In this document: piece after piece, positions 1 to 64,000 of the stretch
How the letters are laid out: every line of letters begins with the position of its first letter
Position numbering within the stretch: position 1 is the first letter of the stretch
Assembly: GCF_026151205.1 (NCBI RefSeq)
Contig: NC_087083.1
Coordinates: forward strand, 3,486,536-3,550,535
Length of the DNA: 64,000 nt
Reading direction: 5' to 3'
DNA from: Bolinopsis microptera
Taxonomy: Eukaryota; Ctenophora; Tentaculata; Lobata; Bolinopsidae
The notes under the pieces: generated by a model
Database searches by the model: none
What the model saw: the letters and a program-made list of their open reading frames with translations, nothing else
Told to the model about the DNA's origin: nothing
Made by a program: the position numbers and the translations under genes

Positions 1-3000
1 GATTCTAATGCTTCTACAGACCTACACAAGTGCAAGTAAGTAAGTAAATATTTCATGCTAGGCATGTGGCACCCATTACGGTAACCATCCATTGAGTTTT
101 TGCTTTTACCCTGTACTATAATTGCACAGCTCCCCATTTTAACCTCACACACGATTTCTCGAGCATTCGGCTGGGGTGAACCGGAGGCTGCATAGATCCT
201 ATGGGATCCTTAGCAGAACGTCGACGACGCTCACCTCACGACTAGGTAGACAGCGGGTTTCGAACTCGCAACCTTACGATTGCAAAGCTGGTGCTCTAAC
301 CAACTGCGTTACCTGGCCGTTGAAGACTCCGTACAGGCAGCCCAGCATTGTATTATTGTACTGAATGAAGACGAGTTTTCTGGTTTTGAGGTCTCCTAGA
401 TACAGAGTAACAAAGATAGAGCTGGATATCAGACTTTGTTGAGTTGATAACATCTGATATGATGTGTCTCCTAATCTCACATTATCTGATTTGTTGGTTA
501 CAATGTTTTGAGGTCTCCTAAATAATTTATTTCAGTGGTTACGGGGCGCGTATGTTTTCGTGCGGAGTATCTCACGACAGCAAACTTGGAATTGTAGGAG
601 GACACTCAGGTGCAATGATACTGGACCTAGATACGGGGGAAACGAGGATATCTGTAGATAGTGGGTGCTTCTTTACTGCATTCCTACCCAACTCTTATCA
701 GTTCGTTGTAGAGAGTAAGTATCTAGACAACCTCTCTTATCTATCTTTTAGAAATCCTATCTTTATAAACACTATCCCCTTCTTATCAACACTATATCTC
801 CTCCTTATAAACACTATCCCTCCCCCTTATAAACACTATATCTCCTCCTTATAAACACTATCCCTCCTCCTTATCAACACTATCCCTCCTCCTTATAAAC
901 ACTATCCCTCCTCCTTATAAACACTATTCCTCCTTCTTATAAACATTATCCCTCCTCCTTGTAAACATTATCCCCTTCTTATAAACACTATCCCTCCTCC
1001 TTATAAACATTATCCCTCTCCTTATAAACACTATACCTCCTCTTATAAACATTTATTCCTCATCCTTATAAACACTATCCTTCCTCCTTATAAACACTAT
1101 CCCTCCTCCTCATAAACACTATCCCTCCTCCTTATAAACACTATCCCTCCCCTTATAAACACTATATCTCCTCCTTATAAACACTATCCCTCCTCCTTGT
1201 AAACATTATCCATCCTCCTTATAAACAGTATCCCTCAACCTTATAAACACTATCCCTCCTCCTTATAAACACTATTCCTCATCCTTATAAACACTATCCC
1301 TCCTCCTTATAAACACTATTCCTCCTCCTTATAAACACTATCCCTCCTCCTTATAAACACTATCCCTCCTCCTTATAAACACTATCCCCTTCTTATAAAC
1401 ACTATCCTTCCTCCTTATAAACATTATCCCTCCTCCTTATAAACACTATACCTCCTCCTTACAAACATTATTCCTCATCCTTATAAACACTATCCCTCCT
1501 CCTTATAAACACTATCCCTCCTCCTCATAAACACTATCCCTCCTCCTTATAAACACTATCCCTCAACCTTATAAACATTTTTCCTCCTCCTTATAAACAC
1601 TATTCCTCATCCTTATAAACACTATCCCTCCTCCTTATAAACACTATTCCTCCTCCTAATCAGATGGAAGTGGAGTGTACTTGTACTCTGAAGACGGGTA
1701 GGGGATACAGTCACCAGCTTCTTCGGCCACCAGGCACAAGTAGAGACTGGTACTTTTCAAGAGGACCACCTGGTTACGGGGAGTAAAGACGGAACTGTCA
1801 GATTGTTTGATATGAAGACAGGTAAGTGGTCGAGGAGTGGGATGGAACGTTACCATTGCCCCCGGCCCCTGAACCCCAAAAACCCTTGGAACCCCCAGAA
1901 ACCTTTGGAACCCCAAAACCCCCTGAATTTTTGGCGCCCCTAAAACACTTACCTATTTCTCAAAAAAGGTCAGGTCTTTTTTATGCGCCCCTATAGTTTA
2001 TTGGACCCCCTGAGGCCTTTTGTATCCAAACCAGCTATACTATACTATACTATATATGGTAATTACTATAATACAGTTATACTATTACTATATTATATAG
2101 GGTAATTACTATAATGTAGTTATACTATTACTATATTTGACCAAACCCATAATCATGGGTAGAGTGTACCGCTGCCAGTGTCTCTCTTTTCCAAACAAAA
2201 GGAAATGATATTAATTTGAGGAACCGGTCCGCTAATGCAAAATGATACCGAGAATGAAATCGGTCGCTCGCTTTTCCCATTCGTTCACGGCTACGAATTG
2301 TAATGAAGCTTATTAAATGGGAAAAGCGAGCGACCCAATTCATTCTCGGTATCATTTTGCATTAGCGGGACGGTTCCTCAAATTAATATCATTTCTTTTG
2401 TTTGGAAAAGAGAGACACTGGCAGCGGTACACTCTACCCATGATTATGGTTTTGGTCAAATATCATTCTTTTTGATTATAATGTCAGGATAATTTACACC
2501 GTCGAAACTTCATTACATAATTATAAATAAGGAGATAATTTCAACGATTTCGATATTCTGCCTTTGAAAACTTTTTCCTTGTGTTAGGTAGGTATATCTG
2601 GTCGATAACCGACTGAATATGGCACTTTTACTCATTTAGGTTGGCATTAAATTCATTATATAATGCATTTAAATATCGTGGAAAGCAGAATATATTCGAA
2701 ATCACGAAGATGGCAAAATTCCTCACCTTTCGCACGTGCAAACTTTGAGCGGACGTTGCGTGCGCATACAATATTGAATCACCGGTAAATTTTTGCATAG
2801 TGGTATTTAATATATAGTTTGATAAGCATGCAAAGTTTCAGAAGATTTCAAAAGAACTTGGATCACAACGGGACCTCCAAAGTTGATTAAAAATCGTGAA
2901 AATAAAATTTTTAGTGATTTTAGCTATTTTAAATCAATTTGGGCGTGTCCCCACGTGTGCAACTTTTTCGATTTTCAACTTTAAAACTAGCCTATAACAC

Positions 3001-6000
3001 AATTTAGACCTTTAAAAAAGCAAATTTGAGCTCCAAAACCCCAAGGAATGGCCCTACACCAGAGAATACTATTCACAACTTTGTGTTTTTATAAAATTAT
3101 TCTTCAAAAAAGCACTAACTTCAATAGCAAATATCTTTATGAAGGAGCAAGGTAGGAAACTTTTCCGCTAGATTTTCGGAATTCTTAAACAATTATCTTA
3201 GGTAAAAATGTCCTCAGATTTTAAATAAAATTACTCCTTAATGGTGTAAAATCGATTTGAAAAGTTGTTACTTTGTCAAAAATTAAGTTTTAAAACACTT
3301 AATTGATGACGTCATCAAGTGATGATGATGACGTTAAATTATTTTTCAATACAATGTAAACTAAAGCTTAAACGATTATCTTTAAAACCTGTGGTTTCGA
3401 GATGACTGTATCGTATATACTTTTGGATCTACGGACCACCTAAATGTAGGCTACAATTGACTGCCAAAAGCGTCTATACATACATTATTATATAAGGCCT
3501 TGGTGGCCCAGTGGCGCGGCGTAGAGCCAGTAATCGCAAGGTTGCTGGATCGATACCCGCCATCGGCAAAACCAACCTTGAAGATTTGAGCCATACTGAT
3601 GAGTCCTAATAGGACGAAACACTGTGTCTATGGATAAATATGCTCGCCTAGTTTACTAGCTTGAGCACTCTAGGAAATGAATAGATCTACCGTTCAGCTT
3701 AAATGCAAAGCTTCCTAACTTGGTAATGAGTTTTGTAGAGCACTCTGGTACCTATGTAATTCCTCATTATTAAGGCCTTGGTGGCCCAGTGGCGCGGCGT
3801 AGAGCCAGTAATCGCAAGGTTGCTGGATCGATACCGCCATCGGCAAAACCAACCCTTGATGATTTGAGCCATACTGATGAGTCCTAATAGGACGAAACAC
3901 TGTGTCTATGGATAAATATGCTCGCCTAGTTTACTAAGCTTGAGACTCTAGGAAATGAATAGATCTACGTTCAGCTTAAATGCAAAGCTCCTAACTTGTA
4001 ATGAGTTTGTAGAGCACTCTGGTACCTATGTAATTCCTTCATTATTAAGGCCTTGGTGGCCCAGTGGGCGCGGCGTAGAGCCAGTAATCGCCAAGGTGCT
4101 GGATCGATACCCGCCATCGGGCAAAACCAACCTTGATGATTTGAGCCATCTGATGAGTCCTAATAGGACGAAACACTGTGTCTATGGTTAAATATGCTCG
4201 CCTAGTTTACTAAGCTTGAGCACTCTAGGAACTGAATAGATCTACCGTTCAGACTTAAATGCAAAGCTCCTAACTTGTAATGAGTTTGTAGAGCACTCTG
4301 GTACCTATGTAATTCCTTCATTATTAAGGCCTTGGTGGCCCAGTGGCGCGGCGTAGAGCCAGTAATCGCAAGGTTGCTGGATCGATACCCGCCATCGGGC
4401 AAACAACCTTGATGATTTGAGCCATACTGATGAGTCCTAATAGGACGAAACCTGTGTCTATGGATAAATATGCTCGCCTAGTTTACTAAGCTTGAGCACT
4501 CTAGGAAATGAATGATCTACCGTTCAGCTTAAAGCAAAGGCTCCTAACTTGTAATGAGTTTGTAGAGCACTCTAGGTACCTATGTAATTCCTTCATTATT
4601 AAGGCCTTGGTGGCCCAGTGGCGCGGCGTAAGAGCCAGTAATCGCAAGGTTGCTGGATCGATACCCGCCATCGGCAAAACCACCTTGATGATTTGAGCCA
4701 TACTGATGAGTCCCTAATAGGACGAAACACTGTGTCTATGGATAAATATGCTCGCCTAGTTTACTAAGCTTGAGCACTCTAGGAAATGAATAGATCTACC
4801 GTTCAGCTTAAATGCAAAGCTCCTAACTTGTAATGAGGTTTGTAGAGCACTCTGGTACCTATGTAATTCCTTCATTATTAAGGCCTTGGTGCCCATGGCG
4901 CGGCGTAGAGCCAGTAATCGCAAAGGTTGCTGATCGATACCCGCCATCGGCAAAACAACCTTGATGATTTGCCATACTGATGAGTCCTAATAGGACGAAA
5001 CACTGTGTCTATGGATAAATATGCTCGCCTAGTTTACTAAGCTTGAGCACTCTAGGAAATGAATAGATCTACCGTTCAGCGTTAATGCAAAGCTCCTAAC
5101 TTGTAATGAGTTTGTTAGAGCACTCTGGTACCTATGTAATTCCTTCATTATTAAGGCCTTGGTGGCCCAGTGGCGCGGCGTAGAGCCAGTAATCGCAAGG
5201 TTGCTGGAATCGATACCCGCCATCGGCAAAACCAAACCTTGATGATTTGAGCCATACTGATGAGTCCTAATAGGACGAAACACTGTGTCTATGGATAATT
5301 ATATACATATATATACTTCACGACAATCTGTTGTAAAAACAGGGGTTCCAGAAAACCACTTGCCGATACTGCTGAAACATGAAATTTTGTTTACAGTCGA
5401 TTTGGACAAGGTCGTAGACGCCCGCAAAGTTTCAGATCTCTTACTCAATTTTAACATGGTTTTTAAGGCACCTGAATATGGCGATTTTGTGGGTTTGTAC
5501 TTACTAATTTCCGTGTAACATGCTGGCTCGTATTTTGCGCAAATTTCTTAAAAACCTCCACATAACTATTTCTTTCTTATTCCTGTCATCTTTAACATTG
5601 AATTAGAATGTTTTTTACTTAAATATACCTGCTGAACAACTTTCGATGAGTCTTAATGCCTGGAAAACAATAAAGGGGATATAATAGTATAGGGGGTAAA
5701 TAGTATTGTGAATATAACGGCAACGGTAATGCTTGCCAGCATTGTGATTATATATGGTACCTACACACAGCTGTGGAAACTGTAATGCGCACTTTTCACA
5801 AATATTCTGCCTACTTGCAATCATGTGGAATCAATCAGAGTACCAAAGGAAAAATTGCTGGTTAGCAAACATCCAAAGATCTACCATCAACCTTGATCAT
5901 AGGTACTCAAAAGCTAGAGATAAAAAGTCGAATGTTCACGTGGTTGAGGAAGAAAAGGAGGAGGCAACTGTTTTGCCACCGCCAAGCAATACTATTTTAG

Positions 6001-9000
6001 CGAAGAAGAAATAGAGATATGTGAGACAACTGATGTGGTGGGAATGTGATGACGTGATTGAAGTACCTCCTCAAGCGATACCGGTGTTAAAAACACCATC
6101 CCCTGACACTCTCACAATACCCATAAAAGGTAATCTAAACCCTGAGATGAATGAAATACTCAAAGACCTTTCTAGCTCACCCACTCCGACAGAGGTCAGT
6201 GTTATGATCGAAAACAAAGCTAAAGTCACCGACAAAGCACCTCTTAAAGTAAAACTGAATACCAATCACCCCGTGCGCGTGAATACCAATGTTCTTCAGC
6301 CCCGGCGGTCAGGTGCTACCAAGCACCCCACAAGAGGAAGTGCCTAATTGTATACGACGACCTCTTCGATGATTTCGATAGCGACAGATTCAGTGGACAG
6401 TTTGACATAAACAAGTACAGAGCGTTCTCAGTTGACGACATCCTTACAAAGGGGGTTTTTTCTAACCCCCAAATGCGAACTTAAACCTGAGATGCTCCTA
6501 ATGTAGGACACCGGAACTTTGGCAGAGCCAGTGCCGAAGATCTGCTTCTAAAAAACAAACAAGCATTACAAACTCCTGGAACAACAGAGCAAAAATCTTT
6601 TTTAAACCCTTATTTTCCTGCCCCGGGTTTCCCAATTAAAGAGACACCCAAATCGTCAATGATCGTCTATCAACCTTCTTTCGAACTTGAGAAAAGGGCA
6701 AGGTAAAGTCCGCCCCCATTTTTTACCTCAAGCAAAGACAGTTAGGGGATACTAACTAAAGGGAATGAAGCCCCGGTGGACCATCTTCCGTCCCAAGGAG
6801 CAAAAAACTTGGGCTCCCCTCAAAAATGCGCTACAAAATCCCCTTTGGTTTAACCGAGACCGCGAAAATAAAATTAACCTATCTCGACGCACAAATAAAA
6901 AAAAAACCCAAAAATTTTAAAAAGCATCTCCATTTAGAGACACGGCCGTCTACAAGACTCCCAATATATCATGGAATGTCCACGTTTTATGACAAGTAAG
7001 GGGGACCAAAAACGGAGGGAAAAGGGTTTTGTAGACGGCGGGTGCAGAGTCAATATTTTTTCCCGAAAAAAAGCGAAATTTTTTACCTAACTATTGCTTT
7101 AATAGCCTAGAAAAACTCTCGCTCGGGGTCGTATCGGATTCACCGCCATCTCAGGAAAAGGAAAAGGTTAAATTTTAAGGTTTCCCCGAATTTTAAAAAA
7201 GGGGACTTTTTTGAAGAGATGAAATTCAAATTTTTAATGTTAGAATTCCGGAAACGTTTCATACAAAACCAAAATAAAGCCAAAGGGAGTGGGCCAACCC
7301 CCAAAAAGAATTAGAGAAATCATGGGGTTTGAGCAAATCCAAATATGGGGGAATCCGGGTTGGGGGAAGAATGGTAAGGGAACCCTACGTTGTAGAAGCT
7401 AGTGATTAATCTAAGACTTAACGAAGTTTTGGAACATGAAAAGAGCCCGAAGGCCAAAAAGTCAAAAGGGGAAATTTTTATGGACTTCCTGGGGTGTAAA
7501 AAATAAAAATTTAATGGGTGTATTTTGGGGGAAATTTTGGAAGTTAATTTTAATAAATGGGGGGGTATTGATAAGGAGTTTGACCCCAAAGAAGCGGTAT
7601 TTTTTAAAAATTTTGGTGAAAAAGCATTGATAAAATAATTTGTGTTTTAAGTGTATAATAAAATTTGTAGTAGATTTTGATTTGAGAGGAAAATAAAATG
7701 GGGAAAAGAAAGAAGGGATATTTAATTTGGTGAAAAATTTTTAAAGGTAAAGGTTTAAGTTTTGGGAAAAAAAAAAGATATAAATTAATAGTAATTGTTT
7801 TTTAAGGAATAGGGGGGTTTAAAATTTTGAAAAAGAAAAGGGAAATAAAAAGATAAAAAGGGGGTTTAAAAAAATTTTTTTTTTGGATTTTAAAGGGGAT
7901 TAAAGGTAGTAAAAAATTGGGAAAAAATAAATAATTAGGAATTGATGTAGGGTTTTAAAAAATTAAGTAAAGGGTTGTTATTTAAGAAGGGATTTGGGGG
8001 AAAAAATTTGGGGGGATTAAAAGATGTGTAAAAAGTATGGGAGTTTTTTGATATGTTAATTTTTAAATTTAAAAAAATTTTTGTTTGGGTAAAAAAAAAG
8101 GGTAAAAGGGGTGGGGAAAGAAAAGTTGGAAATTTGAATGATATTTTTAAAATGTTTTTAAAAATAGGGGTTTTTAAAAAAAAATAAAGGGTGTGAAGAT
8201 TTATGTTTTTAATGAGTTTTATGGGAAATTGTGTGTTTGATTTAAAATTTGTATTTGTGTTAAGTGGGAAATTTGGATTTAATAAAAAGGGGTTTTTTTA
8301 AAAATAGGGTAAGTAGTTTTTGGGGTTTGGGGAATTTTGTAAGATAATGAATTTATTAGTGTGATAAAAATTTTTGGGGGGTTTTTAAGGGGTAAAAGGA
8401 AAATTGTTAAAAGATTAAAAATAGTTAAATAAAAGAAGGTTTTCTTGGCTTTGTAGACTATGCAAAGGCTTTTGACACTGTTTGTAGGGAAGCGCTACTC
8501 TACAAACATTGGAAAACTAGGAGTTCAAGGGGCGATTTTTCAATTGTATGGAACACATGTACACCCATTCATCTGCAAAAACTAAAACCTCTCCCACAAG
8601 CCTCTTGGAAGATGTACGTCCTCTGTGGAACTGAACAAGGGCACCCCAGTGTCCCCGGAACTGTTCAAATTCTTCGTACATGCCCCTCCCGAAAGACTGA
8701 ACGAGCTAGATATCATCGAAGTGCCCATCATTTAACTCCATCAGGTGACACATCTTGCTCTGGGCTGATGGACTTAAGTACTTCTGGCTTGGATTCCTGA
8801 AGCCTACATAATAATGCGCCTCTGTTCTGTACCGCCCTACTGTCAGGAGTGGGGCCTAGTGGTCAACATGTCTAAAACCGCTATCATGGTGTTCAACCGC
8901 GCTGGTCGTATACTCAAAGACAGCAAGATCTTGGCTTTTGGTTTAACACCGATCGACTCAGTTCGTGAGTACACGTACCTAGGAATGACACAGGACGCTA

Positions 9001-10810
9001 CCCTTTGGCGATAGAGCTATCATCCCAAGTGTATAACTACTGGGAAAGATTAGATAAAATGGAGAAAGCTGGATCTAACAGTCTTGTGCGACATGCCTTC
9101 AAAGAGCAACGCAGCCTCAGTCTTTCTTGGAATACCAACATCGAGACTGCACGGTCGGTTCTAAACCAACCCAATGGACATCATCTAAAACTCTCACCTT
9201 CACAAACCAAAGAAGCGATGCGTTCCAACTTCAGGCAGATATGGAACACTGAGAGATGGAACAACAAGAAACTAACGTTCTACAACACCATAAAGATGAG
9301 TTTTGGCTATGAGCAGTACCTCAATATGAATCTGTCGCACGCTGAATCCAAAAGCTGGCTCAATTCAGATCAAGCTCACACAATTTCAATATTGAGACAG
9401 GACGTCATGGAACCCACAAAAGAAACCAGATCGTACCTCGGATATGTAAAGCTTGCTCAACAGAGGACATGGACATGCTCGAAAATTTCGCAGAAATGCC
9501 ATTCTTCGACCCCATCATCGAAGATGAGGTACACGTCCTCCGGACCTGCTCCCTGTATGAAGACTACCGACACCGCTTTAGTCAGAGAGCCAAAACCTGT
9601 CTTTTCGCTAACTTAGAGGGGCTATTCACAGATGCCAGCCTCATAAGAGAGACAGCGAGGTTCTTGGTGAGAGCAAACAACAGGCGTTTCCCGAAGAAGG
9701 AAGTCACTAAGAAGGATCTGCTGAAGTCCAGCTGTAAAGTCCCCGCTACACCTCAACAGAACTCCTCTGCGGACACGTGACGGTCAAGTCGAGCTTCATT
9801 TCATTTCATATCACGATCACCATATCATATCATTTTGGAACATGTTCATGGGAATTAAATTATTTTATTTGCACTTGTTTCTCTTTCAACAAAAGATGTG
9901 ACGAAGTTAAATTTTTATGATTTTTAAATTTTTATTTTAAGAAAACTCTTGCACATTATTTATTTATTTATTTCTATTATATTGATGTATAGTCAAGACG
10001 TGAGTGTTAGGGCTCTCATTGACAAATTTATGTTTAATCCTGTTTAATCCTGTTTATGGTCATTACTATAATTTAGTTATACTATTACTATACTATATAT
10101 GGTAATTACTATAATGTAGTTATACTATTACTATATTATATATAGTAATTACTATAATTTAGTTATACTATTACTATATTATATAATATGGTAATTACTA
10201 TAATGTAATTATACTATTACTATATTATTATATATGGCAATTACTATAACTAGCAGGAACCCGTCTACCCTAAAGTGGTGTCAAGACTCGAGAGAATAAA
10301 ATAATTATTACCTATTTAATTCGCCGATTTTTAATTTTTTCATGCTGATTTGAAGGCCATTAAAGCATTTGACCCAGTCAAAAAAGTTTCAGTTTTATAT
10401 CTTTTACGATTTTTGCGGAAAGTCGCGTTAAAGTTGATGCCCTGGTGTCAGTAAAATGGCACGGATAAATAAATATATATATATATATCGTCTCGCTTTA
10501 TATATAGTAAGATATAATTATACTATTTCTATATTACATATGGTAATTACTATAATTTAGTTATACTATTACTATGTTATATATGGTAATTACTATAATA
10601 TAGTTATACATAGTTATACTATTACTATATTATATATGGTAATTACTATAATGTAGTTATACTATTACTATATTACCCGCAGGTGAGTGTGTTTATGCGT
10701 TCTTCAACCACAGATCACAGGATATGAAGTGTTTAGCAGTTTCTCAGACTGGTCTGCGTCTACTGCTCGCCTCCAATTCTAATGGAATGCTTTACGTGCT
10801 CAAATATTAG
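1..10810 (+). CDS. WD40-repeat protein, C-terminal exons
   Basis: Partial gene; its 5' end lies outside the window. Exons I can join in one frame are 1-35 (tentative), 536-714, 1711-1821 and 10683-10810, ending in TAG at 10808-10810. Introns have GT-AG ends (715-1710, 1822-10682), and both well-supported junctions split a codon after its first base. The translation shows WD40 blades: a stretch ending in DLDTGE, a second containing FFGHQAQVE and GSKDGTVRLFD, and a last blade ending in LYVLKY. WD40 propellers are protein-interaction scaffolds, and nothing here identifies the partner or subfamily. The 8.9-kb last intron has been invaded by foldback elements, a hammerhead-bearing SINE array and a LINE. 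The 1-35 exon rests only on an open frame and a GTAAGT donor. A possible AATAAA lies near 11080. Confidence 0.8.
176..325 (-). repeat. tRNA-derived SINE-like head
   Basis: Read on the minus strand there is a Pol III A-box-like stretch (ACGCAGTTGGTTAGAGC, around 293-312) and a B-box-like stretch (GAGTTCGAAACCC, around 255-270), correctly spaced. The ends do not form an acceptor stem and the anticodon stem is imperfect, so this is a tRNA-derived SINE head rather than a tRNA gene. The B-box neighbourhood (AATCGTAAGGTTGC) resembles the tRNA-like part of the hammerhead array at 3496-5300, suggesting related families. It lies in an intron of the WD40 gene. Confidence 0.5.
735..1660. repeat. 22-bp intronic minisatellite
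   Basis: About 40 imperfect copies of a pyrimidine-rich unit (CCTTATAAACACTATCCCTC plus two bases) fill most of the 715-1710 intron of the WD40 gene and reach to within about 50 bp of its acceptor. On the sense strand the array is pyrimidine-rich, so it extends the polypyrimidine region of that intron. Copies differ by substitutions and small indels. Confidence 0.9.
2037..2134. repeat. AT-rich 42-bp-type repeat, short copy
   Basis: Repeats of GGTAATTACTATAATGTAG and TTATACTATTACTATATTAT, the same family as the larger blocks at 10040-10250 and 10500-10672. It directly abuts the left end of the foldback element at 2134. Confidence 0.75.
2134..2462. mobile_element. Foldback MITE, TTTGACCAAA family
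   Basis: Two arms of about 140 bp are near-perfect reverse complements around a spacer of about 40 bp (near 2280-2317). The outer ends read TTTGACCAAAACCCATAATC with its complement, and the inner arms carry AATGATACCGAGAATG. No coding sequence is present, so it is a non-autonomous foldback element. A second copy, split by another insertion, lies at 24887-25759. Confidence 0.85.
2463..3495. other. Gene-free intronic stretch
   Basis: AT-rich sequence inside the last intron of the WD40 gene. I see no open frame, tandem repeat or terminal repeat. It contains a short GATGACGTCATCAAGTGATG-like motif near 3306. Confidence 0.4.
3496..5300 (+). repeat. Tandem array of seven tRNA-derived SINE units with hammerhead ribozymes
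   Basis: Seven head-to-tail units of 273-279 bp start near 3496, 3774, 4049, 4328, 4603, 4882 and 5155; the last is cut off just after its ribozyme. Each unit begins with a tRNA-like head (A box in TGGTGGCCCAGTGGC, B box in GGATCGATACC), continues into a hammerhead core, then a unique body of about 140 bp ending in ATTCCTTCATTATTAA. Dense single-base indels between copies point to either neutral decay or unpolished sequence. The array lies in an intron of the WD40 gene, on the same strand. The combination of Pol III promoter-like boxes, self-cleavage motif and tandem monomers is what retrozyme or SINE-type hammerhead elements look like in animals. Confidence 0.9.
3591..3633 (+). ncRNA. Hammerhead ribozyme, type I (copy 1 of 7)
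   Basis: All invariant parts are present. Stem I pairs CCATA with TATGG. The core is CTGATGA. Stem II is GTCC/GGAC closed by TAATA, followed by GAA. Stem III is only ACA/TGT with a CTG loop, and the cleavage triplet GTC ends at 3628, so cleavage would fall between 3628 and 3629. A three-base-pair stem III is typical of hammerheads that work best in tandem or dimeric transcripts. Other cores start at 3874, 4150, 4427, 4703, 4977 and 5257. Those at 3874, 4977 and 5257 also look intact. The 4150 copy lacks one stem I base, 4427 lacks a stem III base and 4703 has an extra C in stem II. Confidence 0.9.
5310..5757 (+). repeat. Dispersed repeat, about 440 bp (copy 1)
   Basis: This stretch is matched in inverted orientation by 23163-23600: shared landmarks are ACGACAATCTGTTGTAAAAA, CCTGAATATGGCGATTTTG, TGCCTGGAAAACAATAAAGG and AATGCTTGCCAGCATTGTGA. 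A fragment of the same right end recurs near 17490-17580. The short open frame at 5285-5518 is not conserved in the other copy and is not treated as a gene. Class unknown. Confidence 0.75.
5754..6480 (+). pseudogene. Retroelement ORF1-like remnant
   Basis: Broken open stretches (5754-6014 and 6021-6347, in different frames) encode acidic, Lys- and Pro-rich sequence such as VVEEEKEEATVLPPP and a basic VLQPRRSG segment near the end. The reading frame shifts at least twice. Its position upstream of a reverse-transcriptase remnant on the same strand suggests the first ORF of the same non-LTR element, but no domain is recognisable, so this is inference. Confidence 0.4.
6480..8436 (+). other. Degenerate, increasingly C-depleted tract
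   Basis: Homopolymer runs become dense from about 6580, and cytosine falls until the interval 7626-8443 contains none at all. Normal base composition resumes abruptly just inside LINE coding sequence. No protein homology can be read. It sits where the endonuclease and early RT part of the LINE should be, so most likely it is a badly called part of that element rather than a biological sequence. Confidence 0.7.
8437..9780 (+). pseudogene. Non-LTR retrotransposon reverse transcriptase, dead
   Basis: Reverse-transcriptase motifs can be read but only by switching frames. They are GFLGFVDYAKAFDTV at about 8440, NKGTPVSPELF near 8635, an LLWADGL stretch near 8757 where the catalytic [FY]ADD box should be (second Asp lost), and CQEWGLVVNMSKT near 8840. 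A longer open stretch at 9005-9616 and another frame to 9780 give the C-terminus, with a zinc-knuckle-like CKAC...VHVLRTCSLYED arrangement. RT of this kind copies the element's own RNA at a nicked target. Stops, frameshifts and the damaged catalytic box mean this copy is inactive. The clade is not resolved. Confidence 0.8.
9781..10040 (+). other. Probable LINE 3' UTR and flank
   Basis: AT-rich sequence following the RT remnant, with TCATTTCATTTCATATC-type short repeats near 9795 and a TTTATTTATTTAT run near 9958. No gene seen. Confidence 0.3.
10040..10672. repeat. AT-rich 42-bp tandem repeat, interrupted
   Basis: Two blocks (10040-10250 and 10500-10672) of GGTAATTACTATAATGTAG plus TTATACTATTACTATATTAT. 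The interruption is an inverted copy of the GCGAGACGAT element (10252-10505). The block ends only 10 bp before the last WD40 exon's acceptor. Confidence 0.85.
10252..10505 (-). mobile_element. GCGAGACGAT repeat element, copy 1 (inverted)
   Basis: Reverse complement of the elements at 13460-13750 and 44605-44905. Shared landmarks are TAAAGCGAGACGAT, CTTTAACGCGACTTTCCGC, AATGCTTTAATGGCC and CTTGAGTCTTGACACC. No coding capacity. It is inserted inside the AT-rich 42-bp repeat. Confidence 0.75.
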
Positions 10811-11239
10811 AGTGTACTGCTTAGACACGTGTAGTTTTGTAGTTTTTACTTCTTCTTTACATATAGTGTATTCCGCTTATAGGGAATTTGTTTTTACGAA
10901 TTTGTTTTTACTATACAGTGTACAAAACCATTAAGTTTGCATTTTCAGATTTTTAGAAAGCTAGTTGATTTATTTTAACTTATCCGCTCGAAGGAATTCA
11001 AATTCAAAACCATTGAAAATTAAAGATTTTTGTCATATTTTTGGGCGCTTTTAATCCAATTTGAACGATAATGTTTTAATAAATTTGTTAATACAGCAAG
11101 CACGAAAAATATTTGTTAAGCAGTCAAAATGTTGATATGATTTAGTCTGATGAAAGAAATTGAAATCGAAGAAATTATAAAGTAGTCATACAATTACAAA
11201 CAGTGTACAGAGTTACTTGGGCTATAAATTAAGCTGCGG
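10811..11239. other. WD40 gene 3' flank
   Basis: AT-rich, no open frame. It carries the presumed polyadenylation region (TTTTAATAAATTTG near 11076). Confidence 0.4.
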
Positions 11240-12995
11240 CGGAATGACAGGCTGAGTGCTGCCCAGTAAATACATATCTTGGACAATAATACTATTATTT
11301 CGTACCAAATTTAGTCGATTTTGGCCCATAAATTGGTCAAATATCAATATTTTTGAATGAAACCAACTTTATATGAAAGGTACGCCTATACTACACATTC
11401 TATATGATTATCAGCTCAGTATCTACCTAACTGTGGATTCTGTGTTCAATTAATCGTAAAAAATGAACAAAATCGCCCATATAATATCTCAGTTCGCGAT
11501 ATTTGCGAAACTGATTTCGTTCAAAACAATAGAACTCAATAGGGTTTCAATATTTTTACATGAAATTTTCAGAATCAACGTAGAAGCGTTTCGACCTTAA
11601 GTTTTAATATGGAATTTTGAGTTAGGCCTTTAAAAAAATTTGGCGGCCAAATTCTGAAATTTGCCGGGCTGATTTTTTTGTGAAACTTGGTTTCGAGATA
11701 GCAGTTGACCAACAAACTAGGACCGGTGACCAAACTTTTGAGAGGGTCCCAGACCCCAACCGCCAAACGGTGCCCGCGGGGCAGCCACGCCCATATTCGG
11801 TCCAAATTAGGCCCAATTTAGCCAAATACCCTGAACATGCCCAAAATCCAGATTTTAGGTGCTCTACTTGTAGCTAGTGGTCCCCTGAACTCGTATATGA
11901 ATTTTCATTAAGATTGGACAACAAATGACTGAGTTATGAGCCAAAAACCATATGCCCATATTTGGGTATACCCACCAAATTTGGTCGATTTTGGCCTATC
12001 AATTGGTCAAATATCAATATTTTTGAATGAAACCAACTTTATATGGAAGGTAAGCCTATACTACACATTCTCTATGATTATCAGCTCAGTATCTACCTAA
12101 CTGTGGATTCTGTGTTCAATTAATCGCAAAAAATGAACAAAATCGCCCATATCTCAGTTCGCGATATTTGCGAAACTGAATTCGTTCAAAACAATAGAAC
12201 TCAATAGGGTTTCAATATTTTTACATGAAATTTTCAGAATCAACGTAGAATTGCATTTCGACCTTAAGTTTTAATATGGAATTTTGAGTTAGGCCTTTAA
12301 AAAAATTTGGCGGCCAAATTCTGAAAAATGCCCGGCAAATTTTAGAATTTGGCCGCCAATTTTTTTAAAGGCCTAACTCAAAATTCCATATTAAAACTTA
12401 AGGTCGAAATGCGATTCTACGTTGTTTCTGAAAATTTCATGTAAAAATATTGAAACCCTATTGAGTTCTATTGTTTTGAACGAATTCAGTTTCGCAAATA
12501 TCGCGAACTGAGATATGGGCGATTTTGTTCATTTTTTGCGATTAATTGAACACAGAATCCACAGTTAGGTAGATACTGAGCTGATAATCATAGAGAATGT
12601 GTAGTATAGGCTTACCTTCCATATAAAGTTGGTTTCATTCAAAAATATTGATATTTGACCAATTGATGGGCCAAAATCGACCAAATTTGGTGCGTATACC
12701 CAAATATGGGCATATGGTTTTTGGCTCATAACTCAGTCATTTTTTGTCCAATCTTAATGAAAATTCGTATACGAGTTCAGGGGACCACTAGCTACAAGTA
12801 AAGCACCTAAAATCTGGGTTTTGGGCATGTTGAGGGTATTTGGCTAAATTGGGCCTAATTTGGACCAAATATGGGCGTGGCTGCCCCGCGGGCACCGTTT
12901 GGCGGTTGGGGTCCGGGACCCCCTCAAAAGTTCGGTCACCGGTTTTAGTTTGTTGGTCAACTGCTATCTCGAAACCAAGTTTCACAAAAAATCAG
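11240..12995. repeat. Large palindromic repeat, direct plus inverted copies
   Basis: A unit of about 690 bp (landmarks ATCAGCTCAGTATCTACC, AACAATAGAACTCAATAGG, CGCGGGGCAGCC) occurs once complete (about 11300-11984), again partially in direct orientation (about 11985-12335) and then inverted (about 12345-12985). The left arm 11690-12335 and right arm 12345-12985 are reverse complements over about 640 bp, with the centre near 12340. Two small mirror-image open frames inside the arms are a by-product. No transposase is present. Confidence 0.85.
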
Positions 12996-13001
12996 GGTGA
13001 A

Positions 13002-13027
13002 CCCCCCCCCCCCCCCCCCCCCCCCCC
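13002..13027. repeat. Poly(C) tract, 26 bases
   Basis: Uninterrupted C run at the right edge of the palindrome. Similar runs occur at 16359-16390 (G), 26146-26168, 27601-27623, 42839-42870, 55383-55400 and 55760-55774. Confidence 0.95.
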
Positions 13028-13149
13028 TTAACCCATATAATACCAACAACTCTAAACGTTCGAATTTTTTGGTGAAATTTTGTTTCCTAAGCACTGAGGT
13101 ACCAACTCCGACGGTGCAATAATTATTTTGAAAAAATTTATATTTTTTA

Positions 13150-13326
13150 TAGCTTTTTCGACCCGTACTTTTAAAAGTTCATTGTTGGAGCTTGCTTTTT
13201 TGGAACATTGCATCGTACTTTTAAAAGTACATCATATTTGAATGATGTACTTTTGAAAGTACGGGTTTAATAAATAATGTACTTTTAAAAGTACGGGTTT
13301 AATGAATAGTGTACTTCTGGAGGTAC
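13150..13326. repeat. Cluster of the 16-bp palindrome GTACTTTTAAAAGTAC
   Basis: Perfect copies lie at 13215-13230 and 13279-13294, with near copies at about 13165, 13246 and 13309. The motif is fully self-complementary. A second cluster is at 16987-17116, with a single copy at 17442-17457. Confidence 0.85.
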
Positions 13327-13459
13327 GTTAGTTAATTAAACAGAAACTCAGGGTCAGATAATTAACCTAAAAGCCCTTGTCAGAATGGCTGAATAAAATT
13401 TAAACAATACATACAAAATTTAAGTGGTACACTAAACAAATCATGATAGTGGGAACAGC

Positions 13460-13750
13460 TATATCTAACTATATATAAAGCGAGACGATATATATCCGTG
13501 CCATTTTACTGACACCATGGCATCAACTTTAACGCGACTTTCCGCAAAAACCGTAAAAGATATACAACTGGAACTTTTTTGGCTGGGTCAAATGCTTTAA
13601 TGGCCTCCAAATCAGCATGAAAAAATAAAAAATTGGCCAAGGAATAATGATTTTAGAGCAGAAAACTTGGACCCCTAAGTGGTGTCAAAAACGCCAATAA
13701 AATAGGTAATTATTATTTTAGTATCTTGAGTCTTGACACCGTTTAGGGTT
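13460..13750 (+). mobile_element. GCGAGACGAT repeat element, copy 2
   Basis: Same family as 10252-10505 (inverted) and 44605-44905. It runs from TATATAAAGCGAGACGAT to CTTGAGTCTTGACACC with no open frame. TIRs were not evident, so its class is open. Confidence 0.75.
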
Positions 13751-13904
13751 ATATTAATTTTACGAAAATTTTCAGGTTTTGTGCTTTTTACTCTAACTGA
13801 TGATAAGGCTAAGGATAAACAAAGCACACAAAGTGCAACGTCACACACTTCACACTTAATAGCCAGACGCTTTTCACAACTTAAAGAACACCGAAAATGG
13901 TGAG

Positions 13905-16356
13905 AATGAGAATAGAGTAGCAGAGGCTGAGACAATTCTAGAGGAACAGAAGAGAGTAGCAGAAGCTGAGAGAGTTCTAGAGGAACAGAAGAGAGTAGCA
14001 GAAGCTGAGAGAGTTCTAGAGGAGTAGAAGAGAGTAGCAGAAGCTGAGCGTATTCTAGAGGAACAGAAGAGAGTAGCAGAAGCTGAGAGAGTTCTAGAGG
14101 AACAGAAGAGAGTAGCAGAAGCTGAGAGAGTTCTAGAGGAGCAGAAGAGACTAGCAGAAGCTGAGATAGTTCTAGTGGAAAAGAAGAGAGTAGCAGAGGT
14201 GGAGAGAATTCTAGAGAAACAGACGAGAGTAGCAGAAGCTGAGAGAGTTCTAGAGGAACAGAAGAGAGTAGCAGAAGCTGAGCGTATTCTAGAGGAACAG
14301 AAGAGAGTAGCAGAGGTGGAGAGAATTCTAGAGGAACAGACGATAGTAGCAGAAGCTGAGAGAGTTCTAGAGGAGCAGGAGAATGTAGCAGAAGCTGAGA
14401 GAGTTCTAGAGGAGCAGAAGAGAGTAGCAGAAGCTGAGCGAGTTCTGGAGGAGCAGGAGAAGGTAGCAGAAGCTGAGCGTATTCTAGAAGAACAGAAGAG
14501 AGTAGCAGAAGCTGAGCGTATTCTAGAGGAGCAGAAGAGAGTAGCAGAAGCTGAGCGTATTCTAGAGGAACAGAAGAGAGTAGCAGAAGCTGAGAGAGTT
14601 CTAGAGGAACAGAAGAGAGTAGCAGAAGCTGAGAGAGTTCTAGAGGAGCAGAAGAGACTAGCAGAAGCTGAGATAGTTCTAGTGGAAAAGAAGAGAGTAG
14701 CAGAGGTGGAGAGAATTCTAGAGGAACAGAAGAGAGTAGCAGAAGCTGAGAGAGTTCTAGAGGAGTAGAAGAGAGTAGCAGAAGCTGAGCGTATTCTAGA
14801 GGAACAGAAGAGAGTAGCAGAAGCTGAGAGAGTTCTAGAGGAACAGAAGAGAGTAGCAGAAGCTGAGAGAGTTCTAGAGGAGCAGAAGAGACTAGCAGAA
14901 GCTGAGATAGTTCTAGTGGAAAAGAAGAGAGTAGCAGAGGTGGAGAGAATTCTAGAGGAACAGACGAGAGTAGCAGAAGCTGAGAGAGTTCTAGAGGAAC
15001 AGAAGAGAGTAGCAGAAGCTGAGCGTATTCTAGAGGAACAGAAGAGAGTAGCAGAGGTGGAGAGAATTCTAGAGAAACAGACGATAGTAGCAGAAGCTGA
15101 GAGAGTTCTAGAGGAGCAGGAGAAGGTAGCAGAAGCTGAGAGAGTTCTAGAGGAGCAGAAGAGAGTAGCAGAAGCTGAGCGAGTTCTGGAGGAGCAGGAG
15201 AAGGTAGCAGAAGCTGAGCGTATAATTCTAGAGGAACAGAAGAGAGTAGCAGAAGCTGAGCGTATTCTAGAGGAGCAGAAGAGAGTAGCAGAAGCTGAGC
15301 GTATTCTAGAGGAACAGAAGAGAGTAGCAGAAGCTGAGAGAGTTCTAGAGGAACAGAAGAGAGTAGCAGAAGCTGAGAGAGTTCTAGAGGAGCAGAAGAG
15401 ACTAGCAGAAGCTGAGATAGTTCTAGTGGAAAAGAAGAGAGTAGCAGAGGTGGAGAGAATTCTAGAGGAACAGACGAGAGTAGCAGAAGCTGAGAGAGTT
15501 CTAGAGGAACAGAAGAGAGTAGCAGAGGTAAAGAGAATTCTAGAGGAGCATAAGAGAGTAGCAGAAGCCGAGAGAGTTCTAGAGGAGCAGAAGAAGGTAA
15601 CAGAAGGTGAGCGTATTCTAGAAGAGCAGAAGAGAGTAGCAGAGGTGGAGAGAGTTCTAGAGGAGCAGAAGAGAGTAGCAGAAGCTGAGAGAGTTCTAGA
15701 GGAGCAGGAGAAGGTAGCAGAAGCTGAGCGTATTCTACAGGAACAGAAGAGAGTAGCAGAGGTGGAGAGAGTTCTAAAGGAACAGAAGAGAGTAGCAGAA
15801 GCTGAGCGTATTCTAGAGGAGCAGGAAAAGGTAGCAGAAGCTGAGCGTATTCTAGAGGAACAGAAGAGTCAAGAGAGTAGCAGAGGTGGAGAGAGTTCTA
15901 GAGGAACAGAAGAGAGTAGCAGAAGCTGAGAGAGTTCTAGAGGAACAGAAGAGAGTAGCAGAGGTGGAGAGAATTCTAGAGGAACAGAAGAGAGTAGCAG
16001 AGGTGGAGAGAATTCTAGAGGAACAGAAGAGAGTAGCAGAAGCTGAGAGAGTTCTAGAGGAACAGAAGAGAGTAGCAGAAGCTGAGAGAGTTCTAGAGGA
16101 GCAGAAGAGAGGAGCAAAAGCTGAGAGAGTTCTAGAGGAGCAGAAGAGAGTAGCAGAGGTGGAGAGAATTCTAGAGGAACAGAAGAGAGTAGCAGAGGTG
16201 GAGAGAATTCTAGAGGAACAGAAGAGAGTAGCAGAAGCTGAGAGAGTTCTAGAGGAGCAGAAGAGAGGAGCAGAAGCTGAGAGAGTTCTAGAGGAGCAGA
16301 AGAGAGTAGCAGAAGCTGAGAGAGTTCTAGACGAGCAGGAGAAGGTAGCAGAAGCT

Positions 16357-16358
<2 letters not shown>
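13905..16358 (+). repeat. 39-bp tandem array with coiled-coil coding potential
   Basis: About 63 copies of a 39-bp unit encoding EEQKRVAEAERVL-type 13-mers. Because 39 is a multiple of three, one frame stays open trivially. It is interrupted by in-frame TAG codons near 14022 and 14766 and by a frameshift near 15870. The two stops, and the ATG codons at 14175 and 14916, are each 741 bp (19 units) apart, so a 741-bp block has been duplicated. The product would be a long Glu/Arg/Ala-rich helix. There is no recognisable start exon, and the array ends in a 32-base G run where the assembly may be broken. It could be a damaged coding exon or a non-coding minisatellite. Confidence 0.8.

Positions 16359-16390
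<32 letters not shown>
16359..16390. repeat. Poly(G) tract, 32 bases
   Basis: Abruptly ends the 39-bp array. It is either a real homopolymer or the site of an assembly join. Confidence 0.9.
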
Positions 16391-16391
<1 letters not shown>

Positions 16392-18180
16392 TCAGGTAAC
16401 AAGTGCTGTACGTGACGTCGACTAAGTGCAACTTTGGAATTTACAAAAAAGACCCACCCACCCCCTTCGCGGTACTAACTGTTTTTTTTCGGATAATATT
16501 TAGGACACCCACCCCTTTTGCGCTACTAACTGTTGAGAAATCACGGTACTGACTGTGTTTTGGTATATAAAATAAGATACCCACCCATAAATTGCTTTAA
16601 ACAGCTCATTGAACATTGGGAAATGGACAAAGTATACCCACTATTTAATAGGGGTTTTGTTTTCAATGCAGTCGAATTAAATAAAAAGTTACAAAAAAAG
16701 GAAACAAAATAAAAAAACCCAAAAAAAAGGAAAAAAACCTCAAAACCCAAATAAAATATGACCCACCCCCCGCATTAAGTAAGAGTATATTGAAGGCCGC
16801 TCTGGAAGACGTGGAATAACCGGGTGAAAACGTGGATCCTTCAAGATCGACTAAATCCCAGAAGTCACAACAGAAAGTTTCTGTTGTGACTTCCGTTCTG
16901 ATTCAGAACAATTTACCTGCCATTACAGTCTTACCGACATTAATCATGCCAGCACACATTGTGTAGTCTAAATAGATTATAAACCTGTACTTTTAAAAGT
17001 ACATTTTTCGTGAAACCTGTCCTTTTAAAAGTACAATATTCGAAGATAATGCACTTTTAAAAGTACGTACTTTTAAAAGTACATCATTGTCTAGAATGAT
17101 GTACTTTTAAAAGTACACCCAATTAACATCTCAATTAGAGGCAATTTATGATTTTTATGTCGCCCCACATTATTGCCTATTTATTGCACAATCGTTTAGG
17201 CAATATTAAAAAACCAAATTTGGGATCCATCAAAGTTGGAGAATTGGCTGGTGGTACCGAAATTTACCATTTTTCAAAGTACCATTTTTGACCACCTTTG
17301 CCAACATCCTATAAATTTCTTGCTTTTTTTAACCATCTGGCCAGGGTGCTAAAATCATCAGCAGACCTTTTCTTACCTAATGCAAAAAACTGTATCAAAA
17401 AATATTTGTCACGAGACAAGTTAGGTCACTGTTTATGAACCGTACTTTTAAAAGTACCGTGGAAGAATATGGGTTAAGAGTCTTATATTCACAATACTAT
17501 TTACAATTTACCCCCTTTACAATTTACCCCCTTTATTATTTACCCCCTTTACTATGATCGTGCTTGCCAGCACTGTGATTTTTGGTGGCTAAAGATAAAG
17601 GAAAAAAACAATACAATTGATAATTTTGAAAGATTCCACTTTTTGATACGCTCACTAATTCAATAAATGAAAGACCATCGTGATTCGCGGGCATGATGAA
17701 TTTATCGAATCCACTTAAAAATCACGGCTTTATATTCTGCTGCACCTATTCTCAAAACATCCAGTGGTCAATCAAATGGATCTTTGATCTGCGTAAGAGA
17801 ATAAAGCCTTTATCTTACATGTTACAACTATTTTATAATTCACGTTGAAGTTAAATAAAAGCTCAACGGAAAAATGTGTTTTGTTGGCAACGTTTTTTAG
17901 ATTAAAAACGCCTCACTAAATGGTTAACAAACAGCACATTAACTTTTTTTTAGTTAAAAATATTGAATCTCGAACATTTTATGTATATATCTGCCGATGG
18001 GGTCCCCATTGCTACTAAATATGTAGCAGCACGAACAATGTTAGCATTTAAAATGTTTCGAGTGAACAATTCACGCGTTTTTTTTTTTCATTATCTGGGG
18101 GAACGGGAGACTATAAGTACTTTTAGGTATTGAGACACTCCTCACTATTTGAAATATACAGCATAGTTAAATCTGGAAAC
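16391..18180. other. Intergenic stretch before the receptor gene
   Basis: It holds the second GTACTTTTAAAAGTAC cluster (16987-17116, and 17442-17457) and a short inverted repeat around 16857-16895 (AAGTCACAACAGAAAGT with its complement). It also has a fragment of the 5310-5757 repeat at about 17490-17580, where TTTACCCCC units repeat. Otherwise AT-rich with no gene. The last 100 bp or so would carry the receptor promoter, but I see no convincing core elements. Confidence 0.5.
16987..17116. repeat. Second cluster of GTACTTTTAAAAGTAC
   Basis: Perfect copies at 16987-17002, 17067-17082 and 17101-17116, near-perfect ones at 17019 and 17051; the copies at 17051 and 17067 are head to tail. Flanks ATGATGTAC and ACATCAT extend some of the palindromes. 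Confidence 0.85.
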
Positions 18181-21100
18181 ATGTTGCTGCTAATAGTTAT
18201 ACTGATACGATCTCTACATACTCTGCCCGAAAGTGAGTATTTACGCTAGTTGTTTAGTGGGTATTCTTTCCAACGATTTCAGAATATGTTGTGGATTGTT
18301 GACAAGATTATTCTTAACTGACACAAAACCGTTGCTTTTAGAGTTTAAAACTTTGTCTTGACAGCTAATTTAATTAGTTAATCAACTTCAAGGCATATCA
18401 GATATGAAAGTTTACGTGTCTAGGTGGCTGAAATCTCAACCTAATTTACCAGCAAGCAATTAATTTCTCAGAAAATAATTTAAACAGGTAACGCAAAGTT
18501 TTACCTGATCAACGGAGAGGGTGCACAAGCAACGAATGGACTTGGTGTCTTGTGGGTCCAGAAGGGCCAACTCTCGGGCCATGTTTTATTTGAAGGAAAC
18601 AAAGGATTCGATCAAGAGTGTCTGCCTAACCACATATGCCAAATGATGGGGTACCAGTTTGCAATAAGTTGGTTCTCAGATCTAAAATCCGTTCTTGACA
18701 CCAAGCGAAAGTCTATGCATGCATTTACATTCGACGATATTTTCTGTCCAGCAGATAACAACGTAACTGGTAATGCGACGTTTAAAATAAAAAAGATAAA
18801 GGAATTAACAGCTTTTTCTTCAAATATACCATCAGCCGCTGTCCTCTTCTGCGGTCCTTTTAAAGGCACTTGTCCAATCGTGGAGCGATATAATTTCCTT
18901 AAGAGAGTTTGTATTGAGGAATTGGGCTCCTTAGTATTTCAATGTCACCACTCTGACAAGCTTTACATAGCCAGACCCGGGTACCACCACTCTACATTTA
19001 ACACCGTCTGCGACAACGACCCTCATTTCTATCAAAGCTGTGGTATCAGAAATTCACTGACCTCATCAAACTCTGCTGCAATTTGTGACGAGTACGTCTG
19101 CGAAGTGAAGAAAAATACCGTCTTCCAGACGAAAGGTGTTATGTCTACCGTCACAGTTTCTTCAGCGATATTGTGCCAATTGCAATTAGACCCAGCATTT
19201 GACAATTTGCTCTATTCACAAAGCTGCTCCAATTTACCGGACAACATTTGTTCAGCAGAAAATGAAGAGGAAGATGTAGCTCATACATCTTTAACTTTAA
19301 GAAGCGGACTAACAGTGGGCAAGTCCTCAGTTTGCAATGGACGCTGTGATGGACGTAGTTGTGAGGACGAGGCTTTCTGTGGTGGCTATCTGTACGGTTT
19401 GTACTGCATTGGCTGGAAACAAAGACTCAATTACATCAAACCAAGTGAAGTGTGCGATGGGTACTCGACGTACCTGTGTCCAGATGGTGAGGACGAAAGG
19501 AACTGTCCAGAACAAGACTCCTTACCAAGGCACGAAAAATGTAGAAGGTCCACCTTTAGTTCATTCACAGGAAGACAAACTTCTTCGGTGATCCCAATTA
19601 TCAATATTACAAGGTGTGGCGCTCCATTCAGCTTTGAACTAATTGAAGTATTAGTTGACCCTGTATCAATCTGTGATAACTTTCTAGATCAAACCAACTG
19701 TACAGACCAGAGCCGTTCAACACTAACCTGTTATATCAACGGCTATCTTTCAACCATATCCAAATTTTTTGTGTGTCATGGTCAAGAGGAGGTTCCAACA
19801 TTATGTGACAACGGAATAGACCAGGTCTGTGTCAAGGTATCCCTCACCTGTGAGGTACATAAACACCAACTGTGTGACGAAATTGAAGATTGTCTGAGCG
19901 GGGCTGATGAAAACATAGCAATCTGTCGCTCCATGACAAAGAGGGTTTGTCACAGAGCTTACAAGCCCGACCAGGCATTACAAATTCCCATTGCATGGCT
20001 AAGGGATGGGGTTGAGGACTGTTTAGATGCAATCGACGAGGAGGACGTGTGGAAAACTTGTGGCATTGGTTCAACAAAACGATTCGTAGTGTCAATAGAT
20101 GAAACGTGCGAGGAGGTGTTTCTTTGTAAACATGATCAAGCAGCCTTCGTAGAATTCAAAAATATATGTGATGGGATTGATACGTCATGTGGTATTGAAA
20201 CGAATATATGTGCGAAGTCGCATAAGATCAATCCTACTTTTGACAGTGTACTGACTGTGCAGAAATCAGGTGGAGAATTGAAAACTTTGATGTATTGCTT
20301 GCCTGGTCTCGAGAGTCTGCAGGAAATAGCAAATCGTTGCGTTATCAATGAAGTTAATCTTTCGGGACTTGATGTCTTCGGAGTTCAATCCATTTTGACA
20401 ATTATCCGCCCTAACGCAATAGTTAACTGTGATCATACCTTTGGAGATATTTACGTGACTCTGAGTTGTGCAGGGTATTGTGAAGACTCAGTTTGCCCTT
20501 TGCAAAAAAAGATCCAATACAATTCTTGTCCTCAGCAACACCAAAATAGAATATACACAATTGCTGATAATAATTTCCTTTCGTTCGTGACAAAAATAGG
20601 TAATAAGTCGTACAGAAATGACTATTTTCGATGCGACAACGGTGTTTGCTTAAACTATGAACAAGTTTGCAACGTGGTCGATGACTGTGGGGATGGTTCT
20701 GACGAAATACTCTGTACTAATGTGTTTTTGTGTGATTCCAAAGACCAACTGGTCCCGATCACTGAAAAGTGTAATGGAAATATTGACTGCATGGATTTCT
20801 CAGACGAGTGTAACTTACACTGTGGCAAACAAATATTACAAAGCATTTTTCTAAAGATTTTGAGCTGGAATCTAGCTGTGCTAGCCATATTCCTTAACTT
20901 GATTTCACTCTATCGAACTCTAACCGATTTCAACAAAGAAATGTCAAAAGTGGCTATGAACAATAAGATGCTGATACTTCTCATAAATCTCGGTGATCTG
21001 CTGATCGGAGTGTATTTGATCTATATAGCAATAATGGACACAATAGTTTATGGGAGTGGATACTGCTCCGAACATATAAATTGGCTGTCTAGCGCTCATT

Positions 21101-22128
21101 GTAACATAATAGGCGTCATCAGTACGATTGGTTATGAAATGTCTCTTGTTTCCATGACAATTCTTGCCGTAACTAGGTTGGGGGTGATAAAAGATAAGAC
21201 TCGGATCAGCGAACGATTTACAAGAAGAGTCCTTTTCAAAATTAGTCTAGGTGCACTAATTATCGTCATGATTTGTATTACTATTGCAGTAATTCCTCTG
21301 GTGCCTCAATTTGAAGACTTCTTTGTCAATGGCATGACATACAGACCCTCAGTAAGACTCTTTATCGGAGCTCCCGATAAACAAATCCATCTCAGCATCC
21401 TACAGGAGTACTATGGCAAAATTAAGGGCAAAAATCTTAAATGGAGAGTGATAAATGATCTTGTTGATGGTATGTTTTCTAGTGATTATGGAGGTGATGT
21501 ACTTGGTCGAAAGAAGATTGAATTTTACGGGAATGAAGGAGTTTGTCTATTCAAGTTTTTTGTTAAAGCAGACGATCCTCAACGAATTTATGCTTGGGGC
21601 ATCCTATCATTAAACATGGTTTGCTTTTTAGTAATTTCAGTCTGCTACATTTTCATCGACAATAGAACCAGAACCACGTCAAAAGTGCTTACCCAGGGTA
21701 AAACACATACAGGTCATGAAGTAAGGAAAAGGAACAGAAGATTGCAGCGAAAAATATCGCTGATCATAGCAACGGATTTTCTTTGTTGGTTACCAGTTAC
21801 CATAGTTTCCTGTCTCCACTCGGGAGCAGTCATCGACGCTACACCATACTACTCTCTTATCTCCATAGTATTTTTACCTATCAACTCTGTAATCAACCCT
21901 ATTTTGTACAACGATTTCTCCACAACTTTATTAGAAAAAGTCAAAGAAAAATCGAAACCAGTTTTTGCTAAGAAGTGGAGAAATAAGAAAGTTTCCCCTG
22001 AACAATTTAACACTACCTGTAATTGTATCAATAAAAATGAGTGTCGCCATGATCAAGTCCAAATGATTGAGATGAAAGTTTTAAAAGCAAAAGAAAATGA
22101 TTTAACAAAGATCAGTATCGCCAAGTGA
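18181..22128 (+). CDS. LDLa-repeat 7-transmembrane receptor (class A GPCR)
   Basis: Two exons, 18181-18232 and 18488-22128, joined by a GT-AG intron of 255 bp that splits a Ser codon, give a 1230-aa protein. Exon 1 encodes a signal peptide (MLLLIVILIRSLHTLPE). A Cys-containing region of about residues 22-80 (FYLINGEG...CQMMGY) faintly resembles an SRCR domain. Several LDLa-like Cys/Asp-rich repeats follow, the clearest at about 341-358, 480-497, 732-757 and 764-794 (DDCGDGSDE). Seven hydrophobic segments lie between about 808 and 1160, with NPILY at the end of TM7 (about 1154) and TRLGVIK in place of the DRY motif after TM3. Multi-LDLa class A receptors are related to LGR/RXFP-type hormone receptors, but no leucine-rich repeats are visible here. 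It would act at the cell surface; the ligand is unknown. An AATAAA at 22340 is a plausible poly(A) signal. Confidence 0.9.
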
Positions 22129-23162
22129 AACAAAACGTTTTATTATATTATTTCTCATTTGGGAAACTGGTACATAAATTTTAAATATTTTACGTTTACA
22201 CTGCACAGTACAAACTATGAACTAATATAATTTCAACTCAATTGTACAAAGATGATTTTATTAAAATCCCATAATTATGTATAAATACCACCAATTAAAA
22301 TTTAAGAAACACTTGTAATTGTTGTAGGCATAGTTCAATAATAAATTTATTTATTATCCAATTTTAACAAAAATTGGTTAGCTTACTCATAGACTTTCAC
22401 TTACAAGGAAAGTGTCCGAAAAATGTAAAGCATATCCAACCATCAGACATTACGTTACAGCTAAAAGTAGCGTATTTTGCCCCATTTTGCCCCATTTTTA
22501 TCACTATATCAACTCCAATATCCACCAAATTTTTCGGACAGTTGTGAATGCCCTATTGGAAGGTCTTCACCAATTTTCAGAATAATCTCATTCAAGGAAC
22601 TGAAGATATGACAGAATAATACGACAAAAATCAACGAATTTCGTCAAATTATGCGACTTTTACACCTACTTTTGCTCCGAAAGCCGCGCACCATCAAATA
22701 TGGCAACAAGGCGAAACTCACTGATCAAGTGATCATTTCAAAAAGGTATGACAAATTTGGTATTGTGAAAATTCTCACAGTCTCTAGAAAACAATGGTAC
22801 AAAAATTTCGAAAATCCGAGCAAGTTTATTTTTTATCGTGCACCCCTGTTAAGGGGCTAGCTCGGATTTTAGCACGTTCAACTTATTAAAACTACCTACT
22901 TCAAGTATTATTTTCCCATGACTACTAGAGATTATTTAATTCTTATATTTCATTAAATTAGGATCGCATTAAATGTTATGGTTCTCCCGGTTTGAGACTC
23001 ACTCAGGGAAGAAGTTCAAGCCCAAACTCTCATTGTACAGATAATTATTAGGACAGTAAATTTATATTGCAATTATGGACTTTAGAATTTTATGTGAATT
23101 TATATCTGGAAGATAACTGCAATTGAAACAGGTAAATAAGGATAGTTAAATGATTGTATTAT
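22129..23162. other. Receptor 3' UTR and intergenic DNA
   Basis: AT-rich, with AATAAA at 22340-22345. A doubled TTTTGCCCCA lies near 22473. No gene or clear repeat family beyond this. Confidence 0.4.
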
Positions 23163-23600
23163 ATCACAATGCTGGCAAGCATTACCGTTGCCGTTATATT
23201 CACAATACTATTTGCCCCCTATACTATTAGTATTATATCCCCTTTATTGTTTTCCAGGCATTAAGACTCATCGAAAGTAGTTCAGCAGGTATATTTAGGT
23301 AAAAAACATTCTAATTCAATGTTAAAGATGTCAGGAATAAGAAATAGTTATGTGGAGGTTTTAAAGAAATTTGCGCAAAATACGCGCCAGCATGTTATAC
23401 GAAATTAGGTTAAAAAACCAAAATCGCCATATTCAGGTGCCTTAAAAACCATGTGAAAATTGAGTTAGAGATCTGAAACTTTACAGGGCGTCTAGACGTT
23501 GACCAAATCGACTGTAAAAAAATGTCGTGTTTCAGGAGTATCGGGAAATGGGTTTTCTGGAACCCCTGTTTTACGATAGATTGTCGTGATACATACATAC
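23163..23600 (-). repeat. Dispersed repeat, about 440 bp (copy 2, inverted)
   Basis: Reverse complement of 5310-5757 with scattered substitutions; it ends at an AT-rich (ATACATACATATATAT) tract beside the TIR element at 23615. Confidence 0.75.
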
Positions 23601-23614
23601 ATATATATAATATA

Positions 23615-24874
23615 CAGGGTGGGCCAAAAGTCAGTACCCATACGTTGGCCTTAATAGCTCAGTCACTGAGTGCTCAATTTTAATACTTCTTTCTGGTATG
23701 ACTTAGTACCATTACTGGTTCGAGGAATTTGTCAACTCGAAAAATATTCACGTTAATTTTTTTAAAATGGAGGTTCATTTTCACATTTATTTTATAGTTT
23801 GGATAGTCGGATAAAGCTAAATGTTATTGAATTGTGTTTGGCCATTCGAATTACGTTTGTCCTGAAAGAATTAGAACTGTAGCTTCTCAGATGACCGAGA
23901 TATGAAGCATAACGAGTTTATTCATTACGTGTGATCAGGTGATTGGTTTACCTAATCACGTGATAAGGTGTTTGTTTTTTGTTTTTTTGGGCCCGGACGG
24001 TGCCGGTGGTTCTAATGACCATTTACTAAAATACATAAATACAAAATACAATATAGTATACATATTATAATCAGAAGTTTTATAAATCCTATCCGTCCAA
24101 GTTAAACTTGAAGGGCGCTACACGCACGACGAAAACTCCCTTTACTGTGACCTGAAGTAGACTACTAGTAGTAGAGCTAGTAGCGCTTGAAATTGACAGA
24201 ACTGAAAACGAAATCTGACAATTGTCGCGAAAACTGACAGTTTTGTGTGCTCAAAGTGTCGAGAAATACTGACAGTGCAAGATTGGGCACACAAGAGTGA
24301 GTTAAAACATCCTCCACACAACAAAAACTTGAATACACTAATAATAATCAATTATTAAAAACACACAAGCTCATTCTGCAGTCTTATTAGTCTTATCAGT
24401 ACTCTTTATAGCACCGTTTCTGATAAAGTGTAGCTTATCAGGCTGCTCAGTTACCAGGTGACCCCGTTAACTACCCCGTTAAACATTATGGGAATTGTTA
24501 AGGGTGCCCAATTAAGGTGTCGTGTCACGGTGTCACATAATCACCCAGTCAATTTTGTTAACGAGATACAGAAAATGCTTGATAAATTCGTCATTTCTTA
24601 TCCGTTTTGCCTCATGTTTTCAGCTCATATGCAACATTTGATAATCTACCGTCTCTGAAAAAATTAGGCGTTCAGCATGTTCAGAGAAAACAATATAGTT
24701 GTTTTAATATTGAATGGGCGTGGTCTAAAATATTCGAATTTTCAAATTTTGACGACGGAATCCTCGAACCAGTAATAAGTACAGTATGCCATCTGCAAAG
24801 CAACAGCTCTCAAATATAAAACACGGCGGAGGTATAAGACCCAACGTATGGGTTCTGACTTTTGGCCCACCCTG
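23615..24874. mobile_element. Tc1/mariner-like TIR element with nested retroposon
   Basis: Terminal inverted repeats of 34 bp start with CAGGGTGGGCCAAAAGTCAG and match with one difference; TA dinucleotides flank both ends. Other copies are 40933-41702 (complete, 770 bp) and 63813 onward (cut by the window edge). There is no transposase frame, so it is non-autonomous. Comparison with the 40.9-kb copy shows a 485-bp insertion at 23971-24455. Confidence 0.9.
23971..24455 (-). mobile_element. Retroposon inserted in TIR element
   Basis: Absent from the sister copy at 40933. It is flanked by AGGTG on both sides (23966-23970, 24456-24460). The plus strand begins with a T-rich run (TTTGTTTTTTGTTTTTTT), i.e. 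an A-rich 3' tail on the minus strand, after GTCCGGGCCC. This is the signature of target-primed insertion by a LINE machinery. No coding frame. Confidence 0.75.
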
Positions 24875-24886
24875 TACATATTTGAC

Positions 24887-25759
24887 CAAAACCCATAATC
24901 ATGGGTAGAGTGGACCGCTGCCAGTGTCTCTCTTTCCCAAACAAAAGGATATGATATCAATTTGATTGACCGTTCTCAAATGCAAAATGATACCGAGAAT
25001 GAAATCGGTCGCTCGCTTTTCCCATTCATTCACGGCTTACGAATTGTAATAAGTTTCGATTAATTACATCAATCACATGCTGTCAAAATCTCTTTGGGTT
25101 GTGTTCGGGTCGATACCTAGTATTTCGGGATAAGGGTGGTAGTTAGTGAATTAGCTGAAGTTTATTGAATCTTTGTTTCCCAGTACAGCTGCCTTCGGGT
25201 AGTTCTTCTTAATCTATTACAATTGTAAATGAATGGGAAAAGCGAGCGACCGATTTCATTCTCGGTATCATTTTGCATTTGAGAACCGAGCGTGCTAAAT
25301 CACTTTACAGTCGATCTTCGAGATTGTTCTAAAAGGGCTCCCGACAGTTGAAACCAACTTCAATCGATGTATATTTTCGGACGCTGATTCCGAATCACCC
25401 CCCATGACATAGGGTTAAAATGCTCCCCTGACGAGATATTGGCGAAAAACTGTCTCGATCACGTGATATGACCATATAATTTCTCGTTAGGGTTAGGGTT
25501 TCAGCATATGCTTTTGTTATGGATTGGGTTAGGGTTAGGGTTGGAATCAGACTAGAGGGTTAGGGTTTCGAATAGTCTTTCAGGGCCAGCTAGAGAACGG
25601 GTTGAAAAAGTCACGTGACAGTCGAGTGTAGAGTGATTAATCATCATCCTCTGAGAACGGTCAATCAAATTGATATCATATCCTTTTGTTTGGGAAAGAG
25701 AGACACTGGCAGCCTAGCGGTCCACCCTACTCATGATTATGGGTTTTGGTCAAATATAC
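24887..25759. mobile_element. Foldback MITE, TTTGACCAAA family, interrupted
   Basis: Same arms as 2134-2462. The left arm runs to about 25050 and the right arm begins at about 25225. The right arm is split at 25287-25652 by a second element, and the centre also contains about 170 bp not present in the first copy. Confidence 0.85.
25287..25652. mobile_element. TIR element CGAGCGTGCTAAATCACT, copy 1
   Basis: Flanked by a 6-bp duplication GAGAAC (25281-25286 and 25653-25658). Both ends contain a short inverted repeat (AATCACT-TACA type with the complementary TGTAGAGTGATT). The interior carries GTTAGGGTTAGGGTT tracts. Sister copy: 27492-27885. No open frame. Confidence 0.85.
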
Positions 25760-25762
25760 TAA

Positions 25763-26356
25763 TTATAAAAAACGTTATATTTGGCCCACAGATTTGAAGG
25801 AAAATACGCGAATTTGGTCCTCAGATTTAAAGGAAAATGCACAATTTGACGCGGAGAACTGAAAAAATCGCGATTTGTCTTACTGCCAGAGCCACTGGGC
25901 CGCGCTCAGCCTGTCATTCCGCCGAAATCGAATCTCTATTGATCGGTGATTTATGTTCATATGAATATGATTATAAACATGAATATAATAGCCTGAGGCC
26001 CCCATGTAAGATTTTGTGATGCCAGGATCTGAAAAATCGCGATACCGCACATCAACATGCTGCAATTTCCTTTTGTCCTTACCCTGGAATTTTTGGCTTT
26101 GGCGCGAAGCGTCAAAAAATATTAATAAGGCTGTGGCGCGAAGCTCCCCCCCCCCCCCCCCCCCCCCCTTTATTTATTATAAAGTTTGAATAATCTTAGG
26201 TTAATCAAGCTTTTTGTTTATTAACAAACTATTCTATCAAGTTCACTCAATTTGGAATTGAAATTCCACCCTCGGCAAATTTAACCTTGTCCCTGAGTGA
26301 TCAGGCTGAAAATTGCGCGTTGTTATGACGACATCGTTTTGCGGAGTGATCGAGCT
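25763..26356. other. Intergenic repeat-like sequence
   Basis: It contains CGCTCAGCCTGTCATTCCGC at about 25903, which recurs near 28514 and, inverted, near 11230, so part of this is a dispersed repeat. A 23-base C run lies at 26146-26168. No gene. Confidence 0.5.
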
Positions 26357-26407
26357 TTTTGGATATCGCAGCTTCCTACATCATGTAGGAAGCTGCGATA
26401 TCCAAAA
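26357..26407. repeat. Perfect 25-bp inverted repeat with one-base centre
   Basis: Left arm 26357-26381 and right arm 26383-26407 are exact reverse complements around a single C. It includes GGATATCGCAGCTTCC. It would form a cruciform or RNA hairpin. It lies downstream of the glycosyltransferase stop codon, so on the minus strand it could be in that transcript's 3' end. Confidence 0.9.
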
Positions 26408-26697
26408 TGAAAAAGCATGTAGTACATGCGCGCTCTGATCAAACCGAAAATAAAAGTTGTTGTCTAATCACTCCATCTTACAATATAAAAGGAAAAACAA
26501 ATTATTATCTGAAAGTTATTAATATTAACGAAATAATTACAATTTGTAAAAAAGTTTGGGATTCCAGATTCGAAGTCAAAAGTCGGACTATAGTGGTGAT
26601 AATATTGATGATAATATCGGTTTTCTGCCCCACAAAAATGATCTCTCAATTTGTGATATATAAATGTGGGCAGGCTTTTGGTATCTGGTCAAAAAGC

Positions 26698-29600
26698 CTA
26701 GCAGTATCCAATCTTGTGTTTTGTTTCCAGACACTTAAGTTCTTGAGTTTCTTCTACAACTTCGTACTTTGAACACCAGAACAGCCCGTTAACGTTGTAA
26801 CGAGCGTTCATTAATCGGAACATCCTGTTCTTTCTCCCCATATCGTACCTGAGAACAAGCAACATCAACTTACTCTAACTTACTCTAACTTTTAGTGTTG
26901 CTATGATGTTGCTATAGTAACTTCTAGTGTTGCTATAGTAACTTGGGTTCTTTTGCGATAGTCAAAACGCGACAACTAGCGCTGGATGGCGACAACTAGC
27001 GCTATCCAGCGCTAGTTGGCGCCATCCAGCGCTAGTTGTCGCTATCCAGCGCTGGATAACGCTGGCCAGCGCAAAATTTATATGTTCGATAATTGTCGCT
27101 ATCCAGCGCTAGTTGTCGCCATCCAGCGCTAGTTGTCGCCATCCAGCGCTAGTTGACGCCATCCAGCCTTAGTTCAACTAGCCAGCGACAACTAGCGCTG
27201 GATAGCGACAACTAATAGTTGTCGCTATCCAGCGCTAGTTGTCGCTGGCTATGCGACACTGTCGCACGCGATAGTTTGCGATGGCCAGCGCAACTGGCCA
27301 TCGCAGAAAACAGTTTGATAACTAGCGCTGGATAGCGACAACTAGCGCTGGCCAGCGCTGGCCATCGATAGCCAGCGCAAAATGTTTGCAATATTACTCG
27401 TCAGCTAGCGCTGGCCAGCGCTATCCGGCGCTATCCAGCGCTATCCAGCGCTATCCAGCGCTATCCAGCGCTATCCAGCGCTATCCAGCGCCGAGCGTGC
27501 TAAATCACTCTACAGTCGATCTTCGAGATTGTTCTAAAAGGGCCCCCGACGGTTGAAACCAACTTCAATCGATGTATTTTCGGACGCTGATTCCGAATCA
27601 CCCCCCCCCCCCCCCCCCCCCCCATGACATAGGGTTAAAATGCTCCCCTGACGAGATATTGGCGAAAAACTGTCTTGATCACGTGATATGACCGTATAAG
27701 GAAGTTAGTCTAATTTTTCGTTAGGGTTAGGGTTTCAGCATATGTTTTTGTTAAGGATTGGGTTAGGGTTGGGATCAGATTAGACTAGAGGGTTAGGGTT
27801 TCGAAAAGTCGTTCAGAACCAGCTAGAGAACGGGTTGAAAAAGTCACGTGACAGTCGAGTGTAGAGTGATTAATCATCATCCATTCAGCGCTAGCCAGCG
27901 CTATCCAGCGCTGGCCAGCACAATGTATCAAAATCATATACTTGCGATATTATTCGTCAGCTAATATATGAAAATCAAATATTTGCGATATTGCTCGTCA
28001 GCCAGCACTGGCCAGCGGAATATAGTTGCAATAATAATATTGTTCGTCAGCTAGCGCTAGCCAGCGCAATGCCATGATAACTCAAAATCAAATATTTGCG
28101 ATATTACTCGTCAGCTTGCGCCGGCTCTCGCTAGCCAGCGCAATATACCAAAATCAAATATTTGCGATATTATTATAATCGTCAGCTGACGCTTTGCTCT
28201 AACCAGAGCCCTCTCGCTTGCAGTAGCGCGCGACAACAAGCGCGTCACGCACGCAGTACGCGTAGGCACATGGCTATGTGAAGCTGACGCTGACTGACCA
28301 GCGCAATATATTTGCAATATTTTTTGTCAGCTTAAAGTTAACGGGTGATAGTCTGATACTCGTAAAATTGGAAATATTTTTCAAATCCAAGTCCAACTCG
28401 GTGCGCAAATATTTGTAAAAACTAAAACTAAAACTAAAGGTACGGTTATAAACCTACATTTACAATCGTTAGCGTTGGCTTACTAGCTGGGTGGAGCTCA
28501 ACTTACTGGGCGGCGCTCAGCCTGTCATTCCGCCGAATTTCTATTCTAATAGTAATAATATATTGCTTAATAAGTATATAGTAATATCGCAAGTATATGA
28601 TATTGATTTTGATACATTGTGCTGGCCAGCGCTAGCTGACGAGTAATATCGCAAAAATTTTGCGCTGGCTATCGATGGCCAGCGCAGGCCAGCGCTAGTT
28701 GTCGACATCCAGCGCTAGTTGTCGCTGTCCAGCGCTAGTTGTCGCTATCCAGCGCTAGTTGTCGCTGTCCAGCGCTAGTTGTCGCTATCCAGCGCTATTT
28801 GTCGCGACAATTATCGAAAAATTATCAAAAATTGATATTTTGCGCTTGATAGCGACAACTAGCGCTGGACAGCGACAACTAGCGCTGGATAGCGACAACT
28901 AGCACTGGATGTCGACAACTAGCGCTGGATGGCGACAACTAGCGCTGGATAGCGACAATTATCGAACACATATATATTTTGCGCTGGCCAGCGTTATCCA
29001 GCGCTGGATAGCGACAACTAGCGCTAGTTGTCGCCATCCAGCGCTAGTTGTCGCGTTTTGACTATCGCAAAAGAACCGTAACTTGTACTGTTGTCCAGTT
29101 GTCTGTAACGATGCTAACTTTTAGCGTTACTGTAGTAAATAAGTAACTAGAAGTTTAGCTATAATGTTGCTATAGTGACTTGCTGCGTTGCTATAGTAAC
29201 CTATAGTATTGCTATAGTAAATTATTAACCTGAGTTTTTGATAATTTTTGGATCGTTCCTCCGGAGTCTCCTGTTGATTTATAACCTCTATATCGTCACA
29301 GTACACTATTTTATTTCCCACGGCTTTCATTTTTACGAAGAAATCTGCATGTTCTGCTATCAGTAACTCTTCGCTCCAGCCTCCTATCTGATGCGAAAAC
29401 AAATGTTAGGACAAATATTAAAACAATTATCAGGACAGGTATTAGGAAAGATATTAGGACAGGTATTAGGAAAGGTATTTGGACAGGTATTAGGAAAGAT
29501 ATTAGGACAGGTATTAGGAAAGATATTAGGAAAATTATTAGGAAAGATATTAGGATAGGTATTAGGAAAGATATCAGGACAGGTATTAGGAAAGATATTA

Positions 29601-32600
29601 TGACAGGTATTAGGAAAGATATTAGGACAGGTATTAGGAAAGATATTAGGACAGGTATTAGGAAAGATATTAGGACAGGTATTAGGAAAGATATTAGGAC
29701 AGGTATTAGGAAAGATATTAGGACAGGTATTAGGAAAGATATTAGGACATGTATTAGGAAAGATATTAGGATAGGTATTAGGAAAGATATTAGGACAGGT
29801 ATTAGGAAAGATATTAGGACAGGTATTAGGAAAGATATGAGGACAGGTATTTGGAATGATATTAGGACAGGTATTAGGAAAGATATCAGGACAGGTATTA
29901 GGAAAGATATTATGACAGGTATTAGGAAAGATATTAGGACAGGTATTAGGAAAGATATTAGGACAGGTATTAGGAAAGATATTAGGACAGGTATTAGGAA
30001 ATATATTAGGACAGGTATTAGGAAAGATATTAGGACAGGTATTAGGAAAGATATCAGGACAGGTATTAGGAATGATATTAGGACAGGTATTAGGAAAGAT
30101 ATTAGGACAGGTATTAGGAAAGATATTAGGACAGGTATTAGGAAAGATATTAGGACAGGTATTAGGAAAGATATTAGGACAGGTATTAGGAAAGATATTA
30201 GGACAGGTATTAGGAAAGATATCAGGACAGGTATTAGGAAAGATATCAGGACAGGTATTAGGAAAGATATCAATGTCCTACCTCTAATACAGGCTGAGTT
30301 TTAGCCATGAAGATGTTGCTGGTGGAGTCGCACTGCTCGCACCCCCCTTACCTCTAATACAGGCTGAGTTTTAGCCATGAAGATGTTGCTGGTGGAGTCG
30401 CACTGCTCGCACCCCCCTTACCTCTAATACAGGCTGAGTTTTAGCCATGAAGATGTTGCTGGTGGAGTCGCACTGCTCGCACCCCCCTTACCTCTAATAC
30501 AGGCTGAGTTTTAGCCATGAAGATGTTGCTGGTGGAGTCGCACTGCTCGCACCCCACTTACCTCTAATACAGGCTGAGTTTTAGCCATGAAGATGTTGCT
30601 GGTGGAGTCGCACTGCTCGCACCCCACTTACCTCTAATACAGGCTGAGTTTTAGCCATGAAGATGTTGCTGGTGGAGTCGCACTGCTCGCACCCCACTTA
30701 CCTCTAATACAGGCTGAGTTTTAGCCATGAAGATGTTGCTGGCGGAGTCGCACTGCTCGCACCCCACTTACCTCTAATACAGGCTGAGTTTTAGCCATGA
30801 AGATGTTGCTGGTGGAGTCGCACTGCTCGCACCCCACTTACCTCTAATACAGGCTGAGTTTTAGCCATGAAGATGTTGCTGGTGGAGTCGCACTGCTCGC
30901 ACCCCACTTACCTCTAATACAGGCTGAGTTTTAGCCATGAAGATGTTGCTGGTGGAGTCGCACTGCTCGCACCCCACTTACCTCTAATACAGGCTGAGTT
31001 TTAGCCATGAAGATGTTGCTGGTGGAGTCGCACTGCTCGCACCCCACTTACCTCTAATACAGGCTGAGTTTTAGCCATGAAGATGTTGCTGGTGGAGTCG
31101 CACTGCTCGCACCCCACTTACCTCTAATACAGGCTGAGTTTTAGCCATGAAGATGTTGCTGGCGGAGTCGCACTGCTCGCACCCCACTTACCTCTAATAC
31201 AGGCTGAGTTTTAGCCATGAAGATGTTGCTGGTGGAGTCGCACTGCTCGCACCCTCCTTACCTCTAATACAGGCTGAGTTTTAGCCATGAAGATGTTGCT
31301 GGTGGAGTTGCACTGCTCGCACCCCACTTACCTCTAATACAGGCTGAGTTTTAGCCATGAAGATGTTGCTGGTGGAGTCGCACTGCTCGCACCCCACTTA
31401 CCTCTAATACAGGCTGAGTTTTAGCCATGAAGATGTTGCTGGTGGAGTCGCACTGCTCGCACCCTCCTTACCTCTAATACAGGCTGAGTTTTAGCCATGA
31501 AGATGTTGCTGGTGGAGTCGCACTGCTCGCACCCTCCTTACCTCTAATACAGGCTGAGTTTTAGCCATGAAGATGTTGCTGGTGGAGTCGCACTGCTCGC
31601 ACCCCCCTTACCTCTAATACAGGCTGAGTTTTAGCCATGAAGATGTTGCTGGTGGAGTCGCACTGCTCGCACCCCACTTACCTCTAATACAGGCTGAGTT
31701 TTAGCCATGAAGATGTTCCTGGTGGAGTCGCACTGCTCGCACCCCACTTACCTCTAATACAGGCTGAGTTTTAGCCATGAAGATGTTGCTGGTGGAGTTG
31801 CACTGCTCGCACCCCCACTTACCTCTAATACAGGCTGAGTTTTAGCCATGAAGATGTTGCTGGTGGAGTCGCACTGCTCGCACCCCACTTACCTCTAATA
31901 CAGGCTGAGTTTTAGCCATGAAGATGTTGCTGGTGGAGTCGCACTGCTCGCACCCCACTTACCTCTAATACAGGCTGAGTTTTAGCCATGAAGATGTTGC
32001 TGGTGGAGTCGCACTGCTCGCACCCCACTTACCTCTAATACAGGCTGAGTTTTAGCCATGAAGATGTTGCTGGTGGAGTCGCACTGCTCGCACCCCACTT
32101 ACCTCTAATACAGGCTGAGTTTTAGCCATGAAGATGTTGCTGGTGGAGTCGCACTGCTCGCACCCCACTTACCTCTAATACAGGCTGAGTTTTAGCCATG
32201 AAGATGTTGCTGGTGGAGTCGCACTGCTCGCACCCCCCTTACCTCTAATACAGGCTGAGTTTTAGCCATGAAGATGTTGCTGGTGGAGTCGCACTGCTCG
32301 CACCCTCCTTACCTCTAATACAGGCTGAGTTTTAGCCATGAAGATGTTGCTGGTGGAGTCGCACTGCTCGCACCCCACTTACCTCTAATACAGGCTGAGT
32401 TTTAGCCATGAAGATGTTGCTGGTGGAGTCGCACTGCTCGCACCCCCCTTACCTCTAATACAGGCTGAGTTTTAGCCATGAAGATGTTGCTGGTGGAGTC
32501 GCACTGCTCGCACCCCACTTACCTCTAATACAGGCTGAGTTTTAGCCATGAAGATGTTGCTGGTGGAGTCGCACTGCTCGCACCCCACTTACCTCTAATA

Positions 32601-35600
32601 CAGGCTGAGTTTTAGCCATGAAGATGTTGCTGGTGGAGTCGCACTGCTCGCACCCCCCTTACCTCTAATACAGGCTGAGTTTTAGCCATGAAGATGTTGC
32701 TGGTGGAGTCGCACTGCTCGCACCCCCCTTACCTCTAATACAGGCTGAGTTTTAGCCATGAAGATGTTGCTGGTGGAGTCGCACTGCTCGCACCCCCACT
32801 TAACTCTAATACAGGCTGAGTTTTAGCCATGAAGATGTTGCTGGTGGAGTCGCACTGCTCGCACCCCCACTTACCTCTAATACAGGCTGAGTTTTAGCCA
32901 TGAAGATGTTGCTGGTGGAGTCGCACTGCTCGCACCCCACTTACCTCTAATACAGGCTGAGTTTTAGCCATGAAGATGTTGCTGGTGGAGTCGCACTGCT
33001 CGCACCCCACTTACCTCTAATACAGGCTGAGTTTTAGCCATGAAGATGTTGCTGGTGGAGTCGCACTGCTCGCACCCCACTTACCTCTAATACAGGCTGA
33101 GTTTTAGCCATGAAGATGTTGCTGGTGGAGTCGCACTGCTCGCACCCCACTTACCTCTAATACAGGCTGAGTTTTAGCCATGAAGATGTTGCTGGTGGAG
33201 TCGCACTGCTCGCACCCCACTTACCTCTAATACAGGCTGAGTTTTAGCCATGAAGATGTTGCTGGTGGAGTCGCACTGCTCGCACCCCCCTTACCTCTAA
33301 TACAGGCTGAGTTTTAGCCATGAAGATGTTGCTGGTGGAGTCGCACTGCTCGCACCCCACTTACCTCTAATACAGGCTGAGTTTTAGCCATGAAGATGTT
33401 GCTGGTGGAGTCGCACTGCTCGCACCCCACTTACCTCTAATACAGGCTGAGTTTTAGCCATGAAGATGTTGCTGGTGGAGTCGCACTGCTCGCACCCCAC
33501 TTACCTCTAATACAGGCTGAGTTTTAGCCATGAAGATGTTGCTGGTGGAGTCGCACTGCTCGCACCCCACTTACCTCTAATACAGGCTGAGTTTTAGCCA
33601 TGAAGATGTTGCTGGTGGAGTCGCACTGCTCGCACCCCACTTACCTCTAATACAGGCTGAGTTTTAGCCATGAAGATGTTGCTGGTGGAGTCGCACTGCT
33701 CGCACCCCACTTACCTCTAATACAGGCTGAGTTTTAGCCATGAAGATGTTGCTGGTGGAGTCGCACTGCTCGCACCCCACTTACCTCTAATACAGGCTGA
33801 GTTTTAGCCATGAAGATGTTGCTGGTGGAGTCGCACTGCTCGCACCCCACTTACCTCTAATACAGGCTGAGTTTTAGCCATGAAGATGTTGCTGGTGGAG
33901 TCGCACTGCTCGCACCCCCCTTACCTCTAATACAGGCTGAGTTTTAGCCATGAAGATGTTGCTGGTGGAGTCGCACTGCTCGCACCCCCTTACCTCTAAT
34001 ACAGGCTGAGTTTTAGCCATGAAGATGTTGCTGGTGGAGTCGCACTGCTCGCACCCCCATTTAACTCTAATACAGGCTGAGTTTTAGCCATGAAGATGTT
34101 GCTGGTGGAGTCGCACTGCTCGCACCCCCACTTAACTCTAATACAGGCTGAGTTTTAGCCATGAAGATGTTGCTGGTGGAGTCGCACTGCTCGCACCCCA
34201 CTTACCTCTAATACAGGCTGAGTTTTAGCCATGAAGATGTTGCTGGTGGAGTCGCACTGCTCGCACCCCACTTACCTCTAATACAGGCTGAGTTTTAGCC
34301 ATGAAGATGTTGCTGGTGGAGTCGCACTGCTCGCACCCCACTTACCTCTAATACAGGCTGAGTTTTAGCCATGAAGATGTTGCTGGTGGAGTCGCACTGC
34401 TCGCACCCCACTTACCTCTAATACAGGCTGAGTTTTAGCCACGAAGATGTTGCTGGTGGAGTTGCACTGCTCGCACCCCACTTACCTCTAATACAGGCTG
34501 AGTTTTAGCCATGAAGATGTTGCTGGTGGAGTCGCACTGCTCGCACCCCACTTACCTCTAATACAGGCTGAGTTTTAGCCACGAAGATGTTGCTGGTGGA
34601 GTTGCACTGCTCGCACCCCACTTACCTCTAATACAGGCTGAGTTTTAGCCATGAAGATGTTGCTGGTGGAGTCACACTGCTCGCACCCCACTTACCTCTA
34701 ATACAGGCTGAGTTTTAGCCATGAAGATGTTGCTGGTGGAGTCGCACTGCTCGCACCCCACTTACCTCTAATACAGGCTGAGTTTTAGCCATGAAGATGT
34801 TGCTGATGGAGTCGCACTGCTCGCACCCCACTTACCTCTAATACAGGCTGAGTTTTAGCCATGAAGATGTTGCTGGTGGAGTCGCACTGCTCGCACCCCA
34901 CTTACCTCTAATACAGGCTGAGTTTTAGCCATGAAGATGTTGCTGGTGGAGTCGCACTGCTCGCACCCCACTTAACTCTAATACAGGCTGAGTTTTAGCC
35001 ATGAAGATGTTGCTGGTGGAGTCGCACTGCTCGCACCCCCCTTACCTCTAATACAGGCTGAGTTTTAGCCATGAAGATGTTGCTGGTGGAGTCGCACTGC
35101 TCGCACCCCACTTACCTCTAATACAGGCTGAGTTTTAGCCATGAAGATGTTGCTGATGGAGTCGCACTGCTCGCACCCCACTTACCTCTAATACAGGCTG
35201 AGTTTTAGCCATGAAGATGTTGCTGGTGGAGTCGCACTGCTCGCACCCCACTTACCTCTAATACAGGCTGAGTTTTAGCCATGAAGATGTTGCTGGTGGA
35301 GTCACACTGCTCGCACCCTCCTTACCTCTAATACAGGCTGAGTTTTAGCCATGAAGATGTTGCTGGTGGAGTCGCACTGCTCGCACCCCACTTACCTCTA
35401 ATACTGGCTGAGTTTTAGCCATGAAGATGTTGCTGGTGGAGTCGCACTGCTCGCACCCCACTTACCTCTAATACAGGCTGAGTTTTAGCCATGAAGATGT
35501 TGCTGGTGGAGTCGCACTGCTCGCACCCCCCTTACCTCTAATACAGGCTGAGCTTTAGCCATGAAGATGTTGCTGGTGGAGTCGCACTGCTCGCACCCCA

Positions 35601-38600
35601 CTTACCTCTAAACCTCTAATACAGGCTGAGTTTTAGCCATGAAGATGTTGCTGGTGGAGTCGCACTGCTCGCACCCCACTTACCTCTAATACAGGCTGAG
35701 TTTTAGCCATGAAGATATTGCTGGTGGAGTCGCACTGCTCGCACCCCCCTTACCTCTAATACAGGCTGAGTTTTAGCCATGAAGATGTTGCTGGTGGAGT
35801 CGCACTGCTCGCACCCCCACTTACCTCTAATACAGGCTGAGTTTTAGCCATGAAGATGTTGCTGGTGGAGTCGCACTGCTCGCACCCCACTTACCTCTAA
35901 TACAGGCTGAGTTTTAGCCATGAAGATGTTGCTGGTGGAGTCGCACTGCTCGCACCCCACTTACCTCTAATACAGGCTGAGTTTTAGCCATGAAGATGTT
36001 GCTGGTGGAGTCGCACTGCTCGCACCCCCACTTGGTGAGGTTTCTGTCACAGTGCCCGCTGAAAATAGCAAATTCTTCTCTCCCGTGGTAGTTACCGAAC
36101 CTCAGCGCTCCCGCAAACTTCATAAACCCTTCAAACTTGCCTCCAACCAGGGTAGCGTCCGTTGTGTCGAGTATCTCTATCATCTGAATGTTTTATAGTT
36201 AGTTATAAGATACCTCAACATAGCAACTATGGTTTAAAATGTTACAATTTCTTAATGTTAGTTTCTTTCTTTCTAATTATCTTTACTTTGACATATTTAA
36301 TTATGTTTATCAAAAACAGTAGAACCTATAACAACTGACCTTGTCAAGATTAGACTTATCAAAAACAGTAGAACCTATAACAACTGACCTTGTCAAGATT
36401 AGACTTATCTAACAGTAGAACCTATAACAACTGACCTTGTAAAGATTAGACTTATCTAACATTAGAACTTATAACAACTGACCTTGTCAAGATTAGACTT
36501 ATCTAACAGTAGAACCTATAACAACTGACCTTGTCAAGATTAGACTTATCTAACAGTAGAACCTATAACAACTGACCTTGTCAAGATTAGACTTATCGTT
36601 GAATACATGATCGTCATCCACCAGGAGGAAATACTTAGTTTTTACCATCTTGAGAGCCAAGTTCCTGCAGTGTAATGTGGTAAGTTTAGTGAGTAAGTGC
36701 AGTGTGTACTGTGTAGTGTAAGAATACCTGTGAGCAGGCCGAGTTTATCACAGGTACGCCCATATATGACTAGTCTGGTTGCCTCTATTTTACACTACAT
36801 GCCTAGCGAGATGCCCATATCATCACTGTCTCCTATCATTTACTGAAGGAATGGAGCCAAGTTCCTTATGGTTACTAATGGTTACTAATGGTTACTTATG
36901 ATTATTATTTTACACTACCTGCCTAGCGAGATGCCCATATCATCACTCTCTCCTATCATATACTGAAGGAAGGGAGCCAAGTTCCTAATGGTTACTAGTG
37001 GTTACTAATGGTTACTAATGGTTACTTATGATTATTATTTGACACTACCTGCCTAGTGAGATGCCCATATCATCACTCTCCCCTATCATATACTGAAGGA
37101 AGGGAGCCAAGTTCCTAATGGTTACTAGTGGTTACTAATGGTTACTAATGGTTACTTATGGTTACTTATGATTATTATTTGACACTACCTGCCTAGTGAG
37201 ATGCCCATATCATCACTCTCCCCTATCATATACTGAAGGAAGGGAGCCAAGTTCCTAATGGTTACTAGTGGTTACTAATGGTTACTAATGGTTACTAATG
37301 GTTACTAATGGTTACTTATGATTATTATTTGACACTACCTGCCTAGTGAGATGCCCATATCATCACTCTCCCCTATCATATACTGAAGGAAGGGGTACTC
37401 TTTCATATCATCCCAAACTTCTTTTGGGTAGTCGTTAGGACCATCGTCATATGCTATTATCCTTAGATCATATCCTGTAATGTGGTATTGGTCAAAGAGA
37501 TCAGGTTAAATCATTGGACAGCATGTGAAGCATATCTCAAAAAACCGAGAGGAAACCATGGTGATACTTAGCTAAATAGTAAATGATCCCTGACCGTGCG
37601 TTTATAAGTAAGTGCTGATTGTCAGTAAATGACAAACTACAAACTACAAACCTTTTTTGTCCCTGATAGATTTAGCAAGCCTCATGACAAGGTAAGGTCT
37701 TCTCGCTGTCTTTGTTACCACGGTTACACAATCAAACACTTTCTTACATCTGACAATCATTGTTTTTGTCATTATTTTAAATTTAAGTTTTCATTCAAAA
37801 AATAATTATTCTTGATTCACATCATTATAGATTTGCCTGCGTTTATTGTATTTTTATTCGAAAATTCGATCAATTATTATATAAAAGAATCAAGAATCAT
37901 TGTACCTGATGGAAAAGAGAGGTTTTAACATCTCCACTGCTTTGACAGGGGGGTTCAGTCCGCATGCTTTAAAAGTGCATGACCCGGTTGACGGGGCGAC
38001 TGTGTCTTTGAAAGTTTTTCTCTCCGACAAGAAAACTGAAAATGTTAATCAATCAGTAACAATACTATAAATTAGCAATACTAATACAATGATTGCAATG
38101 CTAATTGTTTTTATTTCATTTAACCACTTTTTTCTATTAATATATTAACATAGTCACCATAAAATTCATACTAATCTTTTTTGAAATGTTTGTACTTTGT
38201 ATGGTAAAAATTGATAATAACATTTATTGTTATTGTTACCGGGAGTAACATTGTATTGCTATGGTAACACTAAGATTAACATTGTATTGCTATGGTAACA
38301 CTGATAGTAATATTGTATTGCTATGGTAACATTGAGAGTAACATTGTATTGCTATGGTAACACTGATTGTAACATTGTATTGCTATGGTAACACTGAGTA
38401 ACATTATATTGCTATGTTAACATTGAGAGTAAAATAATACACTAACATGATTCCTCGATAAGCTCTATTCGTGAATCCTCTTCGTGACATGGCGTCAAAG
38501 CAACAGGGACATTCAAACAGGTGAATCTATTAGATTGGCGGATATCTGTCTCTGAAATAAAAAATATTGAATTTAAAATAAACAAATAGGAGAAAAAAAA

Positions 38601-41600
38601 GCTGGTAGATAAGGCAGTTACCATGGTAACCTTGTGCAATGTGCAGTTACCATGGTAACCTTGTGCAATGTGCAGTTACCATGGTAACCTTGTGCAATGT
38701 GCAGTTACCATGGTAACCTTGTGCAATGTGCAGTTACCATGGTAACCTTGTGCAATGTGTAGTTACCATGGTAACCTTGTGCAATGTGCAGTTACCATGG
38801 TAACCTTGTGCAGTTAACATAGGAAATATCTCGGGAACACTGGAACAGATAGCAACTTACGGACTGTAGGAGAGATGCACATTGTCCTGCCACCTATATC
38901 ACTTCTGATGAAGGAGTTATTAAACAGGTTGAATATCATACCCTCTTCGCAATCCACTAAATCTGAAATAGAATATTGTTAATCAAAATCAGAAAATTTA
39001 AACTGATTTCTAAGTAAAACCTTTTTATCAGTTGATTACTAAGTAGAAGGTATATTGATTTTATTATTTATTATTATAAATACTTACTTAGTGAATAAAG
39101 TTAATCTTTATTATACTTACTTAGTGAATAAAGTTTATTTTCATTATACTTACTTAGTGAATAAAGTTTATTTTTATTGAGAGCGGCACACTTTCCCGAC
39201 GGGTCGTGAATCAGTTTACCCTCCGCCGTTAAACTAAAGGTTTGTTCCTGAGGAAAGCGCGATTATTCTGCAGTTAAACTAAAGGTTTATTCCCCAATAT
39301 GCCCCCTATCCCCCACCATTGTACCCCCAATATGCCCCCTATAGGCACGTAGCCAGGGGGGGGGTCCCTACACACACCCTTGAACATTGCACCCTGATCA
39401 TGTCTTAACACCTACCCAGTCAGGATTGCAGTGGGCAACTGTAAGTTCTTTATTGTCATCATCTGCATCAATACAGCGACCACCAAACCAGATCTTTAAC
39501 CTGTTTCCTGTGAAAGTGTCACCTGAGGAAGTAACCATTAGTAACCATTAGTAACCAATAGTAATCATAGGTAACCAATAGTAACCATTAGTAACCATTA
39601 GTAACCAATAGTAATCATAAGTAACCAATAGTAACCATTAGTAACCATTAGTAACTATTAGTAACTTTTAGTAACCATTAGTGACCACTAGTAACCATTA
39701 GTAACCAATAGTAACCAATAGTAACCAATAGTAACCAATAGTAACCATTAGTGACCCCACGGTTACTCAGTTAACCTTTTTATGAATATGTTACTCATTA
39801 GTCCAAACTGTTATCTAAAACAAAATAGTAAAATAAAAGCAGCAGCAATTCAGCGGCAGATAGCGGCGAGCATTATTAAAAACTCACGGCAGTATCGAGA
39901 TAGCCCGACCACTGTCCGCGGACCACTGTCCGCGGACCACTGTAATCTAATTAAAGTAAAACTCACTGTAATCTAATTAAAGTAAAACTCACTGTAATCT
40001 AATTAAAGTAAAACTCACTGTAATCTAATTAAAGTTAAACTTACTGTAATCTAATTAAAGTTAAACTTACTGTATGTAATTAAAGTAAAACTCACTGTAT
40101 GTAATTAAAGTAAAACTCACTGTAATCTAATTAAAGTAAAACTCACTGTATGCAATTAAAGTTAAACTTACTGTAATCTAATTAAAGTAAAACTCACTGT
40201 ATGTAATTAAAGTAAAACTCACTGTAATCTAATTAAAGTTAAACTCACTGTATGTAATTAAAGTAAAACTCACTGTAATCTAATTAAAGTAAAACTCACT
40301 GTATGTAATTAAAGTAAAACTCACTGTAATCTAATTAAAGTAAAACTCACTGTATGTAATTAAAGTTAAACTCACTGTAATCTAATTAAAGTAAAACTCA
40401 CTGTATGTAATTAAAGTTAAACTTACTGTATGTAATTAAAGTAAACTCACTGTAATCTAATTAAAGTTAAACTTACTGTAATCTAATTAAAGTTAAACTT
40501 ACCGTATGTAATTAAAGTAAAACTCACTGTAATCTTATTAAAGTTAAACTCACTGTAATCTAATTAAAGTTAAACTCACTGTATGTAATTAAAGTAAAAC
40601 TCACTGTAATCTAATTAAAGTTAAACTTACTGTAATCTAATTAAAGTAAAACTTACTGTATTGGTTGGCAACAGCGCTCAGCGGCTGCGGTTTAGCTTTA
40701 CCGTCTAATTTTATAATAACTTCTGAGGGTATCTTCATGTGATCTGAAATTCAGATCACTTACTTTTAACACAGCATATTAATTAACTTACTACTTACTA
40801 TACTTAATACTAACACAGCATATTGATTAACTTGCTACTTACCATACTTACTACTAACACAGCACATTAATTAACTTACTACTTACTATACTTAATACTA
40901 AGTACTAACACAGCATATTACTGTACATAATACAGGGTGGGCCAAAAGTCAGTACCCATACGTTGGCCTTTATATAGCTCAGTCACTGGGTGCCCAATTT
41001 AAATACTTCTTTCTGGTATGACTTAGTACCACCACTGGTTCGAGGAATTTGTCAACTCGAAAAATATTCGCGTTCATTTTTTTCAAATGGAGGTTCATTT
41101 TTACATTTATTTGATAGTTTGGATAGTCGGATCAAGCTAAATGTTATTGAATTGTGTTTGGCCATTCGAATTACGTTTGTCCTGAAAGAATTAGAACTGT
41201 AGCTTCTCAGATGACCGAGATATGAAGCATAACGAGTTTATTCATTACGTGTGATCAGGTGATTGGTTTACCTAATCACGTGATAAGGTGCCCCCGTTAA
41301 CTACCCCGTTAAACATTATGGGAATTGTTAAGGGTGCCCAATTAAGGTATCGTGTCACGGTGTCACATAATCACCCAGTCAATTTTGTTAACGAGATACA
41401 GAAAATTCTTGATAACTTCGTTATTTCTAATCCGTTTTGCCTCATGTTTTCAGATCATATGCAACATTTGATAATCTACCGTCTCTGAAAAAAATTAGGC
41501 GTTCAGCATGTTCAGAGAAAACAATATAGGTGTTTTAATATTGAATGGGCGTGGTCTAAAATATTAGAATTTTCAAATTTTGACGACGGAATCCTCGAAC

Positions 41601-42033
41601 CAGTAAGTACAGTATGCCATCTGCAAAGCAACAGCTCTCAAATATAAAACACGGCGGAGCTATTAAGGCCAACGTATGGGTACTGACTTTTGGCCCACCC
41701 TGTAGTAATGTGGAAGTGTGAAACAGAATAATATTACATTTACTGGCATTTAGCAAAAACAGCAGTTCAGCAAGACAGCAGTTAAAACTGAGTCAATAAA
41801 AAGCTTAATCAATGAATAAAAAAATATTATAATATGAATAACTTAACAAATAACTAAATAAATAAGAAACCTTGTCTCCGGCTGGATCGCTCTGTGTTGA
41901 TAGTGGTGAGAGTGAAGTTGAGAGAGTTGATGCAGGGGGGACTGACGAACTGAGCAATCTCTTTAAGAGCCAGTATTGCGCAAATTAGCAGTACTACTAA
42001 ACCCACATACTTCTTCATTAGGTTACTAACCAT
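26698..42033 (-). CDS. GT12-type N-acetylgalactosaminyltransferase with R-type-lectin-like stem
   Basis: Thirteen exons on the minus strand join without a break into 545 aa: 41871-42033, 40657-40743, 39416-39522, 39154-39247, 38861-38962, 38447-38551, 37906-38035, 37652-37749, 37339-37474, 36577-36664, 35965-36183, 29230-29387 and 26698-26848. All introns are GT-AG. Residues 9-23 form a signal anchor (YVGLVVLLICAILAL), so it should be a type II Golgi protein. Exons 3-6 (about 84-219) resemble a ricin-type beta-trefoil (CIDADDD...C, QTFSL). From about 263 the sequence resembles the B4GALNT family: VTVVTKT, GRNLALKMVKTKYF, the metal-binding VDDDHVF at 356-362, and LVGG. Such enzymes move GalNAc from UDP-GalNAc to glycan acceptors. 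The acceptor is unknown. Six introns carry tandem arrays. Confidence 0.92.
26946..29077. mobile_element. AGCGCT-rich giant foldback element with 8-bp TSD
   Basis: Ends begin GGTTCTTTTGCGATAGTC and are identical inverted repeats for at least 58 bp. The 8-bp duplication GTAACTTG flanks both sides (26938-26945 and 29078-29085). The interior is built of direct and inverted 20-bp units (AGCGCTAGTTGTCGCYATCC). An 8-bp duplication fits hAT- or P-like transposition, but no transposase is present. The element lies in the last intron of the glycosyltransferase gene and contains another element at 27492-27885. Confidence 0.9.
27492..27885. mobile_element. TIR element CGAGCGTGCTAAATCACT, copy 2
   Basis: Same as 25287-25652 but with a 23-base C run (27601-27623) where the other copy has six Cs. 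The 6-bp duplication CAGCGC flanks it (27486-27491 and 27886-27891). It carries GTTAGGGTTAGGGTT. Confidence 0.88.
29400..30277. repeat. 24-bp intronic array (intron 11, 3' side)
   Basis: About 36 copies of AGGACAGGTATTAGGAAAG plus ATATT. On the gene's sense (minus) strand it is pyrimidine-rich and each unit contains two CCTAATA-type motifs resembling branch sites. It ends close to the acceptor of exon 29230-29387. Long open frames in both strands (LISFLIPV and RTGIRKDI repeats) are artefacts of the 24-bp period. Confidence 0.92.
30278..35964 (-). repeat. 70-bp array of exon-11 end plus 5' splice site, about 81 copies
   Basis: Each unit, read on the minus strand, is the last 51-58 nt of exon 35965-36183 (TGCGACTCCACCAGCAAC... 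to ...CCTGTATTAGAG) followed by GTAAGTGGGG. The true exon end is the copy at the high-coordinate edge. Units are about 97-100% alike, with a few C/A/T differences after CGCACCCC on the plus strand. The array fills most of intron 11. Confidence 0.97.
36360..36576 (-). repeat. 47-bp array of exon-10 end plus 5' splice site
   Basis: About five intronic copies of GATAAGTCTAATCTTGACAAG-type exon end followed by GTCAGTTGTTATAG, starting at the donor of exon 36577-36664. The unit is 47 bp in most copies and about 59 bp in the one with an AAAAAC insertion. Confidence 0.9.
36790..37338 (-). repeat. Intron 9 array: four 66-nt pseudo-exons
   Basis: Units of about 120-150 bp each contain (minus strand) an AG, then the first 11 nt of exon 10, then the last 54 nt of exon 9, then GTAGTG and GTTACTAATG-type filler. 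The exon-like pieces are 37189-37254, 37049-37114, 36919-36984 and 36799-36864, all exactly 66 nt. Confidence 0.88.
38036..38446. repeat. Intron 6 repeat
   Basis: Six or so copies of a 30-bp unit (GTAACATTGTATTGCTATGG) at about 38245-38440. No exon-like content. Confidence 0.8.
38610..38815. repeat. Intron 5 31-bp array with palindromic core
   Basis: Seven copies of a unit holding the 14-bp palindrome GTTACCATGGTAAC and CTTGTGCAATGTGCA. Confidence 0.9.
39070..39153 (-). repeat. Intron 4: tripled exon end and donor
   Basis: The end of exon 39154-39247 (ACTTTATTCACTAA on the minus strand) and its GTAAGTATAAT donor are present twice more in tandem just inside the intron. Confidence 0.85.
39530..39770. 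repeat. GTAACCAWTA short-period repeat (intron 2)
   Basis: About 22 copies of GTAACCATTA and GTAACCAATA. The same short motif fills parts of introns in other genes in the window. Confidence 0.9.
39950..40656 (-). repeat. Intron 2 array of donor-like 26-bp and 22-bp units
   Basis: About 28 units which on the minus strand read TTACA/GTGAGT or TTACA/GTAAGT followed by TTTACTTTAATTAGA. The array starts at the real donor of exon 40657-40743 (ATACA/GTAAGT), so each unit presents another 5' splice-site-like sequence. Confidence 0.88.
40933..41702. mobile_element. Tc1/mariner-like TIR element, copy 2
   Basis: Complete 770-bp copy with TIRs CAGGGTGGGCCAAAAGTCAG and TA on both sides. It sits in intron 1 of the glycosyltransferase gene. 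No transposase frame. Confidence 0.9.
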
Positions 42034-42837
42034 CCTGCCTATATACCTTCAGTGCAGAGCTTTTAGTAATAATAACTAAATACTTCGGACAACCATGGCT
42101 ATATAGTTAACCTTTTTATTAAACAGTAAAGACAATTCGGAGGACGACTAACCACACAGTTTTAGTCGTCCTTACAGTTGGCACTACTAGAGGCCAGAGG
42201 GGGGTGCCAATTTGCTGATTTTGATGCCAAGTTGATGCAAATAAGTTCAATTTATCGTCCTATAGCCGCAAAAAAGAGAGGGTGCGAACAAAGCAAATAA
42301 AACTGCCAAAGCATAAGCAAAAGACATGAAAAAGACATGAAATAATTTTAGGGGCTAAAATTGCGAGGTTACACTAATTAAGGAACTCGTTTACCTTGGC
42401 AACTGTGTTACCTTGGCAACCCCTTGTTATACTTGCCAACTGTGTGCAATACAATCTAACAAGTCGGTGTTATAGCTGTAATTGTACTGTGTCGTGTGTA
42501 AAAATGCCAACAACAAAAAGGGGGACAATGACCTTCACAAAAAGTGGTAAATAGGTGTCATGTAAGAGGAGCTCTATAGTAACAATTAAAACTTTGAGAC
42601 AATTCACGTGTAATTCGGAGCAACTATTTCCTGTGTTATATGTATAGATTGTGTAGTTTCTTTAGTATAAGGCAACAAATATTTAAGTAAGATTTGCGAT
42701 TAAGTTGGTCTACAAGTATTAAACTGGAAGTAACCCGAGTTAAGATAGCATCAGCAGAAATACACAACTCAAATTAAACTCTAGCTATGTCCTGTGAGAT
42801 TGCAATCACACGGAACTCTGAAATAGTGACACCTCGT

Positions 42838-42873
<36 letters not shown>

Positions 42874-43225
42874 TGTAACACCTAATGTGTAATCAGCTTT
42901 ATATTATCCAGTGCTACTGCTAACAGGAATACAATAAATCACGGTGCTTTAATTACATTTCAGTTTGATCTTACATCCAATAATACAATTACATCCGGGA
43001 TTAGATTACAATATCCACCCCTCGTTTATATAGAAGGGGTATATTATATATATATACGATATATGATATCCCTGTAAAAATATCGTGAAACCTCATACTG
43101 ATGGGCGCTGTAAGCCTCGTGGCTCGTATATTATATCAGACTGCAAAGTCAAGAACACTGATTCTCATCCTAGTGCCAAATCACGTACAAATTTTCTATA
43201 AAATTGTATAAGAGTATAAGCTGTT
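42034..43225. other. Glycosyltransferase upstream region
   Basis: No gene visible. It contains a 32-base C run (42839-42870). The minus-strand promoter of the glycosyltransferase should lie in the first few hundred bases; I see no decisive core motif. Confidence 0.4.
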
Positions 43226-44036
43226 TGATCAATTGTTCGATCAGTTGTTCGATCAGTTGTTCGATCAATTGTTCGATCAGTGGTTCGATCAGTTGTTCGA
43301 TCAGTTGTTCAACCAATTCTTCGATCAGTTATTCGATCAGTGGTTCGATCAGTGGTTCGATCAGTGGTTCGATCAGTTGTTCGACCAGTTGTTCGATCAG
43401 TGGTTCGACCAGTTGTTCGATCAGCGGTTCGACCAGTTGTTCGACCAGTTGTTCGATCAGTGGTTCGATCAGTGGTTCGATCAGTTGTTCGACCAGTTGT
43501 TCGACCAGTTGTTCGACCAGTTGTTCAACCAATTCTTTGACCAATTCTTCGACCAATTCTTCGATCAGTTATTCGATCAGTGGTTACATCAGTGGTTCGA
43601 TCAGTGGTTCGATCAGTGGTTCGATCAGTGGTTCGACCAGTTGTTCGATCAATTGTTCGATCAGTGGTTCGATCAGTGGTTCGATCAGTTATTCGATCAG
43701 TGGTTCGACCAGTGGTTCGATCAGTGGTTCGATCAGTGGTTCGATCAGTGGTTCGATCAGTGGTTCGACCAGTTGTTCGATCAGTTGTTCGATCAGTGGT
43801 TCGATCAGTGGTTCGATCAGTTGTTCAACCAATTGTTCGATCAGTTGTTTGATCAGTTGTTCGACCAGTTGTTCGACCAGTTGTTCGATCAGTTGTTCGA
43901 CCAGTTGTTCGACCAGTTGTTCGATCAGTGGATCGACCAGTGGTTCGATCAGTTGTTCGATCAGTGGATCGATTAGTGGATCGATTAGTGGATCGATTAG
44001 TGGATCGATTAGTGGATCGATTAGTGGTTCAACCAG
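43226..44036. repeat. 12-bp array TTCGATCAGTGG
   Basis: About 67 copies of a 12-bp unit (TTCGATCAGTGG / TTCGACCAGTTG) with GATCGATTAGTG variants at the right end. Open frames in four frames (FDQLFDQW, SISGSIS, VRSVVRP, EPLIEQL) are by-products of the period. Confidence 0.95.
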
Positions 44037-44604
44037 TTGATTTACCACTTGCAAAAGAAAAGAACAAAAGGTTTGGGGGAAACAGAGATAAAAAGGGGTC
44101 GCTAACGATCCATGTCCAGTAGTTTGAGCATTAAAAAGCAGGACGAACTAGACTGCAGCAACCGACAAAACAGAATTAATTAATTAATAAACTCCTAAAA
44201 TAATGATGACACGAAAAAAGGGAGTTTTAAAAGAAGTGATCCCAAGAATTAGAGTAGTTATAAGCTGACTAAAATGACAGAGGAGAGAGAGGAGTGACAT
44301 GCAGCCCAACTGAGAGTTACTGGCTCTCCCCTGTGTTTTGCTGACGTGTACTATACACTAGCTCTCATTACACTATAACTATCTTGATCTAGCAGGTATT
44401 TACTTCCTAATTTATCGAGTACAGACAGCTACAGCTCTGTGATTACAGTATTGTTGTTGGCGAATATCCGGTCCTACAGACTATTATTCTTGCTTCGAAA
44501 ATAAAAATTAGATTTGAGACAGCAAATAATTCAAACCACTCCACCGAGGCACTTCATCTCGTATCCTCCGCCATGTTTGTTTATTTTTATGGTATAGACA
44601 TATC
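44037..44604. other. Intergenic DNA
   Basis: No repeat or gene recognised. Confidence 0.35.
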
Positions 44605-44905
44605 TTACTATATAAAGCGAGACGATCTTACTATAAATATCCATACCAATTTTTTGACACCACGTCATCAACTTTAAGTTTAACAATAACGCGACTTTCC
44701 GCAAAAACAGTAAAAGATATACAACTGAAACTTTTTTGACTGGTTCAAATGCTTTAATAGCCTCCAAATCCGCATGAAAAAATTAAAAAATTGGCCAAGG
44801 AATAAGAATTTAAGTGCCCAAAATTTGGACCCCCATAAAACGCGAATTTAAACAGGTAATAATTATTTTAGTCTCTTGAGTCTTGACACCACTTTAGGGT
44901 TAGAC
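44605..44905 (+). mobile_element. GCGAGACGAT repeat element, copy 3
   Basis: Matches 13460-13750 with scattered changes, including TAAAGCGAGACGAT and CTTGAGTCTTGACACC ends. The small minus-strand open frame inside it is not conserved. Confidence 0.75.
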
Positions 44906-45309
44906 GGGTTCCTGGAAGGTAAGCACTAAAAATAAGCTGAAAGGCAGGTGCAAAGAAACCTCAAAAGCATTTATAATCTGACATCAATAAGTGATCTGTG
45001 ATTATCATCATGAAAAACGGCAAAATTGATCTTGGAAACGCAATTATTAACGGAGATACAGTCGTTTCCATGCATGATACTGATCATACAAAAAGCATAC
45101 ATAACGGCAAAGTTTCACTGTTATATACATTTTTAAAGAAACAGAGCATGCAATGCATGAGAAATGATTGCAAAGATACTAGGGAGGGTTTTTAATAATT
45201 GCTAGAGCCGGGAGATATAACGATGTTAACTACTAGAATTTAAATGTTAAACTTAGTTTTCATTATCAGATTTAAATTATATTTAGATTATGCTCCTGAG
45301 CAAACAAGG
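44906..45309. other. Intergenic DNA
   Basis: A 65-codon open stretch at 44998-45195 begins MIIIMKNGKIDLGN; it has no recognisable domain and no supporting context. Nothing else is seen. Confidence 0.3.
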
Positions 45310-45318
45310 CTGATGTCA

Positions 45319-45714
<396 letters not shown>

Positions 45715-45900
45715 TTATACAGTATAATAATATCTGCATTATCGCGATGTAGATTGTATACTGTAGATTGTATGTAGCTCCCATATGGTCACGTGTACAA
45801 AGATAAAAAGTCTCCAGAATCCATGTGATTGTGTGCCTGGTTTACTTTAATGTTAGTGCTAGTTTCGTTCTCTTATATTGTTTCAGCTGATCAAACCACA

Positions 45901-47801
45901 ATGAAGTGGTTGATCCTTTTCTTGTTAATAGCTGGTGTCTGCTCTGCGGAGATTACAGGTAGAAAACGGTTTACATTTATAAATAATTTAACTGCGAGCA
46001 GATTAAACTTAGACCATCAAAGCAGTCAGATATTGGAATACTTATATTTATTTTGCCACGATCGGACTAACTTGATAACAACATTTATAAGTTTAAAAAA
46101 TGTATCGTTTTAGATGAAGAAGAAATTGTGAGCCAGCCTCCAGAAGGCCCAGGAGGCCCAGGAGGCCCAGGAGGCCCAGAAGGCCCAGAAGGCCCTGGTG
46201 GACCTGGTGGACCTGGTGGACCTGGTGGACCTGGTGGACCTGGTGGACCTGGTGGACCTCCACATGGTGGACCTGGGGGACCTGGTGGACCTCCACATGG
46301 TGGACCTGGTGGACCTCCACATGGTGGACCTGGTGGACCTCCACATGGTGGACCTGGTGGACCTCCACATGGTGGACCTGGTGGACCTGGTGGACCTCCA
46401 CATGGTGGACCTGGTGGACCTCCACATGTTGGACCTGGTGGACCTCCACATGGTGGACCTGGTGGACCTCCACATGGTGGACCTGGTGGACCTCCGCATG
46501 GCGGACCTGGTGGACCTGGTGGACCTGGGGGACCTGGTGGACCTCCTCATGGTGGACCTGGTGGACCTCCACATGGTGGACCTGGTGGACCTCCGCATGG
46601 TGGACCTCCACATGGTGGACCTGGGGGACCTGGTGGACCTCCACATGGCGGACCTGGTGGACCTCCACATGGTGGACCTGGTGGACCTCCACATGGTGGA
46701 CCTGGTGGACCTCCACATGGTGGACCTGGTGGACCTCCACATGGTGGACCTGGTGGACCTGGTGGACCTGGTGGACCTGGGGGACCTGGTGGACCTCCTC
46801 ATGGTGGACCTGGTGGACCTGGTGGACCTCCGCATGGTGGACCTGGTGGACCTCCGCATGGTGGACCTGGTGGACCTCCGCATGGTGGACCTGGTGGACC
46901 TCCACATGGTGGACCTGGTGGACCTGGTGGACCTCCACATGGTGGACCTGGTGGACCTCCACATGGTGGACCTGGTGGACCTGGTGGACCTGGTGGACCT
47001 CCGCACGGTGGACCTGGTGGACCTGGTGGACCTGGTGGACCTCCGCATGGTGGACCTGGTGGACCTCCGCATGGTGGACCTGGTGGACCTCCACATGGTG
47101 GACCTGGTGGACCTCCACATGGTGGACCTGGTGGACCTGGTGGACCTGGTGGACCTGGTGGACCTGGGGGACCTGGTGGACCTGGTGGACCTGGTGGACC
47201 TCCACATGGTGGACCTGGTGGACCTGGTGGACCTCCACATGGTGGACCTGGTGGACCTCCGCATGGTGGACCTGGTGGACCTGGTGGACCTGGTGGACCT
47301 CCACATGGTGGACCTGGTGGACCTCCACATGGTGGACCTGGTGGACCTGGTGGACCTCCACATGGTGGACCTGGGGGACCTGGTGGACCTCCGCATGGTG
47401 GACCACCTGGTCGTGGACTACCTGGTCGTGGACCACCTGGTCGTGGACCACCTGGTCGTGGACCGCCCAGGCGTGGACCACCTGGTCGCGGACCACCCAG
47501 GCGTGGACCACCTGGTCGTGGACCACCCAGGCGTGGACCACCCAGGCGTGCACCACCCAGGCGTGCACCACCCAGGCGTGGACCACCCAGGCGTGCACCA
47601 CCCAGGCGTGCACCACCCCCTCACAGGTCTCCTCACAGGCCACGTCCAAGATCACCTAAGAGAAGGAGACAGAGAAGGAGAAGGATTGTTCACAGAACAA
47701 GATGTCGTAGATCTCGCCGACAAATGCTCCAGGCACGCAGATTGTTCTTCCAGCGTCTTAGACAGCGGAGGAGGGAAGCGAGGAAGAGGAGAGGGTACTA
47801 G
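45901..47801 (+). CDS. Secreted Gly/Pro/His-rich repeat protein with Arg-rich tail
   Basis: Exon 1 (45901-45958) encodes a clear signal peptide, [17 protein letters not shown] 155-bp GT-AG intron splits an Asp codon, and exon 2 (46114-47801) starts [16 protein letters not shown] preceded by TTGTTT at about 45889 may be the acceptor of a 5' UTR intron. The mature chain of about 560 residues has three parts. First come about 400 residues of [11 protein letters not shown] repeats. Next are PPGRG and PPRRG repeats. Last is a tail of about 55 residues rich in Arg (RRRQRRRR near its start). The Gly-Pro part does not keep the collagen Gly-X-Y register because the PPH unit shifts it, so a polyproline-II-type fold is more likely than collagen. 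Function unknown; matrix, adhesive or mineral-associated roles are guesses. Shadow frames through the repeat are discarded. Confidence 0.85.
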
Positions 47802-48273
47802 AGGAGGGGTTATCAGATCAAGACACTGTAAATAGTATATAGCATTTAGAGGGTAATTTGTCCTACTATAAGATGATTTGATTTGTGCTTTCATGGTGAA
47901 TTATTCTGCTGATGAGTAATACTGTTATGCTGCTAAATTTGGATCTTTAAATCAGCTCAATTATTCAAGTTTGATATGATTTAGTTCTTGTCTTCTTTAT
48001 TAAAATACCGTCCTTAATTGTGTCCAACAACAAATCACCCTCCATTAGTAACCACTAGTAACCACTAGTAACCAACAAACCCTCCATTCAGAAGGTTGTA
48101 TTTTCAATTTAATTAACTACAATATAGGAAGCAAGGTAAGCGTGGGCTGTAAACACTCAAATGAACCTGTCACGGTAATATTCACAAAGTATTGCTGTGC
48201 CGAAGAAGTTTTCTTATTTATAGTTTTCCTTGCTTGTAGTATAGCAGGGCTCGTTTTCAACTAATTTTCTACA
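47802..48273. other. Intergenic DNA between two plus-strand genes
   Basis: It contains a few GTAACCACTA units near 48045-48070. No gene seen. Confidence 0.4.
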
Positions 48274-51200
48274 ATGATGCCTAAAACAGGAAAGCTGGAA
48301 TGGGGACGGTATTCAGAGTACCTGTCGTTCAAATTATTATTTGACTTTGATGAATTGTAAGTTAGATATTATCTAGTTTGTGTTGTGATTTGTGAAAACA
48401 ATAATGAAATGAACAAACCATAGTTCACTAAGGGCATCCTATAAACGATATGAGAGTTAACAAATTTAATTAACTCAAGGAATTTCTTACCTGCGTCCGC
48501 GTGGACAATTAAACATTAAACCACAAACCATGTCAAAAATTAAAACTAAAAATGTAACCAATAGTAATCAATAGTTACCGCTAGTAACCACTAGTAATTA
48601 TTAGTAACCACTAGTAACCAATAGTAACCAATAGTAACCACTTATAGTTACCACTAGTAACCACTAGTAACCACTAGTAACCATGTGTGTCCAGGAGTCG
48701 GAGAGAGGAGAAGCACGTGATGAAGGTGTTAGAGAGGAACTCTACTGAACTTCTTACAGCAGCAGTAGCCGCCTTCCTCACCCCTTTAGTGGGGTTGTTA
48801 CAGTACAAGAGTGTAGCTCTCTTCATCATCCTAACAAGAGTACTGACACTCATCAATACTCCTACATATCACAAACAAACACACACTGGTAAGAGTACTG
48901 ACACTCATCAATACTCCTACATATCACAAACAAACACACACTGGTAAGAGTACTGACACTCATCAATACTCCTACATATCACAAACAAACACACACTGGT
49001 AAGAGTACTGACACTCATCAATACTCCTACATATCACAAACAAACACACACTGGTAAGAGTACTGACACTAATCAATACTCCTACATATCACAAACAAAC
49101 ACACACTGGTAAGAGTACTGACACTCATCAATACTCCTACATATCACAAACAAACACACACTGGTAAGAGTACTGACACTCATCAATACCCCTACATATC
49201 ACAAACAAACACACACTGGTAAGAGTACTGACACTAATCAATACCCCTACATATCACAAACAAACACACACTGGTAAGAGTACTGACACTCATCAATACT
49301 CCTACATATCACAAACAAACACACACTGGTAAGAGTACTGACACTCATCAATACTCCTACATATCACAAACAAACACACACTGGTAAGAGTACTGACCCT
49401 CATCAATACTCCTACATATCACAAACAAACACACACTGGTAAGAGTACTGACACTCATCAATACTCCTACATATCACAAACAAACACACACTGGTAAGAG
49501 TACTGACCCTCATCAATACTCCTACATATCACAAACAAACACACACTGGTAAGAGTACTGACCCTCATCAATACTCCTACATATCACAAACAAACACACA
49601 CTGGTAAGAGTACTGACCCTCATCAATACTCCTACATATCACAAACAAACACACACTGGTAAGAGTACTGACACTCATCAATACTCCTACATATCACAAA
49701 CAAACACACACTGGTAAGAGTACTGACACTCATCAATACCCCTACATATCACAAACAAACACACACTGGTAAGAGTACTGACACTCACTGGTAAGTAACA
49801 AACACACACTGGTAAGAGTACTGACACTCATCAATACTCCTACATATCACAAACAAACACACACTGGTAAGAGTACTGACACTCATCAATACTCCTACAT
49901 ATCACAAACAAACACACACTGGTAAGAGTACTGACACTCATCAATACTCCTACATATCACAAACAAACACACACTGGTAAGAGTACTGACACTCATCAAT
50001 ACCCCTACATATCACAAACAAACACACACTGGTAAGAGTACTGACACTCATCAATACCCCTACATATCACAAACAAACACACACTGGTAAGAGTACTGAC
50101 ACTCACTGGTAAGTAACAAACACACACTGGTAAGAGTACTGACACTCATCAATACTCCTACATATCACAAACAAACACACACTGGTAAGAGTACTGACAC
50201 TCATCAATACCCCTACATATCACAAACAAACACACACTGGTAAGAGTACTGACACTCATCAATACCCCTACATATCACAAACAAACACACACTGGTAAGA
50301 GTACTGACACTCATCAATACCCCTACATATCACAAACAAACACACACTGGTAAGAGTACTGACACACATCAATACCCCTACATATCACAAACAAACACAC
50401 ACTGGTAAGAGTACTGACAGTTGACACTCATCAATACCCCTACATATCACAAACAAACACACACTGGTAAGAGTACTGACACTCATCAATACCCCTACAT
50501 ATCACAAACAAACACACACTGGTAAGAGTACTGACACTCATCAATACCCCTACATATCACAAACAAACACACACTGGTAAGAGTACTGACACTCATCAAT
50601 ACTCCTACATATCACAAACAAACACACACTGGTAAGAGTACTGACACTCATCAATACTCCTACATATCACAAACAAACACACACTGGTAGGAGTACTGAC
50701 ACTCATCAATACTCCTACATATCACAAACAAACACACACTGGTAGGAGTACTGACACTCATCAATACTCCTACATATCACAAACAAACACACACTGGTAA
50801 GAGTACTGACACTCATCAATACTCCTACATATCACAAACAAACACACACTGGTAAGAGTACTGACCCTCATCAATACTCCTACATATCACAAACAAACAC
50901 ACACTGGTAAGAGTACTGACACTCATCAATACTCCTACATATCACACACAAACACACACTGGTAAGAGTACTGACACTCATCAATACCCCTACATATCAC
51001 AAACAAACACACACTGGTAAGAGTACTGACACTCATCAATACTCCTACATATCACAAACAAACACACACTGGTAAGAGTACTGACACTAATCAATACTCC
51101 TACATATCACAAACAAACACACACTGGTAAGAGTACTGACACTCATCAATACCCCTACATATCACAAACAAACACACACTGGTAAGAGTACTGACACTCA

Positions 51201-54200
51201 TCAATACTCCTACATATCACAAACAAACACACACTGGTAAGAGTACTGACACTCATCAATACTCCTACATATCACAAACAAACACACACTGGTAGGAGTA
51301 CTGACACTCATCAATACTCCTACATATCACAAACAAACACACACTGGTAGGAGTACTGACACTCATCAATACTCCTACATATCACAAACAAACACACACT
51401 GGTAAGAGTACTGACACTCATCAATACTCCTACATATCACAAACAAACACACACTGGTAAGAGTACTGACCCTAATCAATACTCCTACATATCACAAACA
51501 AACACACACTGGTAAGAGTACTGACACTCATCAATACTCCTACATATCACACACAAACACACACTGGTAAGAGTACTGACACTCATCAATACCCCTACAT
51601 ATCACAAACAAACACACACTGGTAAGAGTACTGACACTAATCAATACTCCTACATATCACAAACAAACACACACTGGTAAGAGTACTGACACTCATCAAT
51701 ACCCCTACATATCACAAACAAACACACACTGGTAAGAGTACTGACACTCATCAATACTCCTACATATCACAAACAAACACACACTGGTAAGAGTACTGAC
51801 CCTCATCAATACTCCTACATATCACAAACAAACACACACTGGTAAGAGTACTGACACTCATCAATACTCCTACATATCACACACAAACACACACTGGTAA
51901 GAGTACTGACACTCATCAATACCCCTACATATCACAAACAAACACACACTGGTAAGAGTACTGACACTAATCAATACTCCTACATATCACAAACAAACAC
52001 ACACTGGTAAGAGTACTGACACTCATCAATACTCCTACATATCACAAACAAACACACACTGGTAAGAGTACTGACACTCATCAATACCCCTACATATCAC
52101 AAACAAACACACACTGGTAAGGGTACTGACACTCATCAATACTCCTACATATCACAAACAAACACACACTGGTAAGAGTACTGACACTCATCAATACTCC
52201 TACATATCACAAACAAACACACACTGGTAAGAGTACTGACACTCATCAATACTCCTCACACACTGGTAAAAATTTGGTGCAAAAAACAACAACTTTTAAG
52301 AAACATGAAACTTTATTTTCGCGCTTTATCTAATATCTTTGTCAATCAATTAATTGAATGATGTGATAATCAAACACTGTACTTGCAGTGAATATGAAAA
52401 TGTTAGCAAGTAGTAACCACTAGTAACCATAGTAACCGCAGTGAATATGAAGATGTTAGCAAGTGCTGTTGGGTGCTTTGTAGCATGTGCTTTTCAAACC
52501 TGGACTAATGTTTCTGCGTGGTGAGAATAATTACTTTCACTAGTTACCAATAGTAACCACTGGTTACCACTAGTAACCAATAGAAACCAATATTCTAAAA
52601 CTTTGTAGTAACACTATTATAGTAACACTATTCACTAATAATAACCATTAGTCACCATTAGTAACCAATAGTAACCACTGGTTACCACTAGTAACCAATA
52701 TTCTAAAACTTTGCACTTTTATAGCTACACTATTCACTAATGGTAACCATTAGTCACCAATAGTAACCAATAGTAACCAATAGTGACCACTAGTAACCAA
52801 TAGTCACCACTAGTAACCACTAGTAACCAATATTAACCAATAGTTACCACTACTATGTTTTTCTACGCGCAGGACTGTTGGATGTTGGATGGTACGAGTA
52901 GCTGTATTAACATTCGCTTATAGTCGAGCTACTGTAACATTCTCTGAATACCTCCAGTGAGTAACCTCTTATTACTTTTATTAGGGTACACCCTTTTTAG
53001 TAACCACTAGTAACCACTAGTAACCACTAGTAACCACTAGTAACCACTAGTAACCACTAGTAACCACTAGTAACCACTAGTAACCACTAGTAACCACTAG
53101 TAACCACTAGTAACCACTAGTAACCACTAGTAACCACTAGTAACCACTAGTAACCACTAGTAACCACTAGTAACCACTAGTAACCACTAGTAACCACTAG
53201 TAACCACTAGTAACCACTAGTAACCACTAGTAACCACTAGTAACCACTAGTAACCACTAGTAACCACTAGTAACCACTAGTAACCACTAGTAACCACTAG
53301 TAACCACTAGTAACCACTAGTAACCACTAGTAACCACTAGTAACCACTAGTCATATCCACAGAAGAGTGAAAGGTCGACTGAGTTCGAAAAAAATAACTG
53401 ATATAAAGGAAGAAAGAAAAGGAACGGAGTTGTCGTTCAACAGACTTAACCTTTACGCAACCGGTCCAGTACTCGCCTTTCTAGCCCTTCTAGCATTCGA
53501 TCTAGTTTTATCCTCCGTTACAACTTACAGTGTTGATATGGTAAGTTACCAATAGTAACTGCTAGTAACCAATAGTAACCAATAGTAACCAATAGTAACC
53601 AATAGTAACCAATAGTAACCAATAGTAAGCACTAGTAACTATTGGTTACTAGTTTTATCCTTCGTTACAACTTACAGTGTTGATATGGTAAGTTACCAAT
53701 AGTAACTGCTAGTAACCAATAGTAACCAATAGTAACCAATAGTAACCAATAGTAACCAATAGTAAGCACTAGTAACTATTGGTTACTAGTTTTATCCTTC
53801 GTTACAACTTACAGTGTTGATATGGTAAGTTAGTTTACTTAGACACTTTTTAGTTATAATATTAAGTGATTCCATACTGTTTGAATTAAATAGTGTAAAA
53901 ATAAGGCTTCAGTAAGAGAATCTTTAAAATGTTCAAACGTACACGCACCAAAACGAAACCTCACGTTCTTTATCTAAAATCGTTATATTTGTTTATTTAT
54001 GTATATCATTTAAATGATTGCAATTAAGTATTTTAAGGCGTTTATAGTGACCCTAGTAGTAATCAATACAATTATTACAATAATTTATTCAAGTTAAAGT
54101 AATAATTTTAATGTTTACTTTTTAACTGATTCTCAGGCGTTCCAGCTAAAAACCGTAGGAGTGCTCACAGTTCTTCTATTTATGAACAGTCAGTTTATAA

Positions 54201-54352
54201 TCGCAAAGAGTAACTACTATGACAGGGATCACATCACACAGGTGATGGAAATGTACGGGGAGACCTTGCTGTCTCTCTATTATCTTCCCAAATCTGCTTT
54301 CTTCTATAGTTTCAGTGGAGACACTTTGCAAACTAAAGTATCTGCTGACTAA
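48274..54352 (+). CDS. Multi-spanning membrane protein, six exons, family unknown
   Basis: Exons 48274-48356, 48695-48888, 52442-52520, 52873-52956, 53363-53540 and 54137-54352 join in frame through GT-AG introns into 277 aa. The first exon start (ATGATG) is the least certain part. Hydrophobic segments suggest about six membrane spans: ELLTAAVAAFLTPLVGLL, SVALFIILTRVLTLI, MLASAVGCFVACAF, WMVRVAVLTFAY, GPVLAFLALLAFDLVLSS and VGVLTVLLFMNSQFII. A basic loop (RVKGRLSSKKITDIKEERK) lies between spans 4 and 5. I do not recognise the family. AATAAA at 54495 is a likely poly(A) signal. Its introns hold a 55-bp exon-end/donor array, (TAACCACTAG)n and a triplicated exon end. Confidence 0.8.
48545..48685. 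repeat. GTAACCACTA short-period repeat (first intron)
   Basis: Copies of GTAACCACTA/GTAACCAATA up to 10 bp before the acceptor of exon 48695. Confidence 0.85.
48889..52256 (+). repeat. 55-bp array of exon end plus 5' splice site, about 61 copies
   Basis: Each unit starts with the donor GTAAGAGTACTG, then repeats the last 46 or so nt of exon 48695-48888 (CTCATCAATACTCCTACATA ... ACACACACTG). The true exon end is the first copy. Copies vary at a few positions (ACACTC/ACCCTC, ATACTC/ATACCC, GTAAGAG/GTAGGAG); two units are shortened near 49790 and 50105. Confidence 0.97.
52382..52447 (+). repeat. Duplicated acceptor and exon start
   Basis: GCAGTGAATATGAAAATGTT at about 52385 is repeated as GCAGTGAATATGAAGATGTT at 52439, so the 3' splice site and first 22 nt of exon 52442-52520 are present twice, separated by GTAACC units. 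Confidence 0.8.
52999..53350. repeat. (TAACCACTAG)n array
   Basis: About 35 perfect 10-bp units ending 12 bp before the acceptor of exon 53363. It is the purest block of the window-wide GTAACC family. Confidence 0.97.
53505..53826 (+). repeat. Triplicated exon-5 end and donor
   Basis: The last 39 nt of exon 53363-53540 (CTAGTTTTATCC ... GTTGATATG) plus donor GTAAGTTA occur three times, spaced about 140-150 bp apart with GTAACCAATA filler. Confidence 0.92.
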
Positions 54353-55816
54353 TAATGATACTGATGGCAGTTTGCCAGGTTACAAAATATTACTTTTGTT
54401 AATTTCAGTTTGGGTTATGATTCTGTAATTTACCATGATGTTTGATTCTTGTTATCATTTTCTATAATTACTACTTGTTCTGGTTTAACATTTGAATAAA
54501 ACATTACTCTTTCTTGTAATATTAACAACAACAATAACTTAGTGACCAAGTATCAGGGTTATAGGAATCAATTTCTTCGTGGGGGGAGGGGGGTTGATTC
54601 ACGATGTCAATCGTTCACAGCTCGGCAAGGCCCAGTGGTGCATTTTTGAAATGTCGCGCGCTGTGCGCCTGAATATCAAAACAGTGAAACATTCAGTAGT
54701 GTTGCAACCATGCCTGTAAAAGTTTAAAGTTCAAACTTTATGACTTACCCTATAATACTTACCCCCTCCCGTCGGCCAGCGAGGGGTTTTGAAAGTTCGG
54801 ACACACCCGAACAAGTGAAGGGGTGGTCTGAAAATCTGCGATTTTGGCGGACGTCCTAAGTAGATGGCCTCCAACAAATTTCAGTTCACCGAATTGTACT
54901 AATATTGAGGAAATTAGCGAAGTTTTATTGTTAATAAAATTGATTTGAAACAACAAAAAATTCCAAAATTTACGTTACATTTCTGCTGACGTCAGGAAGG
55001 CTCAGACTCTCCTCCCCCCATTCAGCATTTCCATTTCCAAACCGGCCGCTCTTTCCCCTTGGCTGCTGACGTCATAACATGTTAACGCTCCCATACCCAC
55101 AACTTGATTGTTCAATACTCCAGCTCAAACTTTTGAAGGTATCGGTATTTATAATAAGTGTAGACTGTCCCTCATCACGTCGAGACATGAAACATTGAAA
55201 CATTTGCACTGCCACACTTGAAATTTGTATCTTATGAGGTCGGTAGTAAACTGACCACAGCTATATTTAATAAACGATATTATTTCCATTTTATTACTAA
55301 ACTTTGAACTCATTTTCGATTTTTCACGTTTTGAGTACGCCTTGACTTTGAAAGTTGATCAGTACGATTAGTAAGTTTTTCGCCCCCCCCCCCCCCCCCC
55401 GTCAGCAACTGACAGTATTTCCAAACCCTCTACCCCCTCGGCTGCTGTAGTCATATGTGAACGCTCCAATATTGTATTCTTTGGAAGAATTTCAGAAAGT
55501 TTGGTTTCAGGATTGAACTATAGCAATGTGAAATCATAAGGTGAAATGCTGTGCCAAGTTTATATGGGTCAAAGGATAAATTCCTTTAAATTTTGAATAT
55601 TTACAGTAGTAGGTCTCAAAAAGGGTGCAAAGAGAAAGAATCTGGAGTTTTTTTGCTTAAAGGAAGGAATTGTAGCAAAGAGGAATGTAAATTTGAACTA
55701 CACTTTGTCTTTAGCAATATGACAATTTGGATAATGCAATGGCAGATTGGCCAGGTGTGCCCCCCCCCCCCCCCACGATTCACGAATAATTCCAAGTAAA
55801 CTACAGCAGCAGATTA
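54353..55816. other. Intergenic region
   Basis: AATAAA at 54495-54500 for the upstream gene, two C runs (55383-55400, 55760-55774), no further gene recognised. Confidence 0.45.
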
Positions 55817-58210
55817 TTAATCGTATTTATTCATTTCCCCCATACTAACCACGGTTAGATCCATGGCCACCATATCAGCTATTATACTGTCTGGAACAGG
55901 TTTTAGAGTGTCCGGGACTCTGACGGAGTCCGGACCCCGTTTCAGAGAATCTTCTTTCTGTGCCACATTCTCATTGCTTCTCTTAAACTTGATACTCGGC
56001 TGTACTAAAGTTTTACGACCTATTCTAAACAAGGCCCTAAATCTTCCACTACGTTTTGGTAGAGCGCCGTTTATTTTGGACCTTTGGGAATTGTTCTCGT
56101 TTTTAATATTTGAATTCGGAGTATGACTAATCAACCGCAAGTCTTTATCAGCATTATTTGAATGTTCCTCGGGTTGTTTCACAGCAACGTCTTCTGATGC
56201 GATGGTGTGTGATGTCACAGCACGTGGTGTGACGTCATAACACGTGGTGTGTGAGGGAACCTCGTGTTTCTCGTTACTCTGACCATTGTAACTGTGAATT
56301 GTGTGTAGAGATGAACTCTTTTGAAGCAGGATAGCATCTTCTTCTGTTATCTTGCTATTGTCACATGTTTCTCTGTAAAAGGTATTGTCGGGCTCCTTCA
56401 CAAATAACTCCATGACTCTCCTTCTGGGGAGGGAGAAACTGGAGCTTGTAAAGTCTTCCCTTCTAGACAAACTCTTTTTGCTGGACAAAGTGTCAAAATC
56501 AATACAAGATCTATTCGAGGCTAAAGATTCTCTTTTCCATTTGGCTCCTCTCACAGAAGTGTATACACTTCTAACAATGCTTTGTTTTCTTCTTTCACGA
56601 TATTCCGGTAGATTAACTGAAGAAATACTCCTTCCTAAACCATGTTTATTATCATAAACTCTTGAGGTGAGCCTAGAACTACTTGTGGCTGTTGGAAGAA
56701 CCAGTGGTTGATTCCAATTTGAGGTGCGATCAAGAGATCTCTTTCTCAAAGACTCAAAAGAAGGAGGCTCGCTAAACTCATGTGACAAGTCAGTGTTTTC
56801 TTCTGCTGAAGAGGGGCCGGGAACTGTTTCTGATACAGTAGTGTCCGAGGGAACGAGTAAAGCCAGTGTTTCCATATTTTCATACTCATTTTCGCTCTGA
56901 AATTCATCAGCAAGTGATTCCAGTTCCGATTCCAGTTGCTCAGATTGTAGCTCCTCAGATTGTAGCTCCTCTGGTTGCAAGTCACCAGATTCCCCCATCT
57001 CTCTCATGACTCCCTTAACACCAGGAGGTAGACTACTGTGTTTAACTTCCATCTCTACAGAGGACTTCCTCCGCTTGAAGAAGCTCTGGAGAAGAGAGGA
57101 ATGTCGGGCTGGTTTCTCCCTTTTCCTGGTCGGGGGAGGAGTGTACTCCTTCTCCTGCACGAGAGAGGTCTCCGAGCATACTTCCCCAAAAGAGTGAGAC
57201 AGTTCTGTACTGTTCTCCATATCCTGGTCAATTGCAAAGGTCGATGTTTCGTCTATGGAGATTGATAAGTCGTTCTTTTGCTTTTTATCTTGCTTCAGCT
57301 TGCGAAAGTAATCAATCTTTGGAGATGGCTGGACATTTATTGGATCAGTCAAATTATCAGCGTACAGTCTGTGTGTGTCTTGATCGTCCTTGTCAATTGC
57401 ACCACTTGATAAATATTGTTCTTCAAGGAGTATTCCATCCTCCAGACAATGATCGAGATTCTCATAAAGCGGAGGCACATTCTCATACACTGTGCCGGAT
57501 GAGAGACCTGATCCCGGTCTAGAGTTTTCAGAGTCCCGGGTGTATCTACGCATACACAATGTCTCTATATCGTCATAACTGTGCGCACTTGAGAGATTTC
57601 CATACATCAGATCGGGTGTGTCGGTGTTAATGAGGTCAGGTGAAGAGTTCTCAACTATACTCTTGACTAATTCTCCTTCTTCTTCTTCTCCCTGCTGGGT
57701 ATCTTCTCCATTCAACAAAGTTATCTCTATCGAAGAAACTTTTCCTAAAGTAGAGACTGATTCGCTATTACTTAAACAATCCTGTCTCAATGCCATATCT
57801 GTTCTAGTTTCATTTGAAGGGTCTTCTTCTTTTGATCCAATATCACTCTCAAAATCTGTGCTGGTAGTTTTTAGTTCACAGCTACTTAAGAGATCTCCTT
57901 CAAGAGACATGCTTGATTCTCTATCGACATTATCTATGAAGAATCTTCCTGAGACTTCAGAGTTTACATATATATTGTCATTTTTAGAACCTGAACCCTC
58001 TCTATCTCCAGAATTGGAACTGTTGTCGCCTAAACCCTCTCTGCCTCCAGAATTGGAACTGTTGTCGCCTAAAAGATTGGTGTATGTTCCCTGAGCTTGT
58101 GTTTCTAATAGCTCTACTGATGGAGAGGACTGGAACTCTTCACTAGACTCCGAAGAGGAGGATGAAACTGAGTGAAAGGAATCTGAGGAGTCTTCTGAGG
58201 AGTGTGACAT
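55817..58210 (-). CDS. Intronless Ser/Glu-rich disordered protein, 797 aa
   Basis: A single uninterrupted frame of 797 codons runs from ATG at 58208-58210 to TAA at 55817-55819. In this repeat-dense region an open frame this long with non-repetitive, balanced codon use is convincing. The N-terminus is a Ser/Glu tract (SSSSSESSEEF), followed by a duplicated GDNSSNSG segment at about 48-73, many acidic and Ser-rich stretches, and several short Lys/Arg clusters (TRKREKPARHSS, KRSGRFRALFRIGRKTL). Short EELQSE-type repeats lie near 430. No signal peptide, membrane span or known domain is visible. It is probably a phosphorylated intrinsically disordered intracellular protein. Whether 5' exons exist upstream is not clear. 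Confidence 0.75.
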   Translation of the reverse strand: MSHSSEDSSDSFHSVSSSSSESSEEFQSSPSVELLETQAQGTYTNLLGDNSSNSGGREGLGDNSSNSGDREGSGSKNDNIYVNSEVSGRFFIDNVDRESSMSLEGDLLSSCELKTTSTDFESDIGSKEEDPSNETRTDMALRQDCLSNSESVSTLGKVSSIEITLLNGEDTQQGEEEEGELVKSIVENSSPDLINTDTPDLMYGNLSSAHSYDDIETLCMRRYTRDSENSRPGSGLSSGTVYENVPPLYENLDHCLEDGILLEEQYLSSGAIDKDDQDTHRLYADNLTDPINVQPSPKIDYFRKLKQDKKQKNDLSISIDETSTFAIDQDMENSTELSHSFGEVCSETSLVQEKEYTPPPTRKREKPARHSSLLQSFFKRRKSSVEMEVKHSSLPPGVKGVMREMGESGDLQPEELQSEELQSEQLESELESLADEFQSENEYENMETLALLVPSDTTVSETVPGPSSAEENTDLSHEFSEPPSFESLRKRSLDRTSNWNQPLVLPTATSSSRLTSRVYDNKHGLGRSISSVNLPEYRERRKQSIVRSVYTSVRGAKWKRESLASNRSCIDFDTLSSKKSLSRREDFTSSSFSLPRRRVMELFVKEPDNTFYRETCDNSKITEEDAILLQKSSSLHTIHSYNGQSNEKHEVPSHTTCYDVTPRAVTSHTIASEDVAVKQPEEHSNNADKDLRLISHTPNSNIKNENNSQRSKINGALPKRSGRFRALFRIGRKTLVQPSIKFKRSNENVAQKEDSLKRGPDSVRVPDTLKPVPDSIIADMVAMDLTVVSMGEMNKYD

Positions 58211-59424
58211 TAAGAGTAGGTTTATAACCTAGGTTTATAACCTACCAATGTTACTTAATGTTAACATCAAGAGCAGACAACTGATTCACTGCAGTAAGTC
58301 GTAATCATGGTCATCATCTGAAGGTTTGTGGTTTAGTTTCAGTTGTCATAAGACATTACAGAGCGTGGCAATAACAAGGGCATAAACTGTTTGAGATCAA
58401 GTGAAAATCAAAATAAGTTGTATGAAAACTATAAAACAGTTTAGGAAATCAAGCGAGCCAACAAGTGACACAAGCTCATCCCTCTATAATGTAGTCCACG
58501 TAACGTTGTTATAGTAATAAGATAATAACATGACCTAGTAGTGTGAGCTAACTATGAACAATATATAAAGTAAACAATACTGATATAATGGGACTCTTGT
58601 TTATCACATGTCGTTATTTTGACGATCCCTTGGTGCTGACTGCTGGGTGCATGTTTTCTAGACCCAGCAGAAAGTTGGAGCAACTTTACAGTTCACATAG
58701 TAGTAGGTAGAGTTGTAGGTACTAGGTAGAGTAGGTAGATAGAGGAGTTATGGTAGATGACGTAGAAGAGCAGCAGGTACATACAGAACATACTATTAGT
58801 CTGACGTATAGTTCCTGTATCCTATACTAATATACAATGTAAAGCTTATTATAAGTTTACTGTCTGCAGTGAGCAGGTAGTAATGATGTGTTGTATTGAA
58901 CTGCAAGGTCTAAACTGTAGACTCTACAGTATCAGTACAATAGGATATGTGTATTTAACGTTCATGTGCTCACTACGTCTTATTACTTTATTACTTATTG
59001 TTCGTGTTTATTTTTGTGTCTTGCTTGCTAGTTGTTTTGTTTTTGTACGTGCAAAAACGGTTAGTTTTTCCTTTCGCATACTTGACTAATGTCCTGTTTT
59101 TATTGATGTACTTGTTTGATGCTTCTCCGAGCTCGCAAGGGTAATCGGTTTAGTAATAGTATCGGGAAAGTTAACAGTTCGTTCCTTATTTTGCACTAAG
59201 AGGTATAGGTATTATAGGTATAGGTATAGTAAAACATTCCTTTTGGCTGTGTGATGTGAACAACGAGCGACCATTTCAAAACGGCTCCTCTTGTTTCAAT
59301 TTAGTACTTACTCTACTTAGTAGTTAGTATAGTAGTAATAGTCTACGTAACAGTAACACTTAGTACGGGCCACTGAGTTTGAACTAACCTTAACATTAAA
59401 CCTCCAGTTTATAGAATAAAGTGA
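58211..59424. other. Divergent intergenic region
   Basis: It separates the minus-strand Ser-rich gene from the plus-strand NPC1-like gene, so both promoters should lie here. It includes TAGGTAGAGTAGGTAGAT-type repeats near 58705-58740. No gene seen. Confidence 0.4.
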
Positions 59425-60999
59425 ATGAAGCTGTTGCTATGGCGCGTTGTCATGGTGACGTTGGTTTTGTCACGTGTCAGTTCAGTAACACGTGGTGAGG
59501 GGTATTGTGTGACGTATAGTGACTGCGGAGGTGTGCCTTGTGTTAACAACACTCCAGCTAAACCCATCTCCAGTTATCAGACACTCTCCTCTCTCAGGGA
59601 GTTCTGTCCTCATCTCAAGGTATTTAGTTGGGAACTTATCAGGGTCATGCTTTGTTGAGCGATATCAGAGATCCTGTTAGGATAGTGAGCATCCTGCTAG
59701 CTGAGTTTACAAATACACTAGCTGAGTTTAATATAATTATTATAATTTAGTTTATTGTTATTATTTAAGGCACACTTTGTTTTTAAGAGGATAATTATAG
59801 GCTAACTATATTCTGAAAATATGTGAAGGACGCGGCGTAACCATGATCCGGCGTAACCATGGCTACCACGTTGCTGAGTTAAAGTAGCTAAACTACATCT
59901 CCTTCTCAAGTAATATTTCCTGTTCTGATAATTCATTTCAAAGGAGACTAGAAAAGCCTGGAATGAATTTAGTTTTAAGAAAGAATCTTAACGTAAGAAA
60001 AGTACAAATAGTTTTACTTATGATCTGTGAAATAAAACTTTGTTCAGGAGGAATCTGGGTTTTGTTGCGACGCCGAACAAGTGACTATCATGGAGAAAGC
60101 TCTTTCAAAAGCTGATAATCTGCTGAAGTAACTAAACATTGAAGTCTCTCACTTTATCATAGCAAAGATTACCATAATCAGTAAAAACTAACATCCCCCA
60201 TGAATTCTTTTACTTCGATGAAAGGTAAATGTCATGACAAGAATTGCAGTTTTATTTGGCACGAATCAAGCACTCTCATTTATAGGTGCACGCCAGGGAG
60301 AGACAATTTCAGAACTCTAATTTGTGACATGGTATGTGGGCCTAACCAGGCTAACTACTTGGAGATAACAGAGAGCAAACAGTACGGAGACAGGATTCAG
60401 GCTACCCACATCAAATACTTTATCTCTACCGTAAATACTTTCACTTTCTTTTAGATACTTTCACTTGTTTACTTTCACCTTCTCTTAGATACTTTCACTT
60501 TCGTTTTCACTCAACTTCAAGTTCGCGTTCGTTGTGCTAGTCCGTTTAATTTGTATAATATAGGAATACAGTGACGCAGTATGGAGAAGTACTAGAAAAC
60601 AAAGCAAATTACTTTGCGGGAAAATATTCAGTGAATGCTCTAAACAAGACCTCTTCAAATTCATAGGTATTATTTTATTTGTTATAGGTATTACTATTAT
60701 TATTATTGATAAGTAGATTGCATTCTGTTTATATCAATCATTAGCAAAGTGTTTTTGTTAACGAACTACTGTAAGTTTTGTTTTTGGTGCCAATTTTAGA
60801 CGAACAATTTATTTATTTAATTATGTTAGAACGTTAAATTGGTAATGTTTGTTTCTATTTGTTCCATTGTTCAGGAGATAACAGATGGACTAAGTTGAAG
60901 ACAGATTACGTTATAGAGAACACACCGTCTCGTCCGGGGATCAAACATTCCTCTCCCTCCCAGTTAGCATGCCCTTCCTCCTCCTCCTGTCAGTGCTAA
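59425..60999 (+). CDS. NPC1-type N-terminal sterol-binding domain, stand-alone
   Basis: Exons 59425-59619, 60048-60127, about 60225-60430, 60564-60666 and 60875-60999 encode a signal peptide (MKLLLWRVVMVTLVLSRVSS) and a Cys-rich domain matching the luminal N-terminal domain of NPC1. Landmarks are GYCVTYSDCGG, CCDAEQV (the Gln is at the position that contacts cholesterol in NPC1), CDMVCGPNQANYLEI, LLCGKIFSEC and a final PSSSSCQC followed by TAA. NPC1 hands cholesterol from lysosomes to the membrane, and there the N-terminal domain receives sterol from NPC2. No patched-like transmembrane exons follow, so this is either a secreted single domain of about 235 aa or a truncated copy. The second and third exons are one base out of phase at the best splice sites I can find, which could be a frameshift, a sequence error or an unseen site. 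Confidence 0.75.
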
Positions 61000-61715
61000 T
61001 AACGTATTGAGAAAACTGTTCTGTTATAGGTATTATTGGAGGACTTCGCCGCTTCGACGCGCCGCGCAAACTAGCATTCTTGCTTCGCATCATCGATGGG
61101 TTGACACCGTCAATCAATAGGTATTATTAAACTTACAGCTTAGTTAACTTATTGAGTTTTCATCTTAGTTCCAGTCTTTCAAAGAACGTGTGTTAGGGAG
61201 AATTTCCAGAAATCATAATATCGATGGCATTTAGTTAATAATTTTGACAGAAACTTTTGTTTAGTTTAATTTTTCTTGGTCTCATTCTCATTATAATAGT
61301 CATTATTTATACATTATAGTTTTCTTTGTAAAAACGAAGTTGCGTGAATATTTTGTTGCTTTTAACAAAATATATAGAAATTAAAAGAGTCCTGTACAAC
61401 GTTACTATTCAGAAATTGAAACCCATTACCCAGCAAGCATTAACATTTAACAAATATTACATTATTTATTATTATTTACTACTCAAGCAAATAAAAATCA
61501 AACCAATCATAACCATTACTGAAGAAATAAAATATTAACTTAAGTTAAAGTCTGATAAACTTGCAAAGAAATTCGTAGATCTAATTACAAAGTCATACTG
61601 ATAAATAAACTTTCATAACTCTGAACAAAAAAGGTTTTAAAACACACTGATAACTGAGATTATCAGAGTGTCACGTGTGATCCTCGTGTATCTCGGGAGT
61701 GTACGTGAGAAGTGG
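61000..61715. other. Intergenic DNA
   Basis: Convergent gap between the NPC1-like gene and golgin-84. A 45-bp direct duplication of the golgin-84 3' end (GTATCTCGGGAGTGTA...) sits at 61671-61715 next to 61716-61760. No other gene seen. Confidence 0.45.
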
Positions 61716-63469
61716 TCACGTGTGATTCTCGTGTATCTCGGGAGTGTAGGTGAGAAGTACCACCATAACCCAGCTGTGTAGCAGTAACATGTAGCCTAGT
61801 ACCATTAGCCTGGCTTGTGGGTACCTCCTAAGAAACACACCTAATCTCACACTAAACTTATCTATAGAGTTCAGAGCGTCTCTCAGTCTCTCATTCTTGT
61901 AACTAGGTCTAGAAGTTTCCACAAACCCCTCCCTCTCGACTGGCACTGAAACAGAGTTATTTCTCCTCTCAACTTGCTGTAACACTCCCTCTAATCCCTC
62001 CAGACGCAACACTAGACTACTCCTCTCACTGTTCAACCTCTCTACTTCACCCTGCTTGTTTAGCAACACCTGAACATATTGTCATAGTTACCAATATCAT
62101 CATATTTCTATAGCAACCAGTATTACGGATGATACTGAAAGCTAGATTACCGAAATTTTTGTTGATAAACAGAAAATCATTAGAATAGAAGGAGACATTT
62201 AATAAGTTTAATGCTATAAACGGTAAGATTTAACTACTGTCATTTCTAGTACCTCAGTGAGTGAGTTTATCTTGACCTCCAATTCCGAGTCACTGCCAGC
62301 TCCATTGACGACAAACCGCGCGTTACGTACAGTCTCCAGCTCAGTGCGCAGCGCGCGCACTTCCGCCGCAGAGGTAGAACGCAAAACAGTCATGTCTCTC
62401 TGACAAATTACCATCTCCTGAGAGTGTTTTCAGGGTAACAAAGTGTTGAGATCATTGCAGATCAGACAAGATATAAGACGGTTGTTCTGGTTACCTCTTT
62501 CAGTCGCGACACTATGTCTTGGTACTCAGTTAACTCGTTTTCTCTGTCTTTTGTTGCACTTTCTGCCGTTGAGCACTGCTCTAATGCTTGTTGCAGCTCC
62601 TACAATGGTATGGGATTCACAACCAACAGAAACAATATAGTGACAAGATCTGGGTAACTAGGCGGTAACTAGGTGGTAACTAGGTGGTAACTAGGTGGTA
62701 ACTAGGTGGTAACTAATGGTAACTAATGGTAACTATTGGTAACTAGGTGGTAACTAGGTGGTAACTAATGGTAACTAATGGTAACTATTGGTAACTAGGT
62801 GGTAACTAGGTGGTAACTAGGTGTTAACTAGGTGGTAACTAATGGTAACTAATGGTAACTATTGGTAACTAGGTGGTAACTAGGTGTTAACTAGGTGGTA
62901 ACTAGGTGGTAACTAGGTGGTAACTAATGGTAACTAATGGTAACTATTGGTAACTAGGTGGTAACTAGGTGGTAACTAGGTGTTAACTAGGTGGTAACTA
63001 GGTGGTAACTAGGTGGTAACTAGGTGGTAACTAGGTGGTAACTAGGTGGTAACTAGTGGTAACGTGTTTGCAAGATCTGGGTAACGTGTTTGCTTCCCGA
63101 GCCCCCTCGAGTACAGTGTACGAATAACCACCCGGTTTTCCCTTAATATATAAGTAAGTAAGTACAGTTACAGTAAATAATGAGAGCTGAGTGTTTGTTA
63201 TAGTTACCTCGCTGTGAGTTTGCTCTACACTGGTCAAATGCTCCTTCGTAATCACCAACTCGCACTTAGTCGACCTATAATAATAACACTGTTATTATAG
63301 TTCCATCAAATTTAAATAAGAAATTTGCAGAATATCATTTTGTGTTGATGTGAGAATTTATAAACTCTAACCTGAGCTCGGACTCTATCAAGTTGCGCTC
63401 TTGAATCATCATCTCCACTCCTTCGTCATCTAAAATTGAGGTATCTGCAGGGGATTTCTTTTCTTTTGC
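61716..63469 (-). CDS. GOLGA5: Golgin-84, C-terminal exons
   Basis: Five minus-strand exons join in frame: 63372-63469, 63208-63274, 62495-62599, 62253-62417 and 61716-62069; earlier exons lie beyond the window. They encode a coiled coil (EMVICQRDMTVL, NSLTEVLLNKQGEVERL, SLVLRLEGLEG) followed by the diagnostic C-terminus IDKFSVRLGVFLRRYPQAR and a single membrane anchor ending in HSWVMVVLLTYTPEIH. Golgin-84 is a tail-anchored Golgi tether involved in Rab1-dependent vesicle capture and cisternal structure. The anchor and its flanking FLRRYP motif are intact, so the gene looks functional. Its intron 62600-63207 is mostly a GGTAACTAGGT array. Confidence 0.92.
62650..63065. repeat. GGTAACTAGGT / GGTAACTAAT array in golgin-84 intron
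   Basis: About 40 copies of 10- and 11-bp units GGTAACTAGGT and GGTAACTAAT, arranged in a repeating order. Related to the GTAACC family in other introns. Confidence 0.93.
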
Positions 63470-63812
63470 CTGAATTATTTGATGGTATTTATGATGAAGT
63501 ATAATGAGAAAGATAATAGTATATTTGAGAAATTAAAGACCGCCCCACAAGCTCTTTATATAATTTCAGTTTAAGTTTACCCCTTACTAGCCTGTCACGT
63601 GACCAAAACAGTTTTTTGCCCATGATAACTCTCCGGGGACGCATTTTTACAATACATCATGGGGGGTGATTCGGAATTAGCGTTCAAAAATACACCGATC
63701 ATGATTATTGTCATACCCTCAGGGCCTTTTCACAAGAATTTTCTTTTAATTTGGGCGAGCGATTTAGTGGGAGCGGTTACAGTTAAATTACATTTTTTTC
63801 CCTTAATATGTA
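63470..63812. other. Intronic or intergenic DNA upstream of golgin-84 exons
   Basis: AT-rich. CATGGGGGGTGATTCGGAA at 63658 matches, inverted, the interior of the CGAGCGTGC element (near 25390), so a fragment of that family may be present. No gene. Confidence 0.4.
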
Positions 63813-64000
63813 CAGGGTGGGCCAAAAGTCAGTACCCATACGTTGACCTTTATAGCTCAGTCACTGAGTGCCCAATTGAAATAATTCTTTCTGGTATGAC
63901 TTAGTACCACCACTGATTCGAGGAATTTGTCAACTCGAAAAATGTTCGTGTTCATTTTTTTCAAATGAAGGTTCATTTTTGCATTTATTTGATAGTTTGG
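63813..64000. mobile_element. Tc1/mariner-like TIR element, copy 3 (cut by window edge)
   Basis: Begins CAGGGTGGGCCAAAAGTCAG after TA and follows the 40933 and 23615 copies to the end of the window. Confidence 0.88.

Follow-up and report, generated by a model that had tools for sequence, protein, structure and literature searches.

A tandem array of 277-bp units, each joining a Pol III-type head to a type I hammerhead ribozyme, lies in a TA-rich stretch of a high-copy repeat of the ctenophore Bolinopsis microptera. It represents a well-preserved new family of a known kind, the non-LTR retrozymes, with unusually clear insertion marks. The family is probably a non-autonomous, SINE-like retrozyme, whose RNA would be transcribed by Pol III, cut by its own ribozymes, circularised, and reverse-transcribed into (TA)n from a fixed start beside the ribozyme. 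The template is best read as circular or uncut multimeric RNA, and the data fit both alike. The fixed 3' end, the (TA)n target and the empty sites described below are new beyond the initial annotation of this DNA.

Units, head and ribozyme of the array

The window, which is the whole 64-kb stretch of DNA analysed here, contains the array as one tandem array at positions 3487-5302 in the TRF output (period 276, 6.6 copies). Splitting the array at the head gives seven head-to-tail unit starts (3494, 3772, 4047, 4326, 4601, 4880 and 5153), and the majority unit is 277 bp long with a GC content of 44.8%. The head-to-tail array of seven copies that the initial annotation had placed at 3496..5300 is borne out as 6.6 units at 3494-5302, with unit 7 incomplete; the unit length of 275 bp given there has to be revised to the 277 bp of the majority unit. 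No open reading frame (ORF) of 110 amino acids or more is listed within 3494-5302. The array thus combines the traits that define a non-LTR retrozyme, namely a type I hammerhead and tandem units of 277 bp (approximately 150-450 bp in the class), with no LTR and no ORF. The features of the locus are as follows.

3340..3486, + strand: high-copy host repeat, left half (the part in the joined query), whose TA-rich stretch is the target (joined-flank match)
3487..3494, no strand: probable target-site duplication ATTATATA, left copy, its exact edge ambiguous owing to microhomology (read from sequence, flank analysis)
3495..5297, + strand: inserted element of 6.6 units, from the head of unit 1 to TATGGATA past the seventh hammerhead (TRF, unit split, empty site)
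3494..3771, + strand: unit 1 (unit split)
3504..3514, + strand: A box TGGCCCAGTGG of unit 1 (unit split, box scan)
3548..3556, + strand: B box GATCGATAC of unit 1 (unit split, box scan)
3589..3635, + strand: hammerhead of unit 1, 35.9 bits, predicted cut between 3628 and 3629 (RF00163)
3772..4046, + strand: unit 2 (unit split)
3867..3913, + strand: hammerhead of unit 2, 35.9 bits, predicted cut after 3906 (RF00163)
4047..4325, + strand: unit 3 (unit split)
4144..4189, + strand: hammerhead of unit 3, stem I minus one base, 38.3 bits, predicted cut after 4182 (RF00163)
4326..4600, + strand: unit 4 (unit split)
4420..4465, + strand: hammerhead of unit 4, stem III minus one base, 29.2 bits (below the gathering score), predicted cut after 4458 (RF00163)
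4601..4879, + strand: unit 5 (unit split)
4696..4743, + strand: hammerhead of unit 5, loop II plus one base, 41.1 bits, predicted cut after 4736 (RF00163)
4880..5152, + strand: unit 6 (unit split)
4971..5015, + strand: hammerhead of unit 6, 34.1 bits, predicted cut after 5009 (RF00163)
5153..5297, + strand: unit 7, incomplete, stopping 8 bases past the predicted cut, just after the hammerhead (unit split)
5250..5296, + strand: hammerhead of unit 7, 35.9 bits, predicted cut after 5289, with the element ending here (RF00163)
5298..5305, no strand: probable target-site duplication ATTATATA, right copy (read from sequence)
5306..5439, + strand: high-copy host repeat, right half (the part in the joined query) (joined-flank match)

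The Rfam family RF00163 detects a type I hammerhead on the + strand of all seven units; six reach the gathering score of 34 bits and the remaining one scores 29.2 bits, in accordance with the complete type I hammerhead that had been claimed for every unit. As read from the sequence, the hammerhead has the core CTGATGA / GAAA / GTC, a stem I formed by CCATA/TATGG, a stem II formed by GTCC/GGAC, and a stem III in which two pairs and the core A-U pair are capped by a CTG loop. With regard to possible loop I-loop II tertiary contacts, GAG/AU would form an internal loop if AUUU and AAAU paired as an outer stem. A transcript of the array would be expected from these letters to cut itself into monomers that start with TATGG and end with GTGTC. 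The unit folded as a circle has a predicted free energy of -78.4 kcal/mol (z of -2.5 against 100 dinucleotide shuffles).

Units 1, 2, 6 and 7 are letter-perfect from CCATA to TATGG, matching the four intact cores of seven counted initially. Units 3, 4 and 5 each have one single-base indel between these two strands of stem I, and unit 3 has an additional single substitution just beyond stem I. The seven units differ from one another by 5 substitutions, 19 deleted bases and 18 inserted bases; the within-array counts for 14 other arrays are 0-1 deletions and 0-15 inserted bases, several of the latter as multi-base insertions, and locus L039, which was excluded from this count, is also rich in single-base indels. 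We infer that the single-base indels of the window array are mostly assembly error, so that its number of intact cores says little.

The head of the majority unit has an A box at position 11 and a B box at position 55, a tRNA-like spacing, and no such pair arose in 5000 mononucleotide shuffles. Single-base indels disrupt individual boxes, such as the A box in unit 6 and the B box in unit 7, and textbook boxes are present in two other copies (TAGCTCAGTGG in L037 and GGTTCGATTCC in L048). No tRNA family in Rfam matched the window head at E<=10, or nine loci with other copies at E<=3, and ARAGORN at its default thresholds found no tRNA in the window or in the other copies tested. At a lowered threshold, ARAGORN placed tRNA calls on both strands that were mutually contradictory, and these were disregarded. 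The tRNA-derived SINE initially proposed therefore keeps its A and B boxes at tRNA-like spacing but not its tRNA. With no tRNA homology found for the head, the boxes are the one feature that points to such a derivation, and the unit is called SINE-like here rather than a tRNA-derived SINE.

Elsewhere, the window contains a single open frame of 1214 amino acids at 18484-22128 (+ strand), with an LDL-receptor class A domain and a rhodopsin-family seven-transmembrane domain, and an exon-sized frame at 61716-62081 (- strand) matching Golgin subfamily A member 5. Two minisatellites are very long and even, one at 30279-36033 (82 copies of a 70-bp unit, 98% matches) and one at 48836-52256 (62 copies of a 55-bp unit, 96% matches), and repeat-built open frames run over minisatellite DNA at 14028-15929 and 46071-47801 (both + strand).

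Genomic copies, common 3' end and target

The host genome as searched comprises 264.65 Mb in 232 contigs. Four of six fetched glutamate-receptor loci were compared with solved structures: the Mnemiopsis receptor ML032222a is the best match of L066 and a lower-ranking match of L065, vertebrate kainate receptors lead the six matches of L067, which do not include ML032222a, and L068 has no match at E<=1e-60. On their own, these comparisons make a ctenophore host likely. A DNA search gave at least 85 matches to unit 1 (40 of 74 candidates scored), all of them on thirteen contigs of 15.2-26.2 Mb except one, on contig C70. A hammerhead-core pattern requiring CTGATGAG, CGAAAC and GTC, which ribozymes with other letters would escape, has 78 exact matches in the genome against 0 for the reversed pattern, and 0 in viral contigs. 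By eye the 78 form one family, and 62 of them are identical over 33 bases in our own count of the listing. The search for further copies revealed dispersed single, partial and multi-unit ones. For the copy analysis 34 genome regions were fetched, and approximately 17 of the 78 core places lie outside them. At L032, an insertion of approximately 3 kb with inverted ends (tagtacagacagatccgtctg; 1407-4373) splits a retrozyme array.

The hammerhead is the most conserved part of the unit. Over 69 matched pieces, from which the window, L039 and matches under 90 positions were left out, the substitution rate is lowest in the hammerhead (1.1%), followed by the spacer (2.5%), a 14-base link (4.9%) and the head (6.3%). 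The pieces are related by ancestry, which makes p-values for these rates unreliable, but the order of the regions is clear. The stems are nearly invariant across the fetched copies, and the genome-wide loss of conservation in stems I-III that the initial annotation had named as evidence against its reading is not seen in them.

Units are far more alike within an array than between arrays: their divergence is 0.8% within (63 pairs) and 4.4% between (905 pairs), and a within-array value this low did not occur in 2000 label shuffles. Of the 15 arrays taken, 10 had sufficient overlap between their units to contribute to the 63 pairs, the window accounting for 21 pairs and L031 for 15; elements without two units were left out, as were L039, the second copy in L041, L047, L054, L055, L062 and others. 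Position 183 is an A in all six assessable window units and a G in the other arrays compared, L039 aside. The arrays at L033, L034, L035 and L036 each have variants common to their assessable units, some of which recur in more than one array. The array at L031 is a mosaic in which two of six units carry the head of another subfamily; because it mixes two sequence variants, one monomer circle cannot give this array.

A common 3' end, TATGGAT, located 7 nt past the predicted cut, terminates 36 of the 40 elements in the fetched loci, a list from which one internal piece of the split array at L032 was left out. The 24 bp that follow this end consist of at least 60% TA/AT dinucleotides in 23 of the 36 elements, a level reached by 9 of 900 control windows drawn from these loci. 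Some loci look duplicated (the two copies in L040, L047/L048, the two in L061, L063/L064 and L041/L055 are probable duplicates of one insertion each), so the 36 are not all independent and represent closer to 30 separate insertions. The 5' ends vary among copies, with aligned lengths of 98 to 1816 nt, and the elements as a whole show the fixed 3' end and 5' truncation of SINEs. The 5' ends are also non-uniform (Rayleigh p of about 0.01, n=30), several of them, including those of the long arrays of the window and L033, falling at 272-275, near the expected Pol III start.

The flanks of the window array, when joined, match an uninterrupted host repeat in all 40 scored places (274-291 bp) of 1797 candidates. 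Since they match as one piece, the array either entered the TA-rich stretch of a high-copy repeat in a single insertion or expanded at this site later. Target-site duplications are TA-rich and often ambiguous, with a few long and exact ones (for example, at L033 and L059); together with the empty sites, they mark a retroelement-type insertion.

Proposed insertion mechanism and candidate enzyme source

The preferred reading accounts for these marks as follows. Pol III would probably start at the internal A and B boxes and, because the majority unit is devoid of a TTTT terminator, read through several units. The hammerheads would cut this RNA into 277-nt monomers (5'-UAUGG ... GUGUC>p), and a host ligase would circularise them. 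The reverse transcriptase of another element would then nick a (TA)n tract, and the nicked TA end could prime on the A/U-rich AUAAAUAU after stem I, producing insertions that end with TATGGAT(A) beside TA. Copying would run once or several times round the circle, or along the uncut multimer, and would halt at varied points, leaving 5'-truncated pieces or arrays such as that of the window. The sequence ATAAATAT, which overlaps the 3' end and continues past it in unbroken units, resembles the TA target, and pairing of the nicked TA end would therefore explain both the fixed end and the target. Counted against this reading are the four elements without the common 3' end (L039, L042, the second copy in L054, and L058), the 13 of 36 elements below the 60% TA mark, the TA stretches that host repeats contain of their own, one TTTT in unit 1 of the window (at 3731), and the minimum-energy fold of the isolated ribozyme, which differs from the catalytic fold.

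The position of the 3' end, 7-8 nt beyond the cut, implies that a cleaved linear monomer ending with GTGTC cannot be the template unless it is rejoined. A more specific version of the reading, which we rate as less likely than not, regards the array as the frozen product of target-primed reverse transcription on circular ribozyme RNA, with the nicked (TA)n pairing with AUAAAUAU and a Penelope-like enzyme doing the copying. As AUAAAUAU is joined to the ribozyme only in uncut or rejoined RNA, the ribozyme would in this case both make the circle and sit beside the start site.

A template consisting of a linear, uncut multimeric Pol III transcript, with reverse transcription beginning beside the last hammerhead, appears doubtful. 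It would suit the mosaic array at L031 and the long arrays at L033 and in the window, whose 5' ends fall at 272-274, close to where Pol III is expected to start; arrays copied from arrays would also remain homogeneous, and unprocessed RNA is the dominant in vitro substrate of a Penelope-like element of the anole (PMC11167929). However, the ribozyme is the most conserved part of the unit, a trait not easily accounted for if its cutting did nothing but destroy templates, and the AT-rich ATTATTAA at the unit end could draw 5' junctions by microhomology with TA, which makes the cluster at 272-275 ambiguous. The conservation of the ribozyme thus leans to circles, and the L031 array and the 272-275 starts lean to uncut multimers. 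Amplification at the DNA level after a short insertion, by unequal crossing over or rolling-circle DNA and with the ribozyme as a satellite passenger, is improbable as the source of the arrays: near-identity of units within arrays would agree with it, as would the abundance of other kinds of tandem repeats in the window, but copies agree in their 3' end and TA-rich flank whether they are single, partial or multi-unit, head and spacer are less conserved than the ribozyme, and the many dispersed short copies would be left unexplained.

In the reading of a retrozyme inserted by reverse transcription, the enzyme has to come from another element, and the candidate partner is a Penelope-like element with the same kind of target. 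The genome has at least 147 GIY-YIG matches (150 of 524 candidates scored), many in long ORFs and apparently of at least three types. In the commonest, type A, 18 of 19 fetched loci have one common 3' end, small variants allowed, and TA-rich DNA adjoins this end in 17 of 18. Compared with L079, the main match is at 98.7-99.7% in 15 of 18 type A loci and at 84.7-94.9% in three, and a few of the loci overlap or adjoin; the copies are so alike that activity was probably recent. The type A ORF has a GIY-YIG domain near its C terminus (E of 3.2e-07). It matched no reverse transcriptase family in Pfam at E<=10 and no solved structure at E<=1, and it contains LRDDIYMAW and KPSDTHCYL, which we take to be reverse transcriptase-like motifs. 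The precomputed domains of the 71 unnamed relatives found, where given, are PF26215, PF28514 and PF01541. The 3' ends of types B and C are outside the fetched pieces. Two of the GIY-YIG types appear to continue well beyond the domain, as do Penelope-like elements that carry it at the front, such as Naiad.

The same host repeats carry the retrozyme in one place and type A in another, at a TA stretch (repeated flanks and the four elements without the common 3' end were left out of this comparison). Retrozyme and type A adjoin, with TA between them, in four loci, L044, L096, L041 and L055, the last two apparently representing a single event. A head-to-head chimera of retrozyme and Penelope-like element, considered at C12:3413023, was rejected, as a TA stretch lies between the two elements, and two separate insertions explain the pair. 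Nothing beyond chance was found in common between the sequences of type A and the retrozyme (matches at E of 0.5 or worse). A hammerhead pattern found no hammerhead in the type A pieces seen, the short 5' piece at L091 being read by eye; a conserved antisense pattern match in the 3' region of type A shows no stem II and was rejected as a hammerhead. Type A pairs lie head to head at one locus (L073/L089) and at L080, with 3' ends outward and a TA-rich stretch between, and at C4:8051350 a ribozyme core and a type A GIY-YIG match lie approximately 700 bp apart in opposite orientations.

There is close to an even chance that a LINE or another retroelement supplies the enzyme instead of type A, the common TA-rich target being a coincidence in a genome where TA tracts are frequent in host repeats. 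The lack of common 3' sequence between type A and the retrozyme would fit such a source, and the enzyme comparison covered GIY-YIG elements rather than LINEs, with 3' ends seen for type A only. Against it, type A and the retrozyme are both found at TA stretches, sometimes of the same host repeat, and the Penelope-like enzyme described in PMC11167929 starts internally in RNA and cuts AT-rich DNA. If the candidate partner is the right one, priming of a circle on (TA)n by a Penelope-like enzyme would supply the step that the published retrozyme cycle lacks, and genome copies alone would suffice to read it.

Relation to known systems

Hammerheads in the SINE-like elements Sm-alpha and Sj-alpha of schistosomes were reportedly described by Ferbeyre in 1998. 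The combination of a tRNA head and a hammerhead, which the initial annotation had not recognised, is indeed known: Sm-alpha elements are SINEs derived from tRNA-Gln-TTG that carry hammerheads (PMC2770079). The non-LTR retrozymes of metazoans, in which type I hammerheads recur in tandem units of 150-450 bp (Cervera and de la Pena 2020, PMC7229834), could according to a review count as a novel SINE family (PMC7761336). In the published model, a reverse transcriptase copies the circles into multimers, Penelope-like elements being strong candidates for this role (PMC7229834, PMC7761336), and the return to DNA requires a properly primed circle recognised by the reverse transcriptase (PMC7229834). 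The anole Penelope-like enzyme starts at an internal point of its RNA and favours AT-rich DNA; in vitro, ribozyme cutting is not needed and mainly unprocessed RNA is used (PMC11167929).

In the mostly open-access literature searched, supplements aside and as far as the texts were accessible, no description of a fixed 3' end or a (TA)n target of retrozymes was found. A search of this literature for hammerhead ribozymes in ctenophores gave one paper, whose passages deal with another element; the family may extend retrozymes to that phylum. How animal retrozymes re-enter DNA is an unproven step, and the present family makes it directly testable: it is compact, its fixed end lies next to the ribozyme, its target is simple and TA-rich, empty sites are available, and a Penelope-like family that looks recent is found at targets of the same kind.

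The family resembles the metazoan non-LTR retrozymes in its tandem type I hammerhead units of 150-450 bp with a GC content under 50%, in target-site duplications when present, in a monomer predicted to be self-paired, and in the presence of Penelope-like elements in the same genome. It differs from them as described in having a Pol III-type head (neither SINE nor polymerase III occurs in the text of PMC7229834) and in the fixed 3' end and TA-rich target defined here. With Sm-alpha and Sj-alpha it has in common a SINE-type unit, a tRNA-type head and a hammerhead (PMC2770079). The hammerhead-bearing Penelope-like elements (PMC11167929) likewise form tandem or partial-tandem insertions in an AT-rich target and end inside the RNA sequence rather than at the cleaved 3' end; unlike Penelope-like elements, the window retrozyme is non-coding. 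The retrozyme ends 7-8 nt past the cut, compared with a start approximately 85-92 nt past it for the anole Penelope-like element, as computed from the positions +26 and +111 to +118 in PMC11167929.
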